The notes under the pieces are model-generated. The model did not search any database. It saw only the letters and a program-made list of their open reading frames with translations, and was not told the DNA's origin. From Occallatibacter sp. (lineage in GTDB: Bacteria; Acidobacteriota; Terriglobia; Terriglobales; Acidobacteriaceae): a stretch of DNA of 45,128 nucleotides. The stretch spans positions 1 to 45,128 of the forward strand of contig JARLFZ010000022.1 of assembly GCA_031296305.1 (NCBI GenBank). Direction: 5' to 3'. Numbering within the stretch: the first letter of the stretch is position 1; each line of letters opens with the position of its first letter. Of this stretch, positions 1 to 45,128 are shown piece after piece. Position numbers and translations under genes: made by a program.

Positions 1-193
1 CGATCCACGCCAGGTACACCAGCGAAGAAGAACCGGCGTCGCGCATCATCTCGCTGGGAATGAGAAAAATTCCGCTGCCGATCACGGTGCCGACCACAAT
101 GGCGACGGCTTGGCCAGCGCCCAGAACTCGGGGCAGGCCGGGGGAAGAACTTTCGCCGGAACCACTCTTCGAAGCGTGCAGAGATTTCTCCAT
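1..193 (-). CDS. Amino acid permease (APC family), N-terminal fragment
   Basis: Only the first 64 codons lie in the window; the gene runs off the left edge. Reading the minus strand from the ATG at 193 gives a hydrophilic N-terminus of about 25 residues (MEKSLHASKSGSGESS) followed by a first membrane helix carrying AIVVGTVIGSGIFLIPSEM. The GxxIGSGIF stretch is the substrate-binding unwound region of helix 1 in APC-superfamily amino acid transporters, so an inner-membrane amino acid/proton or exchange permease is likely. Substrate cannot be judged from this piece. It is transcribed away from the repeat-rich gap at 194-389. Confidence 0.75.
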   Translation of the reverse strand, partial: MEKSLHASKSGSGESSSPGLPRVLGAGQAVAIVVGTVIGSGIFLIPSEMMRDAGSSSLVYLAWI

Positions 194-299
194 TTGTGAT
201 TGCGAGAATAACAGGAAGCTGAAGCGGCAAGCTCGGCTGTCTCAGCAAGTCCTCGCCTCGGCGCCCATCGGTTGTATCAATATATACGCTTCAGCAAAA

Positions 300-350
300 T
301 GTAGCGCTGGCCTCCTGGCCGGCTGTAGCGCGGGCGTTCCCGCCCGCGCT
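300..350. repeat. Family A double-hairpin repeat, copy 1
   Basis: A 51-bp element made of two adjacent hairpins: a GCTGGCCTCCTGGCCGGC stem with CTCCTG at its centre, then GCGGGCGTTCCCGCCCGC, each preceded by TGTA. It matches 17874-17924 at 46 of 51 positions, and its first half is related to 4266-4314. It lies between the permease start and the 3' end of the VOC gene. It is not followed by a clear T-run, so it is better read as a dispersed repeat than as a simple terminator. Confidence 0.75.
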
Positions 351-389
351 CGTCCCGCAACGACTGCGAATTCAAACTTTCCGAACGCT

Positions 390-1370
390 CTACTCGTGCG
401 CCGGCGCCGGTGGCGGTGCGGTAGACGGCGGCACCGGTTTGCCGTCGGCGGTCTGCGCTTCCATCAGTTCCACGCGCGTTCCGTCTGGATCGTAGAGATT
501 CACCTGGCGCTTGCCGTTCTTCCCTGCCTGCACCGTGAGCGGCTTCGCATAACTCAGGTACGTTTTGTACGCGGGCCTCGCTTCCAACTCCGCGACCGCT
601 TTCTCGACATCGGGAACCACGAGCGAGACATGGTTCTTCCCCCCGAAGCCCGACGGCGTCTTGTCGTAAAGCATCAGCTCGATGTAATCCTTGCCTTCAG
701 GAACGCGCAGATTCACCCAGCTCAGTTGTTGTCCATTGCTGCTGCCGCGCCAGGTCTCCGTAAAGCCCAATACGCCCTCGTAAAAGGCCAGCGACTTGTC
801 CAGATTCCCCACCAGAAAACCCACGTGGTAGATCGCGTCGGCGATGCGCGTGGGCGGGAGAAACTTGCCCGCATCCTGCATTTCGATTCCCGTCGGCAGG
901 CTCTCGACGAATTCCACGAGCGTGCCGTCAGGATCCTTGATCTCGAAGGCGTAGTCGCCGGTGCGGGTCGTGCCGCCGTTGCCCGGCTTCACATCAAAAC
1001 CTTTCGAGCGCAGATAAGTCCGCATCTGCTCCGCGTTGCTCACGCTGAAGCAATAGTGGCTCATCATGCTGGGCGGCGACGGCGGCGCGTCGGTAAACAG
1101 CTCGATGTGCTGGTGATCGTTGATCTTGATGAAGGCGATGCGGATCTGATCCGTTCCCGGCTTGTTGAGCGTCGTGTACTCGTCGAAGCCCAGCAAATCG
1201 TGCCAGAACGCGATGGTCTTTGGCAGGTCGCTGACAAAATAGCCCACATGCGAGACGCCGGTGATTTGTGGCCGCTGCGGCGCGGCATCCTGCGCCGTCG
1301 AGAGCGAAGGGGCCAGCAGCAAAGCCGCAACCGGCAGCAGGAAAAAATGAAAATTTCGGGTCGGAAACAT
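390..1370 (-). CDS. Secreted VOC-family protein with two glyoxalase-like domains
   Basis: The 326-residue protein starts at the ATG at 1370 (MFPTRNFHFF). An in-frame upstream extension exists, but it would lack the exposed signal peptide and would overlap the divergent gene. Residues 1-27 form a Sec signal peptide ending STAQDAA. Two vicinal-oxygen-chelate repeats follow, at about 35-160 (begins ITGVSHVGYFVSDLPKTIAF) and 178-300 (begins IYHVGFLVGNLDKSLAFYEG). Each has the betaalphabetabetabeta pattern and ends in 'DPDGTLVEFVE' or 'DPDGTRVELME', where the metal-binding Glu usually sits. The tail is Pro/Ala-rich. The family includes glyoxalases, extradiol dioxygenases and resistance proteins, and the substrate here is unknown. 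Divergent from the transpeptidase at 1482. Confidence 0.85.
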   Translation of the reverse strand: MFPTRNFHFFLLPVAALLLAPSLSTAQDAAPQRPQITGVSHVGYFVSDLPKTIAFWHDLLGFDEYTTLNKPGTDQIRIAFIKINDHQHIELFTDAPPSPPSMMSHYCFSVSNAEQMRTYLRSKGFDVKPGNGGTTRTGDYAFEIKDPDGTLVEFVESLPTGIEMQDAGKFLPPTRIADAIYHVGFLVGNLDKSLAFYEGVLGFTETWRGSSNGQQLSWVNLRVPEGKDYIELMLYDKTPSGFGGKNHVSLVVPDVEKAVAELEARPAYKTYLSYAKPLTVQAGKNGKRQVNLYDPDGTRVELMEAQTADGKPVPPSTAPPPAPAHE

Positions 1371-1481
1371 GGGCGTCGCGGGTCCTTTTCGATGAAAGTC
1401 GGAGAACAGTCGTGCGTCGCCGCCGATTATACGCGGTCCGCTGCACTGAAAATTCTGGCGCAAATCGGTCATACTTCTCCT

Positions 1482-2393
1482 GTGCACGGAATCCTGCGTT
1501 CGCTTGCCCTTCTCGCGGTGTCCGGCGCTCTCGGCGCCTTCTGCCAAATGCCGGCGCCCGCCTGGCAACCGGCTGTCGACCGCGCTGTGCGCCAGTCGCC
1601 TGAGACGCGCATGCTCGTGGTTGACATCGCAAGCGGCCGTCTGCTGGCGTCGCATGACCTCGCGGACGCGGCGCGCACCGCGGCCGCGCCTGGCTCCACG
1701 CTGAAGCCCCTCGTTTTGTATGCGCTCATCCTCGCGGGGCGCTGGAATCCGGCAAACCGCGTGGCCTGCAATCGGCAACTCGTCGTGGCCGGCCATCGCC
1801 TCGCATGCACCCACCCGTCCGCGCCGCCCTTCGATGCACAGGAGGCGCTCACATGGTCGTGTAACAGCTACTTCGCCGCCGTGGCGCGCAGCTTGCAGCC
1901 CGGTGAGCTAGGCCGTCTCCTGCGCCCCACCGGATTGCTGGGAATCACCGGCCTTGCGTCTCAGGAGGCTGTTGCCGAATTTCGCGAGCCCAACTCCGCT
2001 GACTCTGAGCAGTTGGCTTTGCTTGGCGTCGACGGCGTGCGCGTCACCCCTCTCGAGTTGGCCGCGGCCTATCGCTGGCTCGCGCTCGAGCTTGCTGCGC
2101 ACTCCGATTCCGAGGCGGCGCAGATTGTGCGCGCAGGATTGCAGGACTCGGCCAGCTTCGGCATGGCGGACCAGGCCAGCTTGGGCGGCGTTGCCGTGCT
2201 GGGCAAGACTGGAACCGCCGAGGGCGCATCTTCACCCCGCACCCACGGCTGGTTTGTGGGCCTCGCGCCCGCGGAAAATCCTCAGGTGGTGATTGCTGTG
2301 TTTCTCCCCGCGGGCCGTGGCGCAGATGCCGCGCACGTAGCCGGCGAGGTGCTCGCCAACGCGCCAATCAACGCCAATAGGAAGCGGCCATGA
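1482..2393 (+). CDS. Small secreted penicillin-binding-like transpeptidase
   Basis: The reading frame is open from far upstream, but the protein proper begins at GTG 1482 (MHGILRSLALLAVSGALGAF). That gives 303 residues with a signal peptide and removes overlap with the divergent VOC gene. All three motifs of serine acyl-transferases are visible: S72-T-L-K75 (APGSTLKPLV), S126-C-N128 (WSCNSYF) and K242-T-G-T (GKTGTAEG). There is no transglycosylase or dimerisation domain, and it is much shorter than usual class B PBPs (about 550-700 aa), so it is a stand-alone transpeptidase-like domain acting in the periplasm. Its stop overlaps the next start as ATGA (2390-2393), which indicates translational coupling to the SpoIID protein. 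DD-transpeptidase, carboxypeptidase or non-peptidoglycan acyltransferase activity cannot be told apart from sequence. Confidence 0.8.
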   Translation: MHGILRSLALLAVSGALGAFCQMPAPAWQPAVDRAVRQSPETRMLVVDIASGRLLASHDLADAARTAAAPGSTLKPLVLYALILAGRWNPANRVACNRQLVVAGHRLACTHPSAPPFDAQEALTWSCNSYFAAVARSLQPGELGRLLRPTGLLGITGLASQEAVAEFREPNSADSEQLALLGVDGVRVTPLELAAAYRWLALELAAHSDSEAAQIVRAGLQDSASFGMADQASLGGVAVLGKTGTAEGASSPRTHGWFVGLAPAENPQVVIAVFLPAGRGADAAHVAGEVLANAPINANRKRP

Positions 2394-4249
2394 AGTGTGC
2401 CCGGCCCCGCAGAATACTCGATGCCCGATCCCAGTCGCGTTTTTTGCGCCGAGGATGCGAAGCTACGAAAACGCTTCGTCTTCTCACGAGCGTCTTCGTC
2501 GCGGCGTTGTTGTTTTGTTTCCTCAAGCCGGCTCCGACTCCGGTTGTCGCCGCAGATCAGCCGCCGGCCGCGCGGGAAACATTGCGCGTGGGCATGTGGA
2601 CCCTTTGGCATGATCACGACTTGACGCTCACGCCTACGGGGCCGAAGGAATTCACATTGCTTCAGACCTGCGAGCGGTGCGCCGCGGAAGTGCTACACGC
2701 ACCGGCGACGATTCACGCGCAAAAGGACGGCTTGAACTTCTCCACCGCCGGCAAAACGGTTTCGTCGCGCGAAATTCGGTTGAGCGGGCCGGTCACGCTC
2801 ACTGCGCACGGCGAAACTGTAACTTTGCATGACCCTGTCGACCTCACCGCGCATGCGGGCGTGCTGGTCATCGTGGTCACGCTGCCGGTTGAGAATTATG
2901 TGGAGCGCGTGGTTGCGAGCGAGAGCGGCCCTGGCGACAGTCTTGAGTCGCTAAAAGCGCTCGCCATCGTGGTTCGCAGCTTTGCGTTGCATGAGGCGCA
3001 CGGCCACGCCGACTACGATCTGTGCGATTCCACGCACTGCCAACTATTGCATTGGAGCGGCAGCGGCGATCGCAGAGGAGCGGCCCATGCGGCCACGCTG
3101 GCCACGGCGGGCGAAACGCTGTGGTTTCACGGTCAACGCGCTCTTGCTTACTTCGGCAAGGATTGCGGCGGCCGCACGGCTTCTCCCGATGAGATTTGGC
3201 CGCGCGCGAAACTGCTTCCCTATCTGCCTTCGCAGCCCGATCCATTCTGCACGCGGCAGGGCGCGCGCGAGTGGGCTCCGCAGATCACGCGTTCCGATTT
3301 GACCGCAGCTCTTGCCGCGCATGGGTTGGCAAAACCCGGCTGGCAGAATCTGAGCGTGGCGCGGCGCGGAGCATCAGGGCGCGCCGTCACCTTGCAGCTC
3401 GACCACACTGAGATTTCCGCCGAGGATTTCCAGTTGGCCGTTGGCGAATCGCTGGGCTGGAACAAGGTTCCCAGCACCTGGTTTGAAGTGAGCCGCCAGG
3501 GAGATACGTTCGCCTTTCATGGACGCGGCTGGGGACACGGTGTTGGCCTATGTCAAAAGGGCGCGGCGGCAATGGCGGCGCAGGGCCGCACCACGCGCGA
3601 AATTCTCGCGCAGTATTTTCCCGGCGCGGAGGCCGCCGACGAATCCACGGGACGCGCGTGGCAAAGCTTCGCCGGCGATGGATTTGTTTTGGAATCACTC
3701 GATGGCGGCGACGCTGGGTTCTTGCCCGATCTCAATCGCGCGCGGGCTGAGGCGTCGGGGCGTTCCGGCTTGCATGCTTCCACGCCGTTCACTGTGCGCG
3801 CCTTCCCGTCCACACCCGCCTTTCGTCAGGCCACGCTCGCGGCGGGCTGGGTCGCTGCGTTCACTGAAGGCAATTGGATCGGCGCGCAACCATTGCGCAC
3901 TTTGGCTGCGCGACAACTTCTGGCCGACACCATGCGCCACGAATTTCTGCACGCGCTAGTGGAGCGTGAAGCTGGATCGAAGGCTCCGCTCTGGCTGCGT
4001 GAAGGCTTGGTGGAAGCGTGGAGCGAAGCCGCCCCAACAAAGACGCCCTCCGCCAGGCCTAAGCTCACCGTCGACCAAATCAACGCGGCTCTCGCGCACT
4101 CTGCAAGCGAAGACGAGTCCGAAGCCGCGCATCGCGCCGCCGCGTGGTATGCCGCGCAACTCCTCGCCCGCTACGGCCGCGCGCAGGTGCTGGATTGGTT
4201 GCGCTCAGATGTTCCCGCCAGCGTCGTTGTTGCTCTCGGGCAGCGGTAG
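2390..4249 (+). CDS. SpoIID/LytB-domain protein with C-terminal HExxH peptidase-like domain
   Basis: 619 residues. A basic N-terminus and hydrophobic segment (about 28-50) suggest a signal peptide or anchor. The SpoIID/LytB core spans about 65-415: PVENYVERVVASESGPGD, then LKALAIVVRSFAL, the DYDLCDSTHCQ block, and GRGWGHGVGLCQKGAAAMA near 380-395. SpoIID proteins act on or bind denuded peptidoglycan glycan strands. The C-terminal part carries H517-E-F-L-H521 and, 17 residues later, WLREGLVE with E538. This is the zinc-ligand layout of peptidase-MA-like gluzincins, so a metallopeptidase domain appears fused to SpoIID. It is translated with the upstream transpeptidase (ATGA overlap). Its last 45 bp overlap the convergent membrane-protein gene. 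Whether the metalloprotease is active is unknown. Confidence 0.85.
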   Translation: MKCARPRRILDARSQSRFLRRGCEATKTLRLLTSVFVAALLFCFLKPAPTPVVAADQPPAARETLRVGMWTLWHDHDLTLTPTGPKEFTLLQTCERCAAEVLHAPATIHAQKDGLNFSTAGKTVSSREIRLSGPVTLTAHGETVTLHDPVDLTAHAGVLVIVVTLPVENYVERVVASESGPGDSLESLKALAIVVRSFALHEAHGHADYDLCDSTHCQLLHWSGSGDRRGAAHAATLATAGETLWFHGQRALAYFGKDCGGRTASPDEIWPRAKLLPYLPSQPDPFCTRQGAREWAPQITRSDLTAALAAHGLAKPGWQNLSVARRGASGRAVTLQLDHTEISAEDFQLAVGESLGWNKVPSTWFEVSRQGDTFAFHGRGWGHGVGLCQKGAAAMAAQGRTTREILAQYFPGAEAADESTGRAWQSFAGDGFVLESLDGGDAGFLPDLNRARAEASGRSGLHASTPFTVRAFPSTPAFRQATLAAGWVAAFTEGNWIGAQPLRTLAARQLLADTMRHEFLHALVEREAGSKAPLWLREGLVEAWSEAAPTKTPSARPKLTVDQINAALAHSASEDESEAAHRAAAWYAAQLLARYGRAQVLDWLRSDVPASVVVALGQR

Positions 4250-5095
4250 CTTGACGGGCCGAACCGTACCGCCGGTCTCCTGACCGGCTGTACTGAGGGC
4301 CTCCTGGCCCTCAGAGACCGCACCGGGCTTCGAATTCCCGGTAGTCGCACATTCGCGAGGATCGCGAGTCAGCAGCACCGCGGCCCACGCCAGCAGCAGA
4401 ACCCAGCTCGCCATTGCGAGCAGAAACGCTCCGGCCAGCTTCAGGCTCACGGCCCACACCTGGTGCGTGACGCTTCCATGCGGCTCGCCGTTGAAGAAAT
4501 AGCTCGGCAGCAGTACGCCCACCAGCGCCGCAATCACTGCGCCGACCCACCACCGCCAGTTCAGCAACGTGCGCAGCAGTTTTCGCCACGGCAGCCGCCA
4601 GCCCCACTCGGCCGAAGCCAGCGCGTGCGGAATCACCTTCGCGGGCACGACGATCCAGCGGAAGATCCACTCCAGAACGCTGAGCCAGGTTGAAATGTGC
4701 TCGAAAGTGAAGAACTTTGCCCGCGCGTGGGCCGACGCGCGCGAGTTCAGATAACTCGCCCACTGCGGAATCTGATCGTCGCACCAGTCCAGGATGGACC
4801 ACGCAACCCAGACCACCGCGGCCCAGAACAAAAGCGTGAGCGCGCCCCACGCGAAGCGCACGCGGCGGTCGTCTTGACCAATGAGACTCCGCATGGTTCC
4901 GGCCTCGAGCACGAGTGCGGCGGCCAGCATCAATAATGGGATGAAAAACGTGAGCCCCACCTGCCACACGTGTTTTTCGGGTACGCGCGTCCACGCCACT
5001 CCTGCCATCACAATCAACAGCGTCGCCCAGAACTGGGCTGCAATCCATCCCAGGCTCGCGCGCAGGCGCTTTAACAGATCGTTCAATGCGTTCAT
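4205..5095 (-). CDS. Polytopic membrane protein, last gene of the macroglobulin operon
   Basis: 296 residues, family not recognised. Hydrophobic segments are visible near residues 15-35, 45-65, 80-103, 150-165, 185-203 and 218-245, with Trp-rich helices (RWWVGAVIAALVG). The ATG at 5095 overlaps the TGA of the alpha-2-macroglobulin gene as ATGA, so the two are coupled. The hydrophilic C-terminal tail (about residues 250-296) is partly encoded by a family A repeat at 4266-4314, which gives the segment SEGQEALSTAGQETGG. The tail may therefore be a late acquisition. The 3' end overlaps the convergent SpoIID gene by 45 bp. A role with the macroglobulin at the inner membrane is inferred only from coupling. 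Confidence 0.75.
   Translation of the reverse strand: MNALNDLLKRLRASLGWIAAQFWATLLIVMAGVAWTRVPEKHVWQVGLTFFIPLLMLAAALVLEAGTMRSLIGQDDRRVRFAWGALTLLFWAAVVWVAWSILDWCDDQIPQWASYLNSRASAHARAKFFTFEHISTWLSVLEWIFRWIVVPAKVIPHALASAEWGWRLPWRKLLRTLLNWRWWVGAVIAALVGVLLPSYFFNGEPHGSVTHQVWAVSLKLAGAFLLAMASWVLLLAWAAVLLTRDPRECATTGNSKPGAVSEGQEALSTAGQETGGTVRPVKLPLPESNNDAGGNI
4266..4314. repeat. Family A double-hairpin repeat, copy 2, inside coding sequence
   Basis: The first hairpin, GCCGGTCTCCTGACCGGC (4271-4288), is identical to that of the copy at 17874. The second differs in sequence, CTGAGGGCCTCCTGGCCCTCAG, but keeps the TGTA spacer and a CTCCTG loop. The whole element lies within the 3' end of the minus-strand membrane protein gene, just beyond the stop of the convergent SpoIID gene. 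Confidence 0.7.
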
Positions 5096-8000
5096 GGCTG
5101 CACCTCCAGCGTGGCGGGATCGGTAGTGGTCTCAATATTGGGCTGGTACATGGGTCCGGCATCGGCCGGGCTGATTTGGAATTTGCCGGGATTGTCCACC
5201 TTCAGCAGGTAAACGTACTCGCGGCGCACGGAAAAGTCGCTGTTGAAAAACGCCGCGCGGTCGTCGTGGAATTCCTTGCGCGTAAAGAAGTCGGCCCACC
5301 AATCGGGCTTGTGGTTGATGGTGTAGAGCCCGCTCTCCGGCAGGAACTCCGCGCCCGCAGGAATCGGATCCTCGGCCAGAAGATACTTCCAGTTCGACCC
5401 GCCCAGCGCCAGCCGCACTGCGATCATGTCGCCCACGTGCACGGGGCCATTGAGTGGAACCAGGTCGTAAGTGATCGGATCGGTCGGCTTGTCCTGGCGC
5501 TTTTGCAACAGGTAGTAGTCGCGCGTGATGTTGAGCGACAGCTGGCCCTGCTGGAAGGACCTGCGGTCGGCAGACCACCAACTGTTTTCCGTTGACCAAT
5601 AGGTGATCCCGTTGCCGCTCTTGCGAATCGTCACCTGTCCGCCGTTGCCAGACTGCGCCGCGGGCACCTTGATCTGCCAGGGCGCGGCAAACGCGTCGCC
5701 CGCACCGAAATGCCGCTTACCCACGCTTGCGCCGTTCACCAGCACCTCGACGTCAGACGTGTTGGCGAGTTCGCCGCTCAGCGCCAGGTAATCGGTCAGT
5801 CCCTGGATCACCATTGACGTCTGCTTGGTCGAGTACCAGTAGTCGCCGTCGCGATGCTCGGCAAGCCACCGCGCCGCTTTCGGCATGAGCCCGCTCGATC
5901 GATCTTCGACGAGCAGTAATTTCAGCGCGAAGGCCGTCGTCTCCGGCGAGGTATCGTCCCAGAAGTCGAGCAGGCCATCGTACGTGCCTACCCAATACGC
6001 ATCAACATCTGTCGCGTGCGCTTTCTTCTCGAGCAGATCTGCGGCCTGTTTCGCGCGGCTATCGTTCGCCGCCGCCAGCGCCAGCCCGGTCAGCGCCAGG
6101 CCCTCGTCGCTCAGCTTGTCGCGGCTCGACCATGCTTTGTCGAGCGCGTCTTTTGGCGCTCCGCTTGTCGTGGCCAGCGCGTACACCGCGTACGCGCGCA
6201 GATCGGGAATCATGTCGGGATGCGCGTTGAGCATCGAAGTGAGCCACGCTTGGGCCTTCCCCATCCGCTGATCGTCGACGGTGTAACCTGCGGCTTTGGC
6301 CTGCCCAAGTCCGCTCACCACGTACGCGGTCATGAAGACCATGCTCTGGTCGTCGGGCCACCAGCCCCAGCCGCCGTCGTCGTGCTGGAAGCTGTAAAGC
6401 CGCTCCAGACCTGCCTGCACTTCGTCGTCCAGCGTCTTGCGATCAATGGGCGATTTCAAATGCAATTTATCCACGGCCTGCGCCACGATTAAGTCGGGCA
6501 GGAAGCTCGACATGGTCTGCTCCGTGCAGCCCCACGGATAACTCGTCAAATAATCGAGCGCGTCAAAGACAGTGCCTGCAACCGACGGCGCGATCGTGAT
6601 CGTGAGCCCGCGCGAGTTCACGTCGGTTCCCGCCGGGTAGTTGTATGCCCACTGGTTCTGCCCCGCGCCGGAAAAGACTACGCCCGCGCCCGCAGCCCGC
6701 TGCTTCACGCCGAACGGCAGAACCGGCAGCGTCATTTCCAGTGCATCCGACTCCTCGTTGGTCAGCGCCTTGGCCGTGAACGTAGCGTTGCCGGTTTTCT
6801 GGGCCTTCACGCGCCAGTCCACGTAGCTTTCGCCCTTGGCGGGAATGGTCACCTTCTGCGTTTGTCCGCTGATAACATCCACTCCGCTCACGTCGAGCGC
6901 AAAGGTGACGTCCTTCGACGTCGCCAGATAGTTGTGCGCGATTACGCGCATCACCGTCTCGTCGCCCTGGCGGAAGAAGCGCGGCGCAGCCAATCTGACG
7001 ATCAGGTTCTTGCGCACCAGCACCCGCGTCACCGCTCCGCCGGCTTTGCCGTCATCCGTCATGGCGCGAATCGTGGTGCGCCACGTGGTCAACGCATCGG
7101 GGAAGTTGAACTGCACTTGCGCATGGCCGTCTGCGCCGGTACGCACATCGGCGTTCCAATAGGCCGTGTCGGGAAACGCCTTTCGGACCTTCGGCACCAC
7201 AAGGTCCGATCCCGGTTTCACCTGCGCCATGCGCGGATGGTAGAGGCCGGCCAATCCTGCCAGCGTGGGGCTCTTGGTTCCCGCTTCGCCTTCGAAATAA
7301 AACTCGAACGAGGTTTGCGGTTCGAGATAGACCTCGCGCTTGGGATAGAACGAGGCCACGATGTCGCCTGTGGTATCGGGCCGCACCGAGTAAAGCGCCT
7401 CGTCCACAACGCCGAAACTCAGATCGGCTTGCACCGGTTTGCCCGCGGCGTCCACTGCCTTCACGTCGAAGCTGGCTTTGTCTCCCGGTTCGTATAGGGT
7501 TTTCGCCGGCGTCGCGGTAATCGTCAGCGTGCGCTCCGTAAGCGGAACCTTCAGGCTCTTTTGCGCCGTCACGATCTGGTCGTTGTGCACGATGATGGCG
7601 GAGACGACGAGATTGGGCTGCGCCTGTTGCGTAATCGGCACATCGAAAGCAAGGCTCGTGCCCGTCGCATGCAACACGCGCTGCGATTGCACGCTGTCGC
7701 CCTCGGCCGTTACCACCGCCCACGACTCGTCGAGGCCGGTCACGAGGAGCAGGTGCGCGACGTCGCCCACCTGGTAGGTCTTTTTATCCGCTACGATTTG
7801 CGCTTGTGCGTTTTCCTGGTAGTACGCGCCCGCGCCGTTCCAGATCCACACCCACGTCTGGCCCTGCACCGTGCGTTTCTCCGGCGTCTCGGCGCTGGCC
7901 GTGACCTGAAAATCTCCACTTCCGCCCAGCGGCAGATCTACCAGTACCGTTCCATCGGCGCCGGTCGTGGCGTCCTTGCTGGCCACGGGCGTCTTGCTGC

Positions 8001-9849
8001 GCTGATGACTCGTCGCGTCCCACGTCAACACGGCGGCAATGTGGACTTGCGTCTGCACGGGCTTCGCGTCGTAGTCCTGCGCTGTCACTTTCACGCGCGC
8101 CGGCTTTCCGTTTTCGACCACGTAGCTGGTCGGCTCAACGCTCACGCGGAACGATCCATACGTGGCCAGCACCGTGGAGTGGCCGCTCACCTCGCGGTTC
8201 GCCGCGTCGGTTACGCGCGCCTCAATGCGATAGTCCTGGTCGCTGTGCTTGTCGTCGACCGCTGTTGGCAACGTCACCGTCAACTGGCCATTTGCGTCCA
8301 GCACACCCTGGTGTTCCTGCTGCTCGGTCTCGCCGTAGCCGTAATCGGTATCGTCTTCATCGTTGGTATCTGCGGACGCATCGCCCTCGCTGTTTTCGTC
8401 CGCTTCATCTTCATCCCACCAATAATGCTGCGAGGTGTGCACCACGTAGATCACCTTGGCTCCTGAAACCGGCTCGCCAAAGAAATACCGCGCCTCAATC
8501 GTGGCCTGAATGGTGTTGCCCTGGAGCACGCGCGGCGTCGCGGGTTTCACCGTTACCTGGTACTCGGGCTTCTTGTATTCCTCGACGTAAAAGCTGCCGC
8601 TGCCAGCCTGGTACTCGTAGTCTTCACCGGAAACTCCCTTGCCGGCGAATTCGATGTTGTAATAACCCAGCGCCGCATCCGATGCAAGATCGAAGTCCGC
8701 CGCCACCGTTCCGTGCGCTGAAACCGGTAGTTCCTTGTTAAACACCACCTTGTTATCCGGCCCCGACACTCGCAACGTGAGCGTGTGTTCATCGGGTAGC
8801 ACAAGATTGTCGTTCACTTCCTTGCGCACGATCGCCTTGATGTGCACGGTGTGGCCGGGCCGGTAAACCGGACGGTCCGTATAGATGTATTCGCGCTCCT
8901 GCTGCTGATTCTGCGCGCCGAATCCGTAGCCGAACGGCGTTACTATCGCGGCATCGGCGCCATGGTGCGCCAGGATCCAGATATTCTCCGGCTCCGCGCC
9001 TTGCGCGCCGCCGCGCACCGTATAGGTGAGCGATGACAGGCCGTCGCTGCCGGTTTTGCCCGACGATTGAAGCTTTCCGTCGCCCCACAACACCACGTCT
9101 GCCTGGTCGACGGGCGCGCCGGTCTTGCGGTCGGCCACGTAAAGGAAGGCTTTTCCGTCCACTGTGCGCTCGACAATGGCGATGCGGGTGACAATCGCGA
9201 CGGTGTAGGCCTTGTACGTTCCATCCGTGGCCTCGATCAGGTACACACCCGCGTCGAGTCCTCCGCCGTTCCCATTATCGATAGGCAACTGCTGCGTCTC
9301 GCTCACCAGCGCCGGCGGCACCACCAACTTCCACCGCGCCACCAGTTGGCTCTCGTTCAGCAGGGGAATCCGCGCAAACTGCGTTGCCCCCACCACCTGG
9401 CTACGTTTGCCAAGGCTGGCCTGCCGCTCGCGAAAATTGTCTCGCGCCTCGTCATTAAATTGCCCGCGGAAAAAGCTCCGGATCAGCCACCAGAGATGCG
9501 CTTTGAAATCGTGGATTCGCTCCAGCCACGTGCGCTGGTCGATCTGCTCGGTCGGCGAGTAGGGCTTTACGCCAAAGCTGTGGGGATCATTGAGCCCGGA
9601 GAAGAATTTCTCCGCATCGCGCACCTTGTACACGCGAAACTCCAGTTCCGGCACGTTGCGCGCGAGAAGCTGGATCTTGACGCTCTCGCCGGGCGCAAAG
9701 GTGCGCGTGGTGGAGAGCGAAAACGAACGCGGCGCATCGCCGGAGGCGGCATGTGCAACGGCGGCAGCCGCGAGCAACACAAGCAGAGCGGCACAAAGCG
9801 TCGCTTTCGCGAAGGGGGATTTCCGGTCGAGCAAATTCCGGTAGTTCAT
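5092..9849 (-). CDS. Bacterial alpha-2-macroglobulin family protein with thioester
   Basis: 1585 residues from the ATG at 9849, which overlaps the upstream stop as ATGA. An in-frame start 23 codons earlier would intrude into that gene. The signal peptide (about 1-40) ends AVAHAAS. There is no lipobox, so a soluble periplasmic form is likely. MG-type beta-domains occupy the first two thirds, including YTDRPVYRPGHTVHIKA and FPDTAYWNADVRTGADGH. The thioester motif is intact: WGC1108-T-E-Q1111, in an alpha-helical thioester domain with WGWWPDDQSM downstream. Family members act as protease-trapping or envelope-protecting giants. An unusual acidic stretch (about 477-513) interrupts an MG domain. 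E. coli has a thioester type next to pbpC (YfhM) and a thioester-less type next to DUF1175 (YfaS). This one combines thioester and DUF1175 neighbour. Confidence 0.93.
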   Translation of the reverse strand: MNYRNLLDRKSPFAKATLCAALLVLLAAAAVAHAASGDAPRSFSLSTTRTFAPGESVKIQLLARNVPELEFRVYKVRDAEKFFSGLNDPHSFGVKPYSPTEQIDQRTWLERIHDFKAHLWWLIRSFFRGQFNDEARDNFRERQASLGKRSQVVGATQFARIPLLNESQLVARWKLVVPPALVSETQQLPIDNGNGGGLDAGVYLIEATDGTYKAYTVAIVTRIAIVERTVDGKAFLYVADRKTGAPVDQADVVLWGDGKLQSSGKTGSDGLSSLTYTVRGGAQGAEPENIWILAHHGADAAIVTPFGYGFGAQNQQQEREYIYTDRPVYRPGHTVHIKAIVRKEVNDNLVLPDEHTLTLRVSGPDNKVVFNKELPVSAHGTVAADFDLASDAALGYYNIEFAGKGVSGEDYEYQAGSGSFYVEEYKKPEYQVTVKPATPRVLQGNTIQATIEARYFFGEPVSGAKVIYVVHTSQHYWWDEDEADENSEGDASADTNDEDDTDYGYGETEQQEHQGVLDANGQLTVTLPTAVDDKHSDQDYRIEARVTDAANREVSGHSTVLATYGSFRVSVEPTSYVVENGKPARVKVTAQDYDAKPVQTQVHIAAVLTWDATSHQRSKTPVASKDATTGADGTVLVDLPLGGSGDFQVTASAETPEKRTVQGQTWVWIWNGAGAYYQENAQAQIVADKKTYQVGDVAHLLLVTGLDESWAVVTAEGDSVQSQRVLHATGTSLAFDVPITQQAQPNLVVSAIIVHNDQIVTAQKSLKVPLTERTLTITATPAKTLYEPGDKASFDVKAVDAAGKPVQADLSFGVVDEALYSVRPDTTGDIVASFYPKREVYLEPQTSFEFYFEGEAGTKSPTLAGLAGLYHPRMAQVKPGSDLVVPKVRKAFPDTAYWNADVRTGADGHAQVQFNFPDALTTWRTTIRAMTDDGKAGGAVTRVLVRKNLIVRLAAPRFFRQGDETVMRVIAHNYLATSKDVTFALDVSGVDVISGQTQKVTIPAKGESYVDWRVKAQKTGNATFTAKALTNEESDALEMTLPVLPFGVKQRAAGAGVVFSGAGQNQWAYNYPAGTDVNSRGLTITIAPSVAGTVFDALDYLTSYPWGCTEQTMSSFLPDLIVAQAVDKLHLKSPIDRKTLDDEVQAGLERLYSFQHDDGGWGWWPDDQSMVFMTAYVVSGLGQAKAAGYTVDDQRMGKAQAWLTSMLNAHPDMIPDLRAYAVYALATTSGAPKDALDKAWSSRDKLSDEGLALTGLALAAANDSRAKQAADLLEKKAHATDVDAYWVGTYDGLLDFWDDTSPETTAFALKLLLVEDRSSGLMPKAARWLAEHRDGDYWYSTKQTSMVIQGLTDYLALSGELANTSDVEVLVNGASVGKRHFGAGDAFAAPWQIKVPAAQSGNGGQVTIRKSGNGITYWSTENSWWSADRRSFQQGQLSLNITRDYYLLQKRQDKPTDPITYDLVPLNGPVHVGDMIAVRLALGGSNWKYLLAEDPIPAGAEFLPESGLYTINHKPDWWADFFTRKEFHDDRAAFFNSDFSVRREYVYLLKVDNPGKFQISPADAGPMYQPNIETTTDPATLEVQP

Positions 9850-10850
9850 GAGGTGCCTCGCAGAATGTTCCAGCGGTATACGCCGAGAAAGTTGGGATTG
9901 CCGGGCGTAGGCCGCCATTGCGGCTGGGGATGGTCAAGAAGCTCTGAAAGCAGAACGCGGCGGATTTCACCAGGTCGGCCGTGATCGGGTCCAGTGTCGT
10001 AGACCACTTCGGCCGCGGCGCCGCTGCGGGTCACAATCATCGAGTGCCACGGCGACGACTGGCCAAACTGCCGGTAGAAAAGCAGGTCGCCGGGCTGGGC
10101 CACGCGCACATCGCGGCCAACGAAGTGCGCATTGCGCTCGACGAGCGTTTTGGCGTCGGCGAACTGCGCAAATGCGCCGTCGACCAAATCTTCGGCCGAG
10201 AATGCGCCCGGCGTCACGCGGAAGAGCGCCGTACCCAGCGGCGAGTGCGGATAGCTCCACGCGCGAATTTCACCGGGCGGCGCCGCAACCTCAATGCCGC
10301 TGGTTTGAAACCAGATTTCGTCGTGGCGCTTGAGCGCCTCGCGATAGCTATAACGCAGCAGGCTGGCGCAATCGGTAATCTCCGCGGGCATCTGCGTCGG
10401 CGACCTCTCTGCCTGGTACTCGGCAATCAGCGTGAACCAGCGGCGAAATGCCGCCTGGTCGGCCGGATCGGTCAAGCGCACAAAATCGGGAGTTCCGTCG
10501 CCGTAGCGATCACTCCGGTTGTATGCCGCCGGCCGCATCGGGCGTTGAGCCGCCTGCGCGTGCACCGGAAGCATCCGATGCAGCAACCGCCGCCCGACCG
10601 TGCCGGCTCGGCATGCGAAACCCATAATCAGCAGGAGAGCAGCTATCGCCGCAAACGCAATCAGCCCTCTTCGGCGGTTGCTTGCCGACGGACCGCCATT
10701 GGAAGCTCTGTCGCGAACAATCACATGAATGCGAAGCCGCACCAATCGTACGGCATTTCGTCGGCTGGGACGCAAAATTTCTTCCGCAAGCGCGTTCGCC
10801 GCCGCTCTCGGCGCTGGGGGAGCCCACTTGCACTGCCGCTCAGCCGCCAT
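9846..10850 (-). CDS. DUF1175 family protein (YfaT-like), putative Cys/His hydrolase fold
   Basis: 334 residues. The ATG at 10850 has a GGAGGG six bases upstream, which supports this start. The N-terminus is basic, with a membrane helix at about 63-80 (GLIAFAAIAALLLIMGFAC), so the body is periplasmic. The C-terminal two thirds match the DUF1175/YfaT type known beside alpha-2-macroglobulins in E. coli. I see an NlpC/P60-like arrangement: D160-C161-ASLLRYSYREA, then GDLLFYRQFGQSSPWH269SMIV, with FLGVYRWN near the end. A papain-like amidase or transglutaminase fold is therefore plausible but unproven. First gene of the three-gene operon, with ATGA overlap to the macroglobulin. Divergent from the regulator at 11056. 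Confidence 0.85.
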   Translation of the reverse strand: MAAERQCKWAPPAPRAAANALAEEILRPSRRNAVRLVRLRIHVIVRDRASNGGPSASNRRRGLIAFAAIAALLLIMGFACRAGTVGRRLLHRMLPVHAQAAQRPMRPAAYNRSDRYGDGTPDFVRLTDPADQAAFRRWFTLIAEYQAERSPTQMPAEITDCASLLRYSYREALKRHDEIWFQTSGIEVAAPPGEIRAWSYPHSPLGTALFRVTPGAFSAEDLVDGAFAQFADAKTLVERNAHFVGRDVRVAQPGDLLFYRQFGQSSPWHSMIVTRSGAAAEVVYDTGPDHGRPGEIRRVLLSELLDHPQPQWRPTPGNPNFLGVYRWNILRGTS

Positions 10851-10957
10851 CGCACCCTCCCCCGCCGAAATGCCTGCGCCAGGAAGAAATGCAATCCGCG
10901 CGCCAAGCGGCGTCGATTGAAAGCAAACGAATTGCCGGTCAGTGGGCCGCCCACATC

Positions 10958-10994
10958 CGTGTCAGGGTGTACACAGTGTGTGCGGACTGACACG
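10958..10994. promoter_or_regulatory. Inverted repeat in divergent promoter region
   Basis: Perfect 8-bp arms CGTGTCAG (10958-10965) and CTGACACG (10987-10994) flank 21 bp that contain the palindrome GTGTACAC (10967-10974). The element lies between the divergent starts at 10850 and 11056, where an operator for either promoter would be expected. The binding protein is unknown. Confidence 0.4.
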
Positions 10995-11055
10995 CGCCTT
11001 GAGAACCGCCGAACCACGCTGCACGCGTGCTAAAATCGCTGTCACTGGAAAGAGC

Positions 11056-12354
11056 ATGATCGACGCCGAAGTCGAGTACGGAGCAACGCCCGACCTGACC
11101 GCGAGCATGATTCGTGCGCAGCTCGACCTGGTTGTACGCGACGACGTGTTTCGTTCCAGCAAACGCTCCGTGGCTTTCCTCAAATATGTGGTAGAGCAAA
11201 CGCTGAACGGATCGGCCGATCAGATCAAGGAACGCACCATCGGTGTCGAGGTGTTCGAAAGGGACCCCAATTACGACACCAACGTCGATCACATCGTGCG
11301 CACCGCGGCCACGGAACTTCGCAAACGGCTCGCCACCTATTATGTGGACGAAAAGCACCGCTCCGAACTGCGCATCGAGCTGGTGCCTGGCTCCTATGTT
11401 CCCAGATTCGCGCATCCGGGTCAGGGCCGCCACACTCTCATCGACCCCGAAGCGGAAGCGGCCGAAGCTGGGTTTGAAACCCACAGCGCTCATATCCAGT
11501 TTGGACCGGTCCCCCTGGCTGGAAACACGGCTCCAGCCAATGAGACTCCCCACTGGTGGCGCCGATCCTGGGGCCTGCTGTTGATTGCTGCCTTCGCACT
11601 TGCCGTCGCCCTGGGATATAGCTGGCTGCACAAAGCCAATCCGGAAGACCTGTTCTGGCGGCCGGTCGTCGACACACCGGGCCCGGTTCTTGTGGCCGTC
11701 GGAGATCACCCGAACGGCCCTCCCACAGTGCCCGCCGCCGACGGCGCCAGCAGCACGGCCACCCCGGTTCCCAGCTCGGATTCGTCGCAGACGGTGCCTT
11801 TTGCCGATACCGTCACCATCGCCCGCGTTGTAGGCGCGCTCGAAGCCCGGAACAAGCAGGTCCTCATTCGCAGGGGCAGCTCCAGCTCCTTCTCCGATCT
11901 CCGCGAAGGCGCCGTGGTGCTTATTGGCGCCTTCAATAATGAATGGAGTCTGCGTCTTACCCGCCAGCTCCGTTACAGCCTGGCCATGGACGCCGACCGG
12001 CACATTATCTATATTCGGGACGCGAAAAGCCCCGCTTCGCGCAACTGGAGCTGGGCCACCAATCAGCCTCCAGAACCGGTCACGGGCGCCAACAGCCCCA
12101 AATTGCAGGACTTCGCCCTGATCTCCCGCATCCGCGATTCGGAGACCGGCCATGTGGTGGTCGTCATTGGTGGCCTTTATACCTATGGCACTGAATCCGC
12201 CGGGGAGTTCCTCACCAACCCCGATCTCCTCCAGGCCATCGCCACCCAGGCGCGGGCCGGCGGAGGTAGCGAAAATCTGCAGATCGTGCTGGGAACCACG
12301 GTGACCGACGGGACTCCGGGTCCGCCCAGGGTGCTGGCGGTTTCGGCGGAATAG
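11056..12354 (+). CDS. Membrane-anchored regulator with winged-helix-type N-terminal domain
   Basis: 432 residues from the ATG at 11056 (MIDAEVEYGAT), preceded by GGAAAGAG. Upstream in-frame codons exist but run through the likely promoter. Residues about 20-115 hold a domain common in acidobacteria, recognisable by QIKERTIGVEVFERDPNYDT and VDHIVRTAATELRKRL. It resembles the DNA-binding winged-helix unit fused to many membrane sensors there. A single membrane helix (about 171-192, GLLLIAAFALAVALGYSWL) separates it from a C-terminal domain of about 240 residues (begins NPEDLFWRPVVDTPGPVLVA) that would face the periplasm. A one-component sensor regulator is the natural reading. The TonB receptor 236 bp downstream is a candidate target. 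Ligand unknown. Confidence 0.75.
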   Translation: MIDAEVEYGATPDLTASMIRAQLDLVVRDDVFRSSKRSVAFLKYVVEQTLNGSADQIKERTIGVEVFERDPNYDTNVDHIVRTAATELRKRLATYYVDEKHRSELRIELVPGSYVPRFAHPGQGRHTLIDPEAEAAEAGFETHSAHIQFGPVPLAGNTAPANETPHWWRRSWGLLLIAAFALAVALGYSWLHKANPEDLFWRPVVDTPGPVLVAVGDHPNGPPTVPAADGASSTATPVPSSDSSQTVPFADTVTIARVVGALEARNKQVLIRRGSSSSFSDLREGAVVLIGAFNNEWSLRLTRQLRYSLAMDADRHIIYIRDAKSPASRNWSWATNQPPEPVTGANSPKLQDFALISRIRDSETGHVVVVIGGLYTYGTESAGEFLTNPDLLQAIATQARAGGGSENLQIVLGTTVTDGTPGPPRVLAVSAE

Positions 12355-12415
12355 CCTTCATCGGGGCGAGGCCGTCCGTGAGATCGGCTCTCCATAACCA
12401 ACTTAAAATAAGCAA

Positions 12416-12449
12416 GATACCATAATTCCTGACGGTCAGGGACGGTATC
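12416..12449. promoter_or_regulatory. Nested inverted repeat upstream of TonB-dependent receptor
   Basis: Outer arms GATACC (12416-12421) and GGTATC (12444-12449) enclose an inner near-perfect palindrome CCTGACGGTCAGG (12428-12440). The sequence around it is the most AT-rich part of the 236-bp gap before the receptor gene. It could be an operator or a transcript hairpin. It is not positioned or T-tailed like a terminator. Confidence 0.45.
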
Positions 12450-12590
12450 TGTCTATGCAAAGGTTAACTCGATTTACTAGAAACGCGAGGATCCACAAAC
12501 CGGCTCGACCGTACGCGTCTGTTCTGGCGCGGCAACTCCGTTCCGGCCGGGCTCAGGATCGAGAAGATCGACAAAGTTCAGGAGGCAACC

Positions 12591-15500
12591 ATGAGAGCTC
12601 TTGTCAGACTGTTGGGCAGTTTTGCAGTTCTATGCGCGGTGTGCATCTGTGCGCCGGGCGGGCTGCGTGCGCAGGGCTTAGGAAGCATCAATGGCACGGT
12701 GACTGATTCGAGCGGCGCGGTAGTCGCCGGAGCTGAAGTCACGGCCACCCAGGCTGCTACGGGAATTTCGACTCAAACCACAACCGGCAGCGAAGGCACA
12801 TTCGTTTTTCCCATTCTGTCGCCTGCTGTGTACAACATCAGCGCTACTCGATCGGGATTTCAAAAGTACACACAGACCGGCGTAGAACTTCGCGCTGACG
12901 CCGCGGTCACGGTGAACATCTCCCTCAAAACCGGCAACGCAACCGAGACGGTGACGGTGACCGCCGAAAGCGCCCAGATCGACGTGACGACGGGCACTTT
13001 GTCGCAGGTCATCGGCACCTCGCAAGTGAGCGATCTGCCGTTGAATGGCCGTAATGCTTCCGCCCTGACGGAAGAGGTCGCAGGCGTCACCTTCGCACCA
13101 GGGGGACAGGCGGATCAAGGCAACACCAAGACCTTCCCGGCAGCCGTTACCATTTCGGCCAATGGCACGTTTGTGGGCCAGACCAACTACATGCTCGACG
13201 GCGGCAACAACGTAGACGAGTACACCAACGTCAATGAGCCGTTCCCCATGCCCGATGCGCTGCAGGAATTCAGCGTAGAGACCAACAACTACAGCGCGCA
13301 ATACGGCCAGAACGCCGGCGCCGTGGTCAATATCATCACCAAGAGCGGCGCCAAGCAATATCACGGCGACGTGTTTGAGTTTGTCCGGAACCGGGCCTTC
13401 AACGCCGCCAACCCCTTCACCTGGAAGCCCGCAATAAGCACCTTGGTCGTCGATCCGCTCCATCGCAACCAGTTTGGCGGCACGGTGGGCGGACCCCTCG
13501 ATATTCCCCACTTTCTCCGCAGCGACAAGTCGTTCGGCTTCTTCGGTTACCAGCGGACGATCAATCATGCGGCCTCCACTGCCGGATCCTCCACCATCCT
13601 TCTGCCGACCATCGCCCAGGCGGGCGCGAACTCGTCGGGCGCAGCGCCCGGAACCAACAACCTCGTTTTCGCCTCGTGCGTCATTGATCCGTTTGATCCC
13701 AACGGAACCACGTATATGGTTGCCGATGCATCTTGTCCGCAACTACCACCAGGCGGAACTGCGGTTTACGCCAGTTCGCACACCTGGAAGCCGTCTGCCA
13801 TGAGCCCCGTGTCGCAAAAATTCTTCAGTTACGTCCCCGCGTTGTCCTCCACCGGCGCCGTTGCTCCCTTCGCACTTCCGAACAACTTCACGATGGCGGA
13901 GATCACGGCGCGTGCAGACCAGGAACTGACCCCGAGAGACAAAATATTTGAGCGCTACTTCTCCGACGCGTTCATCCTGCAAGGCTTGGAAAACACCGCG
14001 AACATTCTCACTCTTGCCAACGGGGCTTCGAACCACTATTACAATGCGCTGATCTCCGAAACGCACACCTTCACCGCGCACATCGTCAATAACCTCATCG
14101 TCAGCGACCAAATCCAGAACGACGGCCGCGGACCGGTTGCCAGCGCTGTCAGCGTGGCTGACTTTGGCGTCACCGGTGTATATCAGCCGCCGCTTAAGCA
14201 GATCTCCCAGATTCAGGTGCCGGGCTACTTCACAGTCTCCACGCTCGGCCAGGCCACCTTCCGCAGAGGGAACTATACGCTCACCGACGATATCCATTTC
14301 CTGTGGGGCAAGCACAACATCGACGCCGGCTATCATTTCGAACTGTCGAAGGTCGACGTCGATAACCTCAACTCACTGCCCGGTCAGTTCAACTTCAGCG
14401 CCACGGGCTCTGGCGATGCCGCCGCCAGCTTCGAGTTTGGGTATCTCGCGCAAATGAACCAGGCAAACGGCCAGCTTTTCAAACCCCGCGGCAAGTTTCA
14501 GGGAGCCTACGTGCAGGATAGCTGGAAAGCGACTCCTCGCCTGACGCTGGACTACGGTGTGCGCTGGGAGCCGTTTGTGCCATGGCATGAGAGAGACGGA
14601 CGTATGGGTGGCTTCAACCCGACGCTCTGGGCATCGAACACTCACTCCGCGAAATACCCCCTTGCGCCAGCCGGAATGCAATTCTCCGGCGATAGCGGTT
14701 TCAACTCCAACGGTGCCGCGTCGGCTTATGGCCACTTTATGCCCAGGCTGGGCTTTGCCTGGGATGTCTTCGGCAATGGCAAAACCAGCGTGCGTGGCGG
14801 CACCGGCCTGTTCTTTGACAGCCGCATCAACAGCACACTTTTCAATATTTACTCAAACGGCGCGCCGTTCCTTACTTCCGTGTCGCTGAGCTCTACATTC
14901 TCGACGACCAATAAAGCCGCCGACGTCAACATGACCTTCGTCAACCCATACGGCTCCGTGGGCGTCACGAATCCATTCCCCGCCCCCGCAGTGCCTCCGC
15001 CAACCGCGCCCATCAGCGCCTCCAATAACTGGCTGACCTTCGACCCGTTCAAAGGCTTCCAGGATCCGCGCACTGTCGACTACAACCTGGCCGTGGAACA
15101 GCAGCTCAGTAGCAGCTTCTCTCTGCGTGCCGCGTATGTGGCCGAGCAAAGCCGCCACGAGTGGCAGGACCTCGAACTCAATCCCTGGACCAGCTCGACG
15201 ACTGCCATTTACGATCTGGCGGGATGTTCGACGACCAACAGTTGCTATCCGCAGGGGAACTTCATCACAGCGGCCAACACCGGCGGTAACACCAACTACA
15301 ACTCCTTGCAGATTTCGGCCGAACAGCGCATGAAATATGGCCTGACGTTGCTGTTCAACTACACCTGGTCAAAGGCGCTCGACAACATGCCTTACAACCA
15401 GGCAGCTACCTCTATCGGCGGCGGCAACTCGTTCGTTTATCCGATTACCATGGCCAATTTCAAAGCTCTGGACTACGGGCCGACGGAATTCGATCACCAA

Positions 15501-16064
15501 AATGTGGTCGCGTCTTCCTATGTGTACAAGGAGCCGAAGGTCATGAACGACGCTCCTGCCGTTCTCCGTTATCTGGTCAACGGCTATGAGACCACGGGCC
15601 TCGTCCAGCACCGCTCAGGCGACCCGCTGACGATTACCTCAAGCTCAAACAACAATTCCGGTGTGCACCAGAATCGCGATCGCGCCGTGTATAGCGGCAG
15701 CGGCGCTTACGGTGGCACGGAATGCACGGGCCAGATAAATTGCAGAAACTTCCTGAATCCGGCAGCCTTTTCCGTCAACCCCGCCGGTACATTCGGGAAC
15801 GTCAAGAAGGGTTCGTTCAGGGGCCCGGCCTACACCGATTGGGACGCCAGCATCGCGCGCGTGTTCCCATTCGGCGAGCGGACATCTCTGCAGTTCCGCG
15901 CCGAGTACTTTAACCTGTTGAACCACACCAACGCTGGCGACCCCGCCACCGGCCTGGGAGGGTCGTTTGGCAGAGTCACGAGCACCGCTCCTCAGAACGT
16001 GAGTCCCGCCAGCGTCGCAAACGATCCGCGCATCGCGCAGTTTTCGCTGAAGTTGCTTTTCTAA
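12591..16064 (+). CDS. TonB-dependent receptor, Oar-like, with carboxypeptidase-regulatory-like domain
   Basis: 1157 residues, with AGGAGG seven bases before the ATG. The signal peptide at 1-28 ends GGLRAQG. Residues about 30-115 are a CarboxypepD_reg-like beta-sandwich (GSINGTVTDSSGAVVAGAEV), then comes a plug (about 125-240, with SDLPLNGRNASALTEEVAGV and the ANGTFVGQTNYMLDGGNNVD segment). The rest is a large beta-barrel that ends in the outer-membrane terminal Phe (FSLKLLF). This architecture is massively expanded in acidobacteria, and members are thought to import oligosaccharides or other large nutrients using TonB energy. The GH43 gene directly downstream points to a glycan substrate. 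A strong hairpin follows the stop. Confidence 0.93.
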   Translation: MRALVRLLGSFAVLCAVCICAPGGLRAQGLGSINGTVTDSSGAVVAGAEVTATQAATGISTQTTTGSEGTFVFPILSPAVYNISATRSGFQKYTQTGVELRADAAVTVNISLKTGNATETVTVTAESAQIDVTTGTLSQVIGTSQVSDLPLNGRNASALTEEVAGVTFAPGGQADQGNTKTFPAAVTISANGTFVGQTNYMLDGGNNVDEYTNVNEPFPMPDALQEFSVETNNYSAQYGQNAGAVVNIITKSGAKQYHGDVFEFVRNRAFNAANPFTWKPAISTLVVDPLHRNQFGGTVGGPLDIPHFLRSDKSFGFFGYQRTINHAASTAGSSTILLPTIAQAGANSSGAAPGTNNLVFASCVIDPFDPNGTTYMVADASCPQLPPGGTAVYASSHTWKPSAMSPVSQKFFSYVPALSSTGAVAPFALPNNFTMAEITARADQELTPRDKIFERYFSDAFILQGLENTANILTLANGASNHYYNALISETHTFTAHIVNNLIVSDQIQNDGRGPVASAVSVADFGVTGVYQPPLKQISQIQVPGYFTVSTLGQATFRRGNYTLTDDIHFLWGKHNIDAGYHFELSKVDVDNLNSLPGQFNFSATGSGDAAASFEFGYLAQMNQANGQLFKPRGKFQGAYVQDSWKATPRLTLDYGVRWEPFVPWHERDGRMGGFNPTLWASNTHSAKYPLAPAGMQFSGDSGFNSNGAASAYGHFMPRLGFAWDVFGNGKTSVRGGTGLFFDSRINSTLFNIYSNGAPFLTSVSLSSTFSTTNKAADVNMTFVNPYGSVGVTNPFPAPAVPPPTAPISASNNWLTFDPFKGFQDPRTVDYNLAVEQQLSSSFSLRAAYVAEQSRHEWQDLELNPWTSSTTAIYDLAGCSTTNSCYPQGNFITAANTGGNTNYNSLQISAEQRMKYGLTLLFNYTWSKALDNMPYNQAATSIGGGNSFVYPITMANFKALDYGPTEFDHQNVVASSYVYKEPKVMNDAPAVLRYLVNGYETTGLVQHRSGDPLTITSSSNNNSGVHQNRDRAVYSGSGAYGGTECTGQINCRNFLNPAAFSVNPAGTFGNVKKGSFRGPAYTDWDASIARVFPFGERTSLQFRAEYFNLLNHTNAGDPATGLGGSFGRVTSTAPQNVSPASVANDPRIAQFSLKLLF

Positions 16065-16070
16065 CTCACA

Positions 16071-16099
16071 GGGGAGTGCGGCGCTCAGCCGCACTCCCC
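16071..16099 (+). terminator. Strong hairpin after the TonB-dependent receptor
   Basis: A perfect 11-bp stem (GGGGAGTGCGG at 16071-16081 pairing with CCGCACTCCCC at 16089-16099) closes a 7-base loop, 7 bases after the receptor stop. There is only a short TT downstream, so it may act as a terminator or as an mRNA-stabilising hairpin that lowers expression of the GH43 gene relative to the receptor. Confidence 0.6.
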
Positions 16100-16237
16100 G
16101 TTACATTGCACGCTCCGACTTCGGTATCCGGAGCGCTCGTTGCAGTAGTTTGTCACTGGTCGAGTGCCGAATCGGGCGGCCATGAGAGGCCGCTTTTATC
16201 TCTGAAATGCAACCGAGCAGAACGTAAAGGCCACTCG

Positions 16238-17869
16238 ATGATCGCGACGGCAGGATGGAAATCTCAGGACCGGCTAATCAGGAACTTGCTGGCGATTTGC
16301 CTCTCCGCACTGCCTCTCCTCGCGGAGTTGCCCGTATTGACCGTCCCTGCCCAGGCGCAAGCATCGTCGCCTGCGACAGAGGGCGTCTACCACAACCCCA
16401 TTCTCTTCGCCGACTACTCCGATCCCGATGTGATCCGCGACGGCGCTAACTACTATCTCGTCGCTTCCACCTTCCATTTCGTTCCCGGAATTCCCATTCT
16501 GCAATCCACTGATCTGGTGCATTGGACCATCGTCGGTCACGTCGTCGATCGCCTCACCATGGACCCGCGCTACAGCATGGTGGGCGGCAATCGCTACGGC
16601 AAAGGCGTGTGGGCGCCTTCCATCCGGAAACACGACGGGCTTTATTACGTCTACTTCCCCACGCCCAATGAGGGCATCTTCGTCTCGACCGCAACCAGGA
16701 TCACCGGGCCGTGGAGCGATCCCGCCGTCGTCATCGCGAAACCCAATCTCGAGGACCCCTGCCCTTTCTGGGACGACGACGGCAAGGCCTATTTGATCCA
16801 TTCCGTCACCGGCGCCGGGCCGCTCATCCTGCACCGCATGTCGCCTGACGGCAAGCATGTGCTCGATCAAGGAAAGATCGTCGTGCAGGATCCCGAGCAT
16901 CTGCCTACTCTCGAAGGCCCCAAGCTTTACAAGCGCGACGGCTACTACTACATCTTTGCGCCCTTCGGCGGCGTTGGCGTGGGATCGCAGGTGGTGTTGC
17001 GCTCGCGCCAGATTTACGGCCCTTACGATTTCCGCGTAGTGCTGGCGCAGGGCTCAACCAAGATCAACGGGCCGCACCAGGGCGGTTATGTTGAAACTCC
17101 CGATGGTGAAGGCTGGTTTGTGCACTTTCAGTCCGACGGCGCCCATGGCCGCATTGTGCATCTCGAGCCAGTGCGCTGGCACGACGATTGGCCCTTCATC
17201 GGCGCCGATCCTGCCGAGGAAACCGCTGGGCAACCCGTACCCTCCGGCCCCATTCCCGATCATTCCACCGCGCCGTCCGAACAGCATCCGCAAACCTCCG
17301 ACGATTTCAATGAGGCGGTGCTGGGTCCGCAATGGGAGTGGAACCATAATCCCGACGACGCCCACTGGTCTCTCGGCGCGCGCCGCGGCTATCTGCGCCT
17401 GATCCCCATGCCCGCGGATGGCTTGCTCGCCGCGCGCAACACGCTCACGCAGTGCATGCAGGACAATTCGTTCGAGTTCACCGTGCGCGTGGACTTGAAT
17501 GCGATGAAAGCTGGCGTGCATGCGGGACTCGCCATGTTTGAGGAATCCGCCAGCGGCCTTGAAATTGTGCAGTCGGGCGATGCGCGGCGGCTCGATTTCT
17601 TCCATCTTTCGGAGCACGTCGCCGGTCCCGAGCTGACTCAATCGGCGATTCAGCTCCGCGTGCGCGTCAGCGGCGATCAGGCGCTTTATTTCTACTCGCT
17701 TGATAATGGCAAGACGTTCCAACAACTCGGCGCGGCCACGCCCATCCGCTTCAGTTGGTGGAAAGGCTCGCGGCCCGCACTGTTCGCCTACAGCACGCTC
17801 AACTCCGATCCCGGCGCCGTCGATTTCGACTGGGTCCACTACCAGGCGCTGGCTCCAAATCCCTGGTAG
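16238..17869 (+). CDS. Secreted GH43 glycosidase (beta-xylosidase/arabinosidase type)
   Basis: 543 residues from the ATG at 16238. The N-terminus is a signal peptide (1-41, ending PAQAQA). The five-bladed propeller spans about 48-360 with the GH43 catalytic acids: D62 (ADYSDPDVIRDG, general base), D173 (LEDPCPFWDDDGKAYL) and E226 (TLEGPKLYKRDGYYYI, general acid). Residues about 345-540 form the C-terminal concanavalin-like beta-sandwich usual in GH43 beta-xylosidases (DDFNEAVLGPQWEWNHNP). Expected substrates are xylo- or arabino-oligosaccharides from plant cell walls, cleaved in the periplasm or outside. Its position after the TonB receptor suggests the pair handles one glycan. Exact specificity cannot be read from sequence. 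Confidence 0.9.
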   Translation: MIATAGWKSQDRLIRNLLAICLSALPLLAELPVLTVPAQAQASSPATEGVYHNPILFADYSDPDVIRDGANYYLVASTFHFVPGIPILQSTDLVHWTIVGHVVDRLTMDPRYSMVGGNRYGKGVWAPSIRKHDGLYYVYFPTPNEGIFVSTATRITGPWSDPAVVIAKPNLEDPCPFWDDDGKAYLIHSVTGAGPLILHRMSPDGKHVLDQGKIVVQDPEHLPTLEGPKLYKRDGYYYIFAPFGGVGVGSQVVLRSRQIYGPYDFRVVLAQGSTKINGPHQGGYVETPDGEGWFVHFQSDGAHGRIVHLEPVRWHDDWPFIGADPAEETAGQPVPSGPIPDHSTAPSEQHPQTSDDFNEAVLGPQWEWNHNPDDAHWSLGARRGYLRLIPMPADGLLAARNTLTQCMQDNSFEFTVRVDLNAMKAGVHAGLAMFEESASGLEIVQSGDARRLDFFHLSEHVAGPELTQSAIQLRVRVSGDQALYFYSLDNGKTFQQLGAATPIRFSWWKGSRPALFAYSTLNSDPGAVDFDWVHYQALAPNPW

Positions 17870-17873
17870 CTTT

Positions 17874-17924
17874 TGTAGCGCCGGTCTCCTGACCGGCTGT
17901 AGCGCGGGCGTCCCCGCCCGTGCT
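17874..17924. repeat. Family A double-hairpin repeat, copy 3
   Basis: Hairpins GCCGGTCTCCTGACCGGC and GCGGGCGTCCCCGCCCG, each introduced by TGTA. Matches the copy at 300-350 at 46 of 51 positions. Starts 4 bases after the GH43 stop codon and runs into a pyrimidine-rich TTCACT tract. Confidence 0.8.
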
Positions 17925-17990
17925 TCTCTTCACTCCCTTCACTTTTTCACTTCCTTTACCCTCTTCACTACTTCACTCATTCACTTCTTC
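17925..17990. repeat. TTCACT-rich low-complexity tract
   Basis: The hexamer TTCACT or close variants recur about every 6-9 bases between the family A repeat and the FHA gene start. One of several simple-sequence tracts in intergenic gaps of this window. Confidence 0.6.
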
Positions 17991-18020
17991 GCGTGTTAGA
18001 ATTTCTCCACATCGCACGCC

Positions 18021-19712
18021 ATGATGGAACCTTCCACTCCAGCCCATACATTCGTTGAAGTGATTGCCCCTGACCAGACCCGTCAGACCGTCACCGTCAC
18101 GCATTCCCCGTTTCTCATTGGCCGCGGCGAAGCCGACAACAGTGTCCCGCTCGTCGACGGCCGCATCTCGCGCCACTGCGCCGCCATTGTCATGAGCGAC
18201 GCGGGCTACCGGATCGAAGACCGGGGCAATCGCTACGGCGTGTTTGTGAACGGCGTCAAGGTGCTGCAGCAACCGCTCCGCGACGGCGACTTTATCGGCT
18301 TCGGCATCGATGACAGTTACCACATCGTCTTCCGTGTGGGCTCTGTTCCCGACGTGCCCGAGCAACCCGAGGTCGCCAACCTGCTCACCCGCATCGGCTC
18401 GCTTTCCAAACTGGCTAGCACTGTGCCGGGAGACGGTTTGAGCAAACTCAACCTGCTTCTGGAAGCCACTTCTCTGCTGCACTCCCAGCTTCCGCTCGAT
18501 TCCGTGCTCGGCTCCATGCTCGACCACGCCATCTCCATCATCCACGCCGATCGCGGACTTTTAATCGAACCAGACGCCGCCGGCGCGATGCGCGTGCATC
18601 TCGCCCGCAACAACAAGGGCGACAATCTTGCCCCTGAGACCATCAACCCCAGCCAGACCGCCGTTAATCAGGCCATCAGCAAACAGGCCAGCGTCATCAC
18701 TGAAGACTTGAACTTTGCCGGCCTTGATTTGAAGGCCGCCGAAAGCGTCGTGGTGCAGGGATTGCGCGCCGTGGTCGCCATCCCGCTCTACGCTTCCACC
18801 CGCGAAGTTGCCGTTACGGGCGGCGACCTGAAGCACGGCCCGCTGCTCGGCGTCATCTATCTCGATTCGCGCCGCATCGCAGCCTTTACCGCCATCGACC
18901 GCCAGATTCTCGACGCCCTCGGCCTGCAGGCCGCCAGCATTCTCGACAACGCCCTCCTGGTTGAGAAGGAGCGCGAGCGCCAGCGCCTCGAACAGGAACT
19001 TTCCATCGCGCGCACCATCCAGCAGGCACTCGTGCCCCACGGCTTGCACGACTTTCCCCATCTCGCCATCAGCGGCGTGCATCATCCCTGCACCGAAGTC
19101 GGCGGCGACTACTTCGACGTGGTTTCGGTCGACGAAGACCGCACTGCGATTCTCATCGCCGACGTCAGCGGCAAGGGCCTGGGCGCGGCCCTGCTCACCA
19201 CCATGCTGCAAGGCGCCTTGTCCGGCCTCTCGATGGGCGCCGATCCCGTCAAAGTCTTCAACCACGTCAACAAATTCCTCTGCTTCCACAGTGAAGTCGG
19301 CCGCTACGCCACCATGTTCATCGGCATTATCGGCCGCGACGGCATGCTTGAATACATCAAGGCCGGCCATCCTTCTCCGCTCCTGCTGCGCAAGGGCCAG
19401 GTCACCGAACTCTACAACGAAGGCTCCTTCCCCGTCGGCCTGATCCCCGAAGCCAGTTACGAATCCGCCTGCCTGCAACTCGAGCCCGAAGACACGCTGG
19501 TCCTGTTCAGCGACGGCGTCACCGAAGCGGAGAACGTGAACCACGGCCTTTTTGAGGTTTCAGGACTTAGCCAGGCTCTGGCCGGCAAGCAGGACGTTCC
19601 GGTCGAGGTCCTGCAGCAGTCGGTGCTGGGCGCGGTGAGTGCATTTACGCACGGCGCCAGCCAGTCTGACGACATCACGCTGCTGGTGGTGCGCTACCGC
19701 GCCACGGCCTGA
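18021..19712 (+). CDS. FHA-GAF-SpoIIE (PP2C-type) phosphatase, RsbU-like
   Basis: 563 residues; start at 18021 or the next ATG. Residues 28-108 are an FHA phosphothreonine-binding domain with G34-R35, S50-R-H52 and N77-G. Residues about 145-315 are a GAF sensor domain. A short coiled coil (EKERERQRLEQELSIARTIQ) leads to a SpoIIE/PP2C phosphatase domain (about 340-560), with EVGGDYFDVV and ADVSGKGLGAALL holding the metal-binding Asp residues and LFSDGVTEAEN near the end. Such phosphatases dephosphorylate STAS anti-anti-sigma proteins, and the FHA domain is a natural docking site for a phosphorylated kinase. Both partners are encoded just downstream (19805 and 21654), so this looks like the signal-input phosphatase of a partner-switching system. 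Confidence 0.92.
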   Translation: MMEPSTPAHTFVEVIAPDQTRQTVTVTHSPFLIGRGEADNSVPLVDGRISRHCAAIVMSDAGYRIEDRGNRYGVFVNGVKVLQQPLRDGDFIGFGIDDSYHIVFRVGSVPDVPEQPEVANLLTRIGSLSKLASTVPGDGLSKLNLLLEATSLLHSQLPLDSVLGSMLDHAISIIHADRGLLIEPDAAGAMRVHLARNNKGDNLAPETINPSQTAVNQAISKQASVITEDLNFAGLDLKAAESVVVQGLRAVVAIPLYASTREVAVTGGDLKHGPLLGVIYLDSRRIAAFTAIDRQILDALGLQAASILDNALLVEKERERQRLEQELSIARTIQQALVPHGLHDFPHLAISGVHHPCTEVGGDYFDVVSVDEDRTAILIADVSGKGLGAALLTTMLQGALSGLSMGADPVKVFNHVNKFLCFHSEVGRYATMFIGIIGRDGMLEYIKAGHPSPLLLRKGQVTELYNEGSFPVGLIPEASYESACLQLEPEDTLVLFSDGVTEAENVNHGLFEVSGLSQALAGKQDVPVEVLQQSVLGAVSAFTHGASQSDDITLLVVRYRATA

Positions 19713-19720
19713 GCTCCGGT

Positions 19721-19785
19721 TTCGTTCCCTCGCTCTCTCGTTCCTGCTTTTTTGTTCCCTTGTTCCCTCGTTCCCTCGTTCCCTG
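19721..19785. repeat. GTTCCCTC-type tandem tract
   Basis: Repeats of TTCCCTCG and TTCCCTTG with a period of 7-8 bp fill the gap between the phosphatase and kinase genes. The reverse-complement form of the same motif occurs at 42172-42258, and a related GTCCCT form at 22524-22595. Confidence 0.65.
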
Positions 19786-19804
19786 TATTGATACAATCCA
19801 CACC

Positions 19805-21544
19805 ATGGCCGCCCCGACACTTATTGGAAGATATGAAATCGTCGCAGAACTTGGACGCGGCGCGATGGGCAGCGTCTTCAAGGCCAATGACCCCGCGGTG
19901 GGCCGCATCGTAGCTCTCAAAACCATCCATTCCGCCGCCCTCAGTGGGGCGCAGGCCGCGGAATACCGTGCGCGTTTTTATCGTGAGGCTCGCGCTTCCG
20001 GCGTGCTGGCTCATCCCGCCATCGTGCCCGTCTTCGACGTGGGCGAGCACGAAGGCGCGCCCTTTCTGGTCATGGAGTTTGTTGACGGTCACACCCTCGA
20101 CAGTGCCATGAAAAAGGGGGATCGCTTCACCCTTGACCGCGTCTGCGAAATCGGCCAGCAGCTCGCCGACGCCCTCGGCTACGCGCACCGGCAGGGCGTC
20201 ATCCATCGGGACATCAAGCCCGCCAATATCCTGATGACCTCGCGAGAGGTCTACGGCAGCGAGCGGCCCCGCATCACCGATTTCGGCATCGCCAAGCTCG
20301 CGGCCAGTGAGATCACCAGCACCGGCCAGATGCTCGGCACCCCCGCCTACATGCCCCCCGAGCAGTTCACAGGCGCTCCCATCGACGGCCGTGCCGACCT
20401 CTTCTCGCTGGGCGTAATCCTCTTTTCACTGGCCGCAGGCGAACAGCCCTTCCTGGGCGAAACCATGACGGCGGTCTCTTACAAGGTCGTCCACATCGAT
20501 CCCATCCCGCCCTCCAAGCTCAACCCTGCCATCCCTCCGGCCCTGGAGGGCGTGATTCTGAAGTGCCTGGCCAAAAATCCCGCGGCTCGCTATCAGACAG
20601 GCGAAGAGCTCGCAGAAGATCTTGCCACCTTGCGCGTGAATCCCAACGCCACACTGGCCTCGACGGCGCCGGCCGCAAGCGATCCCAACGCCACGCTCGC
20701 CGCCTCGCCCAGTAGCATCTCGCATCCACCGGCCCACACGTATGGAACCACGCAAAAACCAGGCACCGCCCCAGTCAAGAAGCCTTCCAAGCAGCTAAAA
20801 AGCGAGGCCGTCATTGCTGTGGCTTTGCTGGCTGTTGTGGCAGCCGGAGCAGGCGGCTGGTTTCTGCACCACCTCTATCATCTGAGCCATCAACAGTCGC
20901 AGCACCAGACCGTCCCACCTCCCAATCCGCAGCCGCCAACTTTCGGTAGCGGCGATCTGCCTCCAGCGGTGCCGTTAACCAAAACTCCGGTGTCCGTTCC
21001 GGCCGCCCCCGGCAAGCCGACGGCCGCGAAACCTGCGCCCGCAACCAGCAAGCCCCCGACAGCAACTCAACAAACCGCTCCACCGCCAACTTCAACCCCG
21101 GCGGCTACGAATACCACTCCGCCGCCTGCGGCCAAGCCGGCCAAAACCACACCGCCTGCCGCCCCCCCGGCTGCCGCGGCCACCGATCCCCACAAACTCG
21201 ATCCCAGCGCCAACAGCAAATTCAAGATCGAGTTGAGCCACATGCCAAACGGCGTCCCCATTACGGTGGAGATGAATAAAGCGGTCTATCTGCGCTTTAT
21301 CAGCGGCGACAAAACCGATCTCAACAACCTCTTCGTCCCGCCCGGCACGCAATCATTCCAGGTCACTGCCAAGAACGGCAGCCAGCAGGTGGTCTCGAAC
21401 ATCGTCAGCAGCGAATTCAAGGCCAAGAAGAAAAAGAATTTCAAAATCGATTTGCAAAACCAGCAAAACGTGCCCGCCGGCGCCGCGGCGCCGCTAAGTC
21501 CCAGCGCGAAGATCGTGGTCTCGCTTTCCACTCCGCTCTTTTAA
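19805..21544 (+). CDS. Membrane-anchored serine/threonine protein kinase (PknB type)
   Basis: 579 residues from the ATG at 19805 (MAAPTLIGRYEIV). Hanks-type kinase domain at about 8-275: glycine loop GRGAMGSVF, K39 in VALKTIH, H134-R-D136-IKPANIL, D159-FGIAKL and GTPAYMPPEQF. A membrane helix (about 339-360, VIAVALLAVVAAGAGGWF) is followed by a long Pro/Thr/Ala-rich linker and a C-terminal domain of about 120 residues (begins KFKIELSHMPNGVPITVEMN) outside the membrane, which probably senses a signal. It has no PASTA repeats. It lies 92 bp after an FHA phosphatase and before a STAS protein, so kinase and phosphatase may act on the same partners. Confidence 0.92.
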   Translation: MAAPTLIGRYEIVAELGRGAMGSVFKANDPAVGRIVALKTIHSAALSGAQAAEYRARFYREARASGVLAHPAIVPVFDVGEHEGAPFLVMEFVDGHTLDSAMKKGDRFTLDRVCEIGQQLADALGYAHRQGVIHRDIKPANILMTSREVYGSERPRITDFGIAKLAASEITSTGQMLGTPAYMPPEQFTGAPIDGRADLFSLGVILFSLAAGEQPFLGETMTAVSYKVVHIDPIPPSKLNPAIPPALEGVILKCLAKNPAARYQTGEELAEDLATLRVNPNATLASTAPAASDPNATLAASPSSISHPPAHTYGTTQKPGTAPVKKPSKQLKSEAVIAVALLAVVAAGAGGWFLHHLYHLSHQQSQHQTVPPPNPQPPTFGSGDLPPAVPLTKTPVSVPAAPGKPTAAKPAPATSKPPTATQQTAPPPTSTPAATNTTPPPAAKPAKTTPPAAPPAAAATDPHKLDPSANSKFKIELSHMPNGVPITVEMNKAVYLRFISGDKTDLNNLFVPPGTQSFQVTAKNGSQQVVSNIVSSEFKAKKKKNFKIDLQNQQNVPAGAAAPLSPSAKIVVSLSTPLF

Positions 21545-21653
21545 CCGGGCATTCACAAAGGTCCAATACTATCGCTCTATCCCGCGCGGGACGGGGAACT
21601 TGCGCGCGCCCAGTTGCAGAGTTGAACATTCCCCACGTTGAAGGAAGAGGGCA

Positions 21654-21989
21654 ATGCAAATCTCCACTGAAGAAATGCCGGGCGGCATCACCCGGGTCGT
21701 CTTGGATGGCCGCATGGATATCGCGGGCGCCGCGGCTGTCGACCTCAAGATGAACCTGATCGCGGGCAGCGCTAAAAAACTTCTTGTCGACCTCGAGAAG
21801 GTCGCCTTCCTTGGTTCCATGGGTCTGCGCTCCATCGTGACTCCCGCGCGCGCCGTCAAGAGCCGCGGCGGAACGGTCGTGCTGTTTGCGCCCAACGAGA
21901 TGGTGGAATCAGTTCTCAAGACCAGCGGCATCGATACCCTGATCCCGGTCCGCCACGATCTGGATGCTGCCATTGCCGAGCTCGGATAA
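21654..21989 (+). CDS. STAS-domain anti-sigma factor antagonist
   Basis: 111 residues covering one STAS domain (SpoIIAA/RsbV type), preceded by GGAAGAGGG. TRVVLDGRMDIAGAAAVDLK is the conserved first half, and KKLLVDLEKVAFLGSMGL holds S55, the serine phosphorylated in this family. Unphosphorylated STAS proteins bind the anti-sigma ATPase and free its sigma factor. The gene lies 25 bp before the anti-sigma ATPase gene at 22015, and the phosphatase that would reactivate it is encoded at 18021. Confidence 0.93.
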   Translation: MQISTEEMPGGITRVVLDGRMDIAGAAAVDLKMNLIAGSAKKLLVDLEKVAFLGSMGLRSIVTPARAVKSRGGTVVLFAPNEMVESVLKTSGIDTLIPVRHDLDAAIAELG

Positions 21990-22014
21990 GCTAGCAGCCG
22001 CAACGAGGGCGACC

Positions 22015-22548
22015 ATGCGCGCAACGCTGACACTTGAGAATGGGATGACAGTCCCCGATCAATCTCTGACCAATCCTGACCCGGCCTGGCCCGAGCCGCG
22101 GCTGACCCTCAAGAGTCAGCTCGAGGACCTGACCCTGGTCTGGCCATGGGTCGAGGCGATTGCCGATCGCTACTTCGTTCCTGCCGATACCCAGTTCGCC
22201 ATTCAGCTCTGCCTTGAAGAAGCGCTCTCGAACGTCATCCGCCACGGCTACCAGGGCCAGCCGAACCAGTCCGTCTCCGTCGAGTGCGCACCCGCCGTCG
22301 AAAATGAGGGCGCAGGAGAGCTCGTCTTCATCGTTGAAGATCACGCCCCGCCCTTCGATCCCCTCGCGTCCGCCGTCGACGCCCCGGCTCCAGCTACTGC
22401 CTCGCTTCAGGAATTCCCGCCGGGGGGCCAGGGAATTCGTCTCATGCGCAAGTTCGCCAGCCGTCTTGCCTGGCAGCAACTGCCCAATGGCAATCGCCTG
22501 ACCCTCGCCTTCGCCATCCCGCAGTCCCTAAGTCCCTCAGTCCCTTAG
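22015..22548 (+). CDS. Anti-sigma factor kinase / HATPase (RsbW-like)
   Basis: 177 residues from the ATG at 22015, preceded by GAGGGCG. GHKL-type ATPase with an N box (CLEEALSNVIRHGY), an ATP-lid Asp motif (EDHAPPFDP) and a G box (GGQGIRLMRKF). Proteins of this size phosphorylate a STAS antagonist and sequester a sigma factor. Stand-alone members without a cognate sigma gene nearby are common, and none is visible here. The last residues (PQSLSPSVP) are encoded by a simple GTCCCT repeat tract, so the C-terminus has been replaced or extended by repeat DNA. Fourth gene of the phosphatase-kinase-STAS-ATPase set. Confidence 0.9.
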   Translation: MRATLTLENGMTVPDQSLTNPDPAWPEPRLTLKSQLEDLTLVWPWVEAIADRYFVPADTQFAIQLCLEEALSNVIRHGYQGQPNQSVSVECAPAVENEGAGELVFIVEDHAPPFDPLASAVDAPAPATASLQEFPPGGQGIRLMRKFASRLAWQQLPNGNRLTLAFAIPQSLSPSVP

Positions 22549-22594
22549 TCCCCCGTCCCTACATCCCCGGTACCTGCTTTCTTGTTCCCTCGGT
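22524..22594. repeat. GTCCCT-type simple repeat overlapping a gene end
   Basis: AGTCCCTA, AGTCCCTC, AGTCCCTT and similar 7-8 bp units begin inside the last codons of the HATPase gene, supply its TAG stop (22546-22548), and continue to the family B repeat. Confidence 0.65.
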
Positions 22595-22649
22595 CCCTGC
22601 CGGGGTCCCCGGCGAGCGGCCTTTGCTCGCTGGGGTGGCTTGGTCCCTG
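22595..22649. repeat. Family B double-hairpin repeat, copy 1
   Basis: A 55-bp element with a CCGGGGTCCCCGG palindrome, then GCGAGCGGCCTTTGCTCGC, ending GGTCCCTG. It matches 44745-44799 at 50 of 55 positions in the same orientation. Both copies lie within about 25-60 bp upstream of a gene start. Confidence 0.8.
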
Positions 22650-22709
22650 TTTTTGCTATCATTGCGTCTATAAGGTAGGCGCGGCTGGCTTCCCCTTGCG
22701 GCCGTCCCG

Positions 22710-23909
22710 GTGGTGTGTGTGTCGCGACTCTTCCAGCGTACTGTCTTTGCAACTTCCGTGGTGATCTTTGCCGCCCTTGGCCTGGGCTACATCCTTGGCG
22801 AGTTCGGTTGGTTCGGCGTGCGCGCCGGCGACGAGCAGAGCGCCGCCTACAACCAGATGCGCGTCTACGCCGAGGTCCTGCGCAAGATTCAGAACTATTA
22901 CGTTACTGAGCCCAAGATTCCCGAAGTCACCAACGGCGCATTGCACGGCCTGCTCGACTCGCTCGATCCCGACTCCAGCTACCTCAGCGCGGCCGAGTAC
23001 AAGTTCTACAAGGACCGCCCCGCCACCGACAACGCGCAGGTGGGCCTTACCGTCTCCAAGCGCTTCGGTTACGCCACCATCGTCAACGTGCTGCCCGGCT
23101 CGCCCGCCGATCAGAACCACCTCCGCGACGGCGATGTGATCGATCTCATTGAAGGCCATTCCACGCACGATATTCCGCTGGCCCTGGTGCGTTTCATGCT
23201 CGAGGGCAAGCCTGGGACCACGGTTACCATCACCGTGGTGCGCCCTTTTAAGCCAGACCCGGACAAGATCACGCTCACCCGCACCGTGCTGGCCGCGCCC
23301 GCGCTGGGCGAGCAGCTCTACGAGAACGCGTCAATCCTTTACCTCAAGCCCGGCGTGCTCACGGCCGCGCGCGTCGACGATCTCGCCGTCCGCATCAAGG
23401 GCGCAGGCAAAGGCCGCAAGATTCTTCTCGACCTCCGCGACACCACCGGCGGCGACCCCAAACAGGGACTGCGCCTGGCCAACTTCTTCCTAAAGCAGGG
23501 CACCCTCGGCTCTCTCGTGGGCCAGAAGGTTCCCGTGCAGACCTTTACCGCCGATCCCGCGCAATGGCTCACCGACGCCCCTGTTGCTGTCCTGGTGAAT
23601 CGCGGCACCTATGGCGCGCCCGAGCTCACTGCCGCTGCCATTGAAGGCCTCAAGCGCGGCGATGTTGTGGGCGAGCGCACCTTTGGCGAGGGTTCAGTGC
23701 AAAAAACCATCGACCTGCCCGACGGTGGCGCGCTCATGCTCACCATTGCCAAGTACGAGACCCCCGCCGGCAAGAAGATCGAGGACGAAGCCGTCACTCC
23801 CACCCTGGTGGTATCCAGTCCCCAGGACACCGGAGAGCCCATGCCTTCTTCCAACGGCGACGACCAGTTGAATCAGGCGCTTTCGCTGCTGAAGGCCAAG
23901 ACCAGCTAA
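22710..23909 (+). CDS. S41 (C-terminal processing peptidase) family protein, predicted inactive
   Basis: 399 residues from GTG 22710. In-frame GTGs at 22713 and 22719 (MSRLFQRTV) are equally possible, and no strong ribosome site decides between them. Membrane anchor or signal at about 10-28. A CtpA-like N-terminal helical part (LDSLDPDSSYLSAAEYKFY) is followed by a PDZ domain (about 105-190) and the S41 core. In active S41 proteases the catalytic Ser lies in GxASASE and the Lys 25 residues later in FGKGxVQ. Here the aligned residues are G302 (GTYGAPEL) and E327 (FGEGSVQ). The spacing is kept but both catalytic residues are lost. It is probably a periplasmic PDZ scaffold or pseudoprotease. The fold assignment is firm; the inactivity is inferred. 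Confidence 0.88.
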   Translation: MVCVSRLFQRTVFATSVVIFAALGLGYILGEFGWFGVRAGDEQSAAYNQMRVYAEVLRKIQNYYVTEPKIPEVTNGALHGLLDSLDPDSSYLSAAEYKFYKDRPATDNAQVGLTVSKRFGYATIVNVLPGSPADQNHLRDGDVIDLIEGHSTHDIPLALVRFMLEGKPGTTVTITVVRPFKPDPDKITLTRTVLAAPALGEQLYENASILYLKPGVLTAARVDDLAVRIKGAGKGRKILLDLRDTTGGDPKQGLRLANFFLKQGTLGSLVGQKVPVQTFTADPAQWLTDAPVAVLVNRGTYGAPELTAAAIEGLKRGDVVGERTFGEGSVQKTIDLPDGGALMLTIAKYETPAGKKIEDEAVTPTLVVSSPQDTGEPMPSSNGDDQLNQALSLLKAKTS

Positions 23910-23910
23910 T

Positions 23911-23950
23911 GCAGCGGAGTTGGCGGAGCTAGCGGGGTTAGCGGAGTTGG
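23911..23950. repeat. Nonanucleotide tandem repeat
   Basis: Four successive 9-bp units of the form GCGGAGTTG, GCGGAGCTA, GCGGGGTTA, GCGGAGTTG immediately after the S41-family stop codon. Confidence 0.7.
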
Positions 23951-24107
23951 GACGCAGGACAAACCTCAACTCCCCTCCTTCAATCCTGCACAACAATCAA
24001 AGAGAGCACCATTTCAGCGCCGCATTCCCGCTCTTGCGCCCCATGGTACTCTCGTCATTCCACCGCGTCTTTCCGGTCTCATCCGGTGTTAGCCTTGTAG
24101 GCAAGCG

Positions 24108-24133
24108 GCTGCTCCGGGCACCTAAGGAGCAGC
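24108..24133 (+). promoter_or_regulatory. Hairpin containing an AAGGAG site upstream of the class A PBP gene
   Basis: Perfect 8-bp arms GCTGCTCC (24108-24115) and GGAGCAGC (24126-24133). The right arm contains most of an AAGGAG (24124-24129), which lies 9 bases before a TTG at 24139. If folded in mRNA it would hide the only good Shine-Dalgarno sequence in front of the PBP gene. Confidence 0.4.
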
Positions 24134-24157
24134 GCCCCTTGAAAGGCCTGACCCGCC

Positions 24158-26611
24158 TTGGCTGCTACCCCCCAACAGCCGCCAGCAAAGCTGCGGCCCG
24201 CATCACGCACCGCTGAAGCGCGCGCCGCTTCGGGCACTGCGTCCCGCGCCGACGAGTCCGCGCGGCGCAAGCTCGCTCCACCGCTCCCCGAGCATCGCCG
24301 CCGCAAGCTGGCCGGCCGCTCGGTGCTGGCCGCGCTCATCGTCCTCGCAGCCGCAACGGGCTCGCTCGCCGGCCTCACCCTCGTCTACTCCGTCAATCTC
24401 CCGCAAATCCAGGAACTCGAGCAGTACCGCCCCTCCACCACCACCGATCTCTACGATCGCAAGGGCCGCGTCATCGGCTCCTTCGCGCTGGAGCGCCGCG
24501 AGGTGGTCGGGTACGACGGTTTCGCGCCCGTGCTGCGCCAGGCCGTCATCTCCATCGAAGACAAAAACTTCGAGTCCCATTGGGGCATCAATGTCTTTCG
24601 CGTAGCCGGCGCTGCCTGGCACGACATTCGCTCGCATGGGCGCGCCCAGGGCGCGTCGACTCTGACAATGCAACTCGCGCGTAATCTCTTTCTCTCTTCC
24701 GATCGCACCGCCATGCGCAAGATTCAGGAGGCATATCTCGCCATCCAGATCGAGCGCGCCTTTACCAAGCAGCAGATCTTTACCCTCTATGCCAATCAGA
24801 TTTATCTCGGCAGTGGCATGTACGGCTTCGAGGCCGCATCCGAATACTTTTTCTCCAAGCACGCCAAAGATCTCACCCTCACTGAAGCCGCGCTGCTCGC
24901 CGGTTTGCCCAAAGGCCCCGCAGCCTATTCGCCCGTCATGAATCCTGAGCGAGCGCTGACTCGCCGCAATTTGGTTTTGAGTGAAATGGAGTCCGACGGC
25001 GTTATCACCCACGCGCAAGCCAAACAAGGCCGCGCGGCTCCGCTCGGTCTGCACATCGCGCAGCCCGTGAGCGCGGTGGCCCCGTGGTTCCAGGAAGAAG
25101 TGCGGCGCGAGCTCGAAAAGCACTTCGGCTCCGAAGAAGTGCACGAGGCCGGCCTGCGTGTCGACACTACTCTCGACCTCGATCTGCAGCAGGTGGCCAA
25201 TCGCGCCGTGGCTGACGGTGTTGCCGCCTATGAGCGCCGCCACGGATGGCGCGGCAAGATTGAGAATGTCCAATCGAGCGACGTCACGCTCGATTCCTAC
25301 CGCCATCCCGACTGGGCTGTAACTGTCGGCCCCGGCGACTATGTCCATGCCGTGGTCACGCGCGCGCTGCCGCTGGAGATACATGCGCGCATCGGCCCTC
25401 CCGGCCAGCCCGGCTCTGAAGTTGTGCTCCTCCCCGCCGATTGGCAATGGACCGGCCAGCGCTACGGCGATGCCCTCGCCAAGCCTGGCGATATTCTTTA
25501 TATCCGGCTCACCGCGACCGCTGAAGGGGCCGAGCGCCGCGCTTCGCTCGAGCAGGACTCCGGCGCCCAGGGCGCGCTGCTGGCCATGGACAACACCAGC
25601 GGAGATGTTCTCGCCATGGTTGGCGGCCGCGACTACGCGCTTTCCGTCTTCAACCGCTCGACGCAAGCTGAAAGGCAGACCGGCTCCAGCTTCAAGCCGT
25701 ACGTCTACACCGCCGCGGTCGAAGACGGCGTCAAGCCCTCCGACATCGTCGTCGATGGCCCCGTCAGTTTCGGCGGCTACACTCCCCACAACTACGAGAA
25801 CGACTACAAGGGCGCCATGACGGTCGCAAATGCCTTCGCCGAATCGCGCAACATTCCCGCGCTCAAGCTGGCCGCGCGCGTGGGCATTCACAAAGTCATT
25901 GAAGTGGCGCACCGCTTCGGTATCACCGAGAACATTCCCGCCTATCTTCCCATCGCGCTGGGCGCGGTCGAAATCAACCTTGAGGAGCAGGTGGCCTCCT
26001 ACGCGGTCTTCCCCAACGACGGCATTCGTGTGACCCCGCGGCTCATTCGCAAAGTTTCCAACGCCGACGGCATCCCGCTCTGGCAGGAGACGCCGGCCGT
26101 CAACGAAGTCATTGGTCGGGACACCGCGCGCACCATGATGACGCTGTTGCGCGGCGTCACCCAGCACGGCACCGGCGCGGCCGCAGCGCAGTTGAACCAT
26201 CCGCTCGGCGGCAAAACCGGAACCACGTCCGACTTTACCGACGCGTGGTTCCTGGGCTTCTCGCCCTCGGTCACATGTGGCGTGTGGGTGGGCTACGACA
26301 GCCGCGAATCGCTCGGCGAAAAGGAAACCGGCGCCGTCACCGCGCTTCCCATCTGGATCAACTTCATGCGCGCCGCCATCGTAGGCAAAGACGACGAAGC
26401 GTTCCCGGGAGACGACGAAAAAGCACCGCAAGACCGAGCAGCCAACACGCCGCCCGCAAAACTTCCTATGCCAGCGGCCGCACCAAAAGCAGCTTTGCCT
26501 GCGGGGCGACAAACTCCTGTGGTGAAGCCCGCGTTGGCTCCTGCACAAAAGCCCGCGGCGAAGCCGGCAACGAAAGCCAAAATCAAGCCGGCATTGCCTT
26601 CAAGGCCCTGA
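24158..26611 (+). CDS. Class A penicillin-binding protein (PBP1A type)
   Basis: 817 residues if started at TTG 24158, the first possible start after an in-frame stop; no ATG is available. The cytoplasmic N-tail is basic, with an anchor helix at about 55-77. The GT51 transglycosylase domain (about 90-270) has E134 in ISIEDKNFESHWG and GASTLTMQLARNLF. The transpeptidase domain (about 430-740) has S510-S-F-K513 (TGSSFKPYVY), SRN in AESRNIPALK and K686-TGT (GGKTGTTSDF). The tail is Ala/Pro/Lys-rich. It polymerises and crosslinks peptidoglycan in the periplasm. The TTG start and a better ribosome site in another frame (TTG 24139), joined through a run of six C, leave the true N-terminus open. The stop abuts the convergent ribF stop with no gap. 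Confidence 0.92.
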   Translation: MAATPQQPPAKLRPASRTAEARAASGTASRADESARRKLAPPLPEHRRRKLAGRSVLAALIVLAAATGSLAGLTLVYSVNLPQIQELEQYRPSTTTDLYDRKGRVIGSFALERREVVGYDGFAPVLRQAVISIEDKNFESHWGINVFRVAGAAWHDIRSHGRAQGASTLTMQLARNLFLSSDRTAMRKIQEAYLAIQIERAFTKQQIFTLYANQIYLGSGMYGFEAASEYFFSKHAKDLTLTEAALLAGLPKGPAAYSPVMNPERALTRRNLVLSEMESDGVITHAQAKQGRAAPLGLHIAQPVSAVAPWFQEEVRRELEKHFGSEEVHEAGLRVDTTLDLDLQQVANRAVADGVAAYERRHGWRGKIENVQSSDVTLDSYRHPDWAVTVGPGDYVHAVVTRALPLEIHARIGPPGQPGSEVVLLPADWQWTGQRYGDALAKPGDILYIRLTATAEGAERRASLEQDSGAQGALLAMDNTSGDVLAMVGGRDYALSVFNRSTQAERQTGSSFKPYVYTAAVEDGVKPSDIVVDGPVSFGGYTPHNYENDYKGAMTVANAFAESRNIPALKLAARVGIHKVIEVAHRFGITENIPAYLPIALGAVEINLEEQVASYAVFPNDGIRVTPRLIRKVSNADGIPLWQETPAVNEVIGRDTARTMMTLLRGVTQHGTGAAAAQLNHPLGGKTGTTSDFTDAWFLGFSPSVTCGVWVGYDSRESLGEKETGAVTALPIWINFMRAAIVGKDDEAFPGDDEKAPQDRAANTPPAKLPMPAAAPKAALPAGRQTPVVKPALAPAQKPAAKPATKAKIKPALPSRP

Positions 26612-27547
26612 CTACTTCACGCGCTCAAAATAGCGTTTCGCCCGCGCCACGTCCTTGAAGATCTGCGCCTTCAGCGCTTCCGGCGATGGCCATTGGATTT
26701 CTCCGCGCAGGCGCATCAAAAATTCAAGCTCGATCGGCGTTTCCTCGCTCATTTCCTGCGGTTCAAAATTCAAAATATGCGACTCCACCGCAAACGACGC
26801 CGCGCCGAACGTCGGCCGGTTGCCCACATTCGTCACTGACTGAAACACGCGGCCTGCGATCTTCAGCCGCGTCACGTAGACACCGAAGGCCGGAAGCAAC
26901 CCGTCGTACGCCGCCAAGTTCACCGTCGGCACCAGGAGTCGCGTGCCGATGCCACGCCCGCGCGCCTGTGTCGACAGCACCGTGAACGGCCGCCCCAGCA
27001 TCCATCGCGCCCGCCGCACGTCGCCCGCCGCCACCAGAGCGCGAATGGCCGAGCTTGAAACCTCGAGGCCACGCACGCACACCGCTCCATGCACGCGCAC
27101 CGTGAAGTCCATCTCAGCTCCCATCGCGGCCAGCTCTTCAACGCCCGCCGCGGCTCCGCGGCCGAAGCGGAAGTTCTGTCCCTCGTGCAGGCTCCGCACT
27201 CCGAGCGCGTCAATGAGCATTCGCTCCACGAATTCCCTTGGCCCGAGATGCGCCAACGCCGCGTCGAACTTCAGCAGCAGCACCGCGTCGATTCCTGTTT
27301 CAGCCAGCAGGCGCAACCGTTCCGCGTTCGGCGTGATCAGCCGTGGCGCCTTGTCAGGGCGCAAAAACTGCTCCGGGTGCGGATCGAATGTAACGACGAC
27401 AGCCTTCGCTCCCGCGCCACGTGCCTCGCTAATCACCGCATCCAGAATCTCTCGATGCCCGCAATGCACGCCGTCAAAGTTTCCCACCGCCGCCACCGTG
27501 GGACCGAATCCCGCGGGGATCTCGGCGAGCGCGCGAAAGACCTGCAT
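26612..27547 (-). CDS. ribF: Bifunctional riboflavin kinase / FAD synthetase
   Basis: The start at 27547 (MQVFRALAEIPAGFG) gives 311 residues, the usual family length. An earlier in-frame ATG at 27622 overlaps the stop of the preceding gene, but the intervening 25 codons include a GTGCC hairpin repeat, so they look inserted. The N-terminal nucleotidylyltransferase domain shows VGNFDGVHCGHREIL and VVTFDPHPEQFL. The C-terminal flavokinase domain shows RGIGTRLLVPTVNLA and TNVGNRPTFG. It converts riboflavin to FMN and FAD in the cytoplasm. It probably shares a transcript with the MBL hydrolase directly upstream. Confidence 0.92.
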   Translation of the reverse strand: MQVFRALAEIPAGFGPTVAAVGNFDGVHCGHREILDAVISEARGAGAKAVVVTFDPHPEQFLRPDKAPRLITPNAERLRLLAETGIDAVLLLKFDAALAHLGPREFVERMLIDALGVRSLHEGQNFRFGRGAAAGVEELAAMGAEMDFTVRVHGAVCVRGLEVSSSAIRALVAAGDVRRARWMLGRPFTVLSTQARGRGIGTRLLVPTVNLAAYDGLLPAFGVYVTRLKIAGRVFQSVTNVGNRPTFGAASFAVESHILNFEPQEMSEETPIELEFLMRLRGEIQWPSPEALKAQIFKDVARAKRYFERVK

Positions 27548-27562
27548 CGTGGAGTGCGCATT

Positions 27563-27591
27563 CCCCGGTGCCCGAGTGCCAGGCACCGGGG
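27563..27591. repeat. GTGCC hairpin repeat at the ribF start
   Basis: Perfect 10-bp arms CCCCGGTGCC (27563-27572) and GGCACCGGGG (27582-27591) around a 9-base loop. It lies between the two candidate ribF start codons. If translated it would encode part of an otherwise unusual Pro/Gly-rich N-terminal stretch. Confidence 0.55.
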
Positions 27592-27618
27592 GCACCCAGT
27601 TCTTGTGGGCAGAATCCG

Positions 27619-28416
27619 TCATAGCGTCACGGGCACACTCAACCCGTCGTAAGCCAGCTTTGTATTCTCCGGCAAGCTGCGGTTGGTTTCTTCGTGGCCC
27701 AGGTCGTGCGCAATATGCGTGAACCAGGTTTGCTTTGCGCCGATGCGTCGCGCCCACGCGAGCGCTTGTTCCAAAGTCGCGTGGCTGGGATGCGGCTGAT
27801 GGCGCAACGCCGAAAGCGCCAGCACTTCGACGCCCTCAAGCAGCGCAAAGCTCGATTCCGGAATCGCGCTCACATCCGTCATGTAGGCCGCATTGCCAAA
27901 ACGAAATCCGTTAATCGGCATCTCCCCGTGCAGCAGTGGGATCCGAACAAACTCCACGCTATCGACCGTGTTGCGTTCCTTGAGCGGCTTTAGTTCCACA
28001 CGCGCCCGCGTTGGATACGTGGCATGCGGCGAAAAAGTGTAGGAAAAAACCTGCTCCAGAACCGCCGTCGTGTCCCGACCGGCGTAAAGCGGAATCGGTC
28101 CGCCCCGCCGCTGGGCGATAAAACTCAGCGGCCGCAAATCGTCCATGCCCAGAATGTGGTCGGCATGCGCGTGCGTGTAGAACACCGCATCCACATGCAT
28201 CAGCTTTTCGCGGAGCGCCTGCTCGCGGAAATCAGGCCCGGTGTCGATCACCACTACGCGCTCTATATCTGTCTCTGGCTCGCGCCAGCGCAACAGCGCC
28301 GAGGGCCGCAACCTGCGATCGTGCGCATCGGTCGATGTGCACACCGCGCACTCACACGCCAGCGTCGGAACCCCCATCGAGGTTCCCGTGCCGAGAAATG
28401 TGAGGGTAGCGTTCAT
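27619..28416 (-). CDS. MBL-fold metallohydrolase (PhnP-like)
   Basis: 265 residues. Metallo-beta-lactamase fold with FLGTGTSMGVPTLAC at the N-terminus, a Cys pair (CECAVC) as in PhnP-type enzymes, the metal motif THAHADHILGMDDLR, then LLHGEMPINGFRFG, AYMTDVSAIPES and a final His in WFTHIAHDLGHEE. PhnP hydrolyses phosphoribosyl cyclic phosphate, and related proteins act on cyclic nucleotides or are lipoate-biosynthesis-linked. Substrate is uncertain because no phn genes are present. Its stop overlaps the distal ribF ATG as ATGA. Confidence 0.85.
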   Translation of the reverse strand: MNATLTFLGTGTSMGVPTLACECAVCTSTDAHDRRLRPSALLRWREPETDIERVVVIDTGPDFREQALREKLMHVDAVFYTHAHADHILGMDDLRPLSFIAQRRGGPIPLYAGRDTTAVLEQVFSYTFSPHATYPTRARVELKPLKERNTVDSVEFVRIPLLHGEMPINGFRFGNAAYMTDVSAIPESSFALLEGVEVLALSALRHQPHPSHATLEQALAWARRIGAKQTWFTHIAHDLGHEETNRSLPENTKLAYDGLSVPVTL

Positions 28417-28452
28417 TGGCGTTGTGCAAAAGGCAAGCGTCGATCCGATGTG

Positions 28453-28570
28453 GTTAGTGATTAGTTGTTAGTGAGTAGTGAACAGGGAGCCGTGAGTAGC
28501 AACTAGTGACTGCGTTGCTTCGCGCTGGCGACGAACCACTAACCACTAACCACTAGTCACTAGTCACTAG
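28453..28570. repeat. TAGTGA / TCACTA simple-repeat gap
   Basis: The left part is built of TTAGTGA and TAGTGAG units, the right part of ACCACTA and GTCACTA units, i.e. the inverse orientation, with a short unique middle. The right end supplies the stop codon of the minus-strand DUF1844 gene (28567). Confidence 0.65.
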
Positions 28571-29184
28571 CTTTTCACCGGCGGCACGCTGGGCGCACCC
28601 ACCATGCTGGTCAGTTCAAGAAACGCCATGCGCAATTCAAACAGTACGGACTGCAGCATGCGATCCTCGGCCTCGCTCAGGTTGCCCTTGGTTTTCGCCG
28701 CCAGAACTCCCAGCAGATCGATGGTCGCGCGCGCGCCCATGATGTCCACCCGCGGCCGCTGGCCCTCCTGCGTGCCCGCCCCCATCTGCAGCATCGCGCT
28801 CAGATAGAACTGCTGCACCAGGTGTTCGAATCCCACCGGTGGCTGCGCACCCACCGCAGGATTCTGCGCGCGGATCAGGTCCTCGAGCCGTTGCGCCGAA
28901 GCGTCGTAGGCGGCTTTCTGCTGGCTGCTTTCCTCGGCCGTCGGCGCGGGAGGAAGTTCCTCTGCCATCTGCTGATCATCGGCCGCCGGTGCGGGCTCCT
29001 GCGCTTTCGCCTCTTGTTTAGCCTCGTTCACCACCAGGCGCGGCCCGGGCGCGGGCTCACTAGGAGCGGGCGCGGCCGGCTTCTCGGGCGGCGTCGTTTG
29101 GGCGGGGGCTGTCCCGCTAACTTTTTCCTCTTCCGCCTTCATCTTGCGGCGGTCGATGACCTCGAATTTTGGGGTATCACTCAT
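28567..29184 (-). CDS. DUF1844 domain-containing protein
   Basis: 205 residues. The first 90 are a low-complexity Pro/Ala/Glu-rich region with no visible fold. Residues about 115-198 match DUF1844: FEHLVQQFYLSAMLQMG, then IDLLGVLAAKTKGNLSEAED and LFELRMAFLELT. The family is widespread in acidobacteria and Deltaproteobacteria-like lineages. Its function is unknown, and it is cytoplasmic by the lack of a signal peptide. Confidence 0.85.
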   Translation of the reverse strand: MSDTPKFEVIDRRKMKAEEEKVSGTAPAQTTPPEKPAAPAPSEPAPGPRLVVNEAKQEAKAQEPAPAADDQQMAEELPPAPTAEESSQQKAAYDASAQRLEDLIRAQNPAVGAQPPVGFEHLVQQFYLSAMLQMGAGTQEGQRPRVDIMGARATIDLLGVLAAKTKGNLSEAEDRMLQSVLFELRMAFLELTSMVGAPSVPPVKS

Positions 29185-29250
29185 ACCTATAAGTTTCTCA
29201 TCCGCGGCGGCCGACTCGCCAATGCGGTAGTGGGTCAGCTTGAAAAAACC

Positions 29251-29311
29251 ATCCCTCAGTGGCTAAAGCCGCGAAGACTTTGCCCCACTTTCGGCCCGAC
29301 TGAAGTCGGGC
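29251..29311. repeat. Family C short palindromes (GGCTAAAGCC and GCCCGACT..)
   Basis: Two short palindromes: GTGGCTAAAGCCGC near 29259-29272 and GCCCGACTGAAGTCGGGC at 29294-29311 (8-bp arms). They resemble those at 30799-30818 and 30942-30957 in size, symmetry and AAG/TTTA centre. They lie between the DUF1844 and ygfZ genes. Confidence 0.55.
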
Positions 29312-29382
29312 CCTTTCAAAGCAGCGATCATTTCAGCAGGGTGTGAGGCCGTGCCTTTTCAAAACCAAGTCAGACCGTGGCG

Positions 29383-30606
29383 CTACGCAATCAGCTTCGG
29401 CGGCGCAGCCAGAATGCTTGCCGTTCCCTCGATGACCCCGGCCTTGTACCGGAAGCTTTGGCTCTTCGCCTCCGCCTCCGCGCGCATCATGCCCAGCGCA
29501 AACACGCGTGCGCCACTTTTCAGCGGCAGCTCGGCCGCGCTGGTGATGGTTCCCGCTGCCGTGCCGTCCTCCAGCGTCAATTCCGCGCCGCTTATTGGTG
29601 CAGGTCCTTTGAGCTCCAGTGGCCGCAGATGCCGGTGTACGTTGCCCCGCGTTCGGATGCGCTCCACAATCTCCTGGCCCAGGTAGCAGCCCTTGCTGAA
29701 GTGCAGCGCCCGCATCTGCGCCGTCTCCTGCGGCAGATCGCGCTCCACCATGTCGATGCCGTACGCCGGAATCCCCTCGGCAATGCGAAACGCCTCGAGC
29801 GCCGCCGCGCCCACTGGCGTAGCCCCGCCCGTGCGCAGGCACGACCACAGCTTGGCCAGCCCCGCAGTCGGCAGCCAGAACTCAAAGTGCGGCGCCAGCA
29901 CGCCGTAGCCGCGCAGGATCCGCAACTCCCAGCCATTCCACTCCACGCTGGTTCCCGCCATGGCGCTCGTAATCGCCGGCAGTCCCACGCGCTCCAGCAC
30001 CTCCGGCGCCAAAGGCCCGCTCACCGCGATCGCCGTCTCCGATCCCGCTTCGCCTACCTGCTCGTCGCCCAGTGGAATCAGCTCCACATCGTCCATCACA
30101 ATGAACTTGTTGAGGTGCGCCAGCAGTTTGTCCATCTGATCGGCCGCAATCTCCAGGTGCAGTCCCGATTCCCCGGCAAAGGGCGTACCCAGCAGCTTGT
30201 CCTGATCGCCATTGCCATCCTTGGCCGCGTTCACCGGGCTGCGCCGCTGCGCAGAAAACTCTTCGCCAGAACGCCACACCGTCAGGTCGCCCAGGATGTG
30301 CCCCTGCGCATTCAGCACCAGGTTCCAGGCCCCCGTATTCGGAAAAAGATCGTTGACGGTATTGGTGACCATGCCGCTCAGCCAGCGGAATCGGTCGGCC
30401 CCGCGCACATCCACGCGCCGCATCCAGCCCAGGTCGTGCAGGGCGGCTCCAAACACCAATGCCTCTGTTTCCACCTCAGTCGCGTCCAACTGTCGTGGAG
30501 TCAACGCGCCGTGGTAAACGGCCAGCTCGTGAGGAGTGTGTGCGGATTCAAGCAAGGTGGCCAGCGCAGTGGCCTGCAGGTTGGGGGCGATATCGGACTT
30601 GGGCAT
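29383..30606 (-). CDS. ygfZ: YgfZ/GcvT-family folate-binding Fe-S cluster protein
   Basis: 407 residues, somewhat longer than typical YgfZ (about 325) because of an internal insert near residues 115-150 (RRSPVNAAKDGNGDQDKLLG). The family signature KGCYLGQEIVERIRTRG is present, with the conserved Cys that marks YgfZ/CAF17 rather than GcvT. The N-terminal part has VDVRGADRFRWLSGMVTN and NAQGHILGDLTV, which form the folate-binding barrel. These proteins help keep or insert 4Fe-4S clusters in enzymes in the cytoplasm and use tetrahydrofolate. Stand-alone gene flanked by repeat-rich gaps. Confidence 0.9.
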   Translation of the reverse strand: MPKSDIAPNLQATALATLLESAHTPHELAVYHGALTPRQLDATEVETEALVFGAALHDLGWMRRVDVRGADRFRWLSGMVTNTVNDLFPNTGAWNLVLNAQGHILGDLTVWRSGEEFSAQRRSPVNAAKDGNGDQDKLLGTPFAGESGLHLEIAADQMDKLLAHLNKFIVMDDVELIPLGDEQVGEAGSETAIAVSGPLAPEVLERVGLPAITSAMAGTSVEWNGWELRILRGYGVLAPHFEFWLPTAGLAKLWSCLRTGGATPVGAAALEAFRIAEGIPAYGIDMVERDLPQETAQMRALHFSKGCYLGQEIVERIRTRGNVHRHLRPLELKGPAPISGAELTLEDGTAAGTITSAAELPLKSGARVFALGMMRAEAEAKSQSFRYKAGVIEGTASILAAPPKLIA

Positions 30607-30968
30607 AGAGGCGTTTCAGGCGTTCCCGCGCCGGTTTTCCGGAAGCACTGGCGCAGGACCGCTTCCTGATTATAGCCTTGAAGTGTGTAGCGTAAATTGA
30701 CCGTTCAGGCATCGGAACTGGCTGTATAAATCCGGTTTTGAAAGAGCGCAGCTTTCCAGGTCGCGGAAAGATTCTTCAAGGACGGTAAGAAGTGTCAGGG
30801 CACGACTTTAGTCGTGCCGCAAGGACTGCAAAATTGATGTGGGCTTAAGCCCCTGCGGGATGCGCTTCGCGATCTTCGCCTGACATTCGGACTTTTCAGC
30901 AAGCTGTTTAGTCCCGCCGTAGGCAGCACGATAGATGATTGAGGGGCTTTAGCCCCTGAGGGATCAGG
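30607..30968. other. Repeat-containing gap between divergent ygfZ and HExxH genes
   Basis: No credible gene in these 362 bases. Three short palindromes are visible: GGCACGAC..GTCGTGCC (30799-30818), GGGCTTAAGCCC (30841-30852) and AGGGGCT..AGCCCCT (30942-30957). The last is followed directly by GAGGGATCAGG and the start codon at 30969, so the repeat edge appears to supply the ribosome-binding site. Promoters for the two divergent genes must lie here, but no convincing -35/-10 pair stands out. Confidence 0.6.
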
Positions 30969-32645
30969 ATGAACGTGCACCAAAAGACCGCAATCTTCCC
31001 CCGCCGCGGGCTCCTCTTCGCCCTTCCGCTCTGCCTGGCCCTCTCCGCGGTTGCCCCGGCCCAAAAACCAACTGCGCCGCCAACCGCCCTCGCCCCCTCG
31101 GCAGCCCCGTCCGGCTGCACTCTGCCCGCGGGCCCGTCCCACGCTGACGCCAAGGCGCCATCCAAGATCACGCCGGAGCAGGCCCAGAAGCTCTTCGCGC
31201 TGGTCGACGTGCTCATCAAGTTCTCCTCCGACGAAACCGGCCTGCCCATCAAAAGCTCCGTCAAGCGCCAGCTCACTTCCCGTGACGAGGTTGAAAAGTA
31301 CCTCGAAGAAAAATTCAACGAGGATCAGGGCACCAAGCGCTTGCAGCGCGACGAAATCGTCCTCAAGAAGTTCGGCCTCCTCGACCGCGATTTCGAGCTC
31401 AAGCCGTTTCTGCTCGCGCTCCTCAAGGAGCAGATCGAAGCCTATTACGACTCCAAGACCAAGACCGTGAATATGCTCGATTGGGTGGGACCCGATGACG
31501 AACAGCCGGTCCTGGCCCACGAGCTCACCCACGCCTTGCAGGACCAGCACTCTAATCTCGAAAAATGGAACGACCAGACTCCCGATGACGTCTCCACCGA
31601 CTCCGCCGGCGACAACGATCATCTTGCCAAAGATGAGATGGACACCGCGCGTGACGCCGTGGCGGAAGGCCAGGCCACCGTCGTCATGTGGGATTGTGAG
31701 CTCAAACCGATGGGCAAGAGTCTCATCAAGGATCCTGAGGTGCTGGACCTGGTCAAGAATCAAATGAGCGGCGCGGAAGACTCGCCCGTGATGGCGCGCG
31801 CGCCCCTGCTGCTTTCCGAATCCATGCTTTTTCCTTACCGTGAGGGCATGAGCTTCGAACAGGACGTGTGGATGGATCAGGGCCAGATGGCGGCCTTCGC
31901 CGGCGCGCTCGATCGCCCGCCCACTTCCAGTTGGGAAATTATCAATCCCCGCGAATACGAGAAAAGGCACATCCCGGCCATTCCGCTTCTGCCCAACATT
32001 CACCCGCTCACCGATCCCACATACAAGCCGTACGACATCGGCCAGGTGGGGCAGCTCGACGTGCACATTCTCTCCGAGCTGCTCGGCAGCGACAACGCCG
32101 CCCGCGACCTCACTCCTGCATGGAACGGCGGCCTCTACTGGGCCGGGCAGTTGCGCAGCGCCACCACGCCCGCCGCGCAGGCCGATACCGCCTCCATCGG
32201 TCTCTTCTATTTGTCTATTTGGAAGAACGCCGACTCCGCACAGGTCTTCGCCAGAATCTACTCGAACACTCTCGGCCGCAAGTATTCTCACGTGGGCGAG
32301 CTTTCGTCCGGAACATCTGCCGCCAGCGACGGCTCGGTGGAGCACCTGTTCACCACCAATGAAGGCCCCGTCCTCATCACCACGCGCGGCAAAATGGTCT
32401 TCATCGCAGAGAGTTTCCCCCTGCCGCTGGCGCGCCAGCTCACCGCGCTCATCTTCGACGCCCAGGGCGGCGGACCGATGCACATGGCGAATGCTCCGCT
32501 CGATCTTCACACGCCTCCTCTCTCGCCAGACGCGCCCCGCGGTGCCCTCACCTCCGATCTTGTACACTTCTTTGCCGAAGCCGGCGTGATGAAGTCCGTA
32601 GTCGACGCGGAAAGACTGGCGCTGCAAAAGTCACTCGCCCCGTAG
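30969..32645 (+). CDS. Secreted HExxH (gluzincin-like) protein of unknown role
   Basis: 558 residues with a signal peptide (1-31, ending AVAPAQK) and a Pro/Ala-rich linker. An HExxH motif is in VLAHELTHALQDQHSNLE, and about 40 residues later DAVAEGQATVVMWD has the Glu expected as third zinc ligand. This spacing fits gluzincin metallopeptidases. Upstream helices (LLALLKEQIEAYYDSKTKTV) and SESMLFPYREGMSFEQ downstream recur in acidobacterial homologues annotated only as hypothetical. The C-terminal 200 residues look like a separate beta-rich domain. A periplasmic or secreted metalloprotease is likely; the substrate is unknown. Confidence 0.75.
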   Translation: MNVHQKTAIFPRRGLLFALPLCLALSAVAPAQKPTAPPTALAPSAAPSGCTLPAGPSHADAKAPSKITPEQAQKLFALVDVLIKFSSDETGLPIKSSVKRQLTSRDEVEKYLEEKFNEDQGTKRLQRDEIVLKKFGLLDRDFELKPFLLALLKEQIEAYYDSKTKTVNMLDWVGPDDEQPVLAHELTHALQDQHSNLEKWNDQTPDDVSTDSAGDNDHLAKDEMDTARDAVAEGQATVVMWDCELKPMGKSLIKDPEVLDLVKNQMSGAEDSPVMARAPLLLSESMLFPYREGMSFEQDVWMDQGQMAAFAGALDRPPTSSWEIINPREYEKRHIPAIPLLPNIHPLTDPTYKPYDIGQVGQLDVHILSELLGSDNAARDLTPAWNGGLYWAGQLRSATTPAAQADTASIGLFYLSIWKNADSAQVFARIYSNTLGRKYSHVGELSSGTSAASDGSVEHLFTTNEGPVLITTRGKMVFIAESFPLPLARQLTALIFDAQGGGPMHMANAPLDLHTPPLSPDAPRGALTSDLVHFFAEAGVMKSVVDAERLALQKSLAP

Positions 32646-32689
32646 CCGAAAGTCCGATTTCAGCAAGAATGCGCCGCCGTCTCGTGCGC

Positions 32690-32732
32690 TGTCATCCTGA
32701 GCGGAGCGCAGCGAAGTCGAAGGATCTGCGGT
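32690..32732. repeat. GTCATCCTGAGC-type dispersed repeat
   Basis: Contains TGTCATCCTGAGC, then GAGCGCAGCGAAGTCGAAGGATCT, a sequence family I recognise as scattered through acidobacterial and several other bacterial genomes. It is the main content of the 200-bp gap after the HExxH gene. Only one copy lies in this window. Confidence 0.6.
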
Positions 32733-32845
32733 TGCTCTTCGCCATGCAAAACTGGTATTGCTTCCGGATGGGCGACGACACGCCCTGAAATCAGAACCCT
32801 TAAGCTCCAACGCCACCGAAGACCTTGCTATAGAGTGTAAAAGCA

Positions 32846-33118
32846 ATGAATTGGAGAGTTTTCATCGCAGTCTTATGGGGTGCGCTTTTTGGTGCGCTGA
32901 CCTTCGCGGCTGGTTCGCTCTTCGTCGTTTCCGATGACAGAACGATTGCCATCATTCAAATCGTGCTAACGAGTCCAATGATTCCTGGGCTAGTCGTCGC
33001 CGCTTTCGTAGGCTCTCTCGTTCCTGCGGCTGCCATAAATGCGCTCATTAACTTCGCCCTATGCTACTTCGTGCTTCGCTTTGTTCCGGCTTTCAAAGCC
33101 GGGGGAGGACGTAAGTGA
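32846..33118 (+). CDS. Small membrane protein, unknown
   Basis: 90 residues, almost entirely hydrophobic, with likely helices at about 5-28, 34-58 and 60-82 and a basic tail (KAGGGRK). No family recognised. Base composition is less GC-rich than the neighbours, as in the orphan at 43682. TATAGAGT 18-25 bases upstream of the start could be part of a promoter. Confidence 0.5.
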   Translation: MNWRVFIAVLWGALFGALTFAAGSLFVVSDDRTIAIIQIVLTSPMIPGLVVAAFVGSLVPAAAINALINFALCYFVLRFVPAFKAGGGRK

Positions 33119-33146
33119 GGTGGCCGTAGGGACTGAATGCCATTTC

Positions 33147-33162
33147 GGGCGGATGACCGCCC
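33147..33162. repeat. Short GC hairpin
   Basis: GGGCGG, ATGA loop, CCGCCC, 29 bases after the small membrane protein. A possible weak terminator but without a T-run. Confidence 0.35.
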
Positions 33163-33368
33163 GCCCGGCAATTGCCTTTTCGCCAACACTCCCACACATT
33201 CGGTGCGGTTGATACCTTCCCTGCGGCCCGCCGCAGCATGAGTGGCAGGATTTGCTGGAATCATCAGGACAATGTCTGCGTTTTCCAGAACAAGTGGAAA
33301 ACCGCTCCCATTCGCCCCTGCCTGCGCCGCTATCATCAGAGACCGGAAGCAGATTCAGGGAGACGCAC

Positions 33369-33977
33369 GTGCAAGGCAAGCTCGAACTCATGATGGGACC
33401 TATGCGCAGCAACAAGACCGCGGAACTGCTGCGCCGCGCCGACATGCGCCGCCAGTACGCCAAACAGTTTGTCCTCGTCCTCAAGCCCAGCGACGACACC
33501 AAGGGTGGTCCCGGCGTAGTCGAGAGCCGCAATCCCAACGGCCACGGAAAAATGGACGCCATCACGTTCAACTCCACCAATCCGTGGGAGGTGTTGCAGG
33601 CCATCCGCGATAAGGAGCAGGAGATCGGCAAGCGCGTGGAGTCGATCGCCATCGACGAGGGCCAATTCGTCGATCAACTATTCCTCTTCACGAAATACCT
33701 GCTCGACGCGGGCCACGATGTACTCGTCGCCGGCCTCGACCTCGACTTCCGCGCGCTGCCATTCGGCGAGATGCTCAACCTCACCTGGCTCGTGAACGCT
33801 TACGGCGGCAGCATAACCGAGTGCATGGCTTACTGCGCCTGTGGCGCCCGCGCTCTCTACTCGCAGCGCCTCATCGACGGCAAGCCCGCCGCCTACGACA
33901 GCCCCATCAAGGTCCCGGGCGACTCCTACGAGCCCCGTTGCGCCGACCACTTTGTCCTTCCCGGCAAGCAGCACTAG
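33369..33977 (+). CDS. tdk: Thymidine kinase (type II), with unusual P-loop
   Basis: 202 residues from GTG 33369, which has AGGGAG seven bases upstream. Upstream in-frame codons lack family similarity. Type II thymidine kinase layout: P-loop near 10-17, AIDEGQF (catalytic Glu region), DLDFRALPFGEM, and a zinc ribbon with CxxxC-type cysteines (AYCACGARA) and YEPRCADHF. The final segment ARALYSQRLIDGKPA is the lasso/substrate loop. It phosphorylates thymidine in the salvage pathway. The usual GPMFSGKS P-loop reads G10-PMRS-N15-K16-T17, so Asn replaces the last Gly of GxxxxGK[ST]. This may alter ATP binding or be tolerated. Confidence 0.88.
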   Translation: MQGKLELMMGPMRSNKTAELLRRADMRRQYAKQFVLVLKPSDDTKGGPGVVESRNPNGHGKMDAITFNSTNPWEVLQAIRDKEQEIGKRVESIAIDEGQFVDQLFLFTKYLLDAGHDVLVAGLDLDFRALPFGEMLNLTWLVNAYGGSITECMAYCACGARALYSQRLIDGKPAAYDSPIKVPGDSYEPRCADHFVLPGKQH

Positions 33978-34022
33978 CGAATTTGCGCTATCTTGGTTTC
34001 CGTAGACGCCGGAGGGAATCGA

Positions 34023-36008
34023 ATGCGTGCAGCGATTACAGCTTTGATGGGATTGGTTCTTGGGCAATGTGCCGGGTATTGCCAAAACCCTCAGGCGAAC
34101 GCGGCGAGCCCGTTGCCGTGGGAGGATGTTGCCAGTTGGGCGAATGTGCATCCAACCGAGACCGACAACATTATCTTCGCCAATGTGCCGCTGCTTGCGA
34201 ATCCCAGCGCGTCGCCCGATCCCGGAACGCCGAACGGCATTCGCACGCCGATTCCCGAGCAAGTTGCTCCGGGCACCATGAACCTGCACGTGGACGTCTA
34301 CCAGGTTCCATCGTCGCAGCCGACGCCCGTCGTGGTGCAGTTTCACGGCGGAGGATGGATTCGCGGCGATCGCCCGACCTCCGTCCAAACGTTCAGCGCA
34401 CTTCTGGCAGCAGGCATGAGCGTGGTCGCCGTACAGTACCGCAACGCCAAGGATGCACCGGCGCCAGCGGCGATCGAGGATGTACGCTGCGCCATGGCAT
34501 GGGTGAAGGCGAATGCGGCAAGATTCAACTTCGATCTGAGCCGCGTGGTGACCTATGGCGGCTCGGCAGGCGGTCACCTGGCGTTGATGGCGGCCTATGC
34601 GCCAGCCTCATTCGATCCGCCGGGATGCACCGACCAACCCAAAGTCGCCGCGGTACTGGACTTCTATGGGCCGGCCAATCTTGCCGAGGGCCTGACCGAG
34701 AGCGGCAGCTCCGACTTTACCCATCAGTGGCTGGGAACACAGCTTCCCCTCGCGCCAGAGGCAGCATCACCAGCAGCAAGCGCTTCGGCACCGAGTGCGG
34801 GAGGAAATCCGAAGGTCGTGGCAGGAGCGCAACCGCCTGCTGTGCGGCGACGCTGGCCCGAGCCTGATGCGGCGACAATTCTGAAAGCGAAAGAAATGTC
34901 GCCGCTGACGTACGTTCGCCCCGGCATGCCGCCGACCTTCATCGTCAACGGCGACAGCGACCACACAGTGGATCCCACACAATCCGCGGAGTTGAAGAAG
35001 GCGCTCGACGCAGCCGGAGTGCCCAACGGACAGGACCTCGTCCTGGGTGGCGGACACGGCGGGTTTTCCAAAGAGGAATCGGACAAGGCGATGTTGCTGT
35101 GTCTGCGCTTTCTTGAGGCGCACGGCATCTTGCCCGCCGTCAGCTCTCGCGATGGGGCCCAGGCTCCAGGCGTGTTGCCCAACGGTGTGCCACCACCCAC
35201 GCCCGCGCAGGCCAACCTGCCGCAAAACAACCTGCCAAACGACCCGCCGCTCGATCCCAAACTTCCTACGCTTTTCATCGTCGGCGACTCCACCGCGCGC
35301 AACGGCCTCGACCTCGGCTGGGGAGACCATCTGGCCCACTACTTCGACACCACGCGCATCAACGTAGCCAACCGCGCCCGCGCCGGCCGCAGCAGCCGTT
35401 CCTATATCGATGAAGGGCTGTGGCAGAAAACCCTGGCCGAGATCAAGCCCGGCGACTACGTCCTGCTGCAATGGGGCCACAACGACGGCGGAGACCTTGG
35501 CGGAGCCAAGCCGCGCGGCGACCTTGCCGGCGATGGCGACGCCACTGAGGACGTGCCGCAAACCACAGGTCCATTCGCCGGCCAGACCGAAACCATCCAC
35601 ACCTACGGCTGGTACAACCGTAAATACGTTGCGGACATTGAGGCCAAAGGCGCCACGCCCATATTCCTCTCCATGACCATCCGCGACATCTGGACGCCCG
35701 ATGCCAATGGCGTGAGCCGCATCGAGCGCGAGAACAAATACAACGCGGTGATGAAAAAGATCGCCGATGAAGATCACCTCGCGTTCATCGACATGGCCGC
35801 AGTAGAAGCCGCGCGCCTTGAAGCCACCGGAGAGGAGAACGCCAAGCAGCTCTTCCCCATCGATCACACCCACACCAGTTCCGAAGGCGCAGAGCTCAAC
35901 GCGCAGTCCGTGGTCATCAGTCTTGAGGTAGCTCACTCGCCGCTGGCCGCCTATCTCAAGGCTCAACTGCCTTTGCCTCAGCCCGCTCCGATGCCCGCTG
36001 CAAAATAG
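34023..36008 (+). CDS. Two-domain carbohydrate esterase: alpha/beta hydrolase fused to SGNH acetylesterase
   Basis: 661 residues from the ATG at 34023, with GGAGGG seven bases upstream and a short signal peptide (1-21). Domain 1 (about 85-370) is an alpha/beta hydrolase of the BD-FAE/esterase type: oxyanion HGGGW (108-112), nucleophile S181 in GGSAGG, acid near D311/D313 and H345 in GGGHGGF. An Ala/Ser/Pro-rich insert sits at about 242-280. After a proline linker, domain 2 (about 415-655) is an SGNH hydrolase of the rhamnogalacturonan-acetylesterase (CE12) type: GDS423, N487 in WGHND, and D614-HT-H617. Both triads look complete. It probably removes acetyl or feruloyl groups from plant pectin or xylan outside the cytoplasm. 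Confidence 0.88.
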   Translation: MRAAITALMGLVLGQCAGYCQNPQANAASPLPWEDVASWANVHPTETDNIIFANVPLLANPSASPDPGTPNGIRTPIPEQVAPGTMNLHVDVYQVPSSQPTPVVVQFHGGGWIRGDRPTSVQTFSALLAAGMSVVAVQYRNAKDAPAPAAIEDVRCAMAWVKANAARFNFDLSRVVTYGGSAGGHLALMAAYAPASFDPPGCTDQPKVAAVLDFYGPANLAEGLTESGSSDFTHQWLGTQLPLAPEAASPAASASAPSAGGNPKVVAGAQPPAVRRRWPEPDAATILKAKEMSPLTYVRPGMPPTFIVNGDSDHTVDPTQSAELKKALDAAGVPNGQDLVLGGGHGGFSKEESDKAMLLCLRFLEAHGILPAVSSRDGAQAPGVLPNGVPPPTPAQANLPQNNLPNDPPLDPKLPTLFIVGDSTARNGLDLGWGDHLAHYFDTTRINVANRARAGRSSRSYIDEGLWQKTLAEIKPGDYVLLQWGHNDGGDLGGAKPRGDLAGDGDATEDVPQTTGPFAGQTETIHTYGWYNRKYVADIEAKGATPIFLSMTIRDIWTPDANGVSRIERENKYNAVMKKIADEDHLAFIDMAAVEAARLEATGEENAKQLFPIDHTHTSSEGAELNAQSVVISLEVAHSPLAAYLKAQLPLPQPAPMPAAK

Positions 36009-36058
36009 CCGCGCAGCCATTGACACTCTTTTGCCCCTCGTCTATAAACCGCCCTAGG

Positions 36059-37516
36059 ATGTCTCGCTCTCTCCTCATCTTCGCCAAACTCGCGCTCGCC
36101 GTCGCCACCGGCGTGCTTCTGCGCTTTGTTCTCGACCTCCATCCCGTCTGGTGGCTGGTCTGGATCGTTCCCGCTCTGCCGCTTCTCATCGCGATCCGTT
36201 TCAAACCGCGCGAAGCGCGCTGGATGGTCGCTCCCGCCGTTGTCATCGGCGCAAGCTGCAACTTCCACTACTACCGCCTGGTAATGCCGCTGTTTGCGGT
36301 GATCCTCGTCATCGGCCTGCAATCCTGGCTCTGGATCTTCCTGATCTTCGCGACCCGCCGCGTCATCGTCCGCTACCAGTCCTGGTGGACCGTCCTCGTC
36401 TACCCCGTTCTTTGGGTCGCGGTAGATTCGCTGTGCGCAGCACTCCTTCCCGACGGCAATTGGGGCAGCCTCGCCTATTCGCAAGGCGACAACCTGCCCG
36501 TCCTTCAAATCGCTTCCCTCTTCGGCGTCTCCGGTGTGCTGTTTCTCGTCACGCTCGTTCCTTCCACGGTCGCCGTCGCCGTTGCTTATGGCCGCTCATT
36601 GCGCCGCGGCTGGATTGCCTACGCACTCACTTCACTTCTCCTAGTCGCGTCGCTCGCGTATGGCTATGCACGCCTGCACCAGCCTGTCACGGGCGCTGCA
36701 ACTACCTTCGGGATTGTCTCGATCGACAATCCCATCGGCCCGCACGCCTCCGCGGCCTACGCCTCCAACATCCGCTCCGGATATGACAGCCTTGTGCGGT
36801 CTCTCGCCTCGCAGGGCGCGCAGATCGTCGTCCTCCCCGAAAAAATCGCGGTGCTCGTTCCCGCAAACGTCTCCAATTGGCAGCAGCATTTCAGCGCTCT
36901 GGCACTGCAAAATCGCGTCTGGCTCGAGGTGGGCATCGGCATTGACGACGGCCGCAGCCCCACCAACTGGGCGTGGCTCTTCACGCCACAGGGCGATCTC
37001 GTCTCCAGCTACGAAAAGCACCACATGGCCCCGCCCGAGCGCCGCGATCATTACGTTTCCGGTACCGAGTACAACGTCTTGACTGTCGAAGGGCAGACTT
37101 ACGGCCTCGCCATTTGCAAGGACATGCACTTCGCCGCATTCGGCCGCGAATACGGCCTTCGCCACGCCGCGGTCATGCTCGTCCCCGCATGGGATTTCGC
37201 CTACCTCGATGGCTGGCTCGAAGCGCGCACCACCGTCTTCCGCGGCGTCGAGAACGGCTACTCCATCGTGCGCGCCTCGCGCGAGGGGCTGCTCACCGCG
37301 AGTGACCCCTACGGCCGCATCCTTGCCGAAATGCCCAGCAGCGAACTTCCCGGCCGCTCCCTGCTCGCAACGATCACTGTCACCGGTCCCGTGTCGACCC
37401 TCTACACCTGCATCGGCAACCTGTTTGGCTGGCTTTGTGTAGCTGCCGCCGCACTGTTTCTTGTGCTTGGGCGAACTCAGCAGCACAAATCATCCCCAGT
37501 GCCCCGGAAAGCTTAA
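36059..37516 (+). CDS. Apolipoprotein N-acyltransferase-like nitrilase-superfamily membrane protein
   Basis: 485 residues from the ATG at 36059. About six membrane helices in the first 205 residues, then a carbon-nitrogen hydrolase domain (about 212-450), then a final helix (about 460-478). This is the Lnt topology. The triad is present as E261 (VVLPEKIAVL), K320 (SYEKHHMAPPER) and C353 (AICKDMHFAAFG). Lnt acylates the N-terminal Cys of lipoproteins in the inner membrane. The loop around the Cys (ICKDMHF instead of ICYE..) and the short membrane part differ from canonical Lnt, so this may be a paralogue with another amine or acyl acceptor. A housekeeping lnt elsewhere would support that. Confidence 0.7.
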   Translation: MSRSLLIFAKLALAVATGVLLRFVLDLHPVWWLVWIVPALPLLIAIRFKPREARWMVAPAVVIGASCNFHYYRLVMPLFAVILVIGLQSWLWIFLIFATRRVIVRYQSWWTVLVYPVLWVAVDSLCAALLPDGNWGSLAYSQGDNLPVLQIASLFGVSGVLFLVTLVPSTVAVAVAYGRSLRRGWIAYALTSLLLVASLAYGYARLHQPVTGAATTFGIVSIDNPIGPHASAAYASNIRSGYDSLVRSLASQGAQIVVLPEKIAVLVPANVSNWQQHFSALALQNRVWLEVGIGIDDGRSPTNWAWLFTPQGDLVSSYEKHHMAPPERRDHYVSGTEYNVLTVEGQTYGLAICKDMHFAAFGREYGLRHAAVMLVPAWDFAYLDGWLEARTTVFRGVENGYSIVRASREGLLTASDPYGRILAEMPSSELPGRSLLATITVTGPVSTLYTCIGNLFGWLCVAAAALFLVLGRTQQHKSSPVPRKA

Positions 37517-37708
37517 CCACACCCGCCTGAGCTTCTAAATAGTCACTCATTTTTAATCACTTACACGCCCGTGTGCGCCCGTCTCCAGCGCTTGATGGCC
37601 TGCTCCGCCCGAACGCGCTCAATAATCCGTTGCATCCACATTACAAATGACATATCATGAACCCCACCTTGGTCGGTCGCTGACAATATCCCTTGAGAGG
37701 CGTCATTT

Positions 37709-39466
37709 ATGCAATCGCAAGCAAGTGACTGCGAGTCTATTCGCGTCGCGGGTCCATCCTCGCTATCGTTTGTCCGGGCCCCGTTTGCCGGCGCTTCATT
37801 GATTCGCGCCTCGTTGATCCTGCTGGTTGCCGGTGGCGCCACGCTGCTGCTCGCCGGCTGCGGTCCAAGGCGGGTCCGCGCCGATTTCACTAATTACGAA
37901 AGCGCTTATGCCGTCACCTCCAACCGCGAGCTGCTGCTCAACCTGGCGCGCCTCGAGCAGCACGACCCCACTTATTTCTTCAAGCTCGGCCAGATCTCTT
38001 CGAGTTACCGCATGCAAGCCACTCTCACCGGCACGGGCGCCCTCACCGCGCAGGGAACGGTCCCGGGAGGATCCCTTCCGACGGGAAGCGGCACGCCCGG
38101 CTTCATCTATGAAAACGATCCCTCCTTCAGCTTTGTGCCGGTGAACGACCAGGCCAATGCCACGCTCCTGCTACAGCCGGTCCCTGAAAATGTGTTCTAT
38201 AGCCTTTTCCAGCAGGGCTGGCGCATCGATCAGCTCTTCCGGCTAATGGTGGACCGCATTGAAGTCACCCTCCCTCCCGATCCAAGCAGCACAACTGACA
38301 AAGGCTGCCGTGTCGAGGTCATTCGCAACGTGCCGCCGGCGTCCATTGACGGTCCGGATTTCGCCCAATCCGCTCGCGACCTCGACAGATATGTGACTTT
38401 TCTCCGGGTCAGCGCGGTGGTCTACGCCCTGCAAAAACACGGCCTCCTGCTATTGCGCGGAACCAATAACTTTGGACCGATCGACAAGGCTTCCTTCATC
38501 CCCAATAACGCCATAGAGGGCGGTGACACAGCGTCTAAAAGCTCATCCCTTCCCACCGCCAAAGACTTCAACGATGCCGCGGCAAAGAGCCAGGAATGGG
38601 AACTGCAAGATGCGGACGCCCGTGGCAAGGGCGGAAAATGGGTCCTGGGCCAGAAGACTCTCGTTCCCAAGTTTCAATTGAATACAATGGTTCCCGACGC
38701 GAGCGAGTCGGTGGATCAAATCTACGGGCAAAGTGTAAAGACCGTCGAAGACAGCCTCCGCAACGACTTGCTTCCCAACGACCCGAGCGTGAGCGAGTTG
38801 ACCAACGCCCCTGAGCTCACCGACACTCTGGAGGTTCTGTTCAGTGGTTTTGCCATTGGCGGTTCTGCCACCGATCAGGACACAGGCAAAGGACCGTGCA
38901 CCTCGTCGGGGCATGGCATTGTCACGTCGCATCTGGTGCTGCGCTCGATCATTGGATTGATGGCTGCGGCGGCCCAGGAACAGGCGTTCTACGACGCTTT
39001 GGCAAAGTCCGGAAAAGACCCTGAAATCCGCATGGACAAAGACGACCTGGTTACAAGGATCCACGTAGGTTTGTTGATCGCGCAGCAAATAAAGCCCGAT
39101 CATGATGATCCCGACTACCTGAAGCGCGCAGCGGCCGTGGCCGGCAAGACATTCTCCTTTTCCCAGCTAGTCCCAGCCATCGAACGGCTCCCTGTCCTGC
39201 GGCTCACCTGGCCCGGCGAAGTCAAACCGCCCGTAGGGCACTCCGCTTCCAGTGCCAAAGAGATAGGTCTTGCCGTGAACTATAAGGGCAAAGAATATGT
39301 CGTCGCCGACGTCGATTCCGAAGGCGTGAATCCCGCTGAATACGCCTTGGAGAACGAAACCTGGAACCGCGACATGTTCCGTCTCATCAACCAGCTCTCC
39401 TCGCAGGTGACCGTCGACACCTCCAAGTACCAGCAGCAGGAGATTCTACAACTGCGCACGAATTAA
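37709..39466 (+). CDS. Predicted lipoprotein of unknown function
   Basis: 585 residues, with GAGAGG upstream of the ATG. The N-terminus is unusually long: the lipobox LLLAGC51 follows about 30 hydrophilic residues, so the true start may be further in. The mature part begins GPRRVRADFTNYESAY and contains LLLNLARLEQHDPTYFFKLGQI and PENVFYSLFQQGWRIDQLFRLMVDRI. I recognise these as features of a hypothetical-protein family but know no function. It ends 34 bp before the SLOG-SLATT gene and reads in the same direction, so co-transcription with the putative conflict system is possible. No promoter or terminator is visible between them. Confidence 0.7.
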   Translation: MQSQASDCESIRVAGPSSLSFVRAPFAGASLIRASLILLVAGGATLLLAGCGPRRVRADFTNYESAYAVTSNRELLLNLARLEQHDPTYFFKLGQISSSYRMQATLTGTGALTAQGTVPGGSLPTGSGTPGFIYENDPSFSFVPVNDQANATLLLQPVPENVFYSLFQQGWRIDQLFRLMVDRIEVTLPPDPSSTTDKGCRVEVIRNVPPASIDGPDFAQSARDLDRYVTFLRVSAVVYALQKHGLLLLRGTNNFGPIDKASFIPNNAIEGGDTASKSSSLPTAKDFNDAAAKSQEWELQDADARGKGGKWVLGQKTLVPKFQLNTMVPDASESVDQIYGQSVKTVEDSLRNDLLPNDPSVSELTNAPELTDTLEVLFSGFAIGGSATDQDTGKGPCTSSGHGIVTSHLVLRSIIGLMAAAAQEQAFYDALAKSGKDPEIRMDKDDLVTRIHVGLLIAQQIKPDHDDPDYLKRAAAVAGKTFSFSQLVPAIERLPVLRLTWPGEVKPPVGHSASSAKEIGLAVNYKGKEYVVADVDSEGVNPAEYALENETWNRDMFRLINQLSSQVTVDTSKYQQQEILQLRTN

Positions 39467-39500
39467 GTGCGGCGCTGTCACGCTGTATCATCAGGCGAGT

Positions 39501-41003
39501 ATGCCCCTCTATTCCAAGGGAACCAATCCGCTCGTGCAGCTTCCTGAGGTGCTGGCCGTCGGCTTTACCGGTCATCGCAAGGTTCCCTACGAGACCAAAA
39601 GCCGTCAGGTGATTCGCGACTTCCTGGCGCAGCAAAAGGAATCGCACCACGGCGTGATGTACGGCATCTGCTCGGCCGCAGCGGGCGGCGACCAGCTCTT
39701 TGCGGAGAGCTGTCTCGAGCTCGACATCCCCCTGCGCATCCTCCTGCCCCGCCCCGCCGAGCACTTTCGCGCTGACTTCGACGAAGCGTCGTGGCAGCGA
39801 ACCGTGCGCATCATGGAAAGCGCCATCTCCGTTGAAGTCACCGGCAGGCACGAAGCCCGGAACGAGCAATACTACGACTGCGGCATTCAAACCGTGGCCG
39901 AGAGCCAGCTTCTGGTGGCGCTGTGGGACGGCCAGCCGTCGCGCGGCACCGGTGGCACCCAGGAGATCGTCTCCTACGCCAGGAAAACCGGCCATCCCGT
40001 CGCCTGGATTCACAGCGAAACCGGCGTGCTGCAATTTCTCAACAAAGAAGCTCTCAGGCTCATCGACACCAGCTCCGAGCTTGAGTTTCTCAACGGACTG
40101 CCCGACGTAGGCGTCACCCCGCCCGGCGCCAACTCCCGCGACCTGGCGCAGGCGTGGCTTGATAAAGCCGATGGCAACGCCAATCGTTTTGCGCCCCAGG
40201 CGCGCCGCGTGGCCTCCGTTCCTATCGTCTACACCGCGGCCGCCGCGGTCATGGCCGGCGTGGCGCCCGAGATTCCCGGCGCCGCACCATGGCTGGGCAT
40301 CAGCGCCGCGCTCGGCGTTTTCTCTCTCGCCATGCCCGCTGTCCTTCGCCTGCACGTCCGCCAGGCGCTGTGGGCGCGCACCCGCACCGCGGCTGAAATC
40401 GCCCGCTCGGTTCTCGTTACCTGGCGCACGCCCCGGCCCTATGAAGTCATCGGCGCGGAAGCCGCTCCCTGGCTCTCCGGAATTCTGCGCTCCCTCAACT
40501 TCCTCAAGATGGAAGATAATCATTGCGCCGAAACTCCGCTTTCAGATTTCAAGCAGGAGTATCGCCGCGACCGCGTGGCTCACCAGATTGAATATTTTTC
40601 CCGCCAGGCGCGCAAGGCCGAGCGCCAGGAGCGGCGCTACGCAACGCTGGGATGGGTCTGCGGCGCAGTAGCCACGCTCATCGCCGTCGTCTGTCTATCC
40701 GGCGGACTGCAATGGCTTGCCAATCACGGTTTCTCGGGCCGGCAATGGCTGGCCTTCACTATGTCGGCCTTGTTTGAAATCGCCACCATGGCCGGCGCTT
40801 TCGCAGCCGTTAAAGATTGCGCGCGGCGTCGCCGACGTTATCGCGAGCTGAGCCACGCCTTGCGCCGCTGGGACACTCAGTTGGAAGCACTCAACACCTG
40901 GAATTCCGTGCTCCGCGTGGTGGAGCGCATCGAAAGAGCGCTGATCGTGGAGATCTTCGAATGGCGCTCTCTGGTGCTGGGCGCGGCCTCGCATAAGGGA
41001 TAA
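39501..41003 (+). CDS. SLOG domain fused to four-helix SLATT-like membrane domain
   Basis: 500 residues. Residues 18-175 form a Rossmannoid SLOG (LOG/DprA/TIR-related) domain: AVGFTGHRKV, ICSAAAGGDQLFAESCLE, LRILLP, VALWDGQPSRGTGGTQE. These domains bind or cut nucleotide ligands. Four membrane helices follow as two pairs, about 238-256 with 262-283 and 382-402 with 414-437. The segments around them (RQALWARTRTAAEIARSV; RRDRVAHQIEYFSRQARKAE; RRRYRELSHALRRWDTQLE) fit SLATT, the two-helix effector unit paired with SLOG and SMODS in predicted conflict systems. A duplicated SLATT is my inference. A ligand-gated pore is the expected role. The next gene, a CapV-like patatin, starts 4 bases after its stop. 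Confidence 0.75.
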   Translation: MPLYSKGTNPLVQLPEVLAVGFTGHRKVPYETKSRQVIRDFLAQQKESHHGVMYGICSAAAGGDQLFAESCLELDIPLRILLPRPAEHFRADFDEASWQRTVRIMESAISVEVTGRHEARNEQYYDCGIQTVAESQLLVALWDGQPSRGTGGTQEIVSYARKTGHPVAWIHSETGVLQFLNKEALRLIDTSSELEFLNGLPDVGVTPPGANSRDLAQAWLDKADGNANRFAPQARRVASVPIVYTAAAAVMAGVAPEIPGAAPWLGISAALGVFSLAMPAVLRLHVRQALWARTRTAAEIARSVLVTWRTPRPYEVIGAEAAPWLSGILRSLNFLKMEDNHCAETPLSDFKQEYRRDRVAHQIEYFSRQARKAERQERRYATLGWVCGAVATLIAVVCLSGGLQWLANHGFSGRQWLAFTMSALFEIATMAGAFAAVKDCARRRRRYRELSHALRRWDTQLEALNTWNSVLRVVERIERALIVEIFEWRSLVLGAASHKG

Positions 41004-41007
41004 CACC

Positions 41008-42168
41008 ATGAAAAGAATTCTTTCTCTGGATGGCGGCGGCATACGCGGCGTCTTCACCCTTGAGGTCCTGGTCAAAATCGAGGAACTGCTCCGCGACTTT
41101 TACGCAAAAACAGATCCGGAAAAAGCCAAGACCTTGGTCCTTCGCGACCACTTCGACTTCCTCGCCGGCACCTCCACCGGCGCCATTATCGCCACCGGCC
41201 TCTGCTGGGGAATGCCCGTCAAAGAACTTCGCGAACTTTACCTCAAAGAAGGCCGAAAGATGTTTGAGAAGGTTTCCTGGCGCAACGTGACCGATAAGCT
41301 CTCGTCGCTCTACGATCCCGGACCTCTCTCGGATTTCCTCAAGCGCATCTTTGTAGAAAAAGACGGCACGGTAGCCACGCTCGCCAGCCCGCGTCTGCGC
41401 GATGGCCCCAAAAAGAACCTCCTTATGGTGGTCGTGCGTAACCACACCACCGGTTCGGCGTGGCCCCTCACCAACAATCCCGATGCAAAATACAACCACC
41501 CTGACCGGCCCGACGACAACCGTCAGATTCCGCTCTGGCAACTGGTCCGCGCCAGCACCGCCGCACCCGTGTTTTTCCCGCCTGAAAGGGTGATCCTCGG
41601 GGGCACGGAAAGTGCCTTTGTCGACGGCTCCATCACGCCCTATTCCAACCCCGCGTTGATCGCCGCGCTTACCGCCATCCTGCCCGGCTACCAGATCAAC
41701 TGGCCCGCCGGTCCTGAAAACCTTCGTCTGGTTTCTGTCGGCACCATCGCTTTTTCTTCCGAGGTTCCTCTCGGCGATCCCAAGGTGCGGTTTGGCCTTC
41801 TGGCTGCGCGCATTCCCAACGCCATCCTGCAAACCACCAGCGCCTTGATGCAGTCCATCGGCTGGCAGCAGGATTTTCTCTGCCGCTGCCTCGGCGACTG
41901 TCTCTTCGCGGAAAAGCCGGAAGGCGAACTGCTCGATACCGAGGTTGGCAATCTGCTCGCGGGAAACGTACTGAGCTGTCCGCCTCCGGGTCGAAGCTGG
42001 TTCAGCTACGTGCGTTATAACCGCACGTTTCGAAAAAAGGAAATGATCAAAATCCTCGAAAACGACCCCGCCCTCAAGCGCATCGATGCCGTCAACGCCA
42101 TCCCGCGCCTGAGCGACATCGGAAAGCAATACGCTGAAGAAAACGTGAGGATCGAGCACCTGATCTGA
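41008..42168 (+). CDS. CapV-like patatin phospholipase
   Basis: 386 residues. Patatin fold with the oxyanion motif D8-GGGIRG, catalytic S56 in AGTSTGAIIATG and catalytic D206 in FVDGSITPYSNP, plus RASTAAPVFFPP, typical of CBASS-type phospholipases (CapV). Active members hydrolyse membrane phospholipids and kill or arrest the cell when triggered by a cyclic nucleotide. No CD-NTase, Cap2/Cap3 or other cyclase lies in the flanking DNA. The gene is almost certainly co-translated with the SLOG-SLATT gene (4-nt gap), so the signal may come from or through that protein. Some patatins of this type have general lipid-metabolic roles, which is the main alternative. Confidence 0.9.
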   Translation: MKRILSLDGGGIRGVFTLEVLVKIEELLRDFYAKTDPEKAKTLVLRDHFDFLAGTSTGAIIATGLCWGMPVKELRELYLKEGRKMFEKVSWRNVTDKLSSLYDPGPLSDFLKRIFVEKDGTVATLASPRLRDGPKKNLLMVVVRNHTTGSAWPLTNNPDAKYNHPDRPDDNRQIPLWQLVRASTAAPVFFPPERVILGGTESAFVDGSITPYSNPALIAALTAILPGYQINWPAGPENLRLVSVGTIAFSSEVPLGDPKVRFGLLAARIPNAILQTTSALMQSIGWQQDFLCRCLGDCLFAEKPEGELLDTEVGNLLAGNVLSCPPPGRSWFSYVRYNRTFRKKEMIKILENDPALKRIDAVNAIPRLSDIGKQYAEENVRIEHLI

Positions 42169-42171
42169 GAA

Positions 42172-42258
42172 CAGGGAGCGAGGGAGCAAGGGAGCGAGAG
42201 AGCAAGGAAGCGAGGAAGCGAGGGAGCAAGGGCGCAAGGGAGCAAGAAAACAAGAAAC
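42172..42258. repeat. GGAGCGAG / GGAGCAAG tandem tract
   Basis: Roughly ten 8-bp units (GGAGCGAG, GGAGCAAG, GGAAGCGA) start 3 bases after the patatin stop. They are the reverse complement of the TTCCCTCG units at 19721-19785. Confidence 0.65.
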
Positions 42259-42267
42259 AGCTGTTGC

Positions 42268-42300
42268 CCCATCCTTTCGCGCTTTTTGCGAAAGGGTGGG
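42268..42300 (+). terminator. Hairpin after the patatin gene
   Basis: A 13-bp stem (42268-42280 with 42288-42300, one G-T wobble) closes a T-rich 7-base loop, GCTTTTT. No T-run follows. It could end the SLOG-SLATT-patatin transcript or be another dispersed hairpin repeat. Confidence 0.5.
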
Positions 42301-42349
42301 ATCCCACAAAGCCCCGCGTCGGATAATAGATAGACAGGAATCGCACGCC

Positions 42350-43519
42350 ATGCCGCAAGCCCCCACCGTCCTCACCGCTCGCCGCCTCTACGACGGCTCC
42401 CGTCTCTACGACCTCCCCATCGTCGTCCTTGACGGCGGCCGCATCGCCTCCATCTCCACGCGTACATCGAGCGCCGCACCCGCCGGCGCCACCATCCTTG
42501 ACTTCCCTGAAGCCACGCTCGCTCCCTCTTTCTTCGACATCCACATCCACGGCGCTGCCGGCCACGACGCGATGGAGGCCACTCCCGAAGCTCTCGCCGC
42601 CATGGGCGCATTTCTTGCCTCGCGGGGTACCGCTCGCTTCCTCGCTACCACCGTCACCGCGCCCATGGATGCGACTCTACGCGCCGTCGCAGGTCTTGCT
42701 CGCCTCATTGACCAGGCGCCTTCGACCACCGCCGCCGTCCCGCTCGGCATACATCTTGAAGGGCCGTTCCTCTCGCACTCCAAGCGCGGCGTGCATCCGC
42801 CCGCATTCCTTCTCGAGCCCGACATCGCCCTCTTCGACCGCATCTATGACGCTGCCGAAGGCCACGTCCGCCTCATGACTCTCGCGCCCGAGCTGCCCGG
42901 CGCGCCCCAGCTCGCCGCTCACGCCACCGCGCGCGGCGTCCGCGTCTCGCTCGGCCACTCCAACGCCACCGCCGCTGAAACCCGCGCGGCCATTGACGCT
43001 GGAGCCACCAGCGCCACGCACACCTTCAACGCCATGCGCCCGCTCGACCACCGCGAGCCCGGCATTCTCGGCACCGTGCTGACTGACGATTCCCTCTTCG
43101 CCGAGCTCATCTGCGACGGCATCCACTCCGTGCCCGAAATGACGAAGCTCTGGTGGCGTGCCAAGGGCCCCGAGCGCGCGATCCTCGTCACCGACGCCAT
43201 GAGCGCCACCGGCATGCCCGATGGCGATTACAGCCTCGGCGGGCTCACCGTTCAGGTCGCGAACGGCCGCGCCATGTCTGAAGGCGTCCTCGCCGGCAGC
43301 GTGCTCACTCTCGACCGCGCGCTGGCTAACTTCCTCGCATTCACCGGCGCAACACTTGAGCAGGGGCTGCGTCTGCTCACTGGCAACCCCGCGACGCTCA
43401 CGGGCTTTGAAAGCGAAGCCGGCAGCCTCGCTCCCGGCAGCCCCGCTAACCTCGTAGCCGTCAGCCCCGACGGCCACCTCGCCGCGTCGTTCGTCAACGG
43501 CGTTCCGGTCTCGACGTAA
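42350..43519 (+). CDS. nagA: N-acetylglucosamine-6-phosphate deacetylase
   Basis: 389 residues from the ATG at 42350, with AGGAAT upstream. Amidohydrolase barrel: the first metal motif FFDIHIHGAAGHD, the metal Glu in HLEGPFLSHSKRGVH, LGHSNATAAETRAAID, ATHTFNAMRPLDHREPG, ICDGIHSVPEM and the catalytic Asp in LVTDAMSATGMPDG. It removes the acetyl group from GlcNAc-6-P in the cytoplasm, feeding amino-sugar catabolism or peptidoglycan recycling. No nagB, transporter or regulator gene is adjacent, so it stands alone here. Confidence 0.93.
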   Translation: MPQAPTVLTARRLYDGSRLYDLPIVVLDGGRIASISTRTSSAAPAGATILDFPEATLAPSFFDIHIHGAAGHDAMEATPEALAAMGAFLASRGTARFLATTVTAPMDATLRAVAGLARLIDQAPSTTAAVPLGIHLEGPFLSHSKRGVHPPAFLLEPDIALFDRIYDAAEGHVRLMTLAPELPGAPQLAAHATARGVRVSLGHSNATAAETRAAIDAGATSATHTFNAMRPLDHREPGILGTVLTDDSLFAELICDGIHSVPEMTKLWWRAKGPERAILVTDAMSATGMPDGDYSLGGLTVQVANGRAMSEGVLAGSVLTLDRALANFLAFTGATLEQGLRLLTGNPATLTGFESEAGSLAPGSPANLVAVSPDGHLAASFVNGVPVST

Positions 43520-43681
43520 CGGCTGGGCGAGCAGACTTTGGACGGAGTGAAAGGGGAAGCGAATCGAAATACCTGCATGCTCGTGGGAGGGGTGGGCGTT
43601 TCGTTAAGTCCAGCAAAATCAAGCGAAATGTTCGGTAATAATATATTTGACGCACAAGTGCGCTTGGCGAGACGATGCGAT

Positions 43682-44527
43682 ATGCACATTGCAAGGCAGA
43701 TCATTGCCGGAGCAGGGGCGCTAATGGCTGCCGCCCTCATTACGCTCATCTCAATGATGCAGAGCCAGTGGGTAAAGGATCATCCCACTGACGCACAGAG
43801 ATTGGGAATTGCCCTGCTTGTTGGGGCCATTGTCTGCTTTATTTTCTGGATGGCTATGCGCGAGGAACAGCCGAGCACCGCGATAAAGAATGAAGGCAAC
43901 TTTGTTGGCCGAGACAACAACGGGAAACTGATAGGCCACGTCGAGCATTACCACGAGGCTGAGAAGGATAAGCTGTCACCAATACAGACGAAACCAGACG
44001 TAGCACCCGGATTCACGATTCGTCCACGAGTGACACATATAGTCTATGAACTATCGCCGGGATGCTGGAGGGAGTGCCCACAGGATTCCAAAGAAGCCAC
44101 GCGGGCGCTTGTTGTTGATGTCATGCGCGACGTCCCGCCTCCGGGTCCACCAACGAAGCACTCTGTTTTGGTTTTGGCGATATTAAAGTTCAGTAGTGTC
44201 GGAACTGAACAGATACCAAGAGCCTACTGGATTGATCGGCAAGACTATAGGGCTAGCTTCATTGTTGGACACAAGGAGTCTCTGGTTGTTGGAACATATG
44301 AAGAGCCCTATCTGGCTTCGTACACAAACCCACGCTTCGGTGAACTGATGGAAGATCAGTTCCCGATTCTGCCAGTCCGACAACTGGGTCAAAGGACAAT
44401 CATGGCCGCAATACCGTTCACGCTTGAAATATCCCTGTGGGATTGGTATGCAAATTCCACCATTCAACAAAACAAGGTCGCGGTAGAGATCCAAGACGGA
44501 AGATTCTTGGTCACGTGGTGTTCATGA
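43682..44527 (+). CDS. Orphan membrane-anchored protein, AT-richer than neighbours
   Basis: 281 residues from the ATG at 43682 (MHIARQIIAGAGAL). Upstream in-frame ATGs at 43628 and 43538 exist, but the AT-rich stretch TAATAATATATTTGA just downstream of 43628 looks like promoter, which favours 43682. Two membrane helices at about 6-25 and 37-55, then a soluble domain of about 220 residues that begins with GNFVGRDNNGKLIGHVEHYHE. No family recognised. Codons such as AGA, ATA and CCA are more frequent than in the flanking genes and GC is visibly lower, suggesting recent transfer. It may be a small sensor or effector, but nothing in the sequence proves it. Confidence 0.6.
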   Translation: MHIARQIIAGAGALMAAALITLISMMQSQWVKDHPTDAQRLGIALLVGAIVCFIFWMAMREEQPSTAIKNEGNFVGRDNNGKLIGHVEHYHEAEKDKLSPIQTKPDVAPGFTIRPRVTHIVYELSPGCWRECPQDSKEATRALVVDVMRDVPPPGPPTKHSVLVLAILKFSSVGTEQIPRAYWIDRQDYRASFIVGHKESLVVGTYEEPYLASYTNPRFGELMEDQFPILPVRQLGQRTIMAAIPFTLEISLWDWYANSTIQQNKVAVEIQDGRFLVTWCS

Positions 44528-44823
44528 AGGCGGGTGGCCTCGGTTCCGACGCCTTATCCTCCGCCAATCCGCATCCGAAAAGGCCACTAAGTCCCCTTTT
44601 CCGCACAAACCCCTGAAAACACTCCGCAAGCCCCACCCTTCGATTTGCAGATAATTAAGCCCTCCTGGCGCATACTGTTCTCATCAACACAAAACCAGGT
44701 CTAAGATCAGCGGAACCTCGTCTTTCTAGTCCCAGGTCCCGAGCCCCTGCCGGGGTCCCCGGTGAGCGCTCTTTGCTCGCTAGGGTGGCTTAGTCCCTGC
44801 TCTTCACACCGGAGGAATCACCC
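44528..44823. other. Gap upstream of the right-end orphan
   Basis: 296 bases with no credible gene. The first two thirds show no clear structure. The last third holds the family B repeat (44745-44799), followed by the GGAGGA ribosome site of the next gene. Confidence 0.6.
44745..44799. repeat. Family B double-hairpin repeat, copy 2
   Basis: CCGGGGTCCCCGG palindrome, then GTGAGCGCTCTTTGCTCGC, ending AGTCCCTG. 50 of 55 positions match 22595-22649. Lies 25 bp before the start codon at 44824. Confidence 0.8.
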
Positions 44824-45128
44824 ATGGCAAGCAAACAGGAACTCACTGAAATCGAGACCGTCGAAATACCCAGCCCAGCCCTCGCAAACCCCGCCATCTT
44901 TCGTTGCGCCGAGGCCTGGGACGACGCCTACAGCGAGCAAATAGAGGAAGATGAGTCCGAATACAGCGCCAAAAAAGAAGCCGGTGAGGCCTACCGCGCC
45001 GCTTTGCCCCCGCTCACCAGCCGCGACAACTGCCGCGACTTCATCGCCTGCGTCGCCCATGGCATCTTGGTCGGCGCTATCCCTGAGGCCAGTGCTGGCA
45101 AGCTCCTTTACGCCGCGCAGGTCGCCCT
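44824..45128 (+). CDS. Hypothetical protein, truncated by window end
   Basis: The first 101 codons are present; the ATG has GGAGGA nine bases upstream. The protein is acidic at the start (EQIEEDESEYSAKKEAGEAYR), then has a helical stretch RDFIACVAHGILVGAIPEA and GKLLYAAQVA. This end resembles short acidobacterial hypothetical proteins, but I know no function. No signal peptide or membrane helix is visible. Confidence 0.65.
   Translation, partial: MASKQELTEIETVEIPSPALANPAIFRCAEAWDDAYSEQIEEDESEYSAKKEAGEAYRAALPPLTSRDNCRDFIACVAHGILVGAIPEASAGKLLYAAQVA

Follow-up and report, generated by a model that had tools for sequence, protein, structure and literature searches.

The described systems closest to the locus reported here are Thoeris, CBASS with a CapV effector, and the SLOG/TIR-SLATT nucleotide systems that Burroughs, Aravind, and colleagues reportedly predicted in 2015. 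Thoeris consists of the TIR protein ThsB and of ThsA, in which a SLOG-type sensor is combined with an effector, either SIR2 or TM-macro. In CBASS, a CD-NTase gene is expected beside the effector gene. According to one article, the SLOG domain of ThsA has a 3'cADPR-selective pocket and binds TIR-made cyclic ADP-ribose, and the TM-macro ThsA shows that a membrane effector can stand in for SIR2-SLOG (PMC11204291). The prediction of SLATT as a nucleotide-responsive pore is repeated in a second article (PMC7159879), and a third describes TIR adjoining SLATT in phages and predicts SLATT to be a membrane effector regulated by an ADP-ribose derivative (PMC9503650).

We analyzed a stretch of 45,128 nucleotides from Occallatibacter sp. 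(contig JARLFZ010000022.1; hereafter, the window), in which three adjacent genes on the forward strand were found. The first gene (37709..39466, +) encodes a 585-residue protein with a predicted lipobox, LAGC51. The second (39501..41003, +) encodes a 500-residue protein composed of a SLOG domain and two tandem SLATT-type units with two transmembrane helices (2TM) each, a predicted nucleotide-gated membrane effector, and the third (41008..42168, +) encodes a 386-residue CapV-like patatin phospholipase. As the first-pass annotation had described, the SLOG-SLATT gene begins 34 bp after the lipoprotein gene and ends 4 nt before the patatin gene. We regard it as an even chance that the three genes form an abortive-infection cassette, in which a TIR-made signal would act via SLOG and the membrane would be attacked by SLATT and patatin.

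Like Thoeris, the cassette joins a SLOG-type sensor to an effector in one protein, and TIR genes lie near most of its relatives (see below), but no ThsB was found in the window by profile. In place of the SIR2 or TM-macro of ThsA, SLATT helices are present, accompanied by a stand-alone patatin and by a lipoprotein that is predicted to be exported; we know of no counterpart of such a lipoprotein in the nucleotide-signalling cassettes of Thoeris or CBASS. The patatin is a relative of CapV, whereas the CD-NTase expected in CBASS is missing, as had been noted earlier: none was present beside the cassette among the window ORFs scanned, and SMODS (PF18144) gave 0 matches in the same genome (84% complete). 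Among four genomes tested, SMODS was found in one, G111, 1.7 Mb from the cassette of that genome. With the Burroughs-type predictions the cassette shares a SLOG sensor combined with SLATT, and, as far as the literature searched shows, it differs from them by the patatin, the lipoprotein, and the tandem arrangement of SLATT. Neither the domains nor the idea of TIR-SLATT coupling is new. The literature searched offered no description of tandem SLATT-SLOG combined with a patatin and a lipoprotein, a combination that the founding 2015 paper may cover in part. PADLOC assigned no system to it, in agreement with the initial view that it is not a named system.

The SLATT-type units of the SLOG-SLATT protein span residues ~212-309 and ~347-497, and hydrophobic 19-mers at 237-282, 381-399, and 419-437 cover both of them. 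SLATT_1 and DUF4231 exceeded the Pfam cut-offs; SLATT_1 (PF18181; residues 354-488, 40560..40964, +) scored 27.7 bits against a cut-off of 26.3, placing the protein in the SLATT superfamily, and the NCBIfam SLATT_1 score of 39.5 was slightly under its cut-off of 41. The SLATT-like helices proposed at first were thereby recovered, now as two units in one protein. No SIR2 or macro domain was found by Pfam. The SLOG domain was delimited to residues 16-190 (39546..40070, +) by a 21-row alignment and the predicted fold, and its conserved loops are GFxGHR (21-26), AxGxD (60-64), and GxGGxxE (149-155). The SLOG identity stood only in part: the predicted structure has a SLOG fold, but none of the sequence profiles tried recognized the region. 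In the structural model, the nearest folds were YpsA, DprA, and ShosA, followed by Moco carriers and LOG, and then by TRPM and ThsA. This order argues against a self-contained membrane-attack cassette, in which a LOG-like SLOG enzyme would make or destroy the signal, or would sense a phage-altered nucleotide, with no need for TIR. The glutamate of the SLOG motif is also offset by one relative to the LOG motif, and therefore catalysis is not predicted. We consider such a TIR-independent cassette rather unlikely.

In the patatin, S56, D206, and D8-G11 were invariant in a 20-row alignment, bearing out the intact Ser/Asp dyad (Ser56/Asp206) reported earlier, and the GxSxG nucleophile, the Asp-Gly dyad, and the DGGG oxyanion motif could all be assigned from the sequence. 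The closest solved structures were those of CapV (8zr9, E 2.4e-20), and the PADLOC model 'Effector, Phospholipase', which we take to be a CBASS model, matched at 7.3e-41. The score against the CBASS_lipase equivalog NF041079 was 116.7 bits with a cut-off of 200, and the patatin is therefore classed as a relative of CapV, not as its equivalog. The NCBIfam model of the DS2_1 anti-phage phospholipase gave 61.3 bits, and its cut-off of 400 was not reached.

A related arrangement was seen in TPR-S-SLOG and patatin pairs of Proteobacteria and of one locus from the same order (L100), where a SLOG-like stretch adjoins a patatin of the same subfamily. The cassette patatin model matched five proteobacterial loci of this type with E values of 1e-95 to 1e-105, L100 with 4e-89, and the cut locus L050 with 1e-50. 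SLOG-like genes stand beside the same-subfamily patatin in L037, L038, L045, L053, and L054 (Proteobacteria) and in L100. Pfam identified TPR-S in L038, L045, L053, and L100 and no SLATT in these four, and the lipoprotein profile detected no cassette lipoprotein in loci of this type. The combination of TPR-S, SLOG, and patatin had no match in the literature searched.

The cassette consists of three co-inherited genes under purifying selection. A genome scan yielded 56 loci, and in 15 of them (L002-L016) the relative reached the SLATT part; together with the window and L080, from genome G111, they make 17 SLOG-SLATT loci. The patatin gene lies directly 3' of the SLOG-SLATT gene in 13 of the 16 loci in which it could be assessed, L014 being cut by a contig end, and it is missing from L009, L012, and L016. 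The pairing of the two genes that the first-pass annotation had pointed out is thus conserved in homologous neighborhoods, and the lipoprotein also proved to be a member of the unit, since a full-length gene is adjacent in 11 of the 17 loci. This gene precedes the pair in nine loci and follows it in L010 and L011, so that the gene order shifts and the set is kept. C-terminal remnants of the lipoprotein remain in L008 and L009, and it is absent from L002, L012, and L016, and from L014 as far as that locus was read. Across the 11 complete loci, the distances of the three proteins were correlated with one another (r 0.64-0.79), at a level that 0 of 2000 Mantel permutations reached, and dN/dS was 0.07-0.35 in 11 comparisons of four loci, with dS saturated in some.

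The distribution is patchy. Among 200 genomes of the order, SLOG-SLATT and the lipoprotein occurred in the same four, including the genome of the window, and the patatin (E <= 1e-60) occurred in these four and in three more. In two of the latter, G165 and G076, the patatin stands beside other SLOG-like genes, that of G165 being of the TPR-S type, and in the third, G154 (L099), there was no lipoprotein, no SLOG-SLATT, and no SLOG-like gene beside it. At the class level, the lipoprotein profile matched 5 of 399 genomes, the fifth match being a distant, shorter lipoprotein without cassette partners. Two loci from Opitutia (Verrucomicrobiota) MAGs, L008 and L016, branch within the Acidobacteriaceae SLOG-SLATT tree, reflecting either cross-phylum transfer or mis-binned contigs. 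In L080, one set of three transposase-type ORFs, which we take to be IS66-like, occurs on both sides of the cassette (1111-3507 and 14409-16805) in equal orientation, resembling a composite transposon. The same locus carries a second, divergent SLOG-SLATT gene (6279-8036, -), which adjoins the lipoprotein-SLOG-SLATT-patatin set back to back and lies next to a TIR-beta-propeller gene.

The LAGC51 lipobox predicts an exported lipoprotein, which must act outside the cytoplasm if the predicted signal is used. It is a remote branch of a broader unannotated lipoprotein family. L107:9748-10833 (NEQLLLNLVRLRYRDTP...), a distant relative of the cassette lipoprotein, belongs to this broader family, which was also found on seven plasmid records. 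The lipoprotein had no match to any Pfam or NCBIfam family, and its place in the mechanism is therefore a guess and the least certain step of our proposal. Its co-occurrence with SLOG-SLATT in the same four genomes, its adjacency in 11 loci, and its retention behind the patatin in L010 and L011 would suit an envelope trigger, in which the exported lipoprotein detects phage entry or damage to the cell surface and frees the SLATT protein directly, nucleotide binding serving only to tune the response. The lack of a Pfam or NCBIfam domain and the presence of TIR and SLOG-SLATT without the lipoprotein in L012, and in L014 as far as read, speak against this explanation, which we consider improbable.

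TIR genes were found in 11 of the 16 relative loci: L003, L004 (two genes), L006, L008-L012, L014, L015, and L080. In seven of them (L004, L008-L012, and L014), a TIR gene lies directly upstream on the same strand. The gene in L006 was called with a TIR profile built here (E 7e-16), and that in L015 by Pfam only. The profile, which missed the L015 gene, detected no TIR in L002, L005, L007, L013, and L016 (7-17 kb each) or in the 45 kb window. A TIR-nSTAND1-WD40 gene lies upstream of the cassette in L008-L011, with lipoprotein remnants intervening in L008 and L009; these four loci belong to one clade and are therefore not independent. Their TIR domains retain a SKWCFAEF segment consistent with the region around the catalytic glutamate in NADase TIRs, and the L010 TIR matched PADLOC ThsB models (best E 4.7e-6). 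In L004, a TIR-Sel1 gene precedes the lipoprotein gene. In L003, and for one of the two genes in L004, the TIR is fused to SIR2 and the gene adjoins an nSTAND1 gene. In L012 (5909-9464) and L014 (5771-9197), the gene immediately after TIR-DUF4185 is SLOG-SLATT; with neither patatin nor lipoprotein, this two-gene arrangement resembles a minimal Thoeris, L014 being truncated as noted. Beyond this phylum, a SLOG-SLATT relative, a TIR gene, and a WD40-annotated gene stand in a row on a Caballeronia plasmid. A conjugative Rhizobium plasmid has DUF4231, patatin, and an opposite-strand TIR inside 9 kb; it was one of four patatin plasmid records examined out of 250, and the other three had no such partners.

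Five genomes totalling 24.4 Mb contained 22 TIR_2 matches; at this density, the 238 kb read across the 16 relative loci should hold about 0.2 TIR genes. The recurrence near the cassette is far above this background, which serves as a rough guide, since several of the loci are closely related and the five genomes include four cassette carriers. The relatives therefore point to TIR enzymes as the signal source, which further argues against a self-contained cassette, and the earlier suggestion that SLOG itself makes the signal for both effectors was not supported.

In our preferred mechanism, phage infection would lead a TIR enzyme to produce an NAD-derived nucleotide that is bound by the SLOG domain, and the tandem SLATT helices would then probably open as a pore. 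The CapV-like patatin, a second membrane effector probably cutting membrane lipids, would be activated together with the pore, and the cell's own membrane would be damaged as a result. The path from TIR signal through SLOG to SLATT is proposed from the analogy with the ThsA SLOG and the predicted role of SLATT; the TIR product as ligand, the pore, the joint activation of the patatin, and the phage trigger are what we infer. The lipoprotein may sense the envelope, anchor the two membrane effectors, or hold them back, acting from the periplasm or the outer membrane. The signal source in this genome is assumed, because no TIR was found by profile in the window or in five relative loci; it may be one of five TIR_2 genes, all on other contigs. 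One of these shares 87% identity over 136 TIR-region residues with the TIR beside the L004 cassette; this closest gene sits outside any defence locus, next to genes that we take to be lpxA/fabZ-like. The TIR-nSTAND1 query from L010 had a single match in this genome, on C146, to its nSTAND part.

No defence island was seen in the window, where Pfam was applied to 19 of the larger ORFs, excluding ORFs such as those at ~16-24 kb; the flanking ORFs scanned were lnt-like, nagA-like, and other ordinary genes. Two of these neighbors flank the unit without belonging to it: upstream, a gene for an apolipoprotein N-acyltransferase-like protein with LNT_N and CN_hydrolase (36020..37516, +) ends 192 bp before the lipoprotein gene, and downstream lies a nagA-like amidohydrolase gene (42350..43519, +; likely ATG at 42350, ORF-list start 42296). 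A purine-rich short repeat of GAGGGAGCAAG-like units was noticed by eye at 42169-42260, between the patatin and nagA-like genes. Such ordinary flanks, with an lnt-like gene next to a lipoprotein and a phospholipase, would fit a non-immune operon for membrane maintenance or envelope stress. Nevertheless, no lnt-like homologue was found in the ORFs of L001-L057 or, by tblastn, in L002-L016 and L080, and the flanking genes tested were not common to other loci save one in L002. The shared neighbor is window gene 30969-32645, whose homologue (78%) lies near the L002 cassette at L002:433-1941. Together with the rarity of the cassette in the order (4 of 200 genomes) and the TIR, nSTAND1, and SIR2-TIR genes near its relatives, these results make a non-immune role very unlikely.

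An extended form of the TIR-dependent mechanism, to which we attach little probability, is that the outer-membrane or periplasmic lipoprotein and the cytosolic SLOG share control of a four-helix SLATT pore and of the patatin, and that the cell destroys its own membrane only when a TIR signal and an envelope breach occur together. With the TIR-coupled relatives (L004 and L008-L012), the nature of the signal can be addressed directly in a laboratory host. If the proposed mechanism is true, TIR-nucleotide immunity would extend from NAD depletion to a two-effector membrane attack, and an exported lipoprotein would join a nucleotide-signalling cassette.
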